Shown here: one piece after another, positions 1-64,000 of the stretch | How positions within the stretch are numbered: position 1 is the stretch's first letter | How the letters are laid out: every line of letters begins with the position of its first letter | Source: Xylona heveae TC161 | Lineage: Eukaryota > Ascomycota > Xylonomycetes > Xylonales > Xylonaceae | DNA: 64,000 bases | NCBI RefSeq assembly: GCF_001619985.1 | Contig: NW_017264202.1 | Coordinates: 992,001 to 1,056,000 of the forward strand | Reading direction: 5' to 3' | The notes under the pieces: generated by a model | What the model was told of the DNA's origin: nothing | The model's database searches: none | What the model saw: only the letters and a program-made list of their open reading frames with translations | Translations under genes and position numbers: made by a program

Positions 1-1047
1 GGAATTTAATGTGTCCTGGAGGGTAATGAATATGCTACATTCCCTTGTGAAATAGGAATCCCACCAATCGGTAGTGAATGAAATGCTTCAATCTTCCTTT
101 TCTTGAAGACTTCAATCCGAAAAGGTCTAGACGCAGGTGATAGTGATGTTGATGATGAAAAATGGATGGGCTGGAGAGGCTCTTTCACAAAGGCCTGCAC
201 AAGCTATCGCGATGTTGGGAACAAATCAATCCTGTTCGTTTTGGGAGGGAATCAACCAAAGGAAACCCGCATACTTTTTATATGTGACAGCTCGCGAAGC
301 CAAATTGGGAAGGATCAAACATAAATAAACATTAACAATTCTGACATGCAGAAAATAGAGTGCAACAATTGGGTATCGTAAAGCGCTGCGAAGCTCAGAC
401 GGGAAAGGGAGCACATATTCGATCTACCTTTTTGGCTGCAAACCGAGCTGTGACCGTGAAGACAACTGGACAGCAACCATTGTGTAATCAATAAGCTGAA
501 AATGGGTCGGGCTTAAACGCTGACAGTTTATTGGAGGGGTGACAAGAATTTAGATACAGTGCTGTTTCCCATGTCTTTGCCCAACATCAGACACGGCATA
601 CCAACCGTCCAACTCAAGGCGAAACGGACAAAGAGGTCACTCGTCGTTAAATCATGCAACGTGCCGTGGTCTGCCGTTGCACAAAGAAAGCTCCATTTGA
701 ATAATGAAAGCGAGTGCATGGATGTGCTCGGTTAGATAATCGCGTGTGAAGTCTAATGCTTTCCTATTCCGGACGAGCAAGTGGTTGAAGACACACCCTA
801 TCATCAGAGCTTCTTAGGGAAAACATATCTAGTCACTATTACTACCTTCTTTTGCACATCAAAACAATCTTTCGAGTTTGTAAATGCTTATCAACAATAC
901 CACCATGCTTAGATTGTCTCCCTACCTGCAAGACTGGAGCAAACGGATCATGGCGGAACTGTACATGATGCAAACGCTGAGAATCTCACAGTAAAAGACC
1001 AAAAGAGAGCCGGTTCGAGAAGTAAAAATCATTTCCTTCAGGAATTA
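1..1047. other. Left-edge intergenic stretch
   Basis: No reading frame here shows family features or joinable exons. It presumably holds the 3' untranslated part of the coiled-coil gene that ends at 1048 on the minus strand, and whatever lies beyond the window edge. Confidence 0.5.
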
Positions 1048-4000
1048 TCACGAAATGGTTCCTTGATACCCTGCGATGTATTCGACATTCTCGGAGGACA
1101 TTGGTGGACTTTGCCGTTCTGAAATCTCGGAGAAAGACCGGCAATCAAGCTCTCCACGTCGGTTTCCATCCTCGATATTCTCTTTCTCCTCAATATATCT
1201 GCGAGACTCGCATGGCTCTTCCGGTGAATTACTCCTGCCACATGAACTATGTGGAAAGTGTTGTGTTGGCTCATTTGCGCCGTCATAACCTGCAGTAGTC
1301 AACACAGTTTGGCATTGTTTACCATACGAGATTGGTCCGAGGCGAGGTGGCTTTGCGCCGGCCCAATTTGCAGAAAGCCCGATGCTTTGATCTGAATGCC
1401 TCTTTTCCCTCGCATCTGAAGGCGATGTGCCTTCTCCAGATCCGATGTCCCTCAAGGGTTGCCTCAACCCATTTGTGGGTTTGAGACCTGTACCTCTACC
1501 AGCTAATGCCTGAGGTGGGTTTCCGTTGGGCGTTAGAGGCATCTTTTGCGTTCTTGACCTTTTTGCGATCCGCTCTTCGGTGTGATCAGCCTGGATTGGT
1601 AAGTCAGGAAACAGTACAGTCAAGAGATCCCAGGAGTAATCGCATGGCTTAATCGTAACAACCGATATGCCGGAAAATAACGCCTTTAGTGGCATCCTAC
1701 TTACATCGAACGACTCCCCCCTAGCATCGAAACCAGATGATCCAAAGTCCTTGGGATACATGGCCACCATTAATCTTTCTTTCCATTCACGTAGCTCTGA
1801 AAACTCCTTGCACTTTTCGTTGAATTGTCTAGACTGGATTTCAAACTGCAAAATAAATGAGCCACGAAAACCCCAGTGAATGCGGGCAAGCAAACCTTCT
1901 CTTCCAGCTCGAGATGCTTTAAATTAGCCTTTTCAAGCTCACTTCTAGCGTGTCTTTCAACGCCTCTAATTTTCTCAGCATATTGGGCAACCAAAGTGCT
2001 GATGGTGGCACCATTGTGGCTTCCATCCGTCAAAGAGTCCAAGTCAAGCTCCCCTTGAAGAGCCTGTTTTGCGAGGTTTTGTTCATCAAGTAGATGTGTA
2101 TTGGCAGACTCCAACTCCTCAACCTTCGATTGGTCAGTCATTTTACTACTCCTCAAGGGCCTGTTGACGAACCTTTTTGAATGTGCATTCCAAATCTCCC
2201 TTCAACTTCTCGTAAAGTCCCTGGAGCTGAATTAATTGCGAGTGTTCTTCACGGAGAGAGGCATCCCTAAGTTTCAGTTTCGATTCAACGTCGGCCAGCG
2301 CTCCTTCAAGCCAATTTTTATCTTCAGTGATCTTTTGCTTTTCCTCTACGAGCATGCTGTTTTCTTTCTTTCTCTCGTTTAATTTCTCCATCATGGAGCA
2401 TAATTCCTTCATCAAATCCTCAGCCGCGTCGTCCTTTGCGCTTATCATAGCAGCAGTCTCTAGTTCTCTTTTTTGTGCGCCCTCTTTCAGGTGAGTCTCG
2501 GTATCTATTGCCTTTAATTCCACTGATTTCAGGAGCTCTTTCAAATCCCCAGTCTGTTGGACGTAGTCTCCAAGCCTTTTCTCTGCCGATTCAGCCTGTT
2601 TGCGCAACGCAGAAAGTTCGGCTTCAGCACCGACCTGGAAAAGATTACGTTCTAGAAGCATTGAGTCCAGTTCTTTGTTACGATCCTCTGCTTCTAGAAG
2701 GCGGAGCTCAAGCTCTTCAACCTTGAACTTTTCCTGGCGAAATGGAGTCTCCGCTTCGTCACATCGCTCTTCGAGTTCCCGGCATACTGTTCCCATTTGC
2801 TGAACTATGCTTTCGTACTGAAGTCTTGCATTAGCAAGCAGATTCTCACTGAGCGTTTCTCTCCAGTTATTGCTCGAGATCTGTCGAGTATCCTTCTGAG
2901 CTGGTGTGCCAAACAGATCATATGACCGGATATTCGCACATATAGTAGACTCAGTAAAATCGGCTTGGAGAATCGAATGGTCCGCATCTTGTTGATCAAT
3001 CAATGCACCTATGGAGGTTTTGCTCAAGTATATCTCATATTCATGTCCACAGAATGCGGTTTTGATAAAAAGCGCACGTAAACTTCGTCGAAGTTTTCCT
3101 TTATTCGCAAAGTACTTTTGACAGCATACTCCGCACGCGCAACATTTTCTCTGAGATTTCTGAGAGCTTTTTGGGCTGTGGAGGCTGGTTAGCTTCCCGG
3201 AAAGCTTCCCGGACATTGCACGCAGGACAGCTCTTCTTAACGTTGAACTTTCAGAAAGTGCCTCGTTCAATGCTTCTAGGAGTACCATAGAAATATCTAT
3301 GCGGTGGAATTCTTTAAAGTTCGGTTCCTCGCAAGAAACTGATATATCCAGAATGGTTTCTAGCAGTAAGAAAATATTCGACTCATCCATATAAAGCTTC
3401 GATGCGTCAGTCTTATCATAAAGTCTGAGGTCTGGGCGATCAAGTTTTACTCACAAGCAGTTCTTTTGCAGAGTTCGCCAAACTCTCCGATCCTACACTG
3501 TCCATGGCTGCGAGAAGGCTTTTAACAAGAGTTTGGCCGTGACTGTTCAAAGAGGGGACGTTGACGATGCGCGCATGCAAACCGTCTAAAACGAAATCGA
3601 GTGCCTTTGAATGGAGCAAGCACTTCAAGCAGTACAAAAGAAGCAGATTTTGTTGCACATACCCTTACTTGAAAATCGATGTGTCTATTGCTAGGGTGAA
3701 GGCATTTTTCCAGCAATTTTCGGGCGCCTCGACTGTTACCGTTTACAAAATCTTGCTTTACTTCTATAGATATTGCGCCAGCAATGACTTTTGCTAATTC
3801 AAAATATTCGGTAGCTTCGTTCTGCGACAAACTGTTGGTCTCAGAGCAGGCATAAGCGACCTGCAATGAGATAAATTCTAGGGTTTTAGGCGCTTTACGC
3901 GCAGTGAAGAATTGTTTCAACCCTTCGGAGAACGGAACGCGCTCAGAGGTAAAGGAACCGTCTGATTCTTTTGGCGTCCCAGTGGTCAAATTACTTGCAT

Positions 4001-4831
4001 GACTTTCAGGGTGTGCAATAGCTGCCAATATTCCCAGGCAGAGCAAGCAAACGGCATGATCTTCAAGAGTCTTCAGGATATTGACCAGTTGGTCTTGGAA
4101 CCGCGCCATCATCTGAACTGGAATAATTTCCAGGAGATCGCTACAGTTTCCTGAGAGCAACACGTAGACTGGCCTGATAGTCTCTGCCGAAGGTGAAAGC
4201 GCGGCGCGATCAAAAGTCCCCTTGAAAAATGGTAGTAATGATCCAGGTAATGGCACTTCTCTAGGAAGTGGAAATCTGAGCAGCGCAATACAAGCCCGAC
4301 CATGCTAACAGCTGGTTAGTTTTCGCAAGTACAGAACCATTGCCGCGTACCTTGTCATCATCTCCTTGACACTCGAGCGATTTTTTGGACAGTAAGTCCA
4401 AAAGTCCAGGATTTCTGCGAAGGAAAGCATCACGCGCGGGCAAAGATTTTGCTGGACAGGCGCGCTAGAGTAAGCGCCATCCCTCTCAGACATATATGAG
4501 GGAGCAATTCATACATAGGTGCACTAAGATATTCAGGGCATAGGGAGATGTCCACAAGCATTCAGACACGTCGGACACAAGTGATTCAACTAAACAAGGA
4601 TTATATTTCGCCCAGCGGGATATGTATATGTCGAAAGTCACACACAACGAATCATGAAGCCTCTAAAAAAGTTCAATTAGCTTCAGATGACCCGTAAAGA
4701 CCAATCCTTTCTAATTATCAGACTCTTATCCGGACCGAATTGATACGTACTTTAAGAGAGCAAATATAGGGTGCTTGCACAATCCTCCAGGCTTCATCAT
4801 GGAGACCCATGATCTCTGCCATCATCGTCAT
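1048..4831 (-). CDS. Large coiled-coil protein with helical N-terminus, function not recognised
   Basis: Nine exons join in frame: 4831-4751, 4662-4515, 4451-4351, 4304-3669, 3622-3455, 3396-2173, 2123-1896, 1845-1705 and 1590-1048, giving about 1,089 residues. The start begins MTMMAEIMGLHDEAW. The first ~400 residues are Leu-rich and helical without obvious motif, perhaps armadillo- or HEAT-like. Residues ~430-830 are a long charged coiled coil with heptad-like Leu, Glu and Lys. The tail is basic, Ser/Pro-rich and probably disordered. The architecture (helical head, coiled coil, loose tail) recalls tethering or scaffold proteins, but I do not recognise the family and assign no function. The eighth intron, 1591-1704, has a perfect GTAAGT donor, is 114 nt long and has no stop, so a reader ignoring splicing would extend the protein by 38 residues. 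The gene is divergent from the D-lactate dehydrogenase gene. Confidence 0.75.
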
Positions 4832-6051
4832 GTCTTGATAAGATGGTCAAGGAACATTTCTGTACAGCAATCTTGCGGAGATCAGGAAGTGCTCTCCACA
4901 TCGCGTGTCAGTCAATTGTTGCCGCGGTGATTTTCGCGAATCCTCTCCAAACGCACTACGCGACCGAGGCACGAGTTCACGTGCCCTCTCATATTACCCT
5001 TGCGGTAAGTTTAGGAAAGGTGACAAGGGTCTCCTCAAAGCACCGCTCATCTTCCAGCAATTGTTGGCAGCCAAATAAGTCACAGCGTCATGACATGTAC
5101 TAATGAAGCATCAGATATTTTTGCCGCGAAAATTTTTGCAACATGATTGTGGTATTGTATTCTGAGTAGCAATCCCTCTGCTTGGTCTATGTTAAAAAAT
5201 CGATTCCAACGCTGTGGTACGATCGAGGTCATGGAAGGACATGCCGCCTACAGTACTCCGGTACAAGAACGACCCTTGGAGGAGGAGTGGGATGTGTAGC
5301 ACCAAACGGGAAGGCAGGGCCGAACATTTCTGAGTGCATTTACTGGGGTTTAAAGAGCCGCAACATGATATAGAAACCAAACCCCCGCAAAACCAATGCA
5401 ATTCCTAACGTAGCCCTTCGAGAGCCATAATCTAACGATAGACATCCGCTACTTCGGTAATTAACTTCCCAAGTCCATGCTGGGGTGAATCAGCCCAAAC
5501 CCCGCAGACAAATGAGTGCTGTCTGTGCCCTTGCAGCAGAGAGTCGAGGCTCATGTGAAGCTGGTTGGACAATTGTTCTGGGTATTACCTGAAAGTCTTA
5601 CGTACAGGATCGTATTCCCACCTTGGGGCACGGGAGCACTAGCTGTGGTCGGATCGGGCTTGCGCTTGCCGTTCGCACATCCGCACGCTTCGACGTTCGC
5701 ATTTTCGTCCCATCTAGTTAGCCGGCGGCCAAACGACTACGCTATGGGCCACTAGTATCCAAGCTGGCTTCAGGAGAAAGGGACTCGGACCCGTGGGGGT
5801 GACACGCGACCTGAAAATGATATGCTCCAGGGCTAAGTTATCATTGTTATTTATTAGCTCTTTTACATTGTTCCACGCAAAGAGGGCCACCCAATGTGCA
5901 TCTGGCTCGTCCAGTCCTACTGTGCTAACTCGTATGACAATATCTTTTGAAAATCGATGCAAATCATGGGCAGCCGTCATATTGTTCAAGACCTTCACAT
6001 CTGTCTCTTTCTATTGAGACCGTTGGCTCCTTCCCCATCTGCCAGGGCAGG
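4832..6051. promoter_or_regulatory. Divergent promoter region, coiled-coil gene / D-lactate dehydrogenase
   Basis: This is 1.2 kb between two divergent starts. The short frames in it look like noise: no splice-joined continuation and no family motif. I see no clear repeat or TATA box that I would defend. Confidence 0.4.
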
Positions 6052-8386
6052 ATGAATTTGAGATCCTTGTCCAGAGCTTGCCCAATACTAGCATGCCTGA
6101 AGCAGACCCGTGTGACGTCTCGACATTTCCCGCAGCGGGGTATGAATCTGAGGCCTACATCGAGATTATCTTCAGGTCGGACTGTTGAAAGCCAGAATCA
6201 CTCGCCACGACCATGGACAACTCGCCAAGTGGTCTTGTTGACAGCACTGGCAGGCTCGGTGGCTTGCGCGCTCAGCTTACTGGCCACCAGCTTCGAAATA
6301 AACAGCAGTAGACAGTCGGAGCCGACATATGCAAAGCCCAGGGAAATGATCCTCGTAAGTGCACGCAACCAAAGGTTGTATGCCGACTCTAGGGTCAACT
6401 AATCATGATAGGCAATTGATGAACTGAGAGCATGCCTTTCCGATGATGCGATCAGTACTGATGACGACGATCTTCGTTCCCATGGCTATTCCGCATGGTC
6501 TACGATCAATGCCGAAAGACTGCCGGTTGCTATTGCCTATCCGAAGACAACGGAAGAGGTGTCCCAGATAGCCAAGATTTGCCACAACTATCGCATACCC
6601 ATGGGTAGGTCATCAATGCTTGGTTTTGCTTGCACTTTATAGTTTGTGTATCCGGCTGAATTTCATGCCAGTCCCTTACTCCGGAGGATCCAGCCTGGAG
6701 GCAAATTTCTCGGCTCCATTTGGCGGCATTACTATCGACTTCGCTTTCATGGACAAAATTGTTGCATTTCATAAAGACGAGTATGTAACTGGTCCTTCCA
6801 GTAGATTAACGCGCCTTTTCGGATCCAAAAAGGACTTCTTCTTCTTTTTTCGTTGGAGAAAGCTGACGTTTAGTCCAGTATGGACGTTGTCGTTCAACCG
6901 TCAGTCTCCTGGATGGACCTGAATGAGCAACTCAAAGATGACGGGCTCTTCTTTCCGGTAGACCCCGGTCCAACGGTACTTTTCCTCCTCTCCAGAGCTC
7001 TAATTCGGGGGGGGGGCTACATTCTAATAACATTCGGGCTTAGGCCAAGATTGGAGGCATGGTGGGAACATCTTGCAGGTACACCACGAACACTTCCTCC
7101 CCTCTTGCCATGACGAAGAGGATGATAATTGAGAATTGTTATGTAGTGGAACAAATGCCGTTCGGTACGGAACGATGAAAGATTGGGTGATCAATGTCAC
7201 TGCGGTCTTAGCGGACGGCACTATTATTAAAACGAAACGCAGACCCCGGTAGGGACCTTTTAATGTCAACTTTGTTGTTGTTATCAGCTAAACAATTTGG
7301 CTAGGAAATCATCAGCAGGTTATAATCTGACTAGCCTCTTTGTTGGTTCAGAAGGCACGTTGGGAATAGTCACAGAGATAACACTTAAATTGGCTGTCCT
7401 GCCACAAGAGACGAGTGTCGCGGTGGTGACCTTTCCTACAATGAGAGATGCTGCGGCCACTGCCTTCCAGGTCATGCGAGCCGGGATCCCTATTGCAGCC
7501 ATGGAGATTATGGATGAGGTACAGATGAATGTAGTCAATAGGTCTGGGACAACAACCCGGAAATGGAAAGAAGTCCCCACGCTATTTTTCAAGTGAGCAG
7601 ATACGCATTTCTTCCCTTCAACGTGTATCCCTAAAACCCAGAACTGAGCTAACTTTTCCCTTTCTCGCGAGCAGGTTTGCAGGAACAAAAGCAGGGGTAT
7701 GTCCCTCTTCATCTCAGCTTTGAGCAAAACCCACTCACATAGGCAAAGGTGCATGAGAATATCGGTCTTGTGAAGCGGATTGCTGGGAGCCACAATAGTG
7801 AAGAGTTCAAATTTGCCGCTGATGAAAAGGAACGCAATGACTTGTGGTCTGCACGGAAGCAAGCGCTATGGAGTATGTTAGCTCTGCGAGAAAAGGATTC
7901 GGAAGTCTGGTCCACAGACGTCGCGGTCCCTCTATCAAGGCTTCCAGAGTTGATTGGTGAGTGTTCTATGCCAATTTGGCGAACCAAATCTCATGAAGTT
8001 TCAACAGAGATATCCAAAAAGGAATTGGATGAACTTGGCTTGTTTGCAAGCATCCTTGGCCATATCGGCGACGGAAACTTTCATGAGAGCATCATGTATG
8101 ACAAAAACGATACAAAGCAGCGCGAAGCCGTTCGGAAATGTGTTCATGCCATGGTTGAGCGGGCTCTTGAGATGGAAGGAACATGCACAGTAAGAGCCTT
8201 GCCCACTTTTTAAGTATGCCGTCATTTAGCTGACTTGCTCAACAGGGTGAGCATGGTATTGGGCTCGGTAAGAAGGAAGCGCTCTTCGCGGAATTGGGAC
8301 CGGAGACAATCAATGTTATGCGAAGCTTGAAGCGGGCTATGGATCCACATTGGCTTATGAACCCGGGGAAGATCATTGATCCTTGA
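6052..8386 (+). CDS. DLD1: Mitochondrial FAD-linked D-lactate dehydrogenase (cytochrome c type)
   Basis: The enzyme oxidises D-lactate to pyruvate and passes electrons to cytochrome c, facing the intermembrane space. Eleven exons (6052-6354, 6412-6604, 6672-6780, 6879-6975, 7044-7078, 7147-7248, 7305-7592, 7675-7696, 7743-7956, 8008-8189, 8246-8386) give 561 residues, a normal length. The N-terminus is Arg/Ser-rich like a mitochondrial presequence, followed by a membrane segment around residues 62-85 ([20 protein letters not shown]), as in yeast Dld1. The FAD-binding type 4 domain shows [24 protein letters not shown] and [18 protein letters not shown]. The FAD-oxidase C-terminal domain shows [12 protein letters not shown] and ends MNPGKIIDP. 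Exon 8 has only 22 nt. Intron 4 carries a run of ten G. Every junction keeps the frame, so the gene looks intact. Related glycolate or 2-hydroxyglutarate dehydrogenases share the fold, but the N-terminal anchor favours Dld1. Confidence 0.93.
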
Positions 8387-8861
8387 GTTAGTTTGTGCTC
8401 TGGCATCACAGCAGGCGGCTGAAGCGTGGCTGGACTATTTTTAATCTCGAAGGGATACATCATTACGCGCATTAAATAGAGAATCTTGGGTATCACAATA
8501 TATCAAAGTCCCCAGTACAATGATTTCTCTGTGATAGACTGCTTTCACCCCGTGGTATTAGGCATGTGACATTGGAAAACATACCGAGTTGAGACGCAGA
8601 TGACTGCCAATCAAATGTGGTAAAGTGCCGTGCCAAGAAAGTACGAAAGTACCTAGAGTACCATTTCCAGCCGAACATCGAGGACAATGACTTTCGCTGC
8701 GGAGATGCCCTAGGGCTTTCGCGTTAAGCGAGCGCGACTGCTCACTTTCGCTAGGATAGTGTGCAAGCGAATTTTGAGATTCTTGGACATCCAGCCTCAG
8801 CGACAACGCCAAACGACACGACCACTTTCCTTCGAGGTACCGATTCGACTGGAAAGCAATC
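8387..8861. promoter_or_regulatory. Upstream region of eS4
   Basis: The stretch holds the 3' end of the dehydrogenase transcript and the eS4 promoter. At 8709-8716 lies CCTAGGGC-like sequence and at 8725-8732 TAAGCGAG, the reverse complement of CTCGCTTA, which recurs in the eL21/uS4 promoter at 30457-30464. The shared octamer suggests a common ribosomal-protein promoter element; this is inference. Confidence 0.35.
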
Positions 8862-10268
8862 ATGGCTCGCGGACCGTAAGTCGTTCCATTATCCTCAGTC
8901 GCAGGGGAAGAAGTTTTCGAGTTTCGACCATACGTTCCGAATTTGTGTCCCAAGACGAATCTACGTGCGTCCAAGAGTGCGACCATTTCAGCAATTTGGA
9001 GGACCTGAAGGGTGAAGCGACGAGGAGCGATTGCCACGGAACGTACTTTCCATGGCTACAACTATTATCGCCGATACAGTCGAAGTCCAAATTGCTTGAA
9101 TGGCCGGTTTCTTGGTTTGCGGCGCAGCGGAATGGCTGAATACTCGAATACTTCGCGACTCCGAATGATATACAACAAGACCAAATGGCTAATTTTCATT
9201 TGTGATATAGTAAGAAGCACCAGCACCGCCTTAGTGCTCCCTCGCACTGGCTCCTGGACAAACTGTCCGGTGCTTATGCCCCCAAGGCTTCCCCCGGTCC
9301 CCACAAGCTCCGGGACTGCATGCCTCTCATTGTCTTCATCCGCAACCGGTCAGTCTCCAGTCTCTGTCCCACAATTACTGCAGGTGGCATTGCTCGTGAG
9401 CGTCATAATTAACACCTTTTGCGACGTATAGGTTAAAGTATGCGTTGAACGGCCGTGAGACCAAGGCCATCGTCATGCAGCGCCTGATCAAGGTCGACGG
9501 CAAGGTCCGCACCGACGTTACCTACCCCGCCGGTTTCATGGACGTCATCTCCATTGAGAAGACTGGCGAGAACTTCCGTCTCATCTACGACACCAAGGGC
9601 CGTTTCACCGTCCACCGTATCACCAACGAGGAGGCCGAGTACAAGCTGGGCAAGGTCAAGCGCGTCCAGCTTGGCAAGGGCGGCATCCCATTCTTGGTTA
9701 CGCACGATGCCAGAACGTATGTTATCCCCATACATCTGCATCCTTCAGACGTTGGACCAAGCTTTGGCGATTGAACGATGAAAGATGCAATGATCAAACC
9801 ACTTGAGAGTATTTGTCATACTGATCGGTGTGGTGGAATTTATATAGTATCCGCTACCCCGACCCTGCCATCAAGGTCAACGACACCGTCAAGATTGACC
9901 TTGCTACCGGCAAGATCTCCGACTACATCTCCTTCGACACTGGTGTCATCGCCATGGTGACTGGTGGTCGTAACATGGGTCGTGTCGGTGTTGTCACCCA
10001 CCGTGAGCGCCACGATGGTAGCTTCAACATTGTCCACATCAAGGACGCCATTGACAACTCTTTCACCACCCGGGAAAGCAACGTCTTCATCGTTGGCCAG
10101 GAGAAGCCCTGGATCTCTCTGCCCAAGGGCAAGGGTGTCAAGGTACGTATTCTGATCCAACGGTCTTATGTTCGTGTAGTTCTTGAACAATTTTACTAAT
10201 TATATTTGCAGCTCTCCATTGCCGAGGAGCGCGACCGCCGCCGGGCCTATGCTATCTCTGGCAACTAA
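8862..10268 (+). CDS. RPS4: 40S ribosomal protein eS4
   Basis: eS4 is a structural protein of the small ribosomal subunit. The first coding exon is only 14 nt (8862-8875: Met-Ala-Arg-Gly-Pro), followed by a 335-nt intron, which is typical of fungal ribosomal-protein genes. Exon 2 starts at 9211 ([20 protein letters not shown]), and later exons give the S4/KOW part ([36 protein letters not shown]) and the end [14 protein letters not shown]. Introns lie at 8876-9210, about 9349-9432, 9717-9849 and about 10143-10211. The length (about 260 residues) and the sequence are fully normal for the family. Codon use is strongly C-ending, unlike most neighbours and consistent with high expression. The third intron contains a possible C/D snoRNA, listed separately. 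Confidence 0.97.
9770..9829 (+). ncRNA. Weak candidate intronic C/D-box snoRNA in eS4 intron 3
   Basis: Inside the intron 9717-9849, a C-box-like ACGATGA (9775-9781, one mismatch to RTGATGA) and a D box CTGA (9821-9824) are 39 nt apart. The five bases outside each box can pair (ATTGA with TCGGT, including two G-T pairs). Ribosomal-protein introns are common snoRNA hosts. I could not find a convincing rRNA target for the 12-20 nt before the D box, so this is a weak call. Confidence 0.2.
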
Positions 10269-11382
10269 ATGCATTAATTTTGCATTAAAGGTCTTTGTCA
10301 GTGGGGTCATTGGTAGTCGGGAGTGCTGGAACAGGGGGTTTTTGTGCTATTAGACATCAAGCTGGCTCTACGCTGCAGTGATTTTTCCATATCCTGCGGT
10401 AGGCGCCCCGAAATGGGATGATAGGTCTAGGTCCAGGTCGTTTTCCAATGGCACGAACAAAATTAAAAGAAGATTTCCTTGATTGTTCAAAACAATTAAC
10501 GTGCTTGCATACCCTGCAACGAAAGTAAATATACCAAATTGACGTGTTGTATCCTGATAATAATGCCTCCGACCCGTGTCCCAGTTGCTGTCCAGTCTAT
10601 TAAACCCAAAACCTGCCAAAGCGTGCAAACTTGAAAGAAAGGATTAAACGCAATGATACCCAAACCCAGAACAATGAAAGATGTTGTCGTCTCATCATCA
10701 TAATCGTGAAATCGTTAAGATTGTCTCAATCCCAGTGACGTGAGATGAAAAACTGAAAAATTGCGAATCATTCCTAAGACTCATAACCGCAATCCATAAT
10801 CTCCTCCCAACTTGCGTTGCAACCTTTGCTCTTCAAAATTCCGGCATCCACATCCTCTAGAACAAGCAGTTTCTCAGGTTAGACTTCTCCCTCAATATCT
10901 TGTCTGTTTTCTTTGTTTAGAATATCTTCAGGGAAGAAAGGTAGAAGCCCCAAACAGAAGGATCAAACTCCTTAGTCCGTCGGTCTGCCAATGATATAAT
11001 GTTCCTCGTATTTCTTTAACAGCATTGTGAACGTGAAAACAAAATAGCCAAGTCTTCGCAGTGTCCGATGCATCAATTGCGCCTGTTTCCGCCGCTAATG
11101 TTTCAGAAATTAAACAGCCACCATCTCAGAAAAGAGAATGACGAGACAGGCTCAAGATATCCAGAAACGCAGCATCCTGGGGAAAAAAAGAGTAAAATGA
11201 AGACATGAAAATTGAAAATTGAAAAAGATATGATCAAGACGAGGATTCAATTCGTAACATATAAAATGGACCGCTCCGTAATGATAGTGTACTGAATTGC
11301 ATCATGCGTTGTAATGACAAGGTCATAATGTGTGATGGCAAGAGAAAAGGATTGTCCATGATTGATGTATATAATTCTTGCT
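10269..11382. other. Convergent intergenic region, eS4 / Myb gene
   Basis: This is 1.1 kb between convergent gene ends, AT-rich with short scattered frames. I see no gene, RNA or repeat in it; it should hold both 3' untranslated regions. Confidence 0.45.
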
Positions 11383-14300
11383 TCACTTGCGAGCGCCAGC
11401 AGCGATTGATGAAAAAGAAATTGATCCAGGCGGGCCCGAGCTCGGTATCAAACTGGGCCGAGTAGGTCCTCCAATACTTCGACGAGAGGCAGTATGACCT
11501 TTTGCCCCTGCTCCTGCTGCTGCTTTGGCGGGCGAAGCAGTTGTAGGTTGCTGTAGTTCCTCATTTGCTGCGAAATGAGGCAGCGAGCCCGCAGGGTTGG
11601 TTGATAGGGAGCCTGAGCCTGCATGAGTGGTTGAGGAATTTGGAATAGGAGGTCCGTGTTCATGGTGATTAACAGGACCAGGACCAGGACCAGGGGCAGT
11701 GCCGGCCCCGGCGTTTTCAATATCAAAAATAGGATGGTTTGCCATGTCCTCCCACATCAAGGCAGCACTGGGGCCGTCAATGCCGAGGCCGACTCCAACG
11801 GGCATGCCGACTGACATGGGGCCAAAGGAACCCATCATCGAATTCATTGGCGTCATGCCCATAGGCATGCCCAGGTTCAAGCTGTTTACATGCAAGTTCA
11901 TCGGCATGGTCATGTTGATGTTCATGGGCATGTTGTGGAGAGGTAGGTTCAGCCCTGGTGCCATATGGTTGGAAATAGAGACAGGATTGATGCCGCCGCT
12001 GTGTGCCTGATTGCTTGTAGGGTTGTTGGAAGCCTGGTTGTGACCACCTAAATTGGAGTGGTGCATTTGGATTGGCATCGGCATGTGGAAGTTATGGAAG
12101 CCATTCATTCCACCGCCGAGAGATGGGTTCAGACCTCCCATCTGGAGCGGGTTATTGATGTTTACACTGCTATGCTGGTTTGAGTTGCTGTTTTGCACAT
12201 TTGCTGATATACTCTCCATGCTGGTGGCGAGAGAGGGCATATGGGCTAAGCCGTGCCTTCCGGTGGAGGAAGAAGTATTAGGGACAGCAGGGCTCGTGGT
12301 GTCTGCTGATGGATTTGTGGACGAAGAGGTTGTGGGAGCAAGAGAATGGTGGGGGCGGGCCCGTTTCAAGATGTCGGCGGGCTTAAAATGAATTCCAGTA
12401 ATGGATGAGGAAGGAGTGTTATTCGTGAGCTGCTGTTGACTGGGGTTGAGTGTACCCAGTGTTGGCTCGAAATCAAGCGCTGAAGGAGTGATGAGTTCGC
12501 TTGGCCCAGGCAATGTAAATTGGGGCCGTTCGTGTGAACTTGAAATGCCATCTTGGCTGGAGCTCGGAGCAGAAGAATTTGGATATGAGAGTGTTGGTAG
12601 GAGCGACGAAAGGCTCCCCTTGGACTTTCCAGTAGAGGGAGTCGGTGTGGTCCCTGCGGTGTTGGGAGATGCGAGGGCATTAGAGTATTTCGGGATATTG
12701 AGAACTGGGGCAAGCTTAACGGAGTGCGAAGCTGACTGCAGAGGTGGATGGCGAGTGATCGAGGGTATAGGATTAATGTTGTCAAAAAATCTGTGAAGGT
12801 CTGACTCGCTGCTGCTCTGAAACGGGGCCAAGGTATTCTCGTTCCAATCATCAAACATACTGCCGCTAACCATGAGTTCCGGATCATCCGCGTCATCGGT
12901 ACTATCTTCACTATTACCAATTCCAGGGCGGTAATTTTCTGCCGAGCTATCCTCTTCACGGTCGTCCTCGCTTTGCTCCCGACTGGTCTTCCGCTCTTCC
13001 CGCTCTTGCTCTCTTTCGAGCATCTTCTTCTTGGCAATAGCTTCAGCTTCGGTGGACAGCGGAGGAGCTTTATTCTGATTGACCGGGGTGGCCTTAGAAG
13101 TCGCTCGTGGCCGAGATTTGAACCCAGCTTCGGCATATTTTTCAGGGTATCTGTTGCGGAATCGATCCCGAAGATCTGTAGCACGTCTTTCTCCCAGGTT
13201 AAAGCTTGGGTCATTTCGAATACGGCTCCACATAGGTCCGTATTTATTGTAACCCTTCAGTAAGTCTTCGTCTTCCTCTTGCCGGAAAGCTCGCCGTTCT
13301 CGTCGGGCAGCTTTGCGAAACGGTCCTTCAATTCCCAGACGAGCTAGATCTTCAGGGTTTTTACGATGCGAACGTGATTTCCGGGGTTTCGATGACGAAG
13401 GCGACGGATTCGATGTTGGTTCAGAGGCAATCAAGATATTTTCCGTGAGGATGCTAGCTAAAGGCTTTACGGAAGTGCCACCGATATCTCCCGCAATTCT
13501 TCCAGCGCTTGGGCTCTGGCCGTCAGAAGGCGTGTTGTTCATATGCTTCCGGTAGGCGTCTGGACAGCATGTCCGGAACCTAGCTCGTAGAATTAGTCAA
13601 ACAAATTCCCGGAATAAGTTAAGCCACGTTTCTCACCTGTCCTTTAAATCAATCGAGCTTCTATTATTGAAGGTAAACTCCGAATGTGAAAGTATCTTTT
13701 TCCAACACCCAATTCCAAACAATGCAACGCCACGAAGGAGATCATCGGTCTCCTCCTCGGTCCACTTTTTCCTTGGGCGAGTCAATTGCTTCTTCGCTGC
13801 CTTGATAGTCGACGCGCTCTTGTTATTTTTCGGTTGAGATTCCGGTACCTTTTTTGCGGCAGCTTGCTCTTCGGGAAAGGCCTCTGTGGAAATTGGAGGG
13901 AATAACGCGGCATTCGGGGGCGGATCCTGTAGCGCACTCAATGTCGCAGGGGCCGGTTTCGTAAATTGTGGAGGCTTTTGGGCAGGGTTTGGGAGCTGAA
14001 CAAACTCTCCAGGAGCTTTGACATTCTCTATTCTCCGTCTTTTCCGGGGACTCTCTGGAGCTTGTTGGGGTAAAGGCCGGTCCTTTGAGGCTCGAGATTT
14101 TGAAACCGATTCCGCAGACGCGTCTGGTTTCCCTGTTGCTCCATCAAGTTTCGTCGAGACCAGGTCTTTCGAAAGAACTTTTGCAGCGTTGGATTTACGT
14201 GTCTTCTCGGTCGCTCGACTCGACAAAGTGCTGGTCGCGTCCGCCGGGGCATCTCGATGAGCGCTTGTGCTGGGTTCAAGAGGAAGCGGTCTGCTCGCAG

Positions 14301-14418
14301 GATCCGTCGGTCGTGGATCTTGAAGTGGTGGTAGTTGCAGAGACCCGGAAGGGTGAATACCCCTCATCAGAGTCAAAGGATCCTCGAGACGAGTCGCAAG
14401 CCGTGGCTCCGTGGCCAT
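11383..14418 (-). CDS. Double-Myb telobox DNA-binding protein (Teb1/TRF-like)
   Basis: Two exons (14418-13637, 13579-11383) encode 992 residues. Two Myb repeats of the telobox class are visible. The first, near residues 209-265, begins RPRKKWTEEETDDLLRGVAL and has the telobox SIDLKDRFR, which is completed across the splice junction. The second, near residues 350-405, begins RRAFRQEEDEDLLKGYNKYG and has ATDLRDRFRNRYPEKY; its first Trp is replaced by Phe. Such paired telobox Mybs (S. pombe Teb1, vertebrate TRF-type domains) bind TTAGGG-like DNA at telomeres and in gene promoters. The N-terminus is Pro/Ser-rich and the rest is low-complexity: an acidic patch after Myb 2, then Ser/Thr/Pro and finally Met/Asn/Gly-rich sequence, as in transcription regulators. 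A role as a promoter- or telomere-binding factor is inferred from the domains; the exact orthologue is uncertain. Confidence 0.85.
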
Positions 14419-14970
14419 GATCCTAAAAGCACCGAGTTGATATGTTGAGCTTCACGCCAGTAAGCTATTAGGTCATGTTCGCGAAGTTGAGACCGCCAAA
14501 CCGGGGTTGACGTGATATGGCATTAGATTTTATTGAATATCGTATGAATACAAAATAAGTATATAATGATCTGTGACAAGAGACGAGGAATCTGAGGTTT
14601 TATTTTCTGATTGCAGATGTTATTTGATTTCGGCCTCGACAGTGATGGAATGTTGGACTTCTGAATTGGGCTGCTGGTGTTGCTGCTTGCTGCAGAGTTG
14701 GCTAGTTTACCGCCAACGGGGTTGCAGATCTCCGTATGTCCGACGCTCCGAGCTGGTCAACAGGGTCAACAACCCGGACGTTCTTCTTTGCCAATTCGGA
14801 ACGATTCAGTCATTATTTCATGAGTACTATTTGTGGATTTTAAACATATGTGTTCTGTTTCACTCCTCTCACTTATAGAAAATCCCATGAGCTCAAAATT
14901 ATTCGTGTAATTCCTTCAGGATTTTTCAACTAATTTTCATATATTTTACACACATTTTGAATCTCCCCTA
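14419..14970. promoter_or_regulatory. Divergent promoter, Myb gene / DUF7704-like gene
   Basis: This is 552 bp between divergent starts. I see no gene in it. The part next to the small membrane-protein gene is AT-rich. Confidence 0.4.
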
Positions 14971-15670
14971 ATGTCCGCAATTCTGGCACCCATTCCCAGG
15001 GTCATATTCACAATAATTGAGCCCTTCTCACTGTATGTCACCATTGTAACAAAATTTTCGATCAATTCCATGTAGAACTCTAACACTGCTGCCAATTACA
15101 GGCTCTGTGGATTTCTGGGGCCGATCGTTTCACCTCGCAGTTTCATAGCCGATCAGATTATCGACATCTCGCATCCAGAAGATGTCACCTCTCATGAAAT
15201 CATCCTTGCACTCCAACTAGGAAACTTGTACCTTTTACTGGCTTTTATCGGGATCAGTGTCTTGTACACGACGACATCAAGTCGCCTCGTGAGGAATTAC
15301 TTTCTGGCCCTGGCGGCAGGTGACATAGGCCATGTAGCCATGACGTATCATGTATTAGGCCACCAGCAGTTCCTGGACGTCAAGGGCTGGACTCCAGTAA
15401 TTTGGGGGAACATAGGCTTTACAGTGAGTCCAAAGATCTCCAAAGATCCTGCCTTTATATAAATTTGCCAGAAAATGCTTTACACAAGCACGTGTAATAG
15501 CCAACTGCTCTTAACTCGTATGTCACAGCTTTTAAGACGGATTACTGATTGAGAATCTGCAATTGCAGGCTTTCTTATTCTTCGCTCGTATTGCATATCT
15601 CACTGGAGCGTTAGGAAAGGACAAGACAAATTTGTCCGCAGCAGACGCGACTGATAAAAAGAACACATGA
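14971..15670 (+). CDS. Small multi-pass membrane protein, DUF7704-like
   Basis: Three exons join: 14971 to about 15032, about 15102-15423, and 15569-15670. The product has roughly 160 residues. It starts MSAILAPIPRVIFTIIEPFS, which matches the 'short N-terminus, Pro, then ...IEP...' opening I associate with the fungal DUF7704 family. About four hydrophobic segments follow: near the start, around NLYLLLAFIGISVL, around NYFLALAAGDIGHVAMTYHV, and around AFLFFARIAYLTGAL. The C-terminus is short and polar (KKNT). Members of this family are small fungal membrane proteins of unknown function, so no activity is assigned. The family assignment rests on memory of the pattern only. Confidence 0.7.
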
Positions 15671-16381
15671 GGGAGCGCCAATTCACTTACAGGGCTAATC
15701 TTGAGCATGAATATCCCTGGTGGGAATATTGAAGCAAGGTCCGAGAAGAAAATGTAATGTTAAATAACGTAGAATGTTGAACTGGGCAGTTCCGTCAAGG
15801 GCATCTTTCTGACGGAACAAATATTCAACGGGTATACAAAAATCATCGGAGCTACTGATACAAAACGCCATCCGCCAAATGCCCGTGAATTGTGCGATGG
15901 CGAGGATATATGAACGTAGACGAAAAGGTCATGAAATAGACAAAAGAGAAAACCCCTCCTGGAAAGGACAATTCGAACCAACAATTAAAGTATCTTGAAA
16001 GTCAACAGAGGTAAAGGTGCCGATGCTTTTACAGTCATACTCCTCAAAAAGAGCAAAAGGAAATTTTCTATTGTACACGCCTTCGAAAGAAAGACGATGA
16101 AGAGACTAATCTGAGAAATTCAAAGAAATACCCAACCAAGAGTTACCACCTCCCCTGATAACGCCGAAGTAAGAGGGCAATAAGCGTCTGAGTCCAGCTG
16201 ACGGCAGGACGCGGCGAACAGATGCGTTCTGATACGAAGCACATTGGCGGCGAGAATGAATCAAGCTGGTTCAGCAAGATCGACCATGTTCGGCAATGGC
16301 AGCGGAATATTCAAGGTGTCTTGACAGACACAAAAGTCGGTTCGAGCGACCGCTAGAGACAGGGTCCTGACAATACGTGGA
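15671..16381. other. Convergent intergenic region
   Basis: This is 711 bp between two convergent gene ends. No coding frame or repeat stands out. Confidence 0.4.
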
Positions 16382-17990
16382 TTACTCAGGGCGAGGTCGT
16401 TTCGCGCCATGCGGATTCCAGTTACCATCTCCTCCAGCAGCGGCCTGCTGGCTCTGGTTGAAGAAGGCGGGGTTATAGTGGGGCGTCGGCCCGGCGAAGC
16501 TAGCTTGACCTGATTGAGAAAGAGTACGCTTTAGTGATTGATTCATGCTGGAGGAGGGTGAGGCTGTAGAGAAAAATGCAGAATTCAGAGTCGGCATTGA
16601 AGGAATTGAAGAAACAGATGACGGGCCAAAGCCAATTGGATAAGTCGCAGAACCAGCAGTGGCGGGCGAAGCTACGGCGACGCGTACAACAGCTGGAGTG
16701 CATTGTGGATACTTACCCATAGTCGGGCTAGGAACAGTGCCCGTCATGGAAGGGTTGTAGAAGCCGGTCATACCTTGCATTCCTCCCATTGGGCCCATGT
16801 TCATGCCAGCACCCATGGCCCCCATTTGGCCTGGCATAGCACCCATTGCCATGCCCATGTTTCCCATGGGCATCCCGCCCATCATCGGACTCGGAGCCAT
16901 TCCACCACGTCCGCGATTACCACCGGGACCGTTGCGCATCCCCATATTCCCGCGATTGCCAAAATTTCCATATGGCTGCATTCCCATGGCCGGCTGAAAC
17001 CCGGCCATAGGACCGGCAGAGGGATAGCCGGAGGAAGCCATACCGCCCACGGGGGAAAAGTTTCTGTTACCGTAACCTCCCATGTTGTTCATGGCTCCTC
17101 CGCGATTGAACCCACCACGCCCGCCGCGGAAACCTCCGCCCATGCCAAAGTTGCCAGCAACGGGAGACACGCCGCCACCCATCCCGCCGGGACTTCCAAA
17201 GCTACCGGAACGGTGATCCCTACCATCCTTTCCACGAGCAGGGGCATCCTTGGGTAATGTACGGAACGGGTTGGCGGTAGCAGCGGTAAAGTTAACCGTA
17301 TGCTTTTTCAGCTGTTGAGGATTCGCGTTGAAAGACTCGATTTTCTGTTTCACTGCGGTAGCGGCCTGGGGAGAGATGAATTCAACAAAAACTTGACTGA
17401 AATGGGCAGAGAAACAGATCAGCATGGTCATGACAATATCGCACGGAAGATTCAAGTGATCAAGCGAGGTATTACCCTTTACTCTTCCCGTTCACCTTGT
17501 GTTCGCTGAAGGTGATATCCTTGAGCTCATCCTCGCAGCCACTCTGATTCACCCAACCACGAACGTCATCATCCGTTGTCCACCAATGCAAATCGGAGAT
17601 AAAGAGCGCAGAGGTGGCTCCTGTCTCAACTGGTCGAGTATCAGGACCTTCTTTGCGCTTGATACCTTGCTCCTGAGGAGGCTGTTTGGGAGGTAGTACA
17701 TCATTTTGAGAGGCACCTTCAGTCGTGGAGATCCTCTGCTGCATTTCCGAATGCTCGCTCTCCCCTACCTGCTCACTACTCTCATGACTGGCGCCCTGAG
17801 ATGCGCCTTGAGTATTGTTGGAAGCTTGAGCTGGGCCAGTCGCACCGTCAGATTTCTGGTTCGGCTGATCTTCAAGGGTTATATCCTCCTGCCCGGGTTT
17901 CTTCTCATCGCTTGCGCCATTCGCTTCCTGTTGGTATTCGCCACTATCGTCGCCGTAGATATCGATATCGAAGTTGTCTTCATCAGCCAT
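16382..17990 (-). CDS. CFIm68/CPSF6-like RRM protein
   Basis: Three exons (17990-17476, 17396-16717, 16509-16382) give 440 residues. The acidic N-terminus (MADEDNFDIDIYGDDSGEY) is followed by one RRM whose RNP2 and next residues, ALFISDLHWWTTDDDVRGWV, are the signature of the CPSF6/CPSF7 family (ALYIGNLTWWTTDEDL in animals). RNP1 is QVFVEFIS. After the RRM come RGG-type Gly/Arg repeats and a long Met/Gly/Pro tail. The animal proteins are the large subunits of cleavage factor Im, which selects poly(A) sites; this one lacks the Arg/Ser tail of animal CPSF6. The second intron, 16510-16716, is 207 nt, has a GTAAGT donor and no stop in frame, so retention would give 509 residues with a Ser/Pro-rich insert. 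The gene is divergent from SSS1 across 1.4 kb. Confidence 0.85.
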
Positions 17991-19367
17991 TGTGAGAGAA
18001 GTAGATGGTTAGAATTTCTCAAAGTAACACTCTTCTCTTCTTGATTGCGTTATAAATATGATGTTTTTGTCCGTTTGTATGAAGTAATAATGACACAAAG
18101 TCTGTATAAGACAAAAAGCGGTATCAGCTTGCGATGAAAATTAAACATTCAATGACATTGCGTCTCAGTCCAGCCACTCTGCAAAGTTCTGCAGATATTA
18201 TAAACGTTTTGTAAAACCACAAGGAAAAAAAAAAAAGAAAAATAAGACGATCACTTTGCGGGGTGCTGACTGACGAACGAACAAAGACACGGAGGTACGT
18301 ACAGTCCCTGTAAGGCTCACTTTAAAAGACAAATCCTTTAGCAGATTGACGTATACTGAGCCAGTGACAATCTCTCAGTCGGACGCCTAACGGCGAAAGC
18401 AGAAAGAGAAATGAGTTGAAAGACGAGGTTTTGAGAATGAGGAGCGAGCTCTATGCTCAACTGCCTTTGTGAATAAACACGAAGAGACACAAGATGATGC
18501 AGTATGGCTTTTGACAGGACAAAGCCGTTTAGTTGTGTAAAGTTTGTACGCAGAAAAAAAGACAAAAAGTCAGCGTTCAAGAACGAAGATTTGAAGGCGA
18601 CAAAGTCAATATTTCAATAATAGGTCAATCAAGGCCTTATGGGATATGAAATTGTCCGCTGAGTAACCCTTGCAAACCCACTAATCCTCCAAGTCGCAAT
18701 ATACTCGAAACCGCGAGAGGAGCGTTAGTGAGGATCGAAGGCAATGTGGGAAACGGAACGGCGGCGAATTTTCTGAAGTGTCGTAGAGCGGAAAGTAGCG
18801 ACTCGTTCGCCGATAGACAGCTTCGAGTAAGAGGAAATGGCTATTGACTGCTGAAACCTGTCGTTTACAGAGGCGTCGAGGGTTGCAGTTGCTGGGCTAG
18901 AGGAAGGAAGAGACGCGATGAAGTGCGGTTGCAGTCCGAAGTACGACGTCTCTACTCGGGAGGCCAGAAGTTCCTCCGAGCTCCGTCACTGTCGCCCAAA
19001 AAGGTGTGGTAGCGAGGCGAGGCGAGACGAGCGAGGGGAGTGCGAGACAGCCAAACGCCTTCGAAATGAATGCCCAGCCTGCCAGTAAGTTACAAGGTAC
19101 CTGTCACCTACTTCTGTATCCAATTTAACCACAGCTCGACGGAACCTGCCACTCAGAACATTAAGGACACGAAGTAGCAAGTCGTTTAGACCCCTTCTGG
19201 ACCTGGGGCACCCGCGAGAGCTGATAGAAGCCCATCGACCTCTTGTCTCCCTTTCCAACGCCCTCGCTTTACCAGCTTCTTCAGCTCTGTCAACTATCTC
19301 TTTCATAATCAATTTCATTCTATCTTCTTTTCAGCCGCTATTCTAGTTCTCAGTTCTCTATTTCAAA
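17991..19367. promoter_or_regulatory. Divergent promoter region, CFIm68-like / SSS1
   Basis: This is 1.38 kb between divergent starts, long for this window. There is a run of purines near 18220-18240, a GA/GC-rich patch near 19010-19045, and a pyrimidine-rich leader just before the SSS1 start. I see no supported gene. Confidence 0.4.
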
Positions 19368-19728
19368 ATGGCCGATCAGCTCAAGGAAATCGCTGAGATC
19401 CCCCGCGACTTCCTCAGGGAAGGAACGCAATTTCTCCACCGGTGCACAAAGCGTATGATAATCTGAACCTCGTCAATTTGCACCTTTGGAAGACCATGCA
19501 CTAACCTATTCATTTCGATGTCTAGCCGACAAGCGCGAGTTCATCAAGATTTCCCAGGCCGTGGGCGTCGGCTTCGTTGTGATGGGTACGATAGGATACT
19601 TTGTTAAGCTGAGTATGTCTACACGATATGATTTCTTCCTCGTGGAAGAGCTTCTCATCCCTTTCAAGTATGCTAATGCTATGCCAGTCCACATCCCCGT
19701 TAACAACATTCTCGTCGGCGGAGCTTAA
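19368..19728 (+). CDS. SSS1: Protein translocase subunit Sec61 gamma
   Basis: Three exons (19368-19452, 19526-19612, 19688-19728) encode 70 residues, the usual size. The protein is the tail-anchored gamma subunit of the Sec61 channel, which moves proteins into the endoplasmic reticulum. The N-terminal amphipathic helix reads EIAEIPRDFLREGTQFLHRC, followed by KPDKREFIKISQAVGVGF and the single membrane span GFVVMGTIGYFVKL. The end is IHIPVNNILVGGA, a near-universal ending in the family. It converges on the WD40 gene 325 bp downstream. Confidence 0.97.
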
Positions 19729-20053
19729 TCAGAGCAGAAGTACAAATACAACATTTTGAAATTCCAAAACCAAGGCGAATGCTCTTTCATGTTCGATATG
19801 GGTAGCGTCGAACTTGTCACTTGCGGAAGCGGAGTATTCTTGTATTATAACACGTTGCATAATTCTATATCCCATCATGATAGTTCGTTGAAAAGAAGAT
19901 ACTGGTAGTCAAAAGGCTCAAACCATGAACAATTAAACAGAAATGGCTCATATCCAATCGTCAACTCAAAGTCATAGCCTAAACGGATGCTCCAACTCCC
20001 GTACCATGACCTGAGCGCTAAAAGCTACGAAGCAACGCTTTTTGCTGTCAAGA
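19729..20053. other. Convergent spacer, SSS1 / WD40 gene
   Basis: This 325-bp spacer should hold the two 3' untranslated regions. Nothing else is visible. Confidence 0.4.
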
Positions 20054-22379
20054 TCAATAAAAATCATCTTCGCTGTCTTCATCATCCTCGTCCAAAACAT
20101 GCGCCCTAGCCCATGAGCGAGTATGGACACCGCCGCTGGTCGGTCTAAAAGATTCGTCCTCGTTGTCCTGAAGCTTCGAGTCCAACCATGTTCCCATCTT
20201 GGGCTCAGCCTCGTCATCTTCCATTCCGTCATTCCAAGAGTGTAGGGTGCAGGTTCCCGATGCCATGCGCCAGCCATTCCATGAAGTCGCTACAGAGAGT
20301 CAGCTTACTGCTTGAAGCCACAAAAAAAATCAATGTTAGTAGTAGTGGCCTACCGGCAATAACAGGTGCGTACGGGTGCCAGCTTGCATCTCGAACGCAT
20401 GTTTTCCAGGCGCCAGAACCATGGCGAGATCGTAATCGCTCGCCCTTGGCCGTCCGCGTAGCTTCATTGACGTCAATTTTGCCAGCCAAAGTCGCATCCA
20501 TATTATAAACATAGACAGACCCGTCTTCACTTCCAGAATACACATAACGTGAGTCCGTGCTACCTGGCGGGGAGAAGTGGCATCTGATGAGCGTTTTGAG
20601 GACTCGGTGTCCTCGGAATGTAACAAGAGAGCCATCGCGTGGATGAGGTGTATAGTCGTCCTCTACATAAGGTTCAAATCGATAGTCGAAGCCTGTGCTA
20701 TACTCTGTTGGATCAAAATTATCCAACTTGTCAGGGCTTGACATTTTTCGAAGATCCCAAAGTTTCATAGTCTGATCCTTCGAGTTGCTGAGCACATATC
20801 TGCCGTCTCCTTTACTGTCGACATAAGTAAGGCCTTCCGTATGACCAAGGAAGACACCAGCTCCGCGATTATCGCCCATACTTCGGCGGTCCCAGACTTT
20901 CAGCGTGGTATCGTCCGAGCCAGAGTACAGGATGTGTGGAGACGAGGAATCTCCAAAGCAAACAGCGTTCACATCATCGGCATGTCCACGGACTTTTAAC
21001 ACCGTTCTCCGACTCTCAATATCATATACGCGAACGGTCTGGTCAGATGTGCCTGCAACAATCTCTCGACCATCCCCAGAAAACCGAATGGACCATATCT
21101 AGATCACGTATTAGCTCCCATGCCAGTCATTGGGCTATGGAAAAGGAACCCACGCCAAAGCTTCCGAGAAAGTCACGATTATCGGAGAAGTCCAAATGCC
21201 ACGGATCTCCAGTCTCTCCAGGGTCTGTAGGGGCGAGACACACAACGTTTCTTATTGAACTGTAGGCAAGTAGCTTGTTGTCTGGACTCAGAGAGGCATC
21301 GGTGATCGTCCATTGACCGGAAGGATAGAGCACGGTTTTGTAATACTTCCACCTATAAGGATTCGATGTGTCGTACATGCGCACTCTGAAATCTTGTGCG
21401 CATGAGAAAAAAAAGTTACCATCATCGGAAAACTGCCCAGAATAGCATCTGCTGCCATAGTGTATAATGGTGTCTGCTTTTGAAGAGGGTATCAAATCCT
21501 AGGAATATACTTCAGTCAGCCATCGTTAATTTGATCAGTACACAATCAAGGCGCGTACTTGAGAAATTAATCTATTGGTATCTCGCTGTCGCCCATTGTT
21601 TGCCAGCCCAAGCTCCCTCTGTAGCAGCCTACTAGCAACCTTGTTCCTTCGCCTCATCGTCCCGGAAAATGATTCGTTCCGGCCAAAAACTCCCGACATC
21701 ATTAGGCCTCGCCCTGTATCGCTAGGGACCTTTGGATATTCGCCCTTGGCACCTCGGCGTGGACGTGGGTATCCGTAGCCTGTGAAGCCTTCATCTTCAT
21801 CATCAGCCAGTAGCTGCCGTGCACCAGGGAGGTGCTGTGCCAGAATTCGGGCAAATGCAGCTTGCCCGCCTAGCAACTGCATGATTTGCGCTCGGGACAC
21901 TGATTTTAAGGGATTCAGCAAGTGCGCTGAAATTAGGTCATCGACGGCTCTACCGTACCTTGAATCCTTCTTGGTCCAGCGCCGTCTTGCCCTACCCCTC
22001 GAGTCGCTCCAGTCTCCGTTTCTTCGCCACTCTCAATCAGATCATTATCGTCCCCTACTGCAAATTCAATGTGGACCTCGTGGTTTCCATCATCTGCATC
22101 TATATAGGTCAGAAAAGCGCATCGAAACTATTATGGAGATGACACAATCGTTGACTGGGTCAACTGACCATGATATTCATCGTCATCGTCATCGTCATCC
22201 AGATCATGGCTCTCATCATCTTCATCTTCGTCGTCTTCTTCTGTAGTTGGTACATAATCCATCTCATCATAGGAAGTATTTGACGCTTCTGTGTTATCTA
22301 ATTCATCAACCCATATTGAGGGTTGATTGCTATCATCATTTGTTCCATTCCTGGATCGGGAGGCCATACGATCCTCCAT
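20054..22379 (-). CDS. WD40 protein of the DCAF11/WDR23 (LEC14B) family
   Basis: At least six exons join in frame from 22379 to 20054. The N-terminus is very acidic, including a seven-Asp run written as a GAC/GAT repeat near 22180-22205. A second exon (GNHEVHIEFAVGDDNDLIE) and the segment SRAQIMQLLGGQAAFARILA follow, then the family's LxxRExG-like stretch before the propeller (VASRLLQRELGLANN). The propeller carries blades such as CYSGQFSDDGNFFFSCAQD, SIRFSGDGREIVAGTSDQ and ILYSGSDDTTLKVWDRRSM. The end is acidic (DEDDEDSEDDFY). Animal DCAF11 and plant LEC14B are substrate receptors of CUL4-DDB1 ubiquitin ligases, so a similar role is likely by family. Splicing at five introns was checked for frame; nothing is broken. 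Confidence 0.9.
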
Positions 22380-23469
22380 GCTATCGGGAGAATAAATGCA
22401 GAAACTTGGCGCAGCTCGTAACCTGTCGCAATTTAGAAAATGAATTTTTATTGTTTTTAAGGAGGCGAAGGAGACGTTGAGCTCTTACAAACCCCTAGCT
22501 TGCCTGAGGTGGGTAGCTTTATCGATAGCCTAACTATGTGTAATCAATGACGGCGATAAATCGCGGGGTTAAGCACGATCGGACCACCGATTTTCGCGAG
22601 TCGACTGCTCCTTCATAAATCGACATGTTTATTGCCTAGAATTGAATTTGAAAACTTGTTAGAAGAGTTAAGGCGTAGTTGAAAATTTTCTACATGTTTG
22701 CGATTGCGTGGTGGACGCTCTTAATATATTTGCACACCTAGTTTGTCAAGTGCTATAGTTATAGCTATACTGCCCTTATAATTGGTACGAGTTGGAACAA
22801 TCAGAGCGAGAACAATGAATTGAATTTGGACTTCCGACAACATGAATGGGGCAATACTGCCATTTGAAGGTCATTACGGCATTCTGGTACATTCTGAAGA
22901 ATTAAAATATCAACGGACTGTATTTGCGTGTATGGTTTTTCCTTTTCTTTTTTTCACAGTGTTTTCCTACATTTCAGGGGTTTATCGGAAATGAACATTG
23001 CTCTTGACTGCATTACATTCTGTCAAAGACTGAAATATCTCATGGAAGGAATTGAACGAATCATCTTATTGCTGAATCTTGCCAATCAAAGAGATAAGTT
23101 CTAAATGATCACGTTTAGAGAATACCTAAGGTATGCTCATGGAGTTACGATAATGCGGGTGCAGCTTCTATCTACTCCGTAGACCTTCCGTCGTGAAAAC
23201 TAGACGGCGCTCATTGTCGGGTCTCGGCAAAACTATGTTCCAGCTCGACGGCAATGATGCCACTCCCCACCATATCACAACCTCCTCTTCACATATCTAA
23301 AGCTTCGTTTCAGTCATCAAACAACGAAAATTGCTAGTTAGATCTGACAACGCTTCTGACGGTCATTAAGAGAGGCTAGGCCAATTGTATCTCTCATACC
23401 ACGACCATTTCGCTACGCGCTTAAACAGCTGCCTGGAGATAGCGTATCAGATAACGCTTCCACTCCGCC
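22380..23469. promoter_or_regulatory. Divergent promoter region, WD40 gene / SNX3
   Basis: This is 1.09 kb, AT-rich, between divergent starts. No gene or repeat is evident. Confidence 0.4.
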
Positions 23470-24190
23470 ATGCAGGCTATGCCAGATGCTCGTCAACAGA
23501 CCTTCGAGGAGATCTACGGACCACCGGAGAACTTCCTCGAGATAGAGGTAATGCGATTTTGCCTCAAGCCGCTCATCCCACGAGCTGCATGCCTTATCAT
23601 TTGCCCCAACTCTTGCGGAGACCTGATACCAATTGAGGGCACATTATTTCGCCACTCCTAAAATCTATTGCTTTCCAATTTGCTGATTGTAAGCTTTATG
23701 GCGCAGGTCAAGAACCCTCAAACACTGGGAACCGGGCGGAACATGTATACCACCTACGAGATCGAATGCCGGACCAATATTCCAGCCTTTAAGCTTCAGC
23801 ACTCGAAAGTCCGCCGTCGGTATTCCGACTTTGAATATTTCCGCGATATTCTTGAGCGAGAGAGTGCACGTGTGACTATTCCACCTTTGCCGGGTAAGGT
23901 GTTCATGAATCGATTTTCGGACGATGTTATCCAGCACCGCATGGAGGGTCTGCAGGCCTTCCTTCGCATTGTCGTTGGACACCCGCTGCTACAGACGGGC
24001 AGCAAGGTGCTGGCTAGCTTTGTACAAGGTAAGTTCCTTCTCGAAATCTGCTATTCTATGTCGAACCTCAAAATCAATCTCCTTGCTTTGTATCGCATTG
24101 CATATCTCTCGCTTGTGAAGTCCATTCAGATGGCTAATGAGATATCTTACCCGTGCAACAGATCCGAATTGGGACAAGAACTCGTGGTAA
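23470..24190 (+). CDS. SNX3: Sorting nexin 3 (PX-domain protein)
   Basis: Three exons (23470-23547, 23707-24028, 24162-24190) give 142 residues, essentially one PX domain, as in SNX3/Grd19. The protein binds phosphatidylinositol 3-phosphate on endosomes and works with retromer to recycle cargo to the Golgi. Visible marks are the start [16 protein letters not shown], the PI3P-contacting [14 protein letters not shown], the Pro-rich loop [15 protein letters not shown] and [20 protein letters not shown]. The last exon encodes only DPNWDKNSW, typical of fungal SNX3. Another in-frame ATG lies nine bases downstream, so the start could be at residue 4 instead. Confidence 0.95.
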
Positions 24191-25455
24191 ACGGGAATAT
24201 ATATTGAAATATCTCCACCTCACAATCATCTCGGTGCCAACACAAATCATCATGGAAGGATTGTTGTGGGATTCAATACTCGCCGATCGCTCCAGCCAAA
24301 TCGAAACCGAACGTGCTCCATTTTTTGCTCTGCTCTGCATCATACATTTGCGTTTTATTTAAGAATTTTTTTTTTTTTTTTTTGCAAAGCTCTTCCAGAA
24401 TCGTTGCACTTCATATTGTTCATATAAGCCATTTACATACCATTTGCGCTCTGTACTTTGCGACTGCAATCCTTTTTCTTTCGCGCTCAGACCGTTCGCT
24501 CTGCTTTGGTGGCTTTCACCGGGGGCAAACCTTTGTTTTCTTCTCCTCCATCCAATTTCTGCATTGACCGTCTGAAAAGCCTGATTGTTTCCTTTGATGA
24601 TACTCCCATCTGCACAGCACATTAGCGTCAGTTCAGAGAGATGGATGCAATTTCACATTATACAATTGACTTTCAGATTCTTCTTTCATTATATTTCATT
24701 CCTCTTTCATGTGATCAGTGGCCGTCTTGAACATCCGTATTATTGAACGTCTATTGAACGTATTTTCGTTTCACAATTTCCATGAAAAGCACTGCATGCA
24801 TACATACTGTTGTCGGAGGGTCAGAATCGTCAAATAGTGTGGTCCTCGGGCACATCACTTCCGGAAAACCACCTTGATTGTCTTCAGACTAACCTCTCAC
24901 CGTGACCAAGAATGCATGAAACTACTACTCAAAAATTGCTGATACATGTGAGGTGAGCGTGGTTACAATTCCTTTAGAGTACAGATGACGAGGAATATAG
25001 TACAGAAATTACCAAATTTTGAGCGCAGAAATGTGCAAGTGATGGTCCTGATCTAACCCAACTGCAGAATCAATAAGACCAAAGGCATCTGACGGATGAC
25101 CTTTTCCACCAAACTCCATATATGAGGGAAAAACTTTATCTTGTCGCGAGAAATATTTTATACAAATGCAATGACAACGAGAGGAAACGGAGTGGCGAAT
25201 AATTCTCGGAGGACGGTATCAGGGGATGTCCTGCCAGCAGGCGGAGAAAACTTGGAGGAGCCTAGAAACTGCCATCGACCATAGCTTTTGAGGATGACCA
25301 CGCGTCATCAAAGCGGCGGACTATGAACGAGCTCCGACGTCGATTGCCGGGCCGGTGCAAAAAAGTAGGGAGAGGAGGTCGAACGGTTGTACAAGGAGCA
25401 GAGGGGACTAGCGGGAACGGAAGTCAAAATCTTTGCTGTGGCAGAACACAGTCGT
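24191..25455. other. Convergent intergenic region with poly-T tract
   Basis: This is 1.26 kb between convergent ends. A run of about 18 T lies near 24366-24383. No coding frame, RNA gene or repeat family is recognised. Confidence 0.45.
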
Positions 25456-26825
25456 TCACTCGGCATCGAAGACACGTAAAATGACCTCGTACATGCCGAA
25501 CATTATAGCCGCGCTAGGGACGACTCGCAGAAGATGAGGGGTCAGGCCGCCATACATGGAGACGAGACCCTCTTCCTTCCATATGAGTCGGAAGCATTGA
25601 ATTAAGCCGGTGTATTTGAGTTGACCGTTTTCAGTGGGGGCTTGCCGTAAGCGGGTACGGACGACCTAGTGAGAAAATGGCAATCAGCCTTGAATACTCA
25701 AATGACACGAGATGTCTCTGAATGCCTCAAAGTGAAAAGTATGACTTACCTCGTGTGGATAGGTAATGATGGCAGCAAAGAACTTGGCACTGCCGGCGGC
25801 GCCAATCTTGCCTATCCAGTCGACGGCATGGTCCCAATTCGTCTTGCTTTTGCCGGAAGCAAGCATCCTAGCCTCCCTTCGAGCAAGGAACATTTTCATT
25901 TGCTCATACAGTACCCATTGCAGCGTACTCTCAGATACACCAAGATAACTAGCGCTCAGCCCCTTGTACAAGCCACGAATGCCTTCCTTCCGTAAGACCT
26001 GCATTGTGCAGTCAAGGGAATTCTTATACTGTCGGTTAAGATGCGATCCGGACTTCTCGGCATGCGATTTGTCGAGCTGTAATCGCGTCTTGACAAGCCA
26101 AATTGGGTTTGTTGCCGTGCTGGTCACGATTCCTGCCGTGGCTGCCGCGCAGAGGTGCACCCATGCAGCTTCTTGGCCATGATTGAAATAATCGCTGATG
26201 ACCCGCTTGCCATTGCCATAAGTGTAGAAGTTGATAGCCCTCGCAGGCACGACGCCAGTGAGATTGGGGCCTAGACCCTTGAAGAGTGCACGCCAGCCTT
26301 CAATGCGGTGAATGGAGAAGAGGATCTGGAACGTCTCTTGGAAATGGAGAGCTGCACTCCGTGGCAGCGATAGCGCAGATGGAGGAGGGATCTTGCGTGC
26401 GGCACGGGTGGCAGCGAGCTGTGATTGATAGAAATCGGACTGAAGACGAGTTTTGAGGACGTCCAAGGGAGACGTAAGTACTGCTGCAGTCATTCCGCCA
26501 AGACTAGAGCAGGGGCCTGGTCAGCATATCCCTAAACAAGAGACTGGGCATACAACGCAAGTTCCACAAGAAAGCCGGAAATGCTGGGACTTGCATTGAT
26601 GCCTTGCACGTACCCTCCAGCTACGAAATGGGCCCAGGACTTTGCCACGGGGGCAGAAGACTCCTCCTTCGTTACCGGCGGTCTGCCGGTAAGAGTGTCG
26701 GCTGGCAATACATCTCCGGTCTCACGGGACTGTGGGAGAGGACTTGGTCGAAACGACGTCCGGTGGTCATGGTGCGTTGGCGCCTGCGCCTGCACTTGGG
26801 TGCCGGAGGCCGTGGGAAATGTCAT
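25456..26825 (-). CDS. RIM2: Mitochondrial pyrimidine nucleotide carrier (RIM2 family)
   Basis: Three exons (26825-26614, 26503-25750, 25665-25456) give 391 residues. After a polar N-terminal extension of about 55 residues come three mitochondrial-carrier repeats with signature motifs PLDVLKTR, PIWLVKTR and YPHEVVRTR. A Trp in the second motif is a mark of the nucleotide/folate/NAD branch, and the overall sequence fits yeast Rim2, which imports pyrimidine (deoxy)nucleotides into mitochondria and supports mitochondrial DNA replication. Six membrane spans can be traced (for example GGMTAAVLT, AATAGIVTSTAT, AKFFAAIITYP). The first intron is 110 nt and joins GG to T in frame. The gene is followed upstream by a long gene-free region with minisatellites. 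Confidence 0.92.
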
Positions 26826-27546
26826 GTACGATAGTCAAACCTGGCCGACGACAATAAAATAACAGAGTGTATTAATTATTCATCGGACGAATAAGCTTCG
26901 ACTAGAAAATACAAGGCAAGTATCCTTGGAGTTGGAGCGCTGATAACAATTGGACGAGAAATGATGTGTAGAGAAGGGATGGATCAACGATGATGTTGGC
27001 AATGAATTTTGTTCGAATCTCCAAGATTCGGGGCTAAGCGGAATATCGGCGGTCCCGAACGGCCGATGGTGCTGCTCTCGCCCGTAGCCTTTCAAACGCC
27101 TCGTTTGCCTCGTTTCTTCGGTCTTCCCCATTGTTCGGGTAATCTTCGGTTCATCGTCGGTTCACTTTTTGGTCCAATTGTGGGGGACCGTCCTCCGCCA
27201 TAGTTATGTTTTACAGCACGTACCGGAGTAATTCGTTACAGCAACATGAGTTCTGCTGTTCTCGACCATTCATCCAATCGTGCCAATAGAACTTCTTGTC
27301 ATTGTAGGAATCGCCTAGATCATACCGGTGCGATGTGCAGATTGTCGATATGAGGAAAATCTCGACGGTGATTTAATTCTGAGTGAGGTGAAAGGAGAGC
27401 CTAGTGTTACCTTTCATCCGGCCAGGAGAGGACGGTAAAACTTCGGTTCACTGCTTAATTGATCTCTCCATTCACAAGAGGATATTCATGCATGTAAATG
27501 TTCTGCAGTACATTTGGGGTATGAGAAGTTGATCATTTGCCTTTTG

Positions 27547-27835
27547 GATCGCCCTGTTGCCTCGCATTAGTCGCATTAACCCTGTCGTTGCCTTCCCGTT
27601 GCCTTTCTGTTGCCTTTCTGTTGCCTTCCCGTTGCCTTTCTGTTGCCTTCCCGTTGCCTTTCTGTTGCCTTTCTGTTGCCTTCCCGTTGCCTTTCTGTTG
27701 CCTTCCCGTTGCCTTCCCGTTGCCTTTCTGTTGCCTCCCCGTTGCCTTTCTGTTGCCTCGTTGCCTCGTCGCCTCACTGTTTGCCTCGCTCTGGCCTTTC
27801 CGTTGCCTTCCTGTTGCCTTTCCGTTGCCTCGCCT
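27547..27835 (+). repeat. 11-bp minisatellite, pyrimidine-rich on plus strand
   Basis: About 20 copies of GTTGCCTTYCY run in tandem from about 27590, preceded by a unique core of ~57 bp (27547-27603, containing GCATTAGTCGCATTAACC). The unit is 11 bp and stop-free, so every forward frame stays open and gives long Leu/Pro/Cys-rich frames that should not be taken as genes. Strand asymmetry is strong: C and T on this strand. Confidence 0.9.
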
Positions 27836-28056
27836 TCCTCCTTGGAAGTTGAACACCCTGACCGTCGATCCCATCCCGTGCTACAACTAAACACGGTCTA
27901 GTCAAGTATCCCAGTATCATACGCATGGAAACACATGGGAAATACATGCACCCCCGCTGTATTCAAAGTGGTTGTACCTCTTGTAGAAATTATTTGGTAA
28001 TGCGAGGTCAATTCCAACGAAAAGATAAAAAAAAGCACGACGAGGCTAAGAGCAAG

Positions 28057-28425
28057 GCAAACGCGAGGCAACGAGGCAACGAGGCAACGAGGCAACGGGA
28101 AGGCAACGACAGGGTTAATGCGACTAATGCGAGGCAACAGGGCGATCGAAAAGGCAACAGGAAGGCAACGGGAAGGCAACAGGAAGGCAACGGGAAGGCA
28201 AACTGCGGGGCGACGAGGCAACGAGGCAACAGAAAGGCAACAGAAAGGCAACAGGAAGGCAAACTGCGGGGCGACGAGGCGACGAGGCGACGGAAAGGCA
28301 ATCATTCAGGCCAGCGGCAAGGCACAGGGGCAAGGGCCTGGTCAAGCCAGGGAGGAAGGCCGCAAGGCAATAGTGAGGCTATCATTGAGGCAAACAACGA
28401 GGCAAACGAGGCTTGCAGCATGTAA
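28057..28425 (-). repeat. Inverted copy of the same minisatellite and core
   Basis: The reverse complement of the unit (GRAAGGCAAC and GAGGCAAC forms) repeats through this block. The same unique core is present at 28092-28147 in inverted orientation (containing GGTTAATGCGACTAATGC). Copies towards the right end are more degenerate. The cores in the two blocks appear identical over about 55 bp. Confidence 0.88.
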
Positions 28426-29620
28426 AACAATCGATGCACTGAACGAGCCAATAGGCAGATCATATTATACCTCCCATACTGTCGGAAAAATCACGGCGAG
28501 TTAATACTTGTATCAATGACGATGCGCAAACCCGTCACGTCAGACTGTGTCACAACTGGACATGCCGCTTCCCCGATGCATGCAGAGCTGGGAAGAGACC
28601 TGATATTCAGCGTAACTTCCCCACTGCGGGATAATCTCCGGCTTAAACCTGGTATACGGGGAAACTACGGGAAGACTTCGGTAAGATAACTGACCACTAG
28701 AAATGAGGTAGTCACTTGCACCGATTCTGAGCTGTATTCTGTACTGCAGGAAAGCGGTCTTTGAAGATCGTTGACGGAATTATCAAGATCTGGCACGAAG
28801 TAGCTGCAACTCACCTTATAGCGGCATCCTCGGCGACTTTTCATGCGCATGTTGGCTCTTCGGTGGCCCTAATAATAGAGTCTTTCCGAGATGGACCGAA
28901 TGACTGAGGGTGGAAAGGACCTTGAAGGCCATATACGTTGGGAATGGATCATGAGACGATATTAGCGGCAATTGCTCCGCTGTGCTTTGTGAGCAGGCTT
29001 AGAGAATACAGAATTGACCTACAGATCCCGTACTTCTCATGGAACATCCAACCCGATTCAGGCTCATTTTACAAGTTTAATGTGATCATAGCGGAGTTCC
29101 CCAATGGTAGTAGGGAAGGTGGCTCAGCTAGCCTCATAAGAGCATCGCAGGGTTGCTGTAACGCCACTTCAATTCGCTGAAGTAGAAGAGAAGGTATGGT
29201 TCAGACGCAATTTATCTCGGACGAGAAAGGGAGGCAGAACGAAGACTCAAATGCAGATACGATGTGATAGGATATTTTCTTTTTTGAGTATAACACGGCG
29301 TTTCAAACGATCAGCACACAGCGAATGGGCGTTGGATCAAAGATTATGGACGGACGGATCGAATGGCTTGACATGAACGTAGCATGTAGTCACCACAGAA
29401 GAAATCGAAATGGTCAAATGTTTGGACAGCAGACATTGATATCATGGATAACATTTTAGAAAGTACAGATGGGCTGCACCGGCTGAACCACCAAGCGTAG
29501 CGACGCCTTTGTCCTCCATTCGTCTAACAATCTGCCTCTTGTAAGCTTAAATCACCAAACTCGTTATCTGGCGACAGCACATACAGGAAACCGCTCGATC
29601 ACAATCCACTGATCCGTCCC

Positions 29621-30328
29621 TTAGATGTGGGTGTCGTACGCGATGGGGGCAATGCTCTCGGGGAGGTTGTCCTGGGTGCTGACCGTCCGGGCGTCCCGAG
29701 GCATAGCAGGCTGTCTCTTGAGGAAAAGGTGGGTGCCATCAGCCTTGGCCTTTCTCTTGGCCTCGGCGTTGGACTTGACACGCTTCAGGAAGTCCTCTCG
29801 CGAACGGGAAAGCGAGATGTGCTCAATGCGGACATTGACACGCTTCTCGATGTAGCGGTTGCCGACCCGCTTGTAGATGATAACGCCGACGGAGCTCTTC
29901 GTGACGTTGTAGATGACACCAGTCTTGCCGTGGTAGATCTTGTGGGGCATACTGCAAACCGATCAGTTCCTTGCTCTTTTAACAAACATTCCGCAGTGCT
30001 TTTGTTCTCGTCCATCTCAAGAACGTTTCGTATGCGGAAAAGTCGTATGGGAAAACTAACCCCTTCTGGACGGCACCGTTGACCTTGATGTCGACAATGT
30101 CACCGACCCTATCGAAATTATCAGCTCCCTGATTCTCTCCAAAGCGCCTCCCTAACGTCGATCGCGTACTTGTATTGTCTCAGGTAGGTCGAGAGCTTGA
30201 TGTAGCCCTTCTTCTTGAAGTCGCGCGAGAAGGCATGCTGTCGAAACGTCAACCTTCAAAATCCTAGCAAATCCAGCGCATTTATTGCATACCCGAGTAC
30301 CGGCTCTGAGACCCGCGGAGTGACCCAT
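29621..30328 (-). CDS. RPL21: 60S ribosomal protein eL21
   Basis: eL21 is a structural protein of the large ribosomal subunit. Four exons start at 30328 (MGHSAGLRAGTR, a 36-nt exon, 30328-30293), continue with HAFSRDFKKKGYIKLSTYL and VGDIVDIKVNGAVQKG, and end with the long exon MPHKIYHGKTGVIYNVTKSS to NLPESIAPIAYDTHI. The order and length (about 160 residues) are those of the family. The gene is divergent from uS4 with only 279 bp between start codons. Confidence 0.97.
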
Positions 30329-30607
30329 TGCGACGATGTTCGAGGGGTTGTCGGCGTTGTCGTCGCTGTCGTCGGTTGGAGATAATCGATTGTGTGAATG
30401 TTGGATTTCGACTCGCAAAGCCGCTTAGCGAGATGTGAGCCCTACAAATGCCAAGACTCGCTTAGGGGAAGACTGTCGAAATTTCGCTCCCACATCGCGA
30501 ACTCCCTTGTCTTAGCGAATTCGATGCTAGGACGACCATCAACCGTCAACGCCAACGACGACAACTCGGCCATTTGCGACTTTTGATCGCAGGAACGGAC
30601 AGCAAAG
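30329..30607. promoter_or_regulatory. Shared bidirectional promoter of eL21 and uS4
   Basis: The 279 bp between the two start codons must serve both ribosomal-protein genes. CTTAGCGA occurs twice (30424-30431, 30511-30518) and CTCGCTTA followed by GGGG once (30457-30468). CTCGCTTA also occurs, inverted, in the eS4 promoter at 8725-8732. TTAGGGG-like and AGCCCTA-like words are reminiscent of HomolE/telobox elements of fungal ribosomal-protein promoters; the link is inference. Confidence 0.55.
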
Positions 30608-31491
30608 ATGGCCCCGTACGTTACTTTTGCAAAAAAAGCATCATTGCAATCACATTCTAATATCTATAATATAGGCGTTCTTACTCCAAGACCTACAAGG
30701 TCCCCCGTCGTCGTAAGTTCATCTTTGGGAATCTTTCATGTCTGCGATGAAAAACTAATTTCGCCCATAGCCTTCGAGTCGGCGCGTCTGTCAGTAGCCC
30801 CCGACCACTGAGCACGAGCTTGCTCTGCTTACGTCGCTGGACTCAACTAATCGAATAATAGTGACTCCGAGTTGAAGATCGTCGGCGAGTATGGTCTCCG
30901 CAACAAGCGTGAGGTCTGGCGTGTCCAGCTCACTCTCTCCAAGATCCGTCGTGCTGCCCGGTATGAGATTTCGATCCCCGTGGAAATATATGATCGCATT
31001 AGCTGACTGGGATCATAGTCAGCTGCTCACCATGGATGAGAAGGACCCCAAGCGTTTGTTCGAGGGTAACGCTCTGATTCGCCGTCTCGTCCGTGTCGGT
31101 GTTCTCGACGAGTCCCGCATGAAGCTCGATTACGTCTTGGCCCTTAAGGTTGAGGACTTTTTGGAGCGTCGCCTCCAGACCTGTGTCTACAAGCTCGGCC
31201 TCGCCAAGTCGATCCATCACGCCCGTGTTCTTATCAGACAGAGACACATCCGGTACGGCGCATTAACCATTTCCTGCGTGAGAATCATATACTAACTTAC
31301 GCTTTTTCAACAGCGTTGGCAAGCAGATTGTGAACGTTCCTTCGTTCATTGTCCGTCTCGACTCCCAGAAGCACATTGACTTCGCTCTTAACTCTCCCTT
31401 CGGTGGTGGCCGCCCTGGTCGTGTCCGGAGAAAGAAGGCCAAGGCTGCTGAGCAGAAGGACGAGGGTGGTGACGAAGAGGAGGAGGAGTAG
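30608..31491 (+). CDS. RPS9: 40S ribosomal protein uS4
   Basis: This is the small-subunit protein uS4 (yeast Rps9), which binds early in 40S assembly and affects decoding accuracy. The first coding exon has 8 nt (30608-30615) and the third 19 nt (30771-30789). The joined protein reads [20 protein letters not shown], continues [20 protein letters not shown] and [20 protein letters not shown], and the S4 RNA-binding motif is [20 protein letters not shown] with [17 protein letters not shown]. It ends in a Glu-rich tail. Length and sequence are normal. It converges on SLU7, 232 bp away. Confidence 0.97.
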
Positions 31492-31723
31492 ATCACTCGC
31501 CCTTGCTTCACCACAGCGAAAGCGGACGAGCATTTACTGTCTCTTTAGTCCTAGGATATGTAATTCAGCCGTCCACAAAAATTTCGAAGTTTCCTTGCTC
31601 AAGTTTTTCTCATGATGGTGCTTGCTTATTGATACCGTAAATTGTGATCTACCTATGCGCCAAGGGGTATGCAGATTACGCTATTCAATCGCTCTTAAAA
31701 ATCCAATTCAAAAGTAAACAGCC

Positions 31724-33178
31724 TTACTCCACCAGCTCATCGCGCCCTAAGTATGCAGCCATGGGATCTTGGGCGGACGTGCGTTTTCGCCGATATGTCT
31801 CAATCTCCTCTTCGTCAATGCCACTCTGCATCTCCTCCAACGTTCTTTTCTTTGGGGCGGGTTCAGGATGAGTCTCTGCAATTTGCCTAGAAAGCTCTTG
31901 CGCCCCGTCTTCGCCATCAGGACGTGACATTGCACTGCCTTCCTCGATCCGTTTCACACTGTCCTCTTGCAAACTTTCGCCAAGTCTTGCCTGGCTAGCT
32001 TCTTCATGTGCCTTCTTTCCTTCTTCTCCTGTGCAGTAGCTGTTTTTGACTGTTGAATGGCAGCAGGCGTAACCCCAAGTGAAGTTTGACCACCAGCTAC
32101 CCCATACCGAAGTATGATTATTCGGATGAATATCCTCAGGATATTTGGACTTGGCGGAAACCTTTGCAGCCCCCTTTATACCACCGCTTGGGTCATATTC
32201 GACGTAAAGTTCCGATTCCGTGATTGCTGCATCTCGTAGAGGCGCCGGTTGCAGGTGTTGCTCACCACCGTATTTCTCCAATAATACTTTGCGCTGAGCT
32301 TCACGTTTAGCGTCAGTCTCCTCCTTCTGCTTCCGACGGAAATATTCGCCGGACGTGGGGTTGGCCTGTAAATGAAGTTTGTTCCTTCCGCCCGTCTCTT
32401 GCGACTCCCACGCATATTTTTGCGCCTTGTCAAACTCGGCTGCGTCACCCGATGCGCGCATGAAGTTATCCTCCGCCACGAGAGCAGCCGATTGATCTGC
32501 AGTTGCACCAGCATCGACCATCGATCTCGTTTTAGGGTCGTATTTTGCAGAGTCCAAATCCAAATTCAGTAAATATTTTGCAGTATCTTCTCGAATCCGG
32601 AGGTTCCTCGTAGCAGTACTTTGCGTTCGACCCATATCCGATTCTTCTGCATATTTGGCCTCTTCATTTCCCTCATCGTCTTCGTTGCCATTCTCAAGCT
32701 GCTTCCGCTGCCCGTCCATTTGGCCTTTGGTCTGTCGCTTTAACTCCTCCATCTCCTGGAATTCATCCACCACTGTCTGGTACTCTGAAGCGTCGTAGCC
32801 ATTCCAGCGGTCTCTCTTCGCATCCCAGCCCAGCTGCACGTCTTGAACAATTTCATCAGCTTGGATGTCCTTCCCTGTCCACTTGGCACCTTGTTTTCGA
32901 GGTCGACTTAGACAGTCCCTGGTTTTGTGCGTCATAGCGCCACAGTTCTCGCATGCGCCTTTGCGATATTTCGTGGCAGCAGGGCCTGCCCGCTTACCAC
33001 GATCGTACCAGGTTGCCTGATCTGAAGTGGATTTCTGCAACCGCTGGTGTTCCAAGTAATCCGAGGTTGTCGAATCATCGTCAATATAGAAGGGCTTCTT
33101 TGAGATGAAGGATGGAATATATTCATTGCGTTCTTTGTTGGCCGCCGAGACGTCGGCAGGTTTCCCAGGTGGGGGCAT
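31724..33178 (-). CDS. SLU7: Pre-mRNA splicing factor SLU7
   Basis: A single exon encodes 484 residues. SLU7 acts in the second catalytic step of splicing and helps choose the 3' splice site. The N-terminus has the conserved [23 protein letters not shown] zinc knuckle follows (C76, C79, H84, C89: [14 protein letters not shown]), then the Slu7 domain with [38 protein letters not shown], and the C-terminal block [19 protein letters not shown] and [18 protein letters not shown]. The end GRDELVE is usual in fungi. It is one of the few intron-free genes in the window. It is divergent from REV3 with 461 bp between starts. Confidence 0.95.
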
Positions 33179-33639
33179 GATTGATAAGCTGAGCTCGAAT
33201 ATGCAGCCTTTCTCGTCGCCAACTCCGAAATGATGTTCAAAGTGCGCGCAACTTTCTTGCTTTGAAGTGAGGAGGAGTAGCCTTTCTGAAGGTCAACAAA
33301 GTTTAGCATCAATGCTTATATAATCAATTTGCAGCAGCGTTGCTCTCATTTTAGCCACTAAATTGGGATTTGGTCTCGCTTCGTGCACGATCGCGTCACT
33401 GCATGTTTATTCCCCAGATTCCGCCGTGTCGCGACTTACAGTATTGTAGCTACGATATAATAAATCTTATTATTCCCGAATCCTGAAATTCGAACGGATG
33501 TGTTTTCTCCATTCTGGGAACGTTATTTCGATTGGTTTTTTTTTTTTTAATTTCTTCATACATATGTCGTTTTCGTTCTTAACATGGCCCTATCGACCTC
33601 TTTTTCCCCATCGGGAGTTAATCGTCTGATGGATGTATA
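33179..33639. promoter_or_regulatory. Divergent promoter, SLU7 / REV3
   Basis: This 461-bp region separates divergent starts. A T-run of about 12 lies near 33537-33548. Two overlapping short upstream frames begin just before REV3; one is listed separately. Confidence 0.45.
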
Positions 33640-33640
33640 A
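33584..33640 (+). promoter_or_regulatory. Upstream ORF overlapping the REV3 start (TAATG)
   Basis: An ATG at 33584 opens an 18-codon frame (MALSTSFSPSGVNRLMDV) whose stop TAA shares its last base with the REV3 start ATG, forming TAATG. If the REV3 transcript starts upstream of 33584, most ribosomes would meet this frame first, and REV3 would depend on leaky scanning or reinitiation. A second upstream ATG at 33564 opens an overlapping frame that also stops before REV3. Confidence 0.5.
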
Positions 33641-36600
33641 TGGATTTGTTCCGGGTTCGACTGAATTGCGTGGATCATTATCAGTCTTCACCGACAGAAT
33701 TTGATCCCAACTTTCGCCTCAATGACAGGAATGCTCGATTGAAGGGGTCCCCAAGGGTCCCAGTCATTCGTGTCTTTGGCTCGACAGAGACTGGGCAAAA
33801 AGTTTGCGCTCATGTCCATGGCGCGTTACCATATCTCTACATTCAGTATGAAGGCAGCTTGGTTTCAGAAGATGGTAAGATAAACTATCTCTTTATATGA
33901 GACGCTTCATAGAGGCTTGCATGTCTGATCTCTGGTATTTCGCAGTCAATGCATACATCAATCGCCTCCATTTATCAATTGACCATGCTCTCGCTGTCAC
34001 ATATAGACGCGACCTTTGCGGAGACAACATCACCTTTGTCGCTCACATCACTCTCATCAAAGGAATACCATTCTACGGGTTCCACGTCGGTTATCAATTC
34101 TTTTTCAAGATTTATATGCTTGACCCTGTCTATATGACCCGACTAGCCGACTTGTTGCGCCAAGGAGCTATCATGAAACAAACTTTCCAGCCATTCGAAA
34201 GTCATCTCCAATTCTTGCTACAGTGGATGTGCGACTACAATCTTTACGGCTGTGGGTATATAGACTGCGGTAAAGTAAAATTTCGAAGTCCGGTCCCGAA
34301 GTATGCAGAGCCAGAAGCTTCCAGACACCTCTGGCATACAAAGTCCATTCCGGCAGAAATGTTATCGGATGAGACCATCCATCCACGTCAGAGTCATTGC
34401 GTCTTGGAGGTTGATGTTTGCGCGCAAGATATATTAAATCGCCATGAAATCCAACCAAGACACTTACACCATGATTTTATTGAACGCCTTCGACCGCTTA
34501 GTCCAGATGTAAAGCTGGTTCCAAGCATGGCAGGTTTGTGGAGAGATGAGACACGAAGACGCAAAGCAAAGATGGCAAATGCATCACCTGGAAGCAGCCC
34601 ATTCCCGCCAGAAGTGTTGATCTCAATGTCCGCTGATCCTAGAGATTCGGAGAAAGGAGGCTGGATCCATGAAGACGAGTTTAGGGACCGGGTGAAAGAT
34701 GTTATTCGAAACGAAAAGGCTTCTAATGACCTACCGTCTGTCGGGTTTGACGAATTCGTGCCCAAGTCGGATTTCGAGCAACGGATCGGGACCGCTTTTG
34801 AGAGTGTGGCAGATCTATTTCCGGAGAATTTGCATCCTCTGACGTCCCGCGTTGACAATGATGCAATATCCGTCAGTGATGAGCGAGATCGCACCGTGCA
34901 AGTAGCTGATGTGGATGAGACTCTCATCCGCCAATTTGAGGAGTATATGTCCGATGATTTTGAGGATCATCCGGAAGATGAATTGAGTAATGACGAACAG
35001 CTTGTTGAGGACGTCGAGGGCGAACTCGCGAGCAGGCATAGGAGGTCGGATGATTTGGAACGACAGAAGATTCTTGGGGCAAGTCAACTCGACAAGTCTC
35101 AAAGCCATGATGGAACACTTCAAGCCTCACCTACACGCCTAGACGTTGTCGGTATAAGAGACGTTGATGAGAATCGAGAATTCGACGCCGACCGGTTTGA
35201 TATACCTCTAGATTATACAAGCGACATTAGCACAGCAAACGCTCAGGCGAAACGCACCCGGAGAGAAGGAAGTCAACCCAGGAAGCGCCGTCGAACTTTT
35301 ACCGGCGACGCCCGCATTGATGACAGCGTGCATTCCAATTTGAAACACTTGAACCAAGCCGCAGCCAGTCATCCAGGACATACTCCGTCGATATCCGTTG
35401 TCCGCCCAGGGCTCGCAACGGGCTCCGTAGATCTTCATCATGGTGCTGCACAAAACCCTGATCTACCTCCTCTTCTCTCAAAAGATTCTGCATGTTTACA
35501 AGGGTCTATCAAAGCAATTGATACTAGCCGGGCGGGAACACTGTCATTTCCAGTAGTCAAAGATCCCTTTAATAATGATACCATTCAAAGACTGAGCCAA
35601 CGCAGCGGGACGTCTCAAAAAGGCTCGAAGTCTTATTTCAAGCCTGATCAGTCTGGAAATGAAACAAGCAAAAGCAGCTCGAACAATGAATTTGGAGAGC
35701 TCACGAAGTATGCAACTTCTTCCGATAATACAGATGTGTCTTTGCTTTCTTCAAACGACTTGTCAAGCGCCATGCAAACTTCTTTCGGCCTGGAATCAAA
35801 CCATTCCCTTTACATTTATGCCGTCCCTGCTCCTTCTCGGGATTTTGTATCCAAGACTTTGCCAGATTACGGAATTCCAACAATCATCTATCAAGATGCT
35901 TATTACAGCAATGAAAGAGACGTTCCTGATCGTGTACGAGAGTACGCTGGGAGAGAATTTCGTCTTGAAAGCCACACTGTACCCTTCCTACCCGACTTCA
36001 ACTCGGACGGGCTTAGTTTTAAGAGAAACAATATATCAGCAGATGAAATAAGTGCATGCTCATTGCACAAGAAAATAAAGGCATGTTGCAGTCTCAGAAA
36101 TTGGGAAATTGGAGAGCTCCCCCCAAGCCGGATCGAAGTGGAAAAATGGATGGACACCGAGGACCGGCATACTCAAGAAGTCTTGCCAGAGTCAGATGGT
36201 CGAAAGACCGTGCAAGCAGAGGCTGAGCGGCTTTCCGCCAACAGCAGAATTCCGATTTCCCAAATCGAAGGCCCGACTCAGAAAAATAAGCACGGGTTTA
36301 AGTATTCCCAAAAAATACACAGCTCAAGTGTCCAGCACGAAGCGCAGTACATGAGTACCATGAGCCTCGAGGTTCATGTAAACACAAGGGCTCATCTTCT
36401 ACCAACCCCTGAAATAGACGAAGTGGCCTGCATTTTTTGGTGCATTGATGGCGACGATCAGAATCTTGACAACGAGCACGACAACAACAACAATAAAATT
36501 GGAATAATAGTATTGACGGAGGATGAGGACCGGGCCCGCAAAGTATCGCAGCTAGCTGCTGTACATGTCGATGTGGAATCAACTGAACTCGACCTCATAA

Positions 36601-38995
36601 ACAAGATGGTTGATATAGTCAGAAGCTTTGATCCTGATATCTTGACAGGCTACGAAGTCCATGGGTCCTCATGGGGCTATCTCATCGAGCGCGCGCGACG
36701 CATGTATGATTATAACCTGTGTGACGAATTCTCCCGCATGAGATCCCAGTCACACGGCCGGTTTGGTAAAGAAAATGATCGCTGGGGATTCAATCACACG
36801 TCGACTATCAGGGTTACCGGGAGACACATGATAAATATCTGGCGGGCCATGCGCGGCGAATTGAATCTCTTACAGTATACGATGGAAAATGTTGTCTTCC
36901 ATCTCCTTCAGCGAAGGATCCCTCACTATTCTCACCAGAATCTGTCTGAATGGTACAAAAGTAATCGAGCGATTGATCTTGCGAAAGTTCTGGAGTATTA
37001 TATTGCGAGGGTTCGTTTGGACCTTGCAATTCTCGAAAACAACGAGCTTATTCCAAGGACTAGTGAGCAAGCTCGTCTCCTTGGAGTGGACTTTTTCTCT
37101 GTATTCTCAAGGGGCTCGCAATTCAAAGTCGAGTCGCTCATGTTCCGGATCGCAAAACCTGAGAACTTCCTGCTAATATCACCGAGTCGGAAGCAGGTTG
37201 GCCAACAAAATGCGCTCGAATGTCTTCCTCTTGTAATGGAACCACAAAGTGCATTCTATAACAGCCCACTCTTGGTCTTGGATTTCCAGTCCTTGTACCC
37301 CAGTGTGATGATTGCTTACAATTACTGCTATTCCACTTTCCTCGGCAGGATCGTGAATTGGAGGGGGCAGAACAAGATGGGATTTGCAGACTACCAAAGA
37401 CAGAAACGAATGCTGGAGCTACTGGAAGACCATATAAACAGTGAGTTCCTCTGTCGCCTCTCAGTCATCTTCTTCACTGATATTTGTAGTTGCACCGAAT
37501 GGCATGATGTATGTGAAGCCAGAAATACGTAAATCCCTTCTCGCAAAGATGCTCGGAGAGATCCTTGAGACGAGAGTTATGGTGAAGAGCGGGATGAAGG
37601 TCGATAAGGATGACAAGGTCTTGCAGCGACTTCTCAATAATCGACAACTAGCTTTGAAGCTCATTGCGAACGTGACATATGGCTACACCTCAGCATCCTT
37701 CTCTGGGAGGATGCCGTGCTCCGAGATAGCTGACAGTATCGTGCAAACGGCACGAGAAACCCTGGAAAGGTCAATTGCCTTTATCCATTCCATTGCACGC
37801 TGGGATGCAGAAGTCGTCTACGGTGACACAGACAGCCTGTTCGTTTATCTAAAAGGACGCTCTAAAGATGAAGCATTCCGAATAGGAGAAGAAATTGCAA
37901 AGGAAGTCACCAATATGAATCCGAGACCGATCAAGCTGAAGTTCGAAAAGGTGTACTTTCCTTGCGTGCTTTTGGCCAAGAAACGATATGTCGGTTTCAA
38001 ATTTGAGAGCCCTAAACAAGACCAGCCCGAATTTGATGCAAAGGGTATTGAGACTGTTCGACGCGATGGCACACCTGCTGAGCAAAAAATAGAGGAGAAA
38101 GCTCTCAAGATACTTTTCCGAACCTCTGACTTATCGCAAGTCAAGAACTACTTTCAGCGTCAATGCAGCAAAATAATGAAAGGCAGCATCTCGATCCAGG
38201 ACTTTTGCTTTGCAAGAGAAGTTAAGCTTGGGACCTATAGTGATAGAGGATTACTGCCAGCAGGGGCTCTCATCAGCGCCAAGCGTATGTTAGAAGATCC
38301 TAGAGCAGAACCACAATACGGGGAACGAGTTCCATATGTTGTAATCACTGGGGCACCGGGCGCTCGATTGATTGACCGGTGCGTGCCTCCCGAAACTTTG
38401 CTGTACAATGAGTAAGTACTACCACACTTGTCATTTTGGAGTGGCAACTAACTTTCTCTCGAGGCATAATGAACTAGACGCTGAGTACTATATCTCAAAG
38501 AACATAATCCCTCCGCTTGAGCGAATATTCAACCTTGTCGGAGCAAATGTGCGCTCGTGGTACGATGAGATGCCCAAATTTCAAAGAATTAGACGAATCG
38601 AAAGCGCCGTCACAGGCCTTGGAAAGGATGTCGCTACCTCTGCCATCTCTCGGACTCTCGAATCTTACATGAAGCTCTCAGCATGTTCAGTCTGCAGCAA
38701 GAAGATTGAAGCAGAGCTACCCATATGCACGGAGTGCTTACATCAGGCCAACACGTCGTTGTCTGCTTTGCGTTTTCGAATGTCTGAAGCGGAGAGGAAG
38801 GCTGCGGATTTGGAGAAAATATGCCGGTCTTGTGCAGGCCTAGCATTTGGTGAACCCGTCAAGTGCGACAGCAAAGACTGCCCGGTATTTTACAGCAGGA
38901 CGAGACACATGTCTCATCTGTCTAATATGGTGCGAACAACAAAACCTATGGTGGAACTTCTCGAAGCCCTGGACATCAATCGATATGACTGGTAG
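33640..38995 (+). CDS. REV3: DNA polymerase zeta catalytic subunit
   Basis: The family B polymerase extends DNA past lesions in translesion synthesis together with Rev7 and Rev1. Four exons (33640-33874, 33946-37440, 37490-38411, 38464-38995) give 1,727 residues, normal for filamentous fungi. The N-terminal domain includes VHGALPYLYIQYEG and HHDFIERLRPLSPD. A long disordered centre (residues ~250-800) follows. The inactive exonuclease region has DPDILTGYEVHGSSWGYL. Polymerase motif A is DFQSLYPSVM near residue 1,190, motif B is in LALKLIANVTYGYTSASFSG, and motif C is YGDTDS near residue 1,354. The C-terminus has two Cys clusters, CSVC...CTEC (~1,625) and CRSC...CDSKDC (~1,670), the second of which holds an iron-sulphur cluster in B-family polymerases. 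All key residues appear present. The last intron has an unusual CTCGAG acceptor, but it is the only one keeping the frame. Confidence 0.95.
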
Positions 38996-39997
38996 AAGGC
39001 GTTGACACACTATGATCGCCAATCTCTTTCCCTGTAAACCTCTCGACGACAATGGGTGCTCATGATGACAATACAGGGATACTTTTTGTTTTCTTAATTT
39101 GCAGCTATATACCCTTTGATGAAGTGTTTGGTCTCTCATTACATAGAATTTTGGTCTTTCTCTATTTCTTCTTGATATCAGAAAAAACACTTGATTTTGA
39201 AATTTCAACCAAGACCTTTTTGCAATGCAAGAACTCGTCCTCGCACACACCATCATAATAATTGTGATTTCCTCGATGAATCCTCGCAGGGAACTTCACA
39301 ACGATGATCTCCCATGCTGACAGGAGTATTCTGCCAACAATAATCGCAGTAAACGAAACACCGGTAAAAGGATTCCAGCGGGTATTGGAGAATTTCACAC
39401 AATCATAATCTTACCATCAAATGAGTAGACGGGATCATTAGGTATTGTGCATCTATCTGGGACAGTAAATGATGTGCAGAATAATTTGTGTGTAAACAGT
39501 AGTTATACATAGAGAGCAAGATATACGGAGTATACTCGATAACGGAATACATCTCAAACGTGTGTCAAGAAGCAACGGTCCGTGGTAAATGCATACTTGA
39601 GGTACTCGTCCAACGTTATTCCGCGTGTCCCGTCTGGGGGTGGGACCTCTGGGTGGGATTTACCCGATCGCCGTCGCCCATAGCTCGGATAAGCCCGCAA
39701 TCCCGAGATTTGTACGTAAGTCGAAACGTTCCAAAATGGCAAGAATGACGCCGCAATGGCTTGTTCCTTACGGTGGCCTCAATATGCTTCCAAGGCCCAT
39801 GGTCGAGTTTCACAACAACTGTCTGGCATAGACGTCGGCAGCAATCCCAACCCTATACTTGCCATCCACCTCGAAACCAGTTCATTTCAGTACAGTTTTG
39901 AAACAAAGAAGTTCCACTAATCCGATACTCATTGTATTTCTTGTCTCAAATGGATGTGCGATCCACGTTAGTTGTCTGGTTGACATGACACGTAGAG
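38996..39997. other. Intergenic region, REV3 / NVJ2-like gene
   Basis: This is 1.0 kb between tandem genes. Short frames only; the most AT-rich part lies near 39380-39560. No repeat or RNA gene is seen. Confidence 0.4.
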
Positions 39998-42849
39998 ATG
40001 GGCCCTATTGCCTACTTTCTCGTCGTTTACGCTCTCGGCGGACTGACTTTCTTACCCCTACTCCTTGCAGCTCTTTTTTTGCATGCATATCTTACATTTC
40101 CGATACCTCAGCCGACAAAGGATCAAGAAGACTCTTTGGCGCTTCCCAATGATGATCCAGACGTCTTGACGTCTTCTACGCCCAACCTTGCAGACGAGTT
40201 CAAAGCAAGCCGTCATGAACCTGATGTCGCAGCTGGATATTTTGCCGTCTGCAGAGAATATGTTCCCGGAGGAGTCAATGGAAAGCCTCCTGAGCGCACA
40301 ACGCCGGCTGGAGAAACGGTCGTGGCCGAGAGTCCCAGTGTATATCAGAGCATGTACCGCAGCATCTTCGATCGGAGCAAGACGCCATCCCTAGACGCAG
40401 GAAAAGGAGCCGGAAATGCTTCCAAAAAGGCTAGGAATGTGTTTTTTGTGGTGTTGAGGTGTGCGACTCCTCCAACAGACTAAATGCTTGCAGCAACCGC
40501 TAACGGGTCATTAGGCTAGGCCATTTGATGCTTTATGACGATGCCGAACAACTCGAGGTCCGCCACGTTATTTCACTAGCGCATCATGATGTTAGCATTT
40601 ATGCTGGTGGCAACAAGATACCCGATGGAGAGCTTTGGATTAAACGGAACGCTATATGTCTCACTCGGAAACAAAATGTTGTTGACATGACCTCCCAGTC
40701 AAAACCCTTCTTCTTATTTTCTGAAAACACTTCGGAGAAGGAAGACTTTTACTTTGCACTCCTTCAAAATCAAGAGCGAAGACCTCAGGCGCAGGACAAT
40801 GCTCCCGCCCCACAAAAGTTTGAGGTCAAGCATATCGTGAAGCTAGTCCAGCTGTTGCATTCCTCGGAAGAGCATTTACAAATCAGTTGGTTCAACGCTT
40901 TGATCGGAAGACTCTTCTTGGCTCTCTATAAGACCGCCGAAGTTGAGGACTTTGTCAGAATGAAAATTACCAAGAAAATTGCTCGGGTGAAGAAGCCTAC
41001 ATTTCTTACTGATATCGTCATTCGCAAAATTGAAATGGGGGAGGCCGCGCCATCCATCACCAATCCACGGCTGAAGGAGCTCACGGTGGACGGAGATTGC
41101 TGTATAGGAGCTGATCTCGATTACTCCGGAAATTTCAGACTCGAAATTGAGACAACCGCCCGGATCGATTTGGGTTCGCGCATCAAGCCGAGAGAGGTAA
41201 AGTTGGTGCTGGCATTGGTTTTGAAAAAGCTACAGGGCCATGTCCTCATTCGCTTCAAGCCTCCGCCGAGTAATCGTCTCTGGTTCTCTTTCGAAAGCAT
41301 GCCCAAAATGGAGATGTCTATCGCTCCGGTGGTGAGTTCGCGACAGATCACATACGGATTCATTCTCCGGGCCATTGAAAGCCGCATCAGAGAAGTCTTT
41401 GCGGAGACACTTGTTTTTCCTCATTGGGATGACGCACCATTTACCGATACTTCAAGGCAAAAGTTCCGGGGTGGAATTTGGGCCGACGATCAATCCGTGC
41501 AGGCGCCTGAGACGAAGGTGGACAAAGCCGCAGAAGAGGGCGAAGTGGAAGTCGTGGAAAAGGAAGAACAGGACCCAGCTCAAGAAAAAATCAAAGCTGC
41601 ACTTGGCTCCAAGGAGAAGACGATGAGCATGCCAACTTTGTTCTCTAATGACAGCCAGTCATCCCTCAGTCAAGTTTCATCTTCACGCAAAGCTAGAAAC
41701 GACACATCTTCACCGCTCCCAGAACCCAAAGACGTTGGGGTAAGCTCTGGATCAGAGCCCAGGAGCCCGACACAAAAGCCAAGGGGGATGAGAACACATT
41801 CATTCGCTTCTTCCGCTACGCCGGTTGTTGGAATGGACACAACTACTGTTGACGCGGTCAAGAATGATACCTCAAAGTCCGAGAAGCCGGACGCAACAAG
41901 TGTAATGATAGCTATCAGCAGCCGTTCGCAACCAGGATCGCCAACCGCAACGCCTGTTGGCTCCCCACCAAAATGCACACCTTTGTCGCAGGCCAAGGAC
42001 ATCAGCAGGGCTCTGAACTTTTCCAACATTGATAACGCTGCAAACAATCTTCCCTCCACCGAAAGTACCCAAACAGACTGGGATTCTGGATCCCATCCGC
42101 CCAGCCCGCCCAGCTTTGCCACCACCAGATCCACAAGCATCGCGAGCGAAAGCTCTTTGAAGGAACCCAGTCGCACTCCGTCCATGCGCTCAAACCCTAC
42201 GACGGAGAAACGACAAGCTCTAGCATCAATCGGCTCAGCTACTGCTGCCGCTGCAAAAAAGTGGGGTTGGGGCGTACTTGGCCGCAGCAATGAAAGAAAA
42301 CCCAGTTTCGACGGAGTCGATGAGGGGGAGAAATTGGGCACTCCTGCACACCCGATCGGCCGTGGTCGTCCGCTTCCACCGCCAGGTACACCACTGCCTC
42401 CACCGGACAGAAGATCTTCTACCAATCCTCTTCCCATTCCAAAGCGCAAACCACTTCCGCCGCCTGCACTTCCTCAGCGAAACCAATCCAAATCGAGCGA
42501 TCGGCCTGTTCCACCACCTCCGCTCCCGGCTCGTCAGCTCAAGGGGGATGGGCCTAAAGACACGGGAAATGAAGGGGAGCTTCTTGTGGTAGCTGCTCCA
42601 CTGGACTCCGAGCCGTCTAGCCCTCTGCTTGAAGACCAGGATGAGACCCCGGATACTTTCAAGTTGGATGAGGACCTTGCAGATGGTCAATCGACTAATC
42701 TACGAGATGCTGATTCAACGCGGAGATCATCTGTCGCCACTTCAAACTCATTGGAACGGAAGACGTCATCTAATTCCGATGACACAAAGCTGCAGAAAGA
42801 AGGTGGGTCGACGGACGATGCCCGAACGGAGACAGGCGAGCATACATGA
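39998..42849 (+). CDS. NVJ2: SMP-domain lipid-transfer protein, NVJ2/TEX2-like
   Basis: Two exons (39998-40458, 40515-42849) give 931 residues. An N-terminal membrane anchor (IAYFLVVYALGGLTFLPLLL...) is followed by a PH-like region (residues ~155-260: LGHLMLYDDAEQLEVRHVIS, DGELWIKRNAICLTRKQN) and an SMP lipid-binding domain (residues ~290-485: SWFNALIGRLFLALYKTAEV, PTFLTDIVIRKIEMGEAAPS, RLWFSFESMPKMEMSIAPVV). Yeast Nvj2 sits in the ER at contacts with vacuole and Golgi and moves ceramide. The second half is a long disordered tail with Pro-rich SH3-type ligands (RPLPPPGTPLPPP, PPPPLPARQL). The PH plus SMP order with an N-terminal anchor is specific to Nvj2/TEX2, which separates it from the other SMP proteins. 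Confidence 0.93.
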
Positions 42850-44213
42850 CATGGCATGATTCTTTGTAGCTTGAAGCATTTACTCAGATGACATTGCAAG
42901 GAGGGGCCTCTTCACTTGTTTGATAGGTCATACAGCTTCAAATGTGGCGTTTACATTCGGCCAGAATTGTAATTTTTGTCTGCCTCAGATCTTTTACGCT
43001 AAAGCAATGGACCGGGAATTTTGTCCGTTATATTAGAATCCCATACATATTATTGAATTTCCCTGCACGAAAAATGTGAGGCATTGCTTCTTACAAATCC
43101 ACAGATGGTGTAAAATCAGAGACAGATGCGGGTAGCGACATGTTGACAAGGGATATATGGGAAATTCGGTCAATGGATATGCATTTCAAACGGAGTAATA
43201 GACTGTAAGAGTGAAAAGGAGGAGTCGGTGAAGGAGGGGCTGTCTCGCTAATGATATGCAGTTACCCGTCGTTGAGTAACATTGAGCTCGAAACATCCCT
43301 TCTTTTCGAGGCGGCATCCTGACATTTTCGATCATGTGTGCCTCATTCGGGGCGGAAAGCAATCAAGACCACCTTGATTGCTGAAGTCTATTAGCATTTG
43401 CATATCTTCCCTGAGGACGCGGATACCTGCAGAAATGAAAACCTTACTGAGCAGCTTTCCGCATAGCTTGCAAAGCTGATCAGCACTATCGCAGCTGTTG
43501 GCAAAAGAGTCCGTGTCACCACAACCCCGATTAAAGTTTCAGTATTGGCTTTGCATCATGGCTCCTTTCGTTCTGTATTTTGCCAGGGTTCAGCAGATCA
43601 TGGAGAGTACCGCCAATGGAAAGCGTGCATCAAAGTTCCAGCGTCTCCGTGGGCTAGAGCACCTTTCCTGTCGCCGCCCGAGACAAGCTTATACTTGACG
43701 TGACAACGGAATTGCCAGCTTTCCCTAGTTTCATTTCAGTCAAGCTCTTAACTAGGCATTGCTTTCTGTTTGCCTTTTTTCTTCCTTTGCTAGTCCGCCT
43801 TCTGTTTCAGAGCTGTATTCATCCGTCCGTGGCTAGCAAAAGACCTAATGTACAGGGTTGCCTTGAGCGCCAACATGCATTCTCGATCAAACGGAACCAT
43901 GTGAGCATGCGGAATCAACTGTATCATGCAGGCAGTGTATTACAAGACGTTGTACAACTTGAGCTTCACTCCTAACTGAGGAACCTGACGATGCTGGCAT
44001 ATACCCCATGCAGAAACTTGCGTCATGAAGAATCCATACCTCTTTCGCTTCAATCACGCGTCTCTTCCTCAGGGCGATTATGGGGATCAAAAAACTATAA
44101 AAAGGGCACCGAAGTCCGTGGAGCTGAGAACACAATTCGATCAACGCAATCGTAACAGTCTTCACAGATATACTATTCTATTCTCCAATCTTTCTGCTCC
44201 AAACCGGATCAAA
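42850..44213. other. Intergenic region, NVJ2-like / unknown gene
   Basis: This is 1.36 kb with short frames only; none joins to a neighbour through splice sites. The right end carries the TATA box of the next gene. Confidence 0.45.
44096..44104 (+). promoter_or_regulatory. TATA box of the unknown gene at 44214
   Basis: TATAAAAAG lies 118 bp before the start codon, followed by pyrimidine-rich leader sequence. It is the clearest TATA element I noticed in the window and suggests a regulated rather than housekeeping gene. Confidence 0.5.
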
Positions 44214-45224
44214 ATGTCAGTCATCACGAACAACTGCCGCAATACCCTTTGGGAGGGCGCCAGAAGAGGCCGCACTGTCGCAGCTTCTTCTAGACTTTGG
44301 TACTACCTCTTCACCAATGAATTCTTCCATGGCGACCAGTACGTCATCTCTCCAGAGCCGAAGCCGGACAAGGTCGTCACGGTTGCTCCAGAGAGGTTCC
44401 AAGGACAAATCACGTATACGTCCATTACAAACGGCATTTTTCATCTATTCATCGTCCAGTAAGATTCTTCTTTCTATTCCTGACTTGGCTATGCGATAAA
44501 TATGATCCTACCTGAGCCCAGTGGGTGCTATACATTTCGCTGACGGATGCTGACGGAGGATTCTGACGACTAGATATCGAAAATATAATATTAGCCCGGA
44601 CATGATAAGGCTGCTGGAAACTCAAGCTTTTGAAGCAACATCCGATCTGCTTGTGGAAAAGGGGTGTAGAAGAGTACACGCAGCAACAATCATCGGGACG
44701 AAAATTCGCTGTTGGCACCTTGAACCGGGAGATAGTTTCTTATCCCCAGATTTCGGTGAGGAAGGTGCGCGAGGTGACATCAAGGACTATGTCGAAGTCA
44801 ATTCATCATTTGCGCCGCTAGCCAAAGTCTCCTTTGAAATAATGAAGCAAGAGCCGCCTGGCCCGTATCCATCATTCGCCGTGCCGCCAGCTAATGCTCC
44901 GGAGAACATCCCTCCGCCAGCCAATGTACAGCAAACAGTGATGCAGCCGTGGTCTCCATCACCGCCACCAACTACCCTTATATACCTACAACAGCAACTG
45001 TTCATAGCGGCGCCAAATCCGACGGATACGGTTTTTAATCAGGATCGCTGGTATTTTGATGAGGCCTCGGGAAGTTATCTAAACCACGCTGCTACGAGAA
45101 GTCCCGCTTTGGCAGCCATTGGTAAGCAATCTGCTCATCAATGCATCTAAGGGAAAAGAATGCTGACCGCGGTCCAGTTGGGGAGGAGGAGAACGTTTTC
45201 TTTCAAGAGTTTCTACCGGAGTAG
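44214..45224 (+). CDS. Unrecognised 279-residue protein
   Basis: Three exons (44214-44458, 44574-45121, 45178-45224) join in frame. I do not recognise the family. The first 165 residues look folded, with mixed hydrophobic segments (LWYYLFTNEFFHGDQYVISP, SITNGIFHLFIVQYRKYNIS, MIRLLETQAFEATSDLLVEK). Residues ~165-215 are Pro-rich (PPANAPENIPPPANVQQ, WSPSPPPTTLIY), and the end is acidic with aromatic residues (NQDRWYFDEASGSYLN, VFFQEFLPE). No signal peptide or membrane span is evident. Clean splice sites, a TATA box and frame-preserving joins support a real gene. It lies between the NVJ2-like gene and SLA2, at the edge of the mating-type region, but nothing shows that it belongs to it. Confidence 0.65.
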
Positions 45225-46569
45225 TGACAAAACTCCCGCAATGCCCTGGACACAGAACATCTGATAATATTCGTTATTTCGCTGGTTTTCTGAGTTTCTA
45301 GTTCTCTGCAATTATCCAACCTTTCGGTCTTCGTCTTTTTCTTTGCTCTGTATGCTTGGTATCTTTCACTTCGCAAAATCCATCCGTCGTAATTGAATCC
45401 GTTATTCGTTTTGTTTTTCGGTTTCGGTTTCGGTTTTTAATTTTTTCGGTTTTTTTCCCCGTCTGATAATCTTTTCACACTCTTTAAACCACTTGCAATT
45501 TCGGTCTTGTATGTTTTCTTTATATGATAGTCAGAGATAGATCAAAATAAAAAAAAAACCCCCCCAACCTCCTCTCGAAAGAATTGACCAGTCTATCCGT
45601 TGTATCTTCCAATTGCCATACCAAAAGATACATATCAATCATTACGTGTTCATATCAGGGGTGATTGTGCTTGAAGCTCCCCAGCGAGTCCTTCTCCACA
45701 CAACATGTTGGCGCAATCAATGCCTCTGAAATCTACGTCAACAGAGCAAGGCTGAAGAAGTCTCTACGAATATCGAAGTACGAGGCGAGACTATCTATAA
45801 AACCTCAAAGCAGACTTGTATTCATCCAGCAGACATGAATAGTTCTCAGCCGAAGAATGTAAACTTCGACTTCTCGTCTACATTGATCATGGCACATGAT
45901 GTTTCCAACATATATCTGCATCGGAGATGACATTTTTTTGAGTCTGATGTGATACCCAACTGACTGATCGCCACAGAGTCATTTACTAGTGAAAGCAGCC
46001 AAACTGATAGATTTTGAAGGTCAAATACTTTTCACGCCGATGGCTTATCTCACTTTCCTGAGAGTGAGAACGAACTGAAGCTACACAGTTTGGAGAAGCT
46101 ATCGGAGCACAAGACTCTCTCAAACTCTCAATGCCTTGCAATCAAGATTCAAGCTAGAAACTACTAAAAGATAACTAGGTAGCTACTAAAGCATTTATTT
46201 CACCGGCCAGTCAAGCAACAATCATCGATCATTCAACTAATTGATGCCTAAAAACTGAAGGGCGTCTTATGTGTTGGCTGACGCAAGCGATAGGCTAAAG
46301 GTGTCCCGGAGCTGACTCGTCAGTTGTGGCTTTGCCGAGACGTTGGAAAGCTCCGGCCGATAGTAACTGACAGCCTCATGCTACCTAACTAAACAGTATC
46401 ATTATACAGCTCATTTCTTCACTATCATTGCTTCAATCCTTGGCATTTTCGCCAGATACATTCTCTCACCTGTCTTTAGGCATTTTCTACCCCGTACTCA
46501 AATCATTCCGGTTCTTATTCTGCCAATTTGTCTCAACACTTATCGGTGCATGAGGGGGAGCGCGCCAAC
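45225..46569. other. Intergenic region upstream of SLA2 with TTTCGG repeat
   Basis: This is 1.34 kb. A short run of TTTCGG units lies at 45416-45440 in a T-rich tract, and an A-run next to a C-run lies near 45547-45566. No gene is supported. Confidence 0.45.
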
Positions 46570-49500
46570 ATGTCGTTCGCGAGCTATTCCCCGCCAACTA
46601 CCCGTCATGTCGACATGAGCAAGTAAGCCAATATTTCCTGGGATCCGGTGTCCCAGAGAGTTCTTGTCTTATTTACCCTGGCAGGTCAGAGTCGGATTTG
46701 GCGATTAACATTCGTAAGGCGACGAATATCGGTATGTACAAAAGCTCCCTAACCCCTTTCTTACTGTGGATCGCTCACTAAATTGCTCAATGCGCTGCAG
46801 AGGAGACCGCTCCCAAACGTACGTAAAAAAGCAATTGTCGCACCGTGCCCGATAATCGAGACGCTCACCTGCATACAGGCAAGCATGTGCGAAGCTGCAT
46901 TGTTTATACGTGGGACCATAAATCCTCTCAGTCCTTTTGGGCTGGAATGAAAGTGTGAGCAATCTTGCCAACGGCCGACATGGCCTCTTCCCACCGGGAG
47001 CAATCTTTCTGACAGAAGACCTCTTAGGCAACCTATACTTGCAGACGAGGTTCAGACGTTCAAGGCGCTCATCACTATCCACAAAGTGCTACAAGAAGGC
47101 CACCCGATCACGCTTCGCGAAGCCCAAGCCAACGTCAATTGGCTAGAAAGTTTGACCAGAGGAATCAGCGGAGATGGAATGAGAGGTGCGCTCTTACATC
47201 TACTGTCTGGCATCTTCATCGGGAGAATGTCATAAATGGCGTCGAGATATTGATCTGGCAAACAGGCTACGGACAGCTCATCCGGGAATACATATATTTC
47301 TTGCTGGCTAAGCTCGCTTTTCACCGGCAGCATCCTGAATTCAATGGTATGGTCTATCACACCTGTAGTGACGTTTCCACCATATATCTGATTCTCGACC
47401 AGGAACTTTTGAATACGAGGAATACATCAGTCTCAAAACCATCAATGACCCGAACGAGGGGTAAGCGCCGATCGATGCCCTGTAGCCCTGAATATTCAGC
47501 TGACACAAATGGAGATACGAAACTATATCCGATTTGATGACACTACAGGATCAGATTGACACGTTCCAAAAGCTCGTCTTTTCTCATTTTCGGAGCGGCG
47601 CAAATAATGAGTGTCGAATCTCATCCTTGGTTGGACTGGTGCAGGAAAGCTATGGAATCTATAAATTTATTACTAGCATGCTTCGGGCCATGCACACCAG
47701 TGTGTTTTCCCCTCTACTCTTTTGAAAAGGACTCAACTCATTATTCCCTAGCCACTGGTGAGGATGACGCGCTCGAGCCCCTGCGATCACGGTACAATGC
47801 CCAACACTATAGACTTGTTAAGTTTTACTACGAGTGCTCCAATCTGCGCTATCTCACTAGCTTGATTACCGTACCGAAACTCCCGCAAGATCCACCTAAT
47901 CTTCTGTCCGAGGATGATGAACGGCCAGCTTTACCGCAACGTCCCGCCAAGGAATTGGAGAAAGAGCCCACGCCACCTCCCCCTCGTCCGGCCTCCATTG
48001 ATCCTGAGCCGATCAACGAATTCTGGAAAAATGAGCAGCGACGGCAGCAGGACGAGTATGCAGAAGAGCAACGACGGCTGCAAGAACAGTGGGAGGCTGC
48101 GCAGTATCAACAACAATTGCAGGCACAGCAAGCGCAAAGGGAATTTGAGGAGCAGCAGAGAATCCAAGCAGAGCAACAGCGACTTGCCCAGGAGCAGCTC
48201 ATGCGGGACCAATTTCAGCAACAGACACAGGGTCGGATGGCCGAGCTGGAAAGGGAGAATCTCAATGCCAGGGCCCAGTATGAAAGGGATCAGCTGATGC
48301 TCGAACAATATGACAAGGTCATTCTACTTTTTCCCCGGAAACTCATCGAGTCACTCCAGCTAACGTATACTAACAGCGGCTGAAAGCTTTGGAAACGGAA
48401 CTTGCGCAGCTCAACACAAACTCCCAGCAACAGAATGCTTCCAAGGATGACCACATTAGGGCTCTGCAAGGTCAGTGCATATTACTCTTTTCCGTGTTTC
48501 ATTCTAATTTTCGACAGAGCAAGTGAATACGTGGCGGTCAAAATATGAGGCGCTTGCGAAGCTCTACTCTCAACTACGCCATGAACACCTGGAGCTTCTA
48601 CAAAAGTTCAAGCAAGTCCAGTTGAAAGCATCTTCGGCACAAGAGGCAATTGATCGCCGCGAGAAATTGGAGCGTGAGATTAAAACGAAGAATCTTGAAC
48701 TCGCTGATATGATCCGCGAAAGAGACCGCGCCCTTCACGAAAAGGACAGACTCCAAGGGGTTCGACCCTCCGTACCTTTCCCAGCTCTATACATGATAGC
48801 TTACCTAGATGCAGGGCAACAAAGAAGAATTGGAGAAGCTCAAGCGAGAGCTTCGCTTCGCTCTCGAGAGAGCCGATAATGCCGACCGTGCAAAGGGCTC
48901 CGAGCTTTCTTCCATGCTTGCGAAGTACAACAGAGAGATGGCAGACCTCGAAGAAGCCCTCCGGGTAAGGCTTTCCCTCGCTAATATATCCTGTGATGCT
49001 GATGGTCGAGACAGAACAAAACGCGCGCCCTCGATGACATGCAGGGCAAGGTTGGAGATCGCGATTCAGATCTTGAGCGTACGCTTCGCATGAAGGAAGA
49101 GGAACTCGAGATCTTCAAAGCCGGCATGGATCAGACTCTTTTAGAGTTGAACGACTTGAAGATGGTGGGCATTGCAAAATCACGTCCTGGTCGAAAGAGA
49201 AGCTGACGTCGTGAAGTCCCAACAGCACACAGACCATGCCTTGGATGGGCAAATTGACACGCTGATTTTAGACAACATTCGCAAGATTAACGACATAGTT
49301 GGTAGGTGAAGGAACGGGCCATTACCCCTTTGCGGCAGTAATACTGAAACACGGCGCAGATTCGGTGTTGCAAAGCGGAGTCGAGAGAGTGGACGACGCT
49401 TTATACGAACTCGATTCACCCATGCAGGCTGGCAATCAGAACGCGTCGCCGGCTTATGTCCTGTCTACGATTGAAAAAGCGTCTGCCAGTGCTATGGAAT

Positions 49501-50718
49501 TTTCGACCGCGTTCAACAACTTTATTGCCGACGGCCCGAACAGCGATCATTCCGGAATCATACGTACTGTTTCCGTTTTCTCCGGATCGATTGCTGAAGT
49601 ACTCAGCAACACCAAAGGCCTTACGCGCCTTGCTACTGACGATAAAAAGGCGGATCAATTAACAACCGCCGCTCGTCAGTCCGCCTCTTCAACCGTGAGC
49701 TTTTTTAGGGGCCTCCTTTCCTTCCGCTTGGATGGTCTCGAACCGCTGCAAAAGACTGATGTTGTCATCAACAACAATAACGAAGTGCAAATTCAGCTGC
49801 AGAAGCTGTCCAAGCTGGCAGATACATTTGCACCCAAGAGCGGAAAGCTCACCAACACTACTGGCGACCTCGGTGACCTTGTCGATCGCGAAATGACGAA
49901 TGCTGCAGCCGCCATTGAAGCCGCGACGGAGAAACTGACTAAGCTTATGAACAAGCCGCGCGATTCGAGCTACTCGACCTACGAGTTGAAGATCCACGAG
50001 TAAGTATTTGACAGATATGTCAACCATTAAAATAATACTGATCCATTTCCCAGCTCGATCCTTGAAGCCGCCATTGCGGTCACCAACGCTATTGCGCAGC
50101 TCATCAAGGCTGCAACGATCTCTCAGCAAGAAATTGTAAAGGAAGGTCGTGGCAGTTCGACCCGAGCCGCATTCTACAAGAAGAACAACCGCTGGACCGA
50201 AGGCTTGATCAGCGCTGCCAAAGCAGTCGCCACTTCCACCAACACGCTGATTGAAACAGCAGACGGTGTTATTAGCGGCCGCAATAGCCCTGAGCAGCTC
50301 ATCGTGGCCAGCAATGACGTCGCCGCTTCAACCGCACAGCTGGTGGCTGCTAGCAGAGTCAAGGCTACCTTTATGAGCAAGACGCAAGATCGTCTCGAGA
50401 GCGCCAGCAAGGCTGTCACCAGTGCTTGCCGCTCCTTGGTCCGGCAGGTTCAAGAGATCATCAGCCAACGTAACAAAGACGAGAACGAGGTTGTAGATTA
50501 TACCAAGCTGAGCAGTCACGAGTTCAAGGTTCGGGAGATGGAACAACAGGTATGTCATGATTGCATGAGATTCCCGCCGCCCCTGGGAAACTTAATAAGA
50601 AAATGGCGTCGGCTAACACTATCGACGGCTGCAGGTGGAAATCCTCCAGCTGGAAAACAATCTCGCCCAGGCCAGACAGCGTTTGGGAGAGATGCGCAAA
50701 ATTTCTTATCAAGAGTAG
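46570..50718 (+). CDS. SLA2: Endocytic adaptor Sla2/End4 (HIP1R family)
   Basis: Sla2 links clathrin coats and PI(4,5)P2 membranes to actin during endocytosis. About a dozen exons run from the ATG at 46570 (MSFASYSPPTTRHVDMSKSE) to the stop at 50716. Domains in order: an ANTH domain (IVYTWDHKSSQSFWAGMKVQ, QGHP-type ITLREAQANVNWLESL, LIREYIYFLLAKLAFHRQHP), a Pro-rich linker (TPPPPRPASIDPEP), a long Gln/Glu/Arg coiled coil, and a C-terminal talin-like I/LWEQ actin-binding module (SILEAAIAVTNAIAQLIKAA, NNRWTEGLISAAKAVATSTN, VASNDVAASTAQLVAASRVK) ending in a short dimerising helix (ILQLENNLAQARQRLGEMRK). Exon 3 (46801-46818) has only 18 nt. SLA2 is the classical left border of the MAT locus in Pezizomycotina. 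Confidence 0.95.
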
Positions 50719-53011
50719 TCTGCATCTCCTCGCCTCTATTTGCACTATGAACACTTGTCGTGCATGATTTGCCATACTCTTCAAGCTTGTTTTTCGCGTC
50801 TTTGCGCAAATACCACTCTTCACTATGTACAGAATATTTAATTTCAAGTTAAGTTTGTTAGCAAAGTAAAATTTTTGCCGAAAATGTTTTTCATCAAAGT
50901 GCCTCCTTTTCGTTTACGCGTCTACCCCGTTTACTTGGAGATATTGCGCAAGATCTACATTCTTCTTGTAATCTACATTTTACAACTCTCAACAGCGTCT
51001 GCTCAAACCTCTGTCTCTGCGCCGACTTAGAGGTATATTGTATAGAGACAATTTTTGAGCGCCCGAGGTCAGATCACAAATCTCACTGGCAGAAAAATTC
51101 TCGCCACTGCTATATTCTCCACGCGAAGCCCCATACCTCCCTCTTTCCCTTCCCTATTTAAATTTTTCTTTTGTACTACTTGCATTCTTGGGCCATTTCC
51201 GTATTGAGTTGCAGTCATTTACAGTGATTCGGATAAATAAAATTTTGTGCCTGTCCTGGTCTAACATCAATGTAAATATGTAAATATGGGTAATATCGGG
51301 AGGCATTGTCCCATTCCGAGGTATTCATGCAAATATTCGCCCTACGAATGGGGGGGGAGACGAAGAGATCGGAACTCAACAGAACTAAAGAGATGAACGG
51401 GAGAACCCGGAGCACCATATTAGATTTATATTGATACAAGCATTGTGTCAAATATCGGGACCGGTTTTCCTTTCATTTCCGTACTCAACCGGCACGAATA
51501 GTGATCACGAACAAAGTGTGTTATGGAAAACGATGCTTGGGGAAACGGAAGGGACTTGTGGCCGTGGTGGCTAAGTCGCGTCCATAATAGGAAGGAGGAC
51601 CCCCCAAATCGGGAAGGGCGCTTTAGACACCGCCACCGGAATTTCCTCCCCACATTTTGCTGCCGCGGCAACCTATGGAAAGCCAACGACAACCAACGCA
51701 ACGCGCGACGTCACGGCATGCTTCTGAGCTCCGGCGACATGGCAAAGGTTCTACCTTGTCACTGAAATTGCATTTCCGAGTTGTGCAGAATGAAGGCATT
51801 GAACTAACGCAATGAGATTGCACGAAAAATTGATCTAGGAGGAGATATGCATTTATGGGGAGATTCATCCTTTTTTTGGTATTTTCTCAGTGGACTATCT
51901 AAGCTATGTTGCTAAGTAAAAGCTAGAAAAGACACATCCCTTTAGCTAGAGGGATAGACAACGTTCCAAATTGAAACCGCTGCTTGCGTGTATCTTTTTC
52001 CGTGTACAATTTTGTTGACAAGTGATGGGGCGTTTAATATTCAATCTGAGGCCGCCGTACATGATGTTGATTCAAAGACATTTTTTTTCTGCCGATCTGA
52101 AATATGTAAAACAAAATTCGAGACGATGAGAGAAGATTGCGGGGATGATTAGGGGCACAAAAAAGGAAAAAGACAAAGAAAGAAAAGGGAGATCAATTTG
52201 ATAACGGTCCGAACAGAATCGATGAATATCCATTCCCTTCTTTGTTTTCCCCGACCGAAAATACAATTTTAATGGTGGTCGAGAAGCTGCAAAGTGAGGG
52301 AGCTAAGTGGTTGATTCTCTCGTATGATGTTGACGCTGATGCTTTTGATGTAGAAAAGAAGCAATATTGAACAGACAACTGAATCCATATGAGGGCCTTG
52401 CTAATTTGTGACGTTTCTGCTGAAAGGAAAAAGAAAGGCTTCCTCTTGACCGAGAGACTGAAACATTTATTGGAAAGTCGGTGAAATAAAAAGAACTTCG
52501 CAAAATCCTTATTAGAAATCAGCCCATAATTCTTTGAACAATTTGTATCAGAGATGGTATGCGACGAAAGGTTTTTATGTTTTGTCCCATGAGATATTAG
52601 CGGAAACAGAATACTAATGTCTATATTGACATCCTAGTTTCGAATCAAATATTCATTGAAAGTGTCTCCTCAGCACAAGAGAAATGGAAGGTCTATGTCC
52701 GCATTTCTGCCTTGGTTTTTAGTCTCTTCTCAAGGACAAAAAAGGCTGAAACACGCATTGCGAACCAAATAAAGAGAGGGCGATTGCCAATCACGAATGA
52801 CATAATGAAGCAGTAACTGTGTGTCATGATTGGGTTCCTAGCTCTCTTCGAAAATATTACTGGCGACCTCGATCGTTAGACCAAAGTCGACTTTTATCGA
52901 TGACCAAATGGTGTGGGGTCATGCCCTTCACACTTATCCTTCGTGCAACATTGAGCGGTTCAAGCACGGTGCGTTTTCTCTGGACTAGAGGTCAAGAATC
53001 AGAATCGTTCT
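50719..53011. other. Left mating-type spacer
   Basis: This is 2.3 kb between SLA2 and the small MAT gene. It contains G-runs (about eight G near 51349-51357) and AT-rich sequence. Short frames such as the one at 51426-51701 lack family features. The left edge of the MAT1-2-specific DNA probably lies in here; a comparison with an opposite-mating-type strain would place it. Confidence 0.5.
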
Positions 53012-53638
53012 TTATGTATGTTTCACATGGGGGAATCTCTTACACCACATTTCAATCCCGGTTATTGGAATGCCTATAATGTTCGCAAAGAAAAATATTT
53101 CGGCTATGTTTGGATAGACGCATTCCCTGAAGAATTCCTCCAAAATATGGTTGTGACTGGGGCTCAATCCAAGGGGAGGGCGTAATAGGTTCCGGTCATG
53201 GAGTGCTTTATTGGATTCCCTAGCGGTTGAAATAAGCAGTCGATCGGCAGAGAATAGGGGCAATACTTACTCTGAGAGCAAAGCACGGATTGCAGATCGA
53301 TGAATAGCTATTTGCGATTTATTATCACCAGGCAGATGATGATCATTGGACAGAGCAAGAAGCCAGCTACCACACACGTCGTCTCGCTGGTAAACGCGAT
53401 TGAGTTCCAACAGGCGTTTCACGTCAAGCTTTGACTTCGGTCTCACAGCAAGTGTCCGTTGCAACGTGAATGGCTCGTCAATGAGTTCGTCCCGAGTAAG
53501 CCATCCTTCTCCGGCAAACGTCCTGGGATCGAATCTCCGGTATTTTTTCAAGATAGATCGGAAGTCTTTTATGGGATTCTGATCATTTTTGCGCTTGTTA
53601 TTTGGATGGAAAAAGAAAATTCTCTCTGCTTCGTTCAT
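53012..53638 (-). CDS. Second MAT1-2 gene, homeodomain-like C-terminus (MAT1-2-4 position)
   Basis: Two exons (53638-53271, 53219-53012) flank a 51-nt GTAAGT...CTAG intron and encode 191 residues; an in-frame stop lies 18 bp upstream of the ATG. The first part is basic and polar (RSILKKYRRFDPRTFAGEGW, SKLDVKRLLELNRVYQRDD). The last 50 residues (HILEEFFRECVYPNIAEIFF...GIEMWCKRFP) fit the homeodomain core without gaps: L149, F153, Y158, A168, I173, I178 and W181 have the spacing of homeodomain positions 16, 20, 25, 35, 40, 45 and 48. Positions 49, 51 and 53, normally F, N and R, are C, R and P, so DNA contact would be atypical. The gene lies between SLA2 and MAT1-2-1 and is divergent from the latter, as I recall for A. 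fumigatus MAT1-2-4. Orthology is inferred from position only. Confidence 0.72.
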
Positions 53639-53765
53639 GTCTTCGTGGCAGCCTTATGCCTCTGAGATTACTCGTGGTGATGGCGAATGGTCTGGATCAG
53701 GATTGCAAATGATGAGGAGCTGGTAAATTTATGCCCCTGAGATTTCATGCTATGCAATTTTATAT

Positions 53766-53938
53766 CTATTGACGGTTGTTCGCCAGGTTCTATTGGGTGA
53801 GTCATATGACAATGCTATTGAGGCTGGGTTATTGACAATCCTATTGATGGGCATCTTCAATAAGGACGCCGGCATATGATTGGTCTGGAGTTCCATAAAT
53901 TCACTATTCCCCCCGCCTCCCCCAGTTTATTCTATTGA
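53766..53938 (+). promoter_or_regulatory. Cluster of CTATTGA words
   Basis: Exact CTATTGA occurs at 53766, 53815, 53841 and 53932, with near copies CTATTGG at 53790 and TTATTGA at 53829. The first four main copies are 24-26 bp apart. This looks like a binding-site array, but the factor is unknown. Confidence 0.45.
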
Positions 53939-53943
53939 CGGGG

Positions 53944-53953
53944 GAACAAAGAA
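53944..53953 (-). promoter_or_regulatory. TR-box-like HMG-protein site
   Basis: The minus strand reads TTCTTTGTTC, an exact match to the S. pombe Ste11 TR-box consensus TTCTTTGTTY. It lies 208 bp before the MAT1-2-1 start and 305 bp before the small gene. Confidence 0.5.
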
Positions 53954-54045
53954 CCAGCCCCCGGATTTTGCTTCGCTAGTATTTAACAGCTCAATTCGTC
54001 CGTTCTCAATCTTCAAACTTTCATTGCTCCATTCATCCGTTGCAG

Positions 54046-54116
54046 GTAAGCTTCTCGCAACCTATTATTCTCATGCTTGCTATGAACCTAGTCTGATCAT
54101 CGAATAATATCTACAG
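54046..54116 (+). other. Probable 5' UTR intron of MAT1-2-1
   Basis: GCAG|GTAAGC at 54046 and TCTACAG ending at 54116 delimit a 71-nt stretch in the leader, containing ATGs that splicing would remove. Confidence 0.4.
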
Positions 54117-54161
54117 AGCAGTAGCCTTGACTTGTATTCGAAGTCTAGCTCTGCTTTCACG

Positions 54162-55541
54162 ATGAACAACAACACTACCCTCGCCAATGCCCAGGCGAAT
54201 CCGGCATTCATCCGGCAGCAGAAGCTTGAGCGTCTCTGGCACGCATCTTTGGTTCAGCTCTCTCGTGGACCCGAGATTTCCTTCCCTGCTGAAATACGCC
54301 GATTCATTGGAAACGATGGAATTAGGATTCTAGCAAACAGATACAGGTAAAATTGAACGAGAAATCTTGTTGACGTTCTACTGACATTCTTCAGCGCCTT
54401 GACCGGCAATCAGGCCCAGGTCTTCGAGGATAGGGCAAATAATGCAATTAGAATTTTTATGCCAGAGCCTGAGAATTTGCCACTCCACCCGGCACTTCAA
54501 AATATTCAGGATACTTCCACTTATACCTTGTCGCCCTCTCCCAATTCTGTCGTCATGACCGGACCCGATGGAACGCCGCAGAGACTCGGTCGCCACGGAA
54601 GAGCCGGAAGGGTTCCACGTCCCCCTAATGCTTTTATTCTCTACCGTCGGCATCACCATCCAATTGTCAAGGCTAACAACCCTAACATTTGCAACAATGA
54701 TATTTGTAAGTCCGATTCCGCAATTATCTTTGGGAATTTAATCTCACTTATGTGCTTTTCTTTAGCCATCATTCTTGGTAGCCAGTGGAGATACGAAAAA
54801 CCCGAGATCAAAGCTGAGTTTTTCGCTCTCGCCGACATTCTCAAGTGCAAGCACCACGAGACTCATCCAAATTATCAATATCAGCCACGCAAGGCTTCTG
54901 AGAAGAAACGCCGCATGACACGTCGCAAGGCCGCGGCGCTCAAGAATACTGGCAATTCTGCTGAAGGCGGTCCTGCTCATGCTAGCACCAGTGACCCGAC
55001 CACTACTCCTGTTGTGCCAGTCGCCGACTGCACCCATGAACTGCCGGCTACCATCGCAGACACTCCACCGGAACAAAACGAACACTGGATTTTCCCTGCT
55101 ACTCAGGAGGAATTTGACTCTGCCTTCGTGCAACATTTGGAAATCCTTCGAGAAGTCCCAACCGAAGATCAGCTGGTCCCGGCGTTCAAGGTCAACAAAA
55201 GCGCGAACCTAGAAATCAACTTCCCGCTCGACGAAGAAGCTCTCAATAATTTCCTTCTTGACTGGAACGTCGCCAATGCCTCAGCCCCTCCTCTGTCCGA
55301 CGATGCTTCTCGGATCCAGAGTGTTGCTCCAGCGGCGCTCTCTTCCGTTCTCTCCGAGAGATGCATTGAGGATGAGCAGTTTTTCACGAACACGGCCAGC
55401 TGGGATCAAGTTGAAAGGGATGCTTTGCGTCAAGCCGAAGAACTAGCTAAAGCCTTCAAGTCGGACATGTTTGACGATGGACTGCATCTCGCCGAAGCTC
55501 ATTCTGATTCCGAGTGCAGACGCATGCAGTCGCTCCTTTGA
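54162..55541 (+). CDS. MAT1-2-1: Mating-type HMG-box protein MAT1-2-1
   Basis: This transcription factor sets the MAT1-2 mating type and drives pheromone, receptor and fruiting genes. Three exons (54162-54346, 54395-54705, 54766-55541) give 423 residues. The MATA-type HMG box spans residues ~134-215: RVPRPPNAFILYRRHHHPIV, NNDISIILGSQWRYEKPEIK, HPNYQYQPRKASEKKRRM. The second intron interrupts a Ser codon (residue 166) inside the box, the position conserved in Pezizomycotina MAT1-2-1 genes, which confirms the identity. That intron is 60 nt, stop-free and 3n, so unspliced RNA would add 20 residues within the DNA-binding domain. The C-terminal half is acidic and probably an activation region. The protein is longer than the ~300-330 residues I recall for Aspergillus. 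Presence of this gene and absence of an alpha-box gene mark the strain as MAT1-2. Confidence 0.96.
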
Positions 55542-57513
55542 GCCAACCACTTTGATAGGATTGAGATTGTCTCCTATTTTCTTCATCTGCTTTTTCAAGC
55601 AATACGTATGGCTCAGATTGTCTTTTCAATTTGGTTTATTAAAAGTATTTGTGAAGTCACGCTGAATTTGTCAAGTTTTCCAGCTACTTCAAGAGGCCGC
55701 TTTGTGTTTTCAATTTCTTTTAACATCAGCATTATCGTTTTACAGCTTAAGGCGATGAAATCTATCGAATGTGTTGGTGGTTAGCCGTTTTCTGCGACAA
55801 TTCGACGCTCAATGGATGGTTAAAGCTCTTCAAATCGTGTAGTTAGATATCTAGCCTTAGCAATTAGAGAATAAAAACAAATCTTCACAAAATACAGGCT
55901 TACAATCTTGCATATGCCCGCTGGCAGGTTCTTCCATGAAGTATACTGGCTGCGCTTTCATGAGAATGCTGCATATCTTCAAGCAGATTAATTGCCATTC
56001 CAAAAAACTAGTCATTATCTACCTCGAACACTTGGGCCTTTAATTTATGTCACGTAAAGCCAGTCGTTTCCAGAAATAAACAATGCCCATCCATCAAAGT
56101 TTTACTAATCTAATAGAAGATGCGCTTATTGTCACTTTGTCAAGCAGTATCTCTGCTTTCTCTGATTGACCTCTGTCATGAAGACTGGTCCTCACACCGC
56201 GCTTTTCCTGAGGACAGAGAAAATTTCATTTGCCTTTGTGAGAAACCAAGCAATATAGTTTAGGAGAAAAACTACTTGAAGTTCTAGTTAGATTTTAATT
56301 TTGAACTACCACTACGTTGAAAGACATGTTTAACCCTCGAACACACTATTACGGTCATTTCTTTGTTGTTGTGATGTCGACGGTTGCGGTCCAAAATTGC
56401 CGTTTCAAGGATAGTTTCCGTGGGGGCCTCGGCTATACGCTTTGTTGACGAAGGGCGGGGCCTAGCTTGATGTGGGAGGGGTAGGGTTTCAAAGGGTCCG
56501 TGCTGGTTTCGGGAGTGCGAAACGCAGGATCCGAAAATTACTTCAATCAAACCGGGGTGCAGAAAGAAACTACGATTTAATCTCAACCAATTTACATACA
56601 AGGCGCCTCTCTCATTTTACAAGTTAAGCTCGGATGCTTCTAGCCTTTTAAGATGCCCGACCGGATTTGGTGATTCCTTTTCGGACCACATGATCATCCT
56701 CATGGCTATCCAAGCCCCTGCCCTAGCCTTTAGACAAGAGTCCGTCAAGGTGTAGCGCATCTTGAGTCCCGATGAATGATACCGTTCCTTGGCAATTGTG
56801 AGACTAGTGCTTTCAAGAAAGATAAAGGGGTTTGAGAAAGGGAGAGCATTAGGCCGGAAAGGCTGGCGATTCAATTTCGGGGCAATGTATGAAGGCATGT
56901 ATTTCTTGAGTGAAGTATGCCAACCAGGGACGCTCTTGTTATATTGCTACGTATTATTCGGTACACCTTGGCAAAAGTCATTCTTGTATGGATCTTGTAT
57001 ACCTCCCATCCACAAAGGGGATGGTCGGCGTTTGTGAGCTGGACGCGGGTATACAGAGTAGTTGATCTTGGCTGTGGACAAGAGGTATCATAATATGCAC
57101 AATCGATGGTATCATTAAGAAGACATAAGCGAATATCTATTTACATATGTATTTTGTTTACTCATATCGACTGCTTGAGAGTGTGAGATATTGACTGGTT
57201 AAAAGTCGTCGAGGTTATGGCAGGCGATGAAGGGCTCTGCTCGCGACCCAAATGGCTATAATTGTGCGCCTGATATTAGAGGTACATAGCAGAGAACGTT
57301 GCGCTGCATGACATCTACCCGCTTGCGGATAAAGAAGACCGGCCAGCGCTGGATATAGGCAAATGAACTTCGAGCGTCCGAGGAGGGGCCGAACCTCCTT
57401 ATCATCTTGACAACAAGACTCCTTGGAGAGGAAAGCTAGCTTGTAAGTATGACGCGGGGGTTTCTGTCGAATGCGAAGAGATCTACGCCTTCCCTCGCGC
57501 CAACATGATAAAT
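55542..57513. other. Right mating-type spacer
   Basis: This is 2.0 kb between the convergent ends of MAT1-2-1 and APN2. Frames at 56284-56601, 56617-56898 and 57215-57517 on the minus strand show no family features and no splice partners. No alpha-box remnant was recognised. The right border of mating-type-specific DNA may lie here or inside APN2. Confidence 0.5.
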
Positions 57514-59876
57514 TCACGGGCCAGAGTCGCGGGCGTTCCAGTCACTGCTCCATATAAACGTCTGGCACCGCCATTCCGTCCCCTTCTCCTTGCTTCCAGT
57601 AGGACCGACCGGCCTATCGCAAGAGGAACCATAATCAGCTTATGGAAAGCGAATGCAAGTTTTCACGAACGATGCTCACCTTGGACATATCCAAAACGCA
57701 CGTCCACAATTGAACCCACTTTTCTTGGTTGTTAGTTTTATGCACGGTTCATTGTGACCCTCGCAACGAGGTGCGACGGGCTTGCTGAAAAGCTTTGACC
57801 ATGACTCCTTTGTGACAATTGGATCGACAACCCCCTCGCACTCTTGACTTTCTTTCAATTCCGATTCCGCTGATGGAAGGGACGGTGGGCGGAATGTATT
57901 GCTCTGAGAATCCGTTTTTGATACGTCTTGAGAATCGCCAGTCTTGGTAAACGAAAAACCAGCGCGAAATTGATTAGATTGAACCTTGACGTCGTCAGTG
58001 GACGATGAGGAGCGTTGCAGACTTGATTCAAGCGAGCTGGAAGGCACTGATAAATCATCGGCCTTGGAATCTATTCTACCATTAAGCTGTCCAGAAGATC
58101 TTGGCTTGAAGAAACCCTTCAGGCTCTTTTGACCCCTCTCTGGGCCACTAGCAGCGGACACAGCAGTTGATTTGCTACGTTTAGCTGGCCGCTGAGATTG
58201 ATGTGGCATTTGAGCATCCCTCTTTTCCCCCAGTGTTGAGCCATTAGAGCTGGGAAACTTCAATCTCTCAGGGGACGGTAAATTTGAAGGTTCGGAATTG
58301 GGGGTGAGAGTTTCAGAACCAAGACTATGTAATTCAGCCTCTGGTGTGAGAGCATTCGATGTACGACCAGCTGCAGCATTTGATATGTGCAAAGGTCGAT
58401 CTTGCGAAGTGGGAGTGGTATCTGAACTTGATGCGGCGGTGAGAGACGGCTTTTTCGTAAACATATCTCGAATGCTTCGACGCCGATCAAACTCTGGAAT
58501 CAAGCGACCAGACAAAGCAGGAAGCCATTTTGTGTCATACGAGCGTATTCGTTTTCCAGCTTTGAACACCCCGTTTGGGTTCATCAGATCATATATGTGA
58601 ACTTGCTTTTCACCAACATTGATTTTCTCTTTTATTACTGTATATACTGGACAGTGATCAGATCCCTGCGCCATTAGCCACATTCATGATCATCGCATCT
58701 TTCAGTTCACCTACCAAAAGCCCCTCTTGAATATTGGCATCAGAGATCCAGTCTTTGATGCCTATGCTACAGAGAACATAGTCAATCCTTGAGCCGTAGT
58801 TTGCAGGTCTAGCATTTATCTTTTGTTCCCAGCATGTGAACATTCCTTTGCGCTCTGGGTGGAAGCCGCGACAGGTATCCCATAACATCGGCTGCTCTCT
58901 GCCTTCGTCTCGTTGGCCTAGAACTTTGCCTTCAAACAATAGCTGATTAAAAAGTCGCCTTGTAGGTGTCGAAATGTACTCCTCAGGAGTAAGACCGCTT
59001 TTTCTCATGGTTTCCACCGGATTCGCTGAATCCAGTTCGTCTCGAGACACGTTGAGATCGCCCGCGACGATGACATGCTTGCCAGCTGAGACAAGATTTC
59101 TGACACGCGCATCAAGCGCATTTAAAAATCCTAGACGAAAGTCGTCTCTATTACCTGCGCTATTGGCTGGGCTGTAAACCCCAATTAGAATAAAGGCAGG
59201 AAATTCCAGAACAACACAACGGCCTTCAGAATCTAAGGCGCTAGCATCGACCGGGCAAACAGAGAGCTGAGTAGCCGTCGGATAGCCACCGATTTTTTGA
59301 TCTTCTGGAAGGTCACAGTAACAGGTCGATGAGTTTGGTGGGCACAGAACACCGATAATGCCCTCTTCCGCCTTGATTGGAGCACAAACGCTTTGCCTGG
59401 TATAGATAGCAACGCCGGAATATCCTGCTATAGTCTGAGCCACAAATTTAAAGACAGTTAAAAGGAAAAGGCGTACCTTTCTTATGTTTAGGAAGACTGA
59501 AGTAGCAGTCCCAGCCAGGTACAAGCACCATGTCATCTTTCAAATCTTTCCGTTGAATTTTCAGCTCTTGCATGATCACAATATCCGCTTGGAGGATATC
59601 GAACATAGCCTTAATACGTCAAATTAGAGAGTTAATATCAAGGACACCACTGGAAGAGGGTAGGCATACGGTGAAAGTTCTCTGGTCCCGCCATGGCTGA
59701 TAACTGAATGGATTCCTGGATCAAAGGCAAATTAGAAGGACGCAATTGTTTGAGAAAGGCGATGCGATTGAATTGGGCAACGCACCTGATTCCATTGACT
59801 ATAATAAATTAGCTTCTGATCTATAAGTGAAGTTTGCATTCTGCGTACCATTCCAAGTCGTGATCCTGAGACTCAT
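57514..59876 (-). CDS. APN2: AP endonuclease / DNA lyase 2
   Basis: Apn2 cuts DNA at abasic sites and trims 3' ends in base excision repair. Seven exons (59876-59849, 59798-59786, 59715-59670, 59609-59477, 59427-58715, 58665-57680, 57613-57514) give 672 residues. The exonuclease III domain shows MSLRITTWNVNGIRNPFSYQ, QADIVIMQELKIQRKD, GYSGVAIYTR, VIVAGDLNVSRDELD, SRIDYVLCS and GSDHCPV, so catalytic Asn, Glu, Asp and His are present. A disordered linker carries a likely PCNA-binding KSLKGFFKP. The C-terminal zf-GRF motif is present (CEGHNEPC...GFNCGRAFWICPR), closing with GTEWRCQTFIWSSDW. Exon 2 has only 13 nt. APN2 is the standard right border of the MAT locus. Confidence 0.96.
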
Positions 59877-60293
59877 TGTATTGAGAGCGTTCTGTATCTC
59901 AAACTACATCGCACCTCATATATTTGCAAAATAATTGAAAAAGAACCATGATAAAGAAGAAGCAAAATTAGTTCAAATATTGCAACTCCGATCGCTCTAA
60001 ATGCGCTCAAACGTAAGTAGTCAACAATAATAATCTGAATAGCTCTGAGTGAAACTATTCGCTGACATCATCCCATGTACACAATAGAGACCTGCATCAC
60101 GTGATATAGCCTGCTGAGTCATCCTTCGAATCTCAAAGGAAATCCCTCCAATCTCCACGCCGCCAAACCGAAGCAAATAAGCGAGATGGTACTCGCTCTC
60201 TCGTTCGTCTATACTGGCAAGTGAAAGGAGCTGCACCATCACTTCACCTCATCTCCACCCATAACAGCTCTCATCCGTCAATCGTGGCACATC
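59877..60293. promoter_or_regulatory. Divergent promoter, APN2 / COX13
   Basis: This 417-bp region lies between the divergent starts of a conserved gene pair. No separate element is singled out. Confidence 0.45.
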
Positions 60294-61023
60294 ATGTTTC
60301 CCCAACGCACTCTTCTCCGCGCTTCCCAGCGCGCCGGTCAGCAATTGCGCGCCCCAGTCATGCGCTCGACCATTCAGCGCCGCTTTGAGTCGACCAGCTT
60401 CCGCGGCCCCCAGGACAATGCTTTCAATCGGGAAAGAGCGGCTGTGAAGCAACACGCCGCTCAATCGAGCGGTAAGCGTCCCAATTAGTTTCAATTGGCT
60501 TCTTAAGTCCGTTACATTACGAGAACAATAGCACTGATAGATTTTGCAGAGCTCTGGAGAAAGCTCTCAATCTAGTAAATTCATCCTTAACTCGTCGAAG
60601 ATCTGGATCCAGATGGACTTACCAAAAACAGCGCCACCATTCCCTGCTTGATCATCGCAGGTGTCAATGCTTACAACCTGTGGAACGAGCACTGGGCGCA
60701 CTGGGCGCACGAGCCCCCGCTTGAGGAGCGTACCGAGTACCCGTATCAGAACATGAGAACCAAGAACTTCTTCTGGGGAGACGGTGATAAGGTTAGTACG
60801 CCCGTTCTTTTCGCTCAATTGCTTTAAGCTAACAAATATGATGAATCAGACCCTGTTGTAAGTCAATTGATCCTCCCGAAACATCTTCTTACCTGAAGCG
60901 ATGCCTGTTCACGTATCGAATTTTCGAACTTCCCATTGGACATAATATAAATTGGGTTGCCTCTGCTAATACCTTTGACCAGCTGGAACGACAATGTCAA
61001 CTACCACAAGCGGGACGAGTAGA
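60294..61023 (+). CDS. COX13: Cytochrome c oxidase subunit VIa
   Basis: This is a single-span, nuclear-encoded subunit of respiratory complex IV. Five exons (60294-60471, 60550-60574, 60632-60791, 60850-60857, 60984-61023) give 136 residues. The N-terminus is a mitochondrial presequence (MFPQRTLLRASQRAGQQLRA). The membrane span is in ATIPCLIIAGVNAYNLWNEH, and the conserved end is PYQNMRTKNFFWGDGDKTLF followed by WNDNVNYHKRDE. Exon 4 encodes Thr-Leu and two bases of Phe in 8 nt; without it the conserved GDGDKTLFW motif would be lost, so the microexon is well supported. Confidence 0.95.
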
Positions 61024-61539
61024 TACAGTACTGCTGCAGCAATTGAGGGTTATTTCGTATAGTGCGAGTGCGGGGTGTAATTTCAGATACAAATAGTGTA
61101 TATGAGAAAGCAATTTTGTTGATTACCTCGTGGAAGTATAGCAAATGTGAATACGATTGTCATGCAAACTCTAGGAGAGGTGCGGAAACAACTTTTGAAG
61201 ATGAGAATAATCGGTGACTATGTCAAGCATGATCGCGGATTTTCTACATCCGATAAAACACATCGCACTAAATTAAAATTTCCCTGATGTGGAATTATTG
61301 CTTAACATATGAAAAAGGAGGAATCTAGACGTTAAGAAGGTGCTGGTTTTTAACGAGCGCTTCCCAAAGTACCGCGTCTGAAATATACGACCGGCCATGA
61401 ATCAAGTCTACATTCTGCTCTTGACCATTGGAACTTTGTTGCTTGCGGCATGCGCTTAACGTCAAAATTTCAGGCTGCTGATTGGTTTCCTAATGTGCTC
61501 TCCAGCTCAGTCAACCAACGAATTCTAGGCCAGAAATGG
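61024..61539. other. Convergent spacer, COX13 / APC5
   Basis: This 516-bp spacer lies between convergent gene ends. Nothing is recognised in it. Confidence 0.4.
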
Positions 61540-64000
61540 CTACCGTCCAAGTTCTGGCTGCTTTTTTATAAGCTCCATATATCTGGCAGCAGTCTCTTCA
61601 GCCGAATCTGAGGCACCCAAGAGATGCATAACGGTTGCCTTTTTGGCCACCATTTCGCATTGACCGTTAAGATCCTCTATCTTCGAGTATTCTAAGAAAG
61701 TATCCCATGGTCAGTGCGCAGAATAAACAGAAATGGGGGGTGTTCTCACCATGAATGGAAGCATCAATCAAACTTAGGGAGGTATCCAGGAGAGATTGTT
61801 GTGACAAAGAATGCTTTTCTGTTTCTCCTGCAAGACCAATATATGAATCCACCAGAGATGAGTAGAGTTGCGCGGATAACGCGCAATCCTCCCATTCGAG
61901 CACCTGACAAAAGCAATTTTTAGTTTCCTATTTCTCAAAGAGGAGAGGGAAAAGCTTTGCTAGGTTTACCTGAGGCATAATTCCATCAAGGAGATTTGCA
62001 GTTGCTTGGTATTCCCGTAAGTTTATGAGCACCAGAGCTAAAGCATAGACAGCTTCCCAAAGTCCGGGAAGGATGCGAGCTTGATGAGCAATGCATACTG
62101 CTCTCAAGGCAACAGAAAAGCATTTTTGCGGGACACCACATTTAGCAAAAATAATAGCCTTCAAACTCATCAACCGGACTCGCCAGTAGATATCGGCTCC
62201 CGTATCAGTGAGCTTATCGAACAAGTCCTCTAGAATGTGCAATGCCCTGCTGTAAGAATGACGCCGTATCAGAAGGTCTAGCCTGAGAAGAGATATCGAA
62301 AACGAAACGTCCGGTTCCGGACAGGGTGCCGCGGCTAGTTGATTAAGTAAATGATCCGCCGAATCTAAGTCATTCCTGCACATTTCAGCATAAACATCGC
62401 TTATAATAAGCAAGATCAGACTATTACCGGTGTAACTGGCGCTTGGTCCGAAGAAGGCCCGAAATGGTCGTCCAGTATTGATAGGGTTTCAAGGTATTAA
62501 AAGAGTGCCTTTTAACAGCTTCTAATTGGTTTTCTGCTTCATCATATCGCCCACTCTGAGCGGACTTGAACGGGAGGTCAGCCTCTAGTGTTCCAAAGTC
62601 TAGACGGGACAGAGCTTACTGCGAGGGCTCTTCGACATATACACTTCAGAACCTCTTCGTGAGAGATATTACTTGCATAACAATGAAGCATAATATCACA
62701 CTGAGACAACGACAAGCTCGTTATACCTGAGTTCTAACTTTAGTAGCGAATTAAAATGAAAATCGCATCCGAATTTTACGTACCGAGTCTTCCATAAATC
62801 GAGGACTGCAATAGCATCTGTGAACCAATGGTACTGGTAAGATTCTTCGTTACATTCAAATGAGAAGCTTTAATGACATTCTCTAAAGCCGAAGGTAGGC
62901 TTTCACCCTAATTGTGGATTAGCCAAGTGCACAAGAGGGACTTGAAAGAACACACGGAACGAACATTGTTCAGTAACAGCTTGGTCTCACTGAGAAGGGT
63001 CGTGCTTAATAGACTGAACATTCCCGCCTCTTTTGCTTTAGCCTTGAGGTAGGCTAGGCCTTCCCTTGCGACTCCGAGACCGCTGCCCTTTCCAATAGCG
63101 CTTAATTCATCTGGATGCGCCTTGCTAAAGTGATATAACCAGCTCAGGCTGAAGTTCAAACATCCAACATCTTTATTCTCTCTAGCTGTGGCGATTGTCT
63201 CCTCCATGGCCGCGACAGCTTCACTGTAGCATCCAAAATCTGCCTGAAGAATCGCCAGATTCAACAATGCGTATTGATAAAATGTTCGGTCTCGGTTTTG
63301 CATCGTATAATCAAAGTATCTATGCAGGTGATCAAATGAGGACGGATAGTCACCAGATCTCCACGAGTCAAGGAACCTGAAAAACTTAGTCCAAGATCGT
63401 GATAATTTGACGATATCCTTACTTTACATAATGAGAAAGGCTTGTGACCATCACGCCATTCTTGAGCGCGTCTGAAAGGTGCTGTTTAACTTCCTCGGGG
63501 AGTCGAGTTCCTAGGCCTGTGCTGACCATCAGTGAACTTATCAGGAGCAAGTATAATGATCGCGGTCGATTTACTCTGCATTTCCTCCACTTGGAATTCT
63601 AGAAGCTTTTCAATATCATCTGCACTAACGCACCCTTCAATCATACCCTGCTCAGTCAAACAATTTTCAGAGACATTTGCATCAAAACTCAGACGCTGAA
63701 GGTCATGCTTTGGGTCTGATTGATTAATTCTTAGGTTTCTGTCGTTCCATTCTCTCAATGCAGGCAGGCGATAAGATATGAGTGCTTTCCATAGCATTAC
63801 CGTGTCATGGAATTGAAGCCGAGTGAACTCTATACGCGCGCGTCGAACAAAGGCCCCCAGGGGGGAAGTACGAGAGAGCAAAATGGCACCATCAGGAATC
63901 TCAATGCCTTGTTCATCGTCCGCTACTTGCTCTTCTTTTGATTTGAGTAGCAGCAATCCCAGGTTGTCAAAAAATTCGTGGAGTGCGTCCAACGAATCTA
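61540..64000 (-). CDS. APC5: Anaphase-promoting complex subunit 5, 5' end beyond window
   Basis: Apc5 is a TPR-containing scaffold subunit of the APC/C ubiquitin ligase, which triggers anaphase. The reading frame is already open at the right edge (DALHEFFDNLGLLLLKS, RTSPLGAFVRRARIEFTRLQ), which matches an internal part of fungal Apc5, so roughly the first hundred residues lie outside. Several exons follow, with TPR-like helices (FYQYALLNLAILQADFGCYS, VGCLNFSLSWLYHFSKAHPD, LREYQATANLLDGIMPQ). The last exon ends ATVMHLLGASDSAEETAARY to KKQPELGR at 61540. APC5 commonly follows COX13 next to the MAT locus in Eurotiomycetes. Confidence 0.9.

Follow-up and report, generated by a model that had tools for sequence, protein, structure and literature searches.

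Filamentous ascomycetes are usually described as having HMG and alpha-box mating regulators, homeodomain regulators being known from yeasts and basidiomycetes. The window, which is the whole 64-kb stretch of DNA analysed here, holds a MAT1-2 locus with a second gene beside the HMG gene MAT1-2-1, and the question is what this second gene encodes and what its product may do. The order is SLA2, the second gene (minus strand), MAT1-2-1 (plus strand) and an APN2-like gene, as follows.

47541-48380: SLA2-like frame, with an ANTH domain match
52857-53638, minus strand: likely extent of the second gene, referred to below as the homeodomain gene
53639-54161: intergenic stretch of 523 bp between two divergent start codons
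54162-55541, plus strand: MAT1-2-1, exons 54162-54346, 54395-54705 and 54766-55541, 423 aa, full HMG box (68.9 bits)
58661-59539, minus strand: APN2-like frame, with an Exo_endo_phos match

SLA2 and APN2 were named on the basis of the ANTH and Exo_endo_phos domains and of position. Gene order and the HMG sequence suggest a member of Pezizomycotina, perhaps of Eurotiomycetes or Lecanoromycetes. The homeodomain gene sits between them and adjoins an HMG gene whose box is intact and whose introns are 48 and 60 nt long, as in a MAT1-2 idiomorph. Its start codon and that of MAT1-2-1 are 523 bp apart and face away from each other, and shared control of the two genes is therefore likely, with the intergenic stretch probably serving as their common promoter. 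In the MAT1-2-1 leader, at about 54046-54117 (plus strand), GCAG followed by GTAAGC, with CTACAG at the far end, resembles by eye an intron of the 5' UTR.

A preliminary description of this DNA had read the homeodomain gene as two exons coding for 191 aa. The minus-strand reading was reproduced, with its ATG at 53638, one 51-nt intron (53270-53220) and a stop codon at 53012; this intron was picked by donor and length from 19 frame-keeping single-intron models with GT/GC-AG borders. The gene end at 53012 was not confirmed. Trp48 of the homeodomain (residue 181) is followed by T-GTAAGA, and the first listed acceptor, 59 nt on, gives W-F-Q-R-K-R-T-V-L-E-P. Removal of this second intron (53043-52985), which swaps C-K-R-F-P-H-V-K-H-T for F-Q-R-K-R-T-V-L-E-P and the residues after it, probably joins a third exon (52984-52857). 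The gene is likely to run from 53638 to 52857 on the minus strand, in three exons coding for 223 aa.

53271-53638, minus strand: exon 1, coding for residues 1-122 and part of residue 123; by itself it matches no Pfam family
53220-53270, minus strand: predicted intron 1, 51 nt, GTAAGT...CGCTAG
53044-53219, minus strand: exon 2, which holds the homeodomain through Trp48 and ends with the first base of codon 49
52985-53043, minus strand: predicted intron 2, 59 nt, GTAAGA...CTCTAG, with CTGAT 15 nt before its end
52857-52984, minus strand: predicted exon 3, stop codon included; supplies the rest of helix 3 (F49-Q50-R51-K52-R53) and a tail of 37 residues
52971-53167, minus strand, intron 2 included: homeodomain positions 8-53 (residues 141-186)

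The predicted 223 codons extend over three exons with canonical splice signals and without a stop or frameshift. For comparison, the four introns of SLA2 and MAT1-2-1 are 48, 60, 54 and 85 nt long and three of them have a CTRAY site; such a branch-like site is absent from intron 1 of the homeodomain gene and from intron 2 of MAT1-2-1. A further intron in exon 3 (52860-52690, minus strand) could lengthen the protein to up to 263 aa, with no recognised motif gained.

The gene models were compared with Pfam. The 191-aa protein matched Homeodomain with 15.2 bits (E = 0.02), under the curated cut-off of 22.9, and this was the only family listed at E up to 10. The 223-aa protein matched PF00046 with 26.7 bits (E = 4.9e-6), again the only family listed; because the two-exon protein fails with 15.2 bits, the cut-off is passed only if exon 3 is real. 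A 74-aa piece of the three-exon protein gave E = 1.3e-6 for Homeodomain, and the C-terminal piece also drew a weaker listing of a cytochrome b-c1 family (E = 0.065-0.076). At the same limit of E = 10, the 223-aa protein drew no PF11569 listing. A profile search had been proposed in the preliminary description as a check, and its best family with either gene model was Homeodomain rather than an unrelated one.

The third exon was set against shuffled DNA. When the real donor was fixed and the DNA downstream of it shuffled, 134 of 20,000 shuffles yielded an acceptor scoring at least as well as the real one, and for this reason we regard exon 3 as likely, not proven. F49 and R53 arose together in 830 of the 20,000, with K or R at position 52 too in 108 of those; these shuffles can also create Asn51 ends, which outscore the real end (best 30.0 vs 23.8 bits). 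When all DNA after Trp48 was shuffled and any GTRNG donor within the first 40 nt was allowed, 48 of 20,000 sequences offered a spliced or unspliced end that scored as well. If the gene did end after two exons, its C-terminal segment would lack Asn51 and Arg53 and be broken at Pro53; the protein could not grip DNA and would be a protein partner if anything. We consider this very unlikely: the frame is open to the stop at 53012, its only Pfam match is Homeodomain (E = 0.02) and a suitable third exon does arise in those 134 shuffles, but the two-exon model does not explain why a GTAAGA donor stands in frame right after Trp48 and why the first acceptor brings back F49, Q50, K52 and R53, and the Pfam score about doubles when exon 3 is added (15.2 to 26.7 bits).

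Searches of PDB sequences with phmmer point to the same domain. The 191-aa protein matched six sequences (E = 0.064 to 0.082), each of them DUX4 or DUX4-like. With the C-terminal 100 aa of the three-exon protein, 29 sequences were listed at E up to 10; all 11 below E = 0.1 were homeodomains, with DUX4 best (1e-7), and the other 18 were weaker, two of them being CEP164 entries (E 1.0 and 1.3). MATa1 was not among the 29. The DUX4 match is not read as ancestry, similarity across kingdoms being silent on origin. A home-made HMM, built from 16 homeodomain sequences entered by hand, of which MATa1 alone was checked against the PDB, scored the three-exon C-terminus at 23.0 bits and the two-exon C-terminus at 13.4 bits. 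Across the window, six-frame translation gave 1,662 stop-to-stop segments of 25 aa or longer, and the exon-2 frame ranked first among them by this HMM. The same HMM gave 9.6 bits to a 28-aa frame at 5103-5186 (minus strand), which was set aside as lying within the range of shuffled sequences and having no W-F motif. The residues of the three-exon C-terminus were shuffled 20,000 times (15,954 reported by hmmsearch); the best shuffle reached 10.5 bits, and none reached the score of either gene model.

The structure of exon 2 alone was predicted from the single sequence with AlphaFold2, at low confidence (mean pLDDT 54.5). Helices were placed at residues 20-32, 38-48 and 52-61 of the piece, corresponding to homeodomain positions 10-22, 28-38 and 42-51, which we take to be the places of homeodomain helices 1-3. 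A Foldseek search against the PDB at E up to 10 returned one match, to ATBF1 in its second homeodomain (E = 4; TM 0.52, scaled to query length), and the model of exon 1 was unusable (pLDDT 39.3). The predicted fold may thus be said to support a homeodomain weakly; the three helices asked about in the preliminary description do appear at homeodomain places, but at a pLDDT of 54.5 and for exon 2 only. Of the description's central claim, a homeodomain in the gene adjoining MAT1-2-1, the domain is upheld by Pfam (above the cut-off with exon 3), by the PDB search and weakly by the fold; the 191-aa gene end is no longer favoured. That the resemblance is accidental is barely conceivable, despite a low-confidence fold and no orthologues for comparison: the score lies above the curated Pfam cut-off, 0 of 20,000 residue shuffles matched either model and the significant PDB matches are homeodomains. 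Judged from its sequence, the C-terminal domain is very probably a homeodomain, an identification that we regard as secure.

The residues given in the preliminary description were found where it placed them, with L149, F153, Y158, P159, A168, I173, I178 and W181 at homeodomain positions 16, 20, 25, 26, 35, 40, 45 and 48. Core positions 16, 20, 35, 40, 45, 48 and 49 are L, F, A, I, I, W and F in ungapped spacing. The homeodomain residues Arg5, Asn51 and Arg53 contact DNA and are marks of DNA contact, not of fold; helix 3 usually reads W-F-x-N-x-R, and to our knowledge Asn51 is almost invariant. In the present protein position 5 is Pro and position 51 is Arg in both gene models, so that R53 alone of the three is present, and that in the three-exon model. 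The description's replacement of Asn51 by Arg holds in both models, but its replacement of Arg53 by Pro would not survive the predicted splicing; Pro53 is probably intron read as protein, because the GTAAGA donor and exon 3 restore Arg53. Its further proposal, that DNA contact has been lost and the protein acts as a partner of MAT1-2-1, may hold.

Homeodomains of the TALE, MATalpha2 and HD1 class are longer by three residues between helix 1 and helix 2. The present domain aligns with typical 60-residue homeodomains without a gap through helices 1-3, and therefore has the length of the MATa1/HD2 class; the alpha2/TALE class was rejected, as there is no insertion between helices 1 and 2. On the alignment, assignment to the typical length class appears clear. 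We compared 17 homeodomains ungapped, with the domains located by W-[FV]-x-N; since this finder required Asn51, its presence in 17 of 17 is no independent census. By identity DUX4 came first (17/46), MATa1 second (16/46) and Msx1 had 14/46, and by BLOSUM62 the scores were 76 for DUX4, 61 for Msx1, 53 for Nkx2.5 and 52 each for MATa1, Hesx1, Otx2 and Gsc. In 5,000 shuffles per homeodomain, 16 of the 17 BLOSUM62 scores were never reached and that of Antp was reached once. BLASTP against MATa1 (S. cerevisiae a1) gave 16/47 identical residues without gaps (E = 6e-6 for the single comparison). The animal homeodomains DUX4, Msx1 and Hesx1, of the typical class, match without a gap through helices 1-3 and keep Asn51. 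The gene might instead go back to a cellular homeodomain, of separate origin from the ancestral mating-type ones, that was captured by the MAT locus and gained a sexual role there, and MATa1 is indeed not closest by substitution score (DUX4, Msx1 and Nkx2.5 exceed its 52). We hold capture to be unlikely; the divergent order of HMG and homeodomain genes is that of yeast MATa, by identity MATa1 ranks second among the 17, and the scores of the animal proteins likewise say nothing about origin.

Codon usage bears on whether the gene is still in use. The spliced frame had a codon bias of 0.057 bits per codon, the highest of the six frames (-0.039 and -0.030 for the other sense frames; 0.003, -0.053 and -0.028 antisense), and among 2,000 stretches, each 672 nt long and taken from either strand of 50750-52850, 5 reached this value. 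The bias of MAT1-2-1 was 0.140 bits per codon. Decay of a former mating-type homeodomain gene, with frames still open, DNA-contact residues lost and no present function, would account for the absence of Asn51 and Arg5 and for a codon bias weaker than that of MAT1-2-1. It fits poorly with three exons bearing canonical splice signals, an uninterrupted 223-codon frame and a helix 3 that is otherwise kept, and we regard it as quite unlikely.

We favour, at a probability of roughly 60%, a three-exon MAT1-2 auxiliary gene whose 223-aa protein has a C-terminal homeodomain of typical length and acts as a partner-aided co-regulator of sex with altered DNA binding. Its N-terminal half, which has no assigned family, would precede a homeodomain of the MATa1/HD2 length class, and by divergent transcription across the 523 bp the homeodomain gene and MAT1-2-1 would probably be switched on together. 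The domain as predicted keeps the hydrophobic core, Trp48, Phe49, Gln50, Lys52 and Arg53, with Arg for Asn51 and Pro for Arg5, and its DNA binding is probably weak or of altered specificity. Partner-dependent recognition of DNA is proposed because the protein has lost Asn51 and Arg5 but kept Trp48, Phe49, Lys52 and Arg53. With MAT1-2-1 or some other factor as its partner, the protein may regulate sexual development, as yeast a1 does with alpha2; we know of no alpha2-type partner in Pezizomycotina MAT1-1. The Asn51 exchange would offer a natural test of a mating-type homeodomain working with reduced DNA contact.

Homeodomain genes had been thought in the preliminary description to be missing from Pezizomycotina MAT loci, which does not agree with a published lichen-fungus match. 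According to the accessible part of Pizarro et al. 2019 (PMC6414310), all MAT1-2 lichen fungi studied but Graphis scripta carry an extra gene placed between MAT1-2 and APN2; in some of them, with Cetraria islandica, C. commixta and Umbilicaria pustulata named, this auxiliary gene has a homeodomain leucine-zipper match (pfam11569), and that of Xanthoria parietina clusters with Aspergillus MAT1-2-4. With this match in print, a homeodomain beside MAT1-2-1 is not wholly new. Among the open-licence PMC texts searched (main texts, largely partial), none other than PMC6414310 was found to state a homeodomain in a Pezizomycotina MAT1-2 gene, and for Chaetothyriales MAT loci no open-licence PMC text was found. 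In Letharia the Lecanoromycete gene is named MAT1-2-14, and the portion available of PMC10512270 reports that no homologue was found outside Lecanoromycetes. As far as these partial texts describe it, MAT1-2-14 resembles the present gene, by description only, in being an additional gene of the MAT1-2 idiomorph and in having a homeodomain-type match; it differs in lying between MAT1-2-1 and APN2 rather than between SLA2 and MAT1-2-1, and in matching pfam11569 rather than PF00046.

The MAT1-2-4 gene of A. fumigatus and A. lentulus is likewise comparable by description only, as a MAT1-2 auxiliary gene of similar size with short introns. In the accessible sections of PMC3697472, the MAT1-2-4 product of A. 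lentulus is 242 aa long and its gene has introns of 46, 46 and 58 bp, three against two in the present gene; the origin of MAT1-2-4 is called obscure (section 14) and no homeodomain is mentioned. MAT1-2-4 is required for mating in A. fumigatus according to excerpts of citing papers (PMC6562746, PMC9714929), and a putative homologue is given for A. niger in the part seen of PMC8454179. We suggest from these parallels that the present gene fits the company of auxiliary genes of the MAT1-2-4 and MAT1-2-14 type, a little-studied kind of which it would be a variant.

Yeast MATa loci resemble the present locus in gene order and domain type. In Zygosaccharomyces, as given in the available portions of PMC4065246 and PMC4827841, MATa1 (an HD2-class homeodomain gene) and MATa2 (HMG) point in opposite directions 279 bp apart. 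The present locus shares with this arrangement divergent homeodomain and HMG genes, a short gap (523 bp here), SLA2 alongside and a PF00046-type domain, but MATa1 keeps Asn51 where the present gene has Arg. The MAT1-2 idiomorphs of filamentous ascomycetes may conceivably retain the ancestral MATa homeodomain gene, with perhaps MAT1-2-4 and MAT1-2-14 too as diverged, partner-acting orthologues of MATa1, an idea that we put forward tentatively and with more doubt than belief. If true, such orthologues would have been overlooked because the intron between Trp48 and Phe49 hides the helix-3 motif and Asn51 is exchanged, and published gene models are predicted possibly to overlook an intron within helix 3. 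Obscure MAT1-2 genes such as MAT1-2-4 would gain a possible identity and ancestry from a homeodomain gene that is divergently transcribed from the HMG gene.

Relatives of the 223-aa protein were also sought by pattern in two collections not meant for fungi, giving 3 matches in viral_contigs and 46 in genome_contigs, none confirmed by tblastn. Beyond APN2 in the window, frames at 60225-60830 (plus strand) and 61928-63998 (minus strand) resemble by eye COX13 (cytochrome c oxidase VIa) and APC5; if so named, they would make the order SLA2-MAT-APN2-COX13-APC5. Upstream of SLA2, 31727-42846 holds SLU7 (minus strand), a family B DNA polymerase resembling REV3 (plus strand) and a protein whose domains are of PH and MMM1 type (plus strand). 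Further upstream, a 737-aa frame at 11386-13596 (minus strand) has a weak match to a Myb-like DNA-binding domain, at 21.6 bits, under the Pfam cut-off of 24.4.
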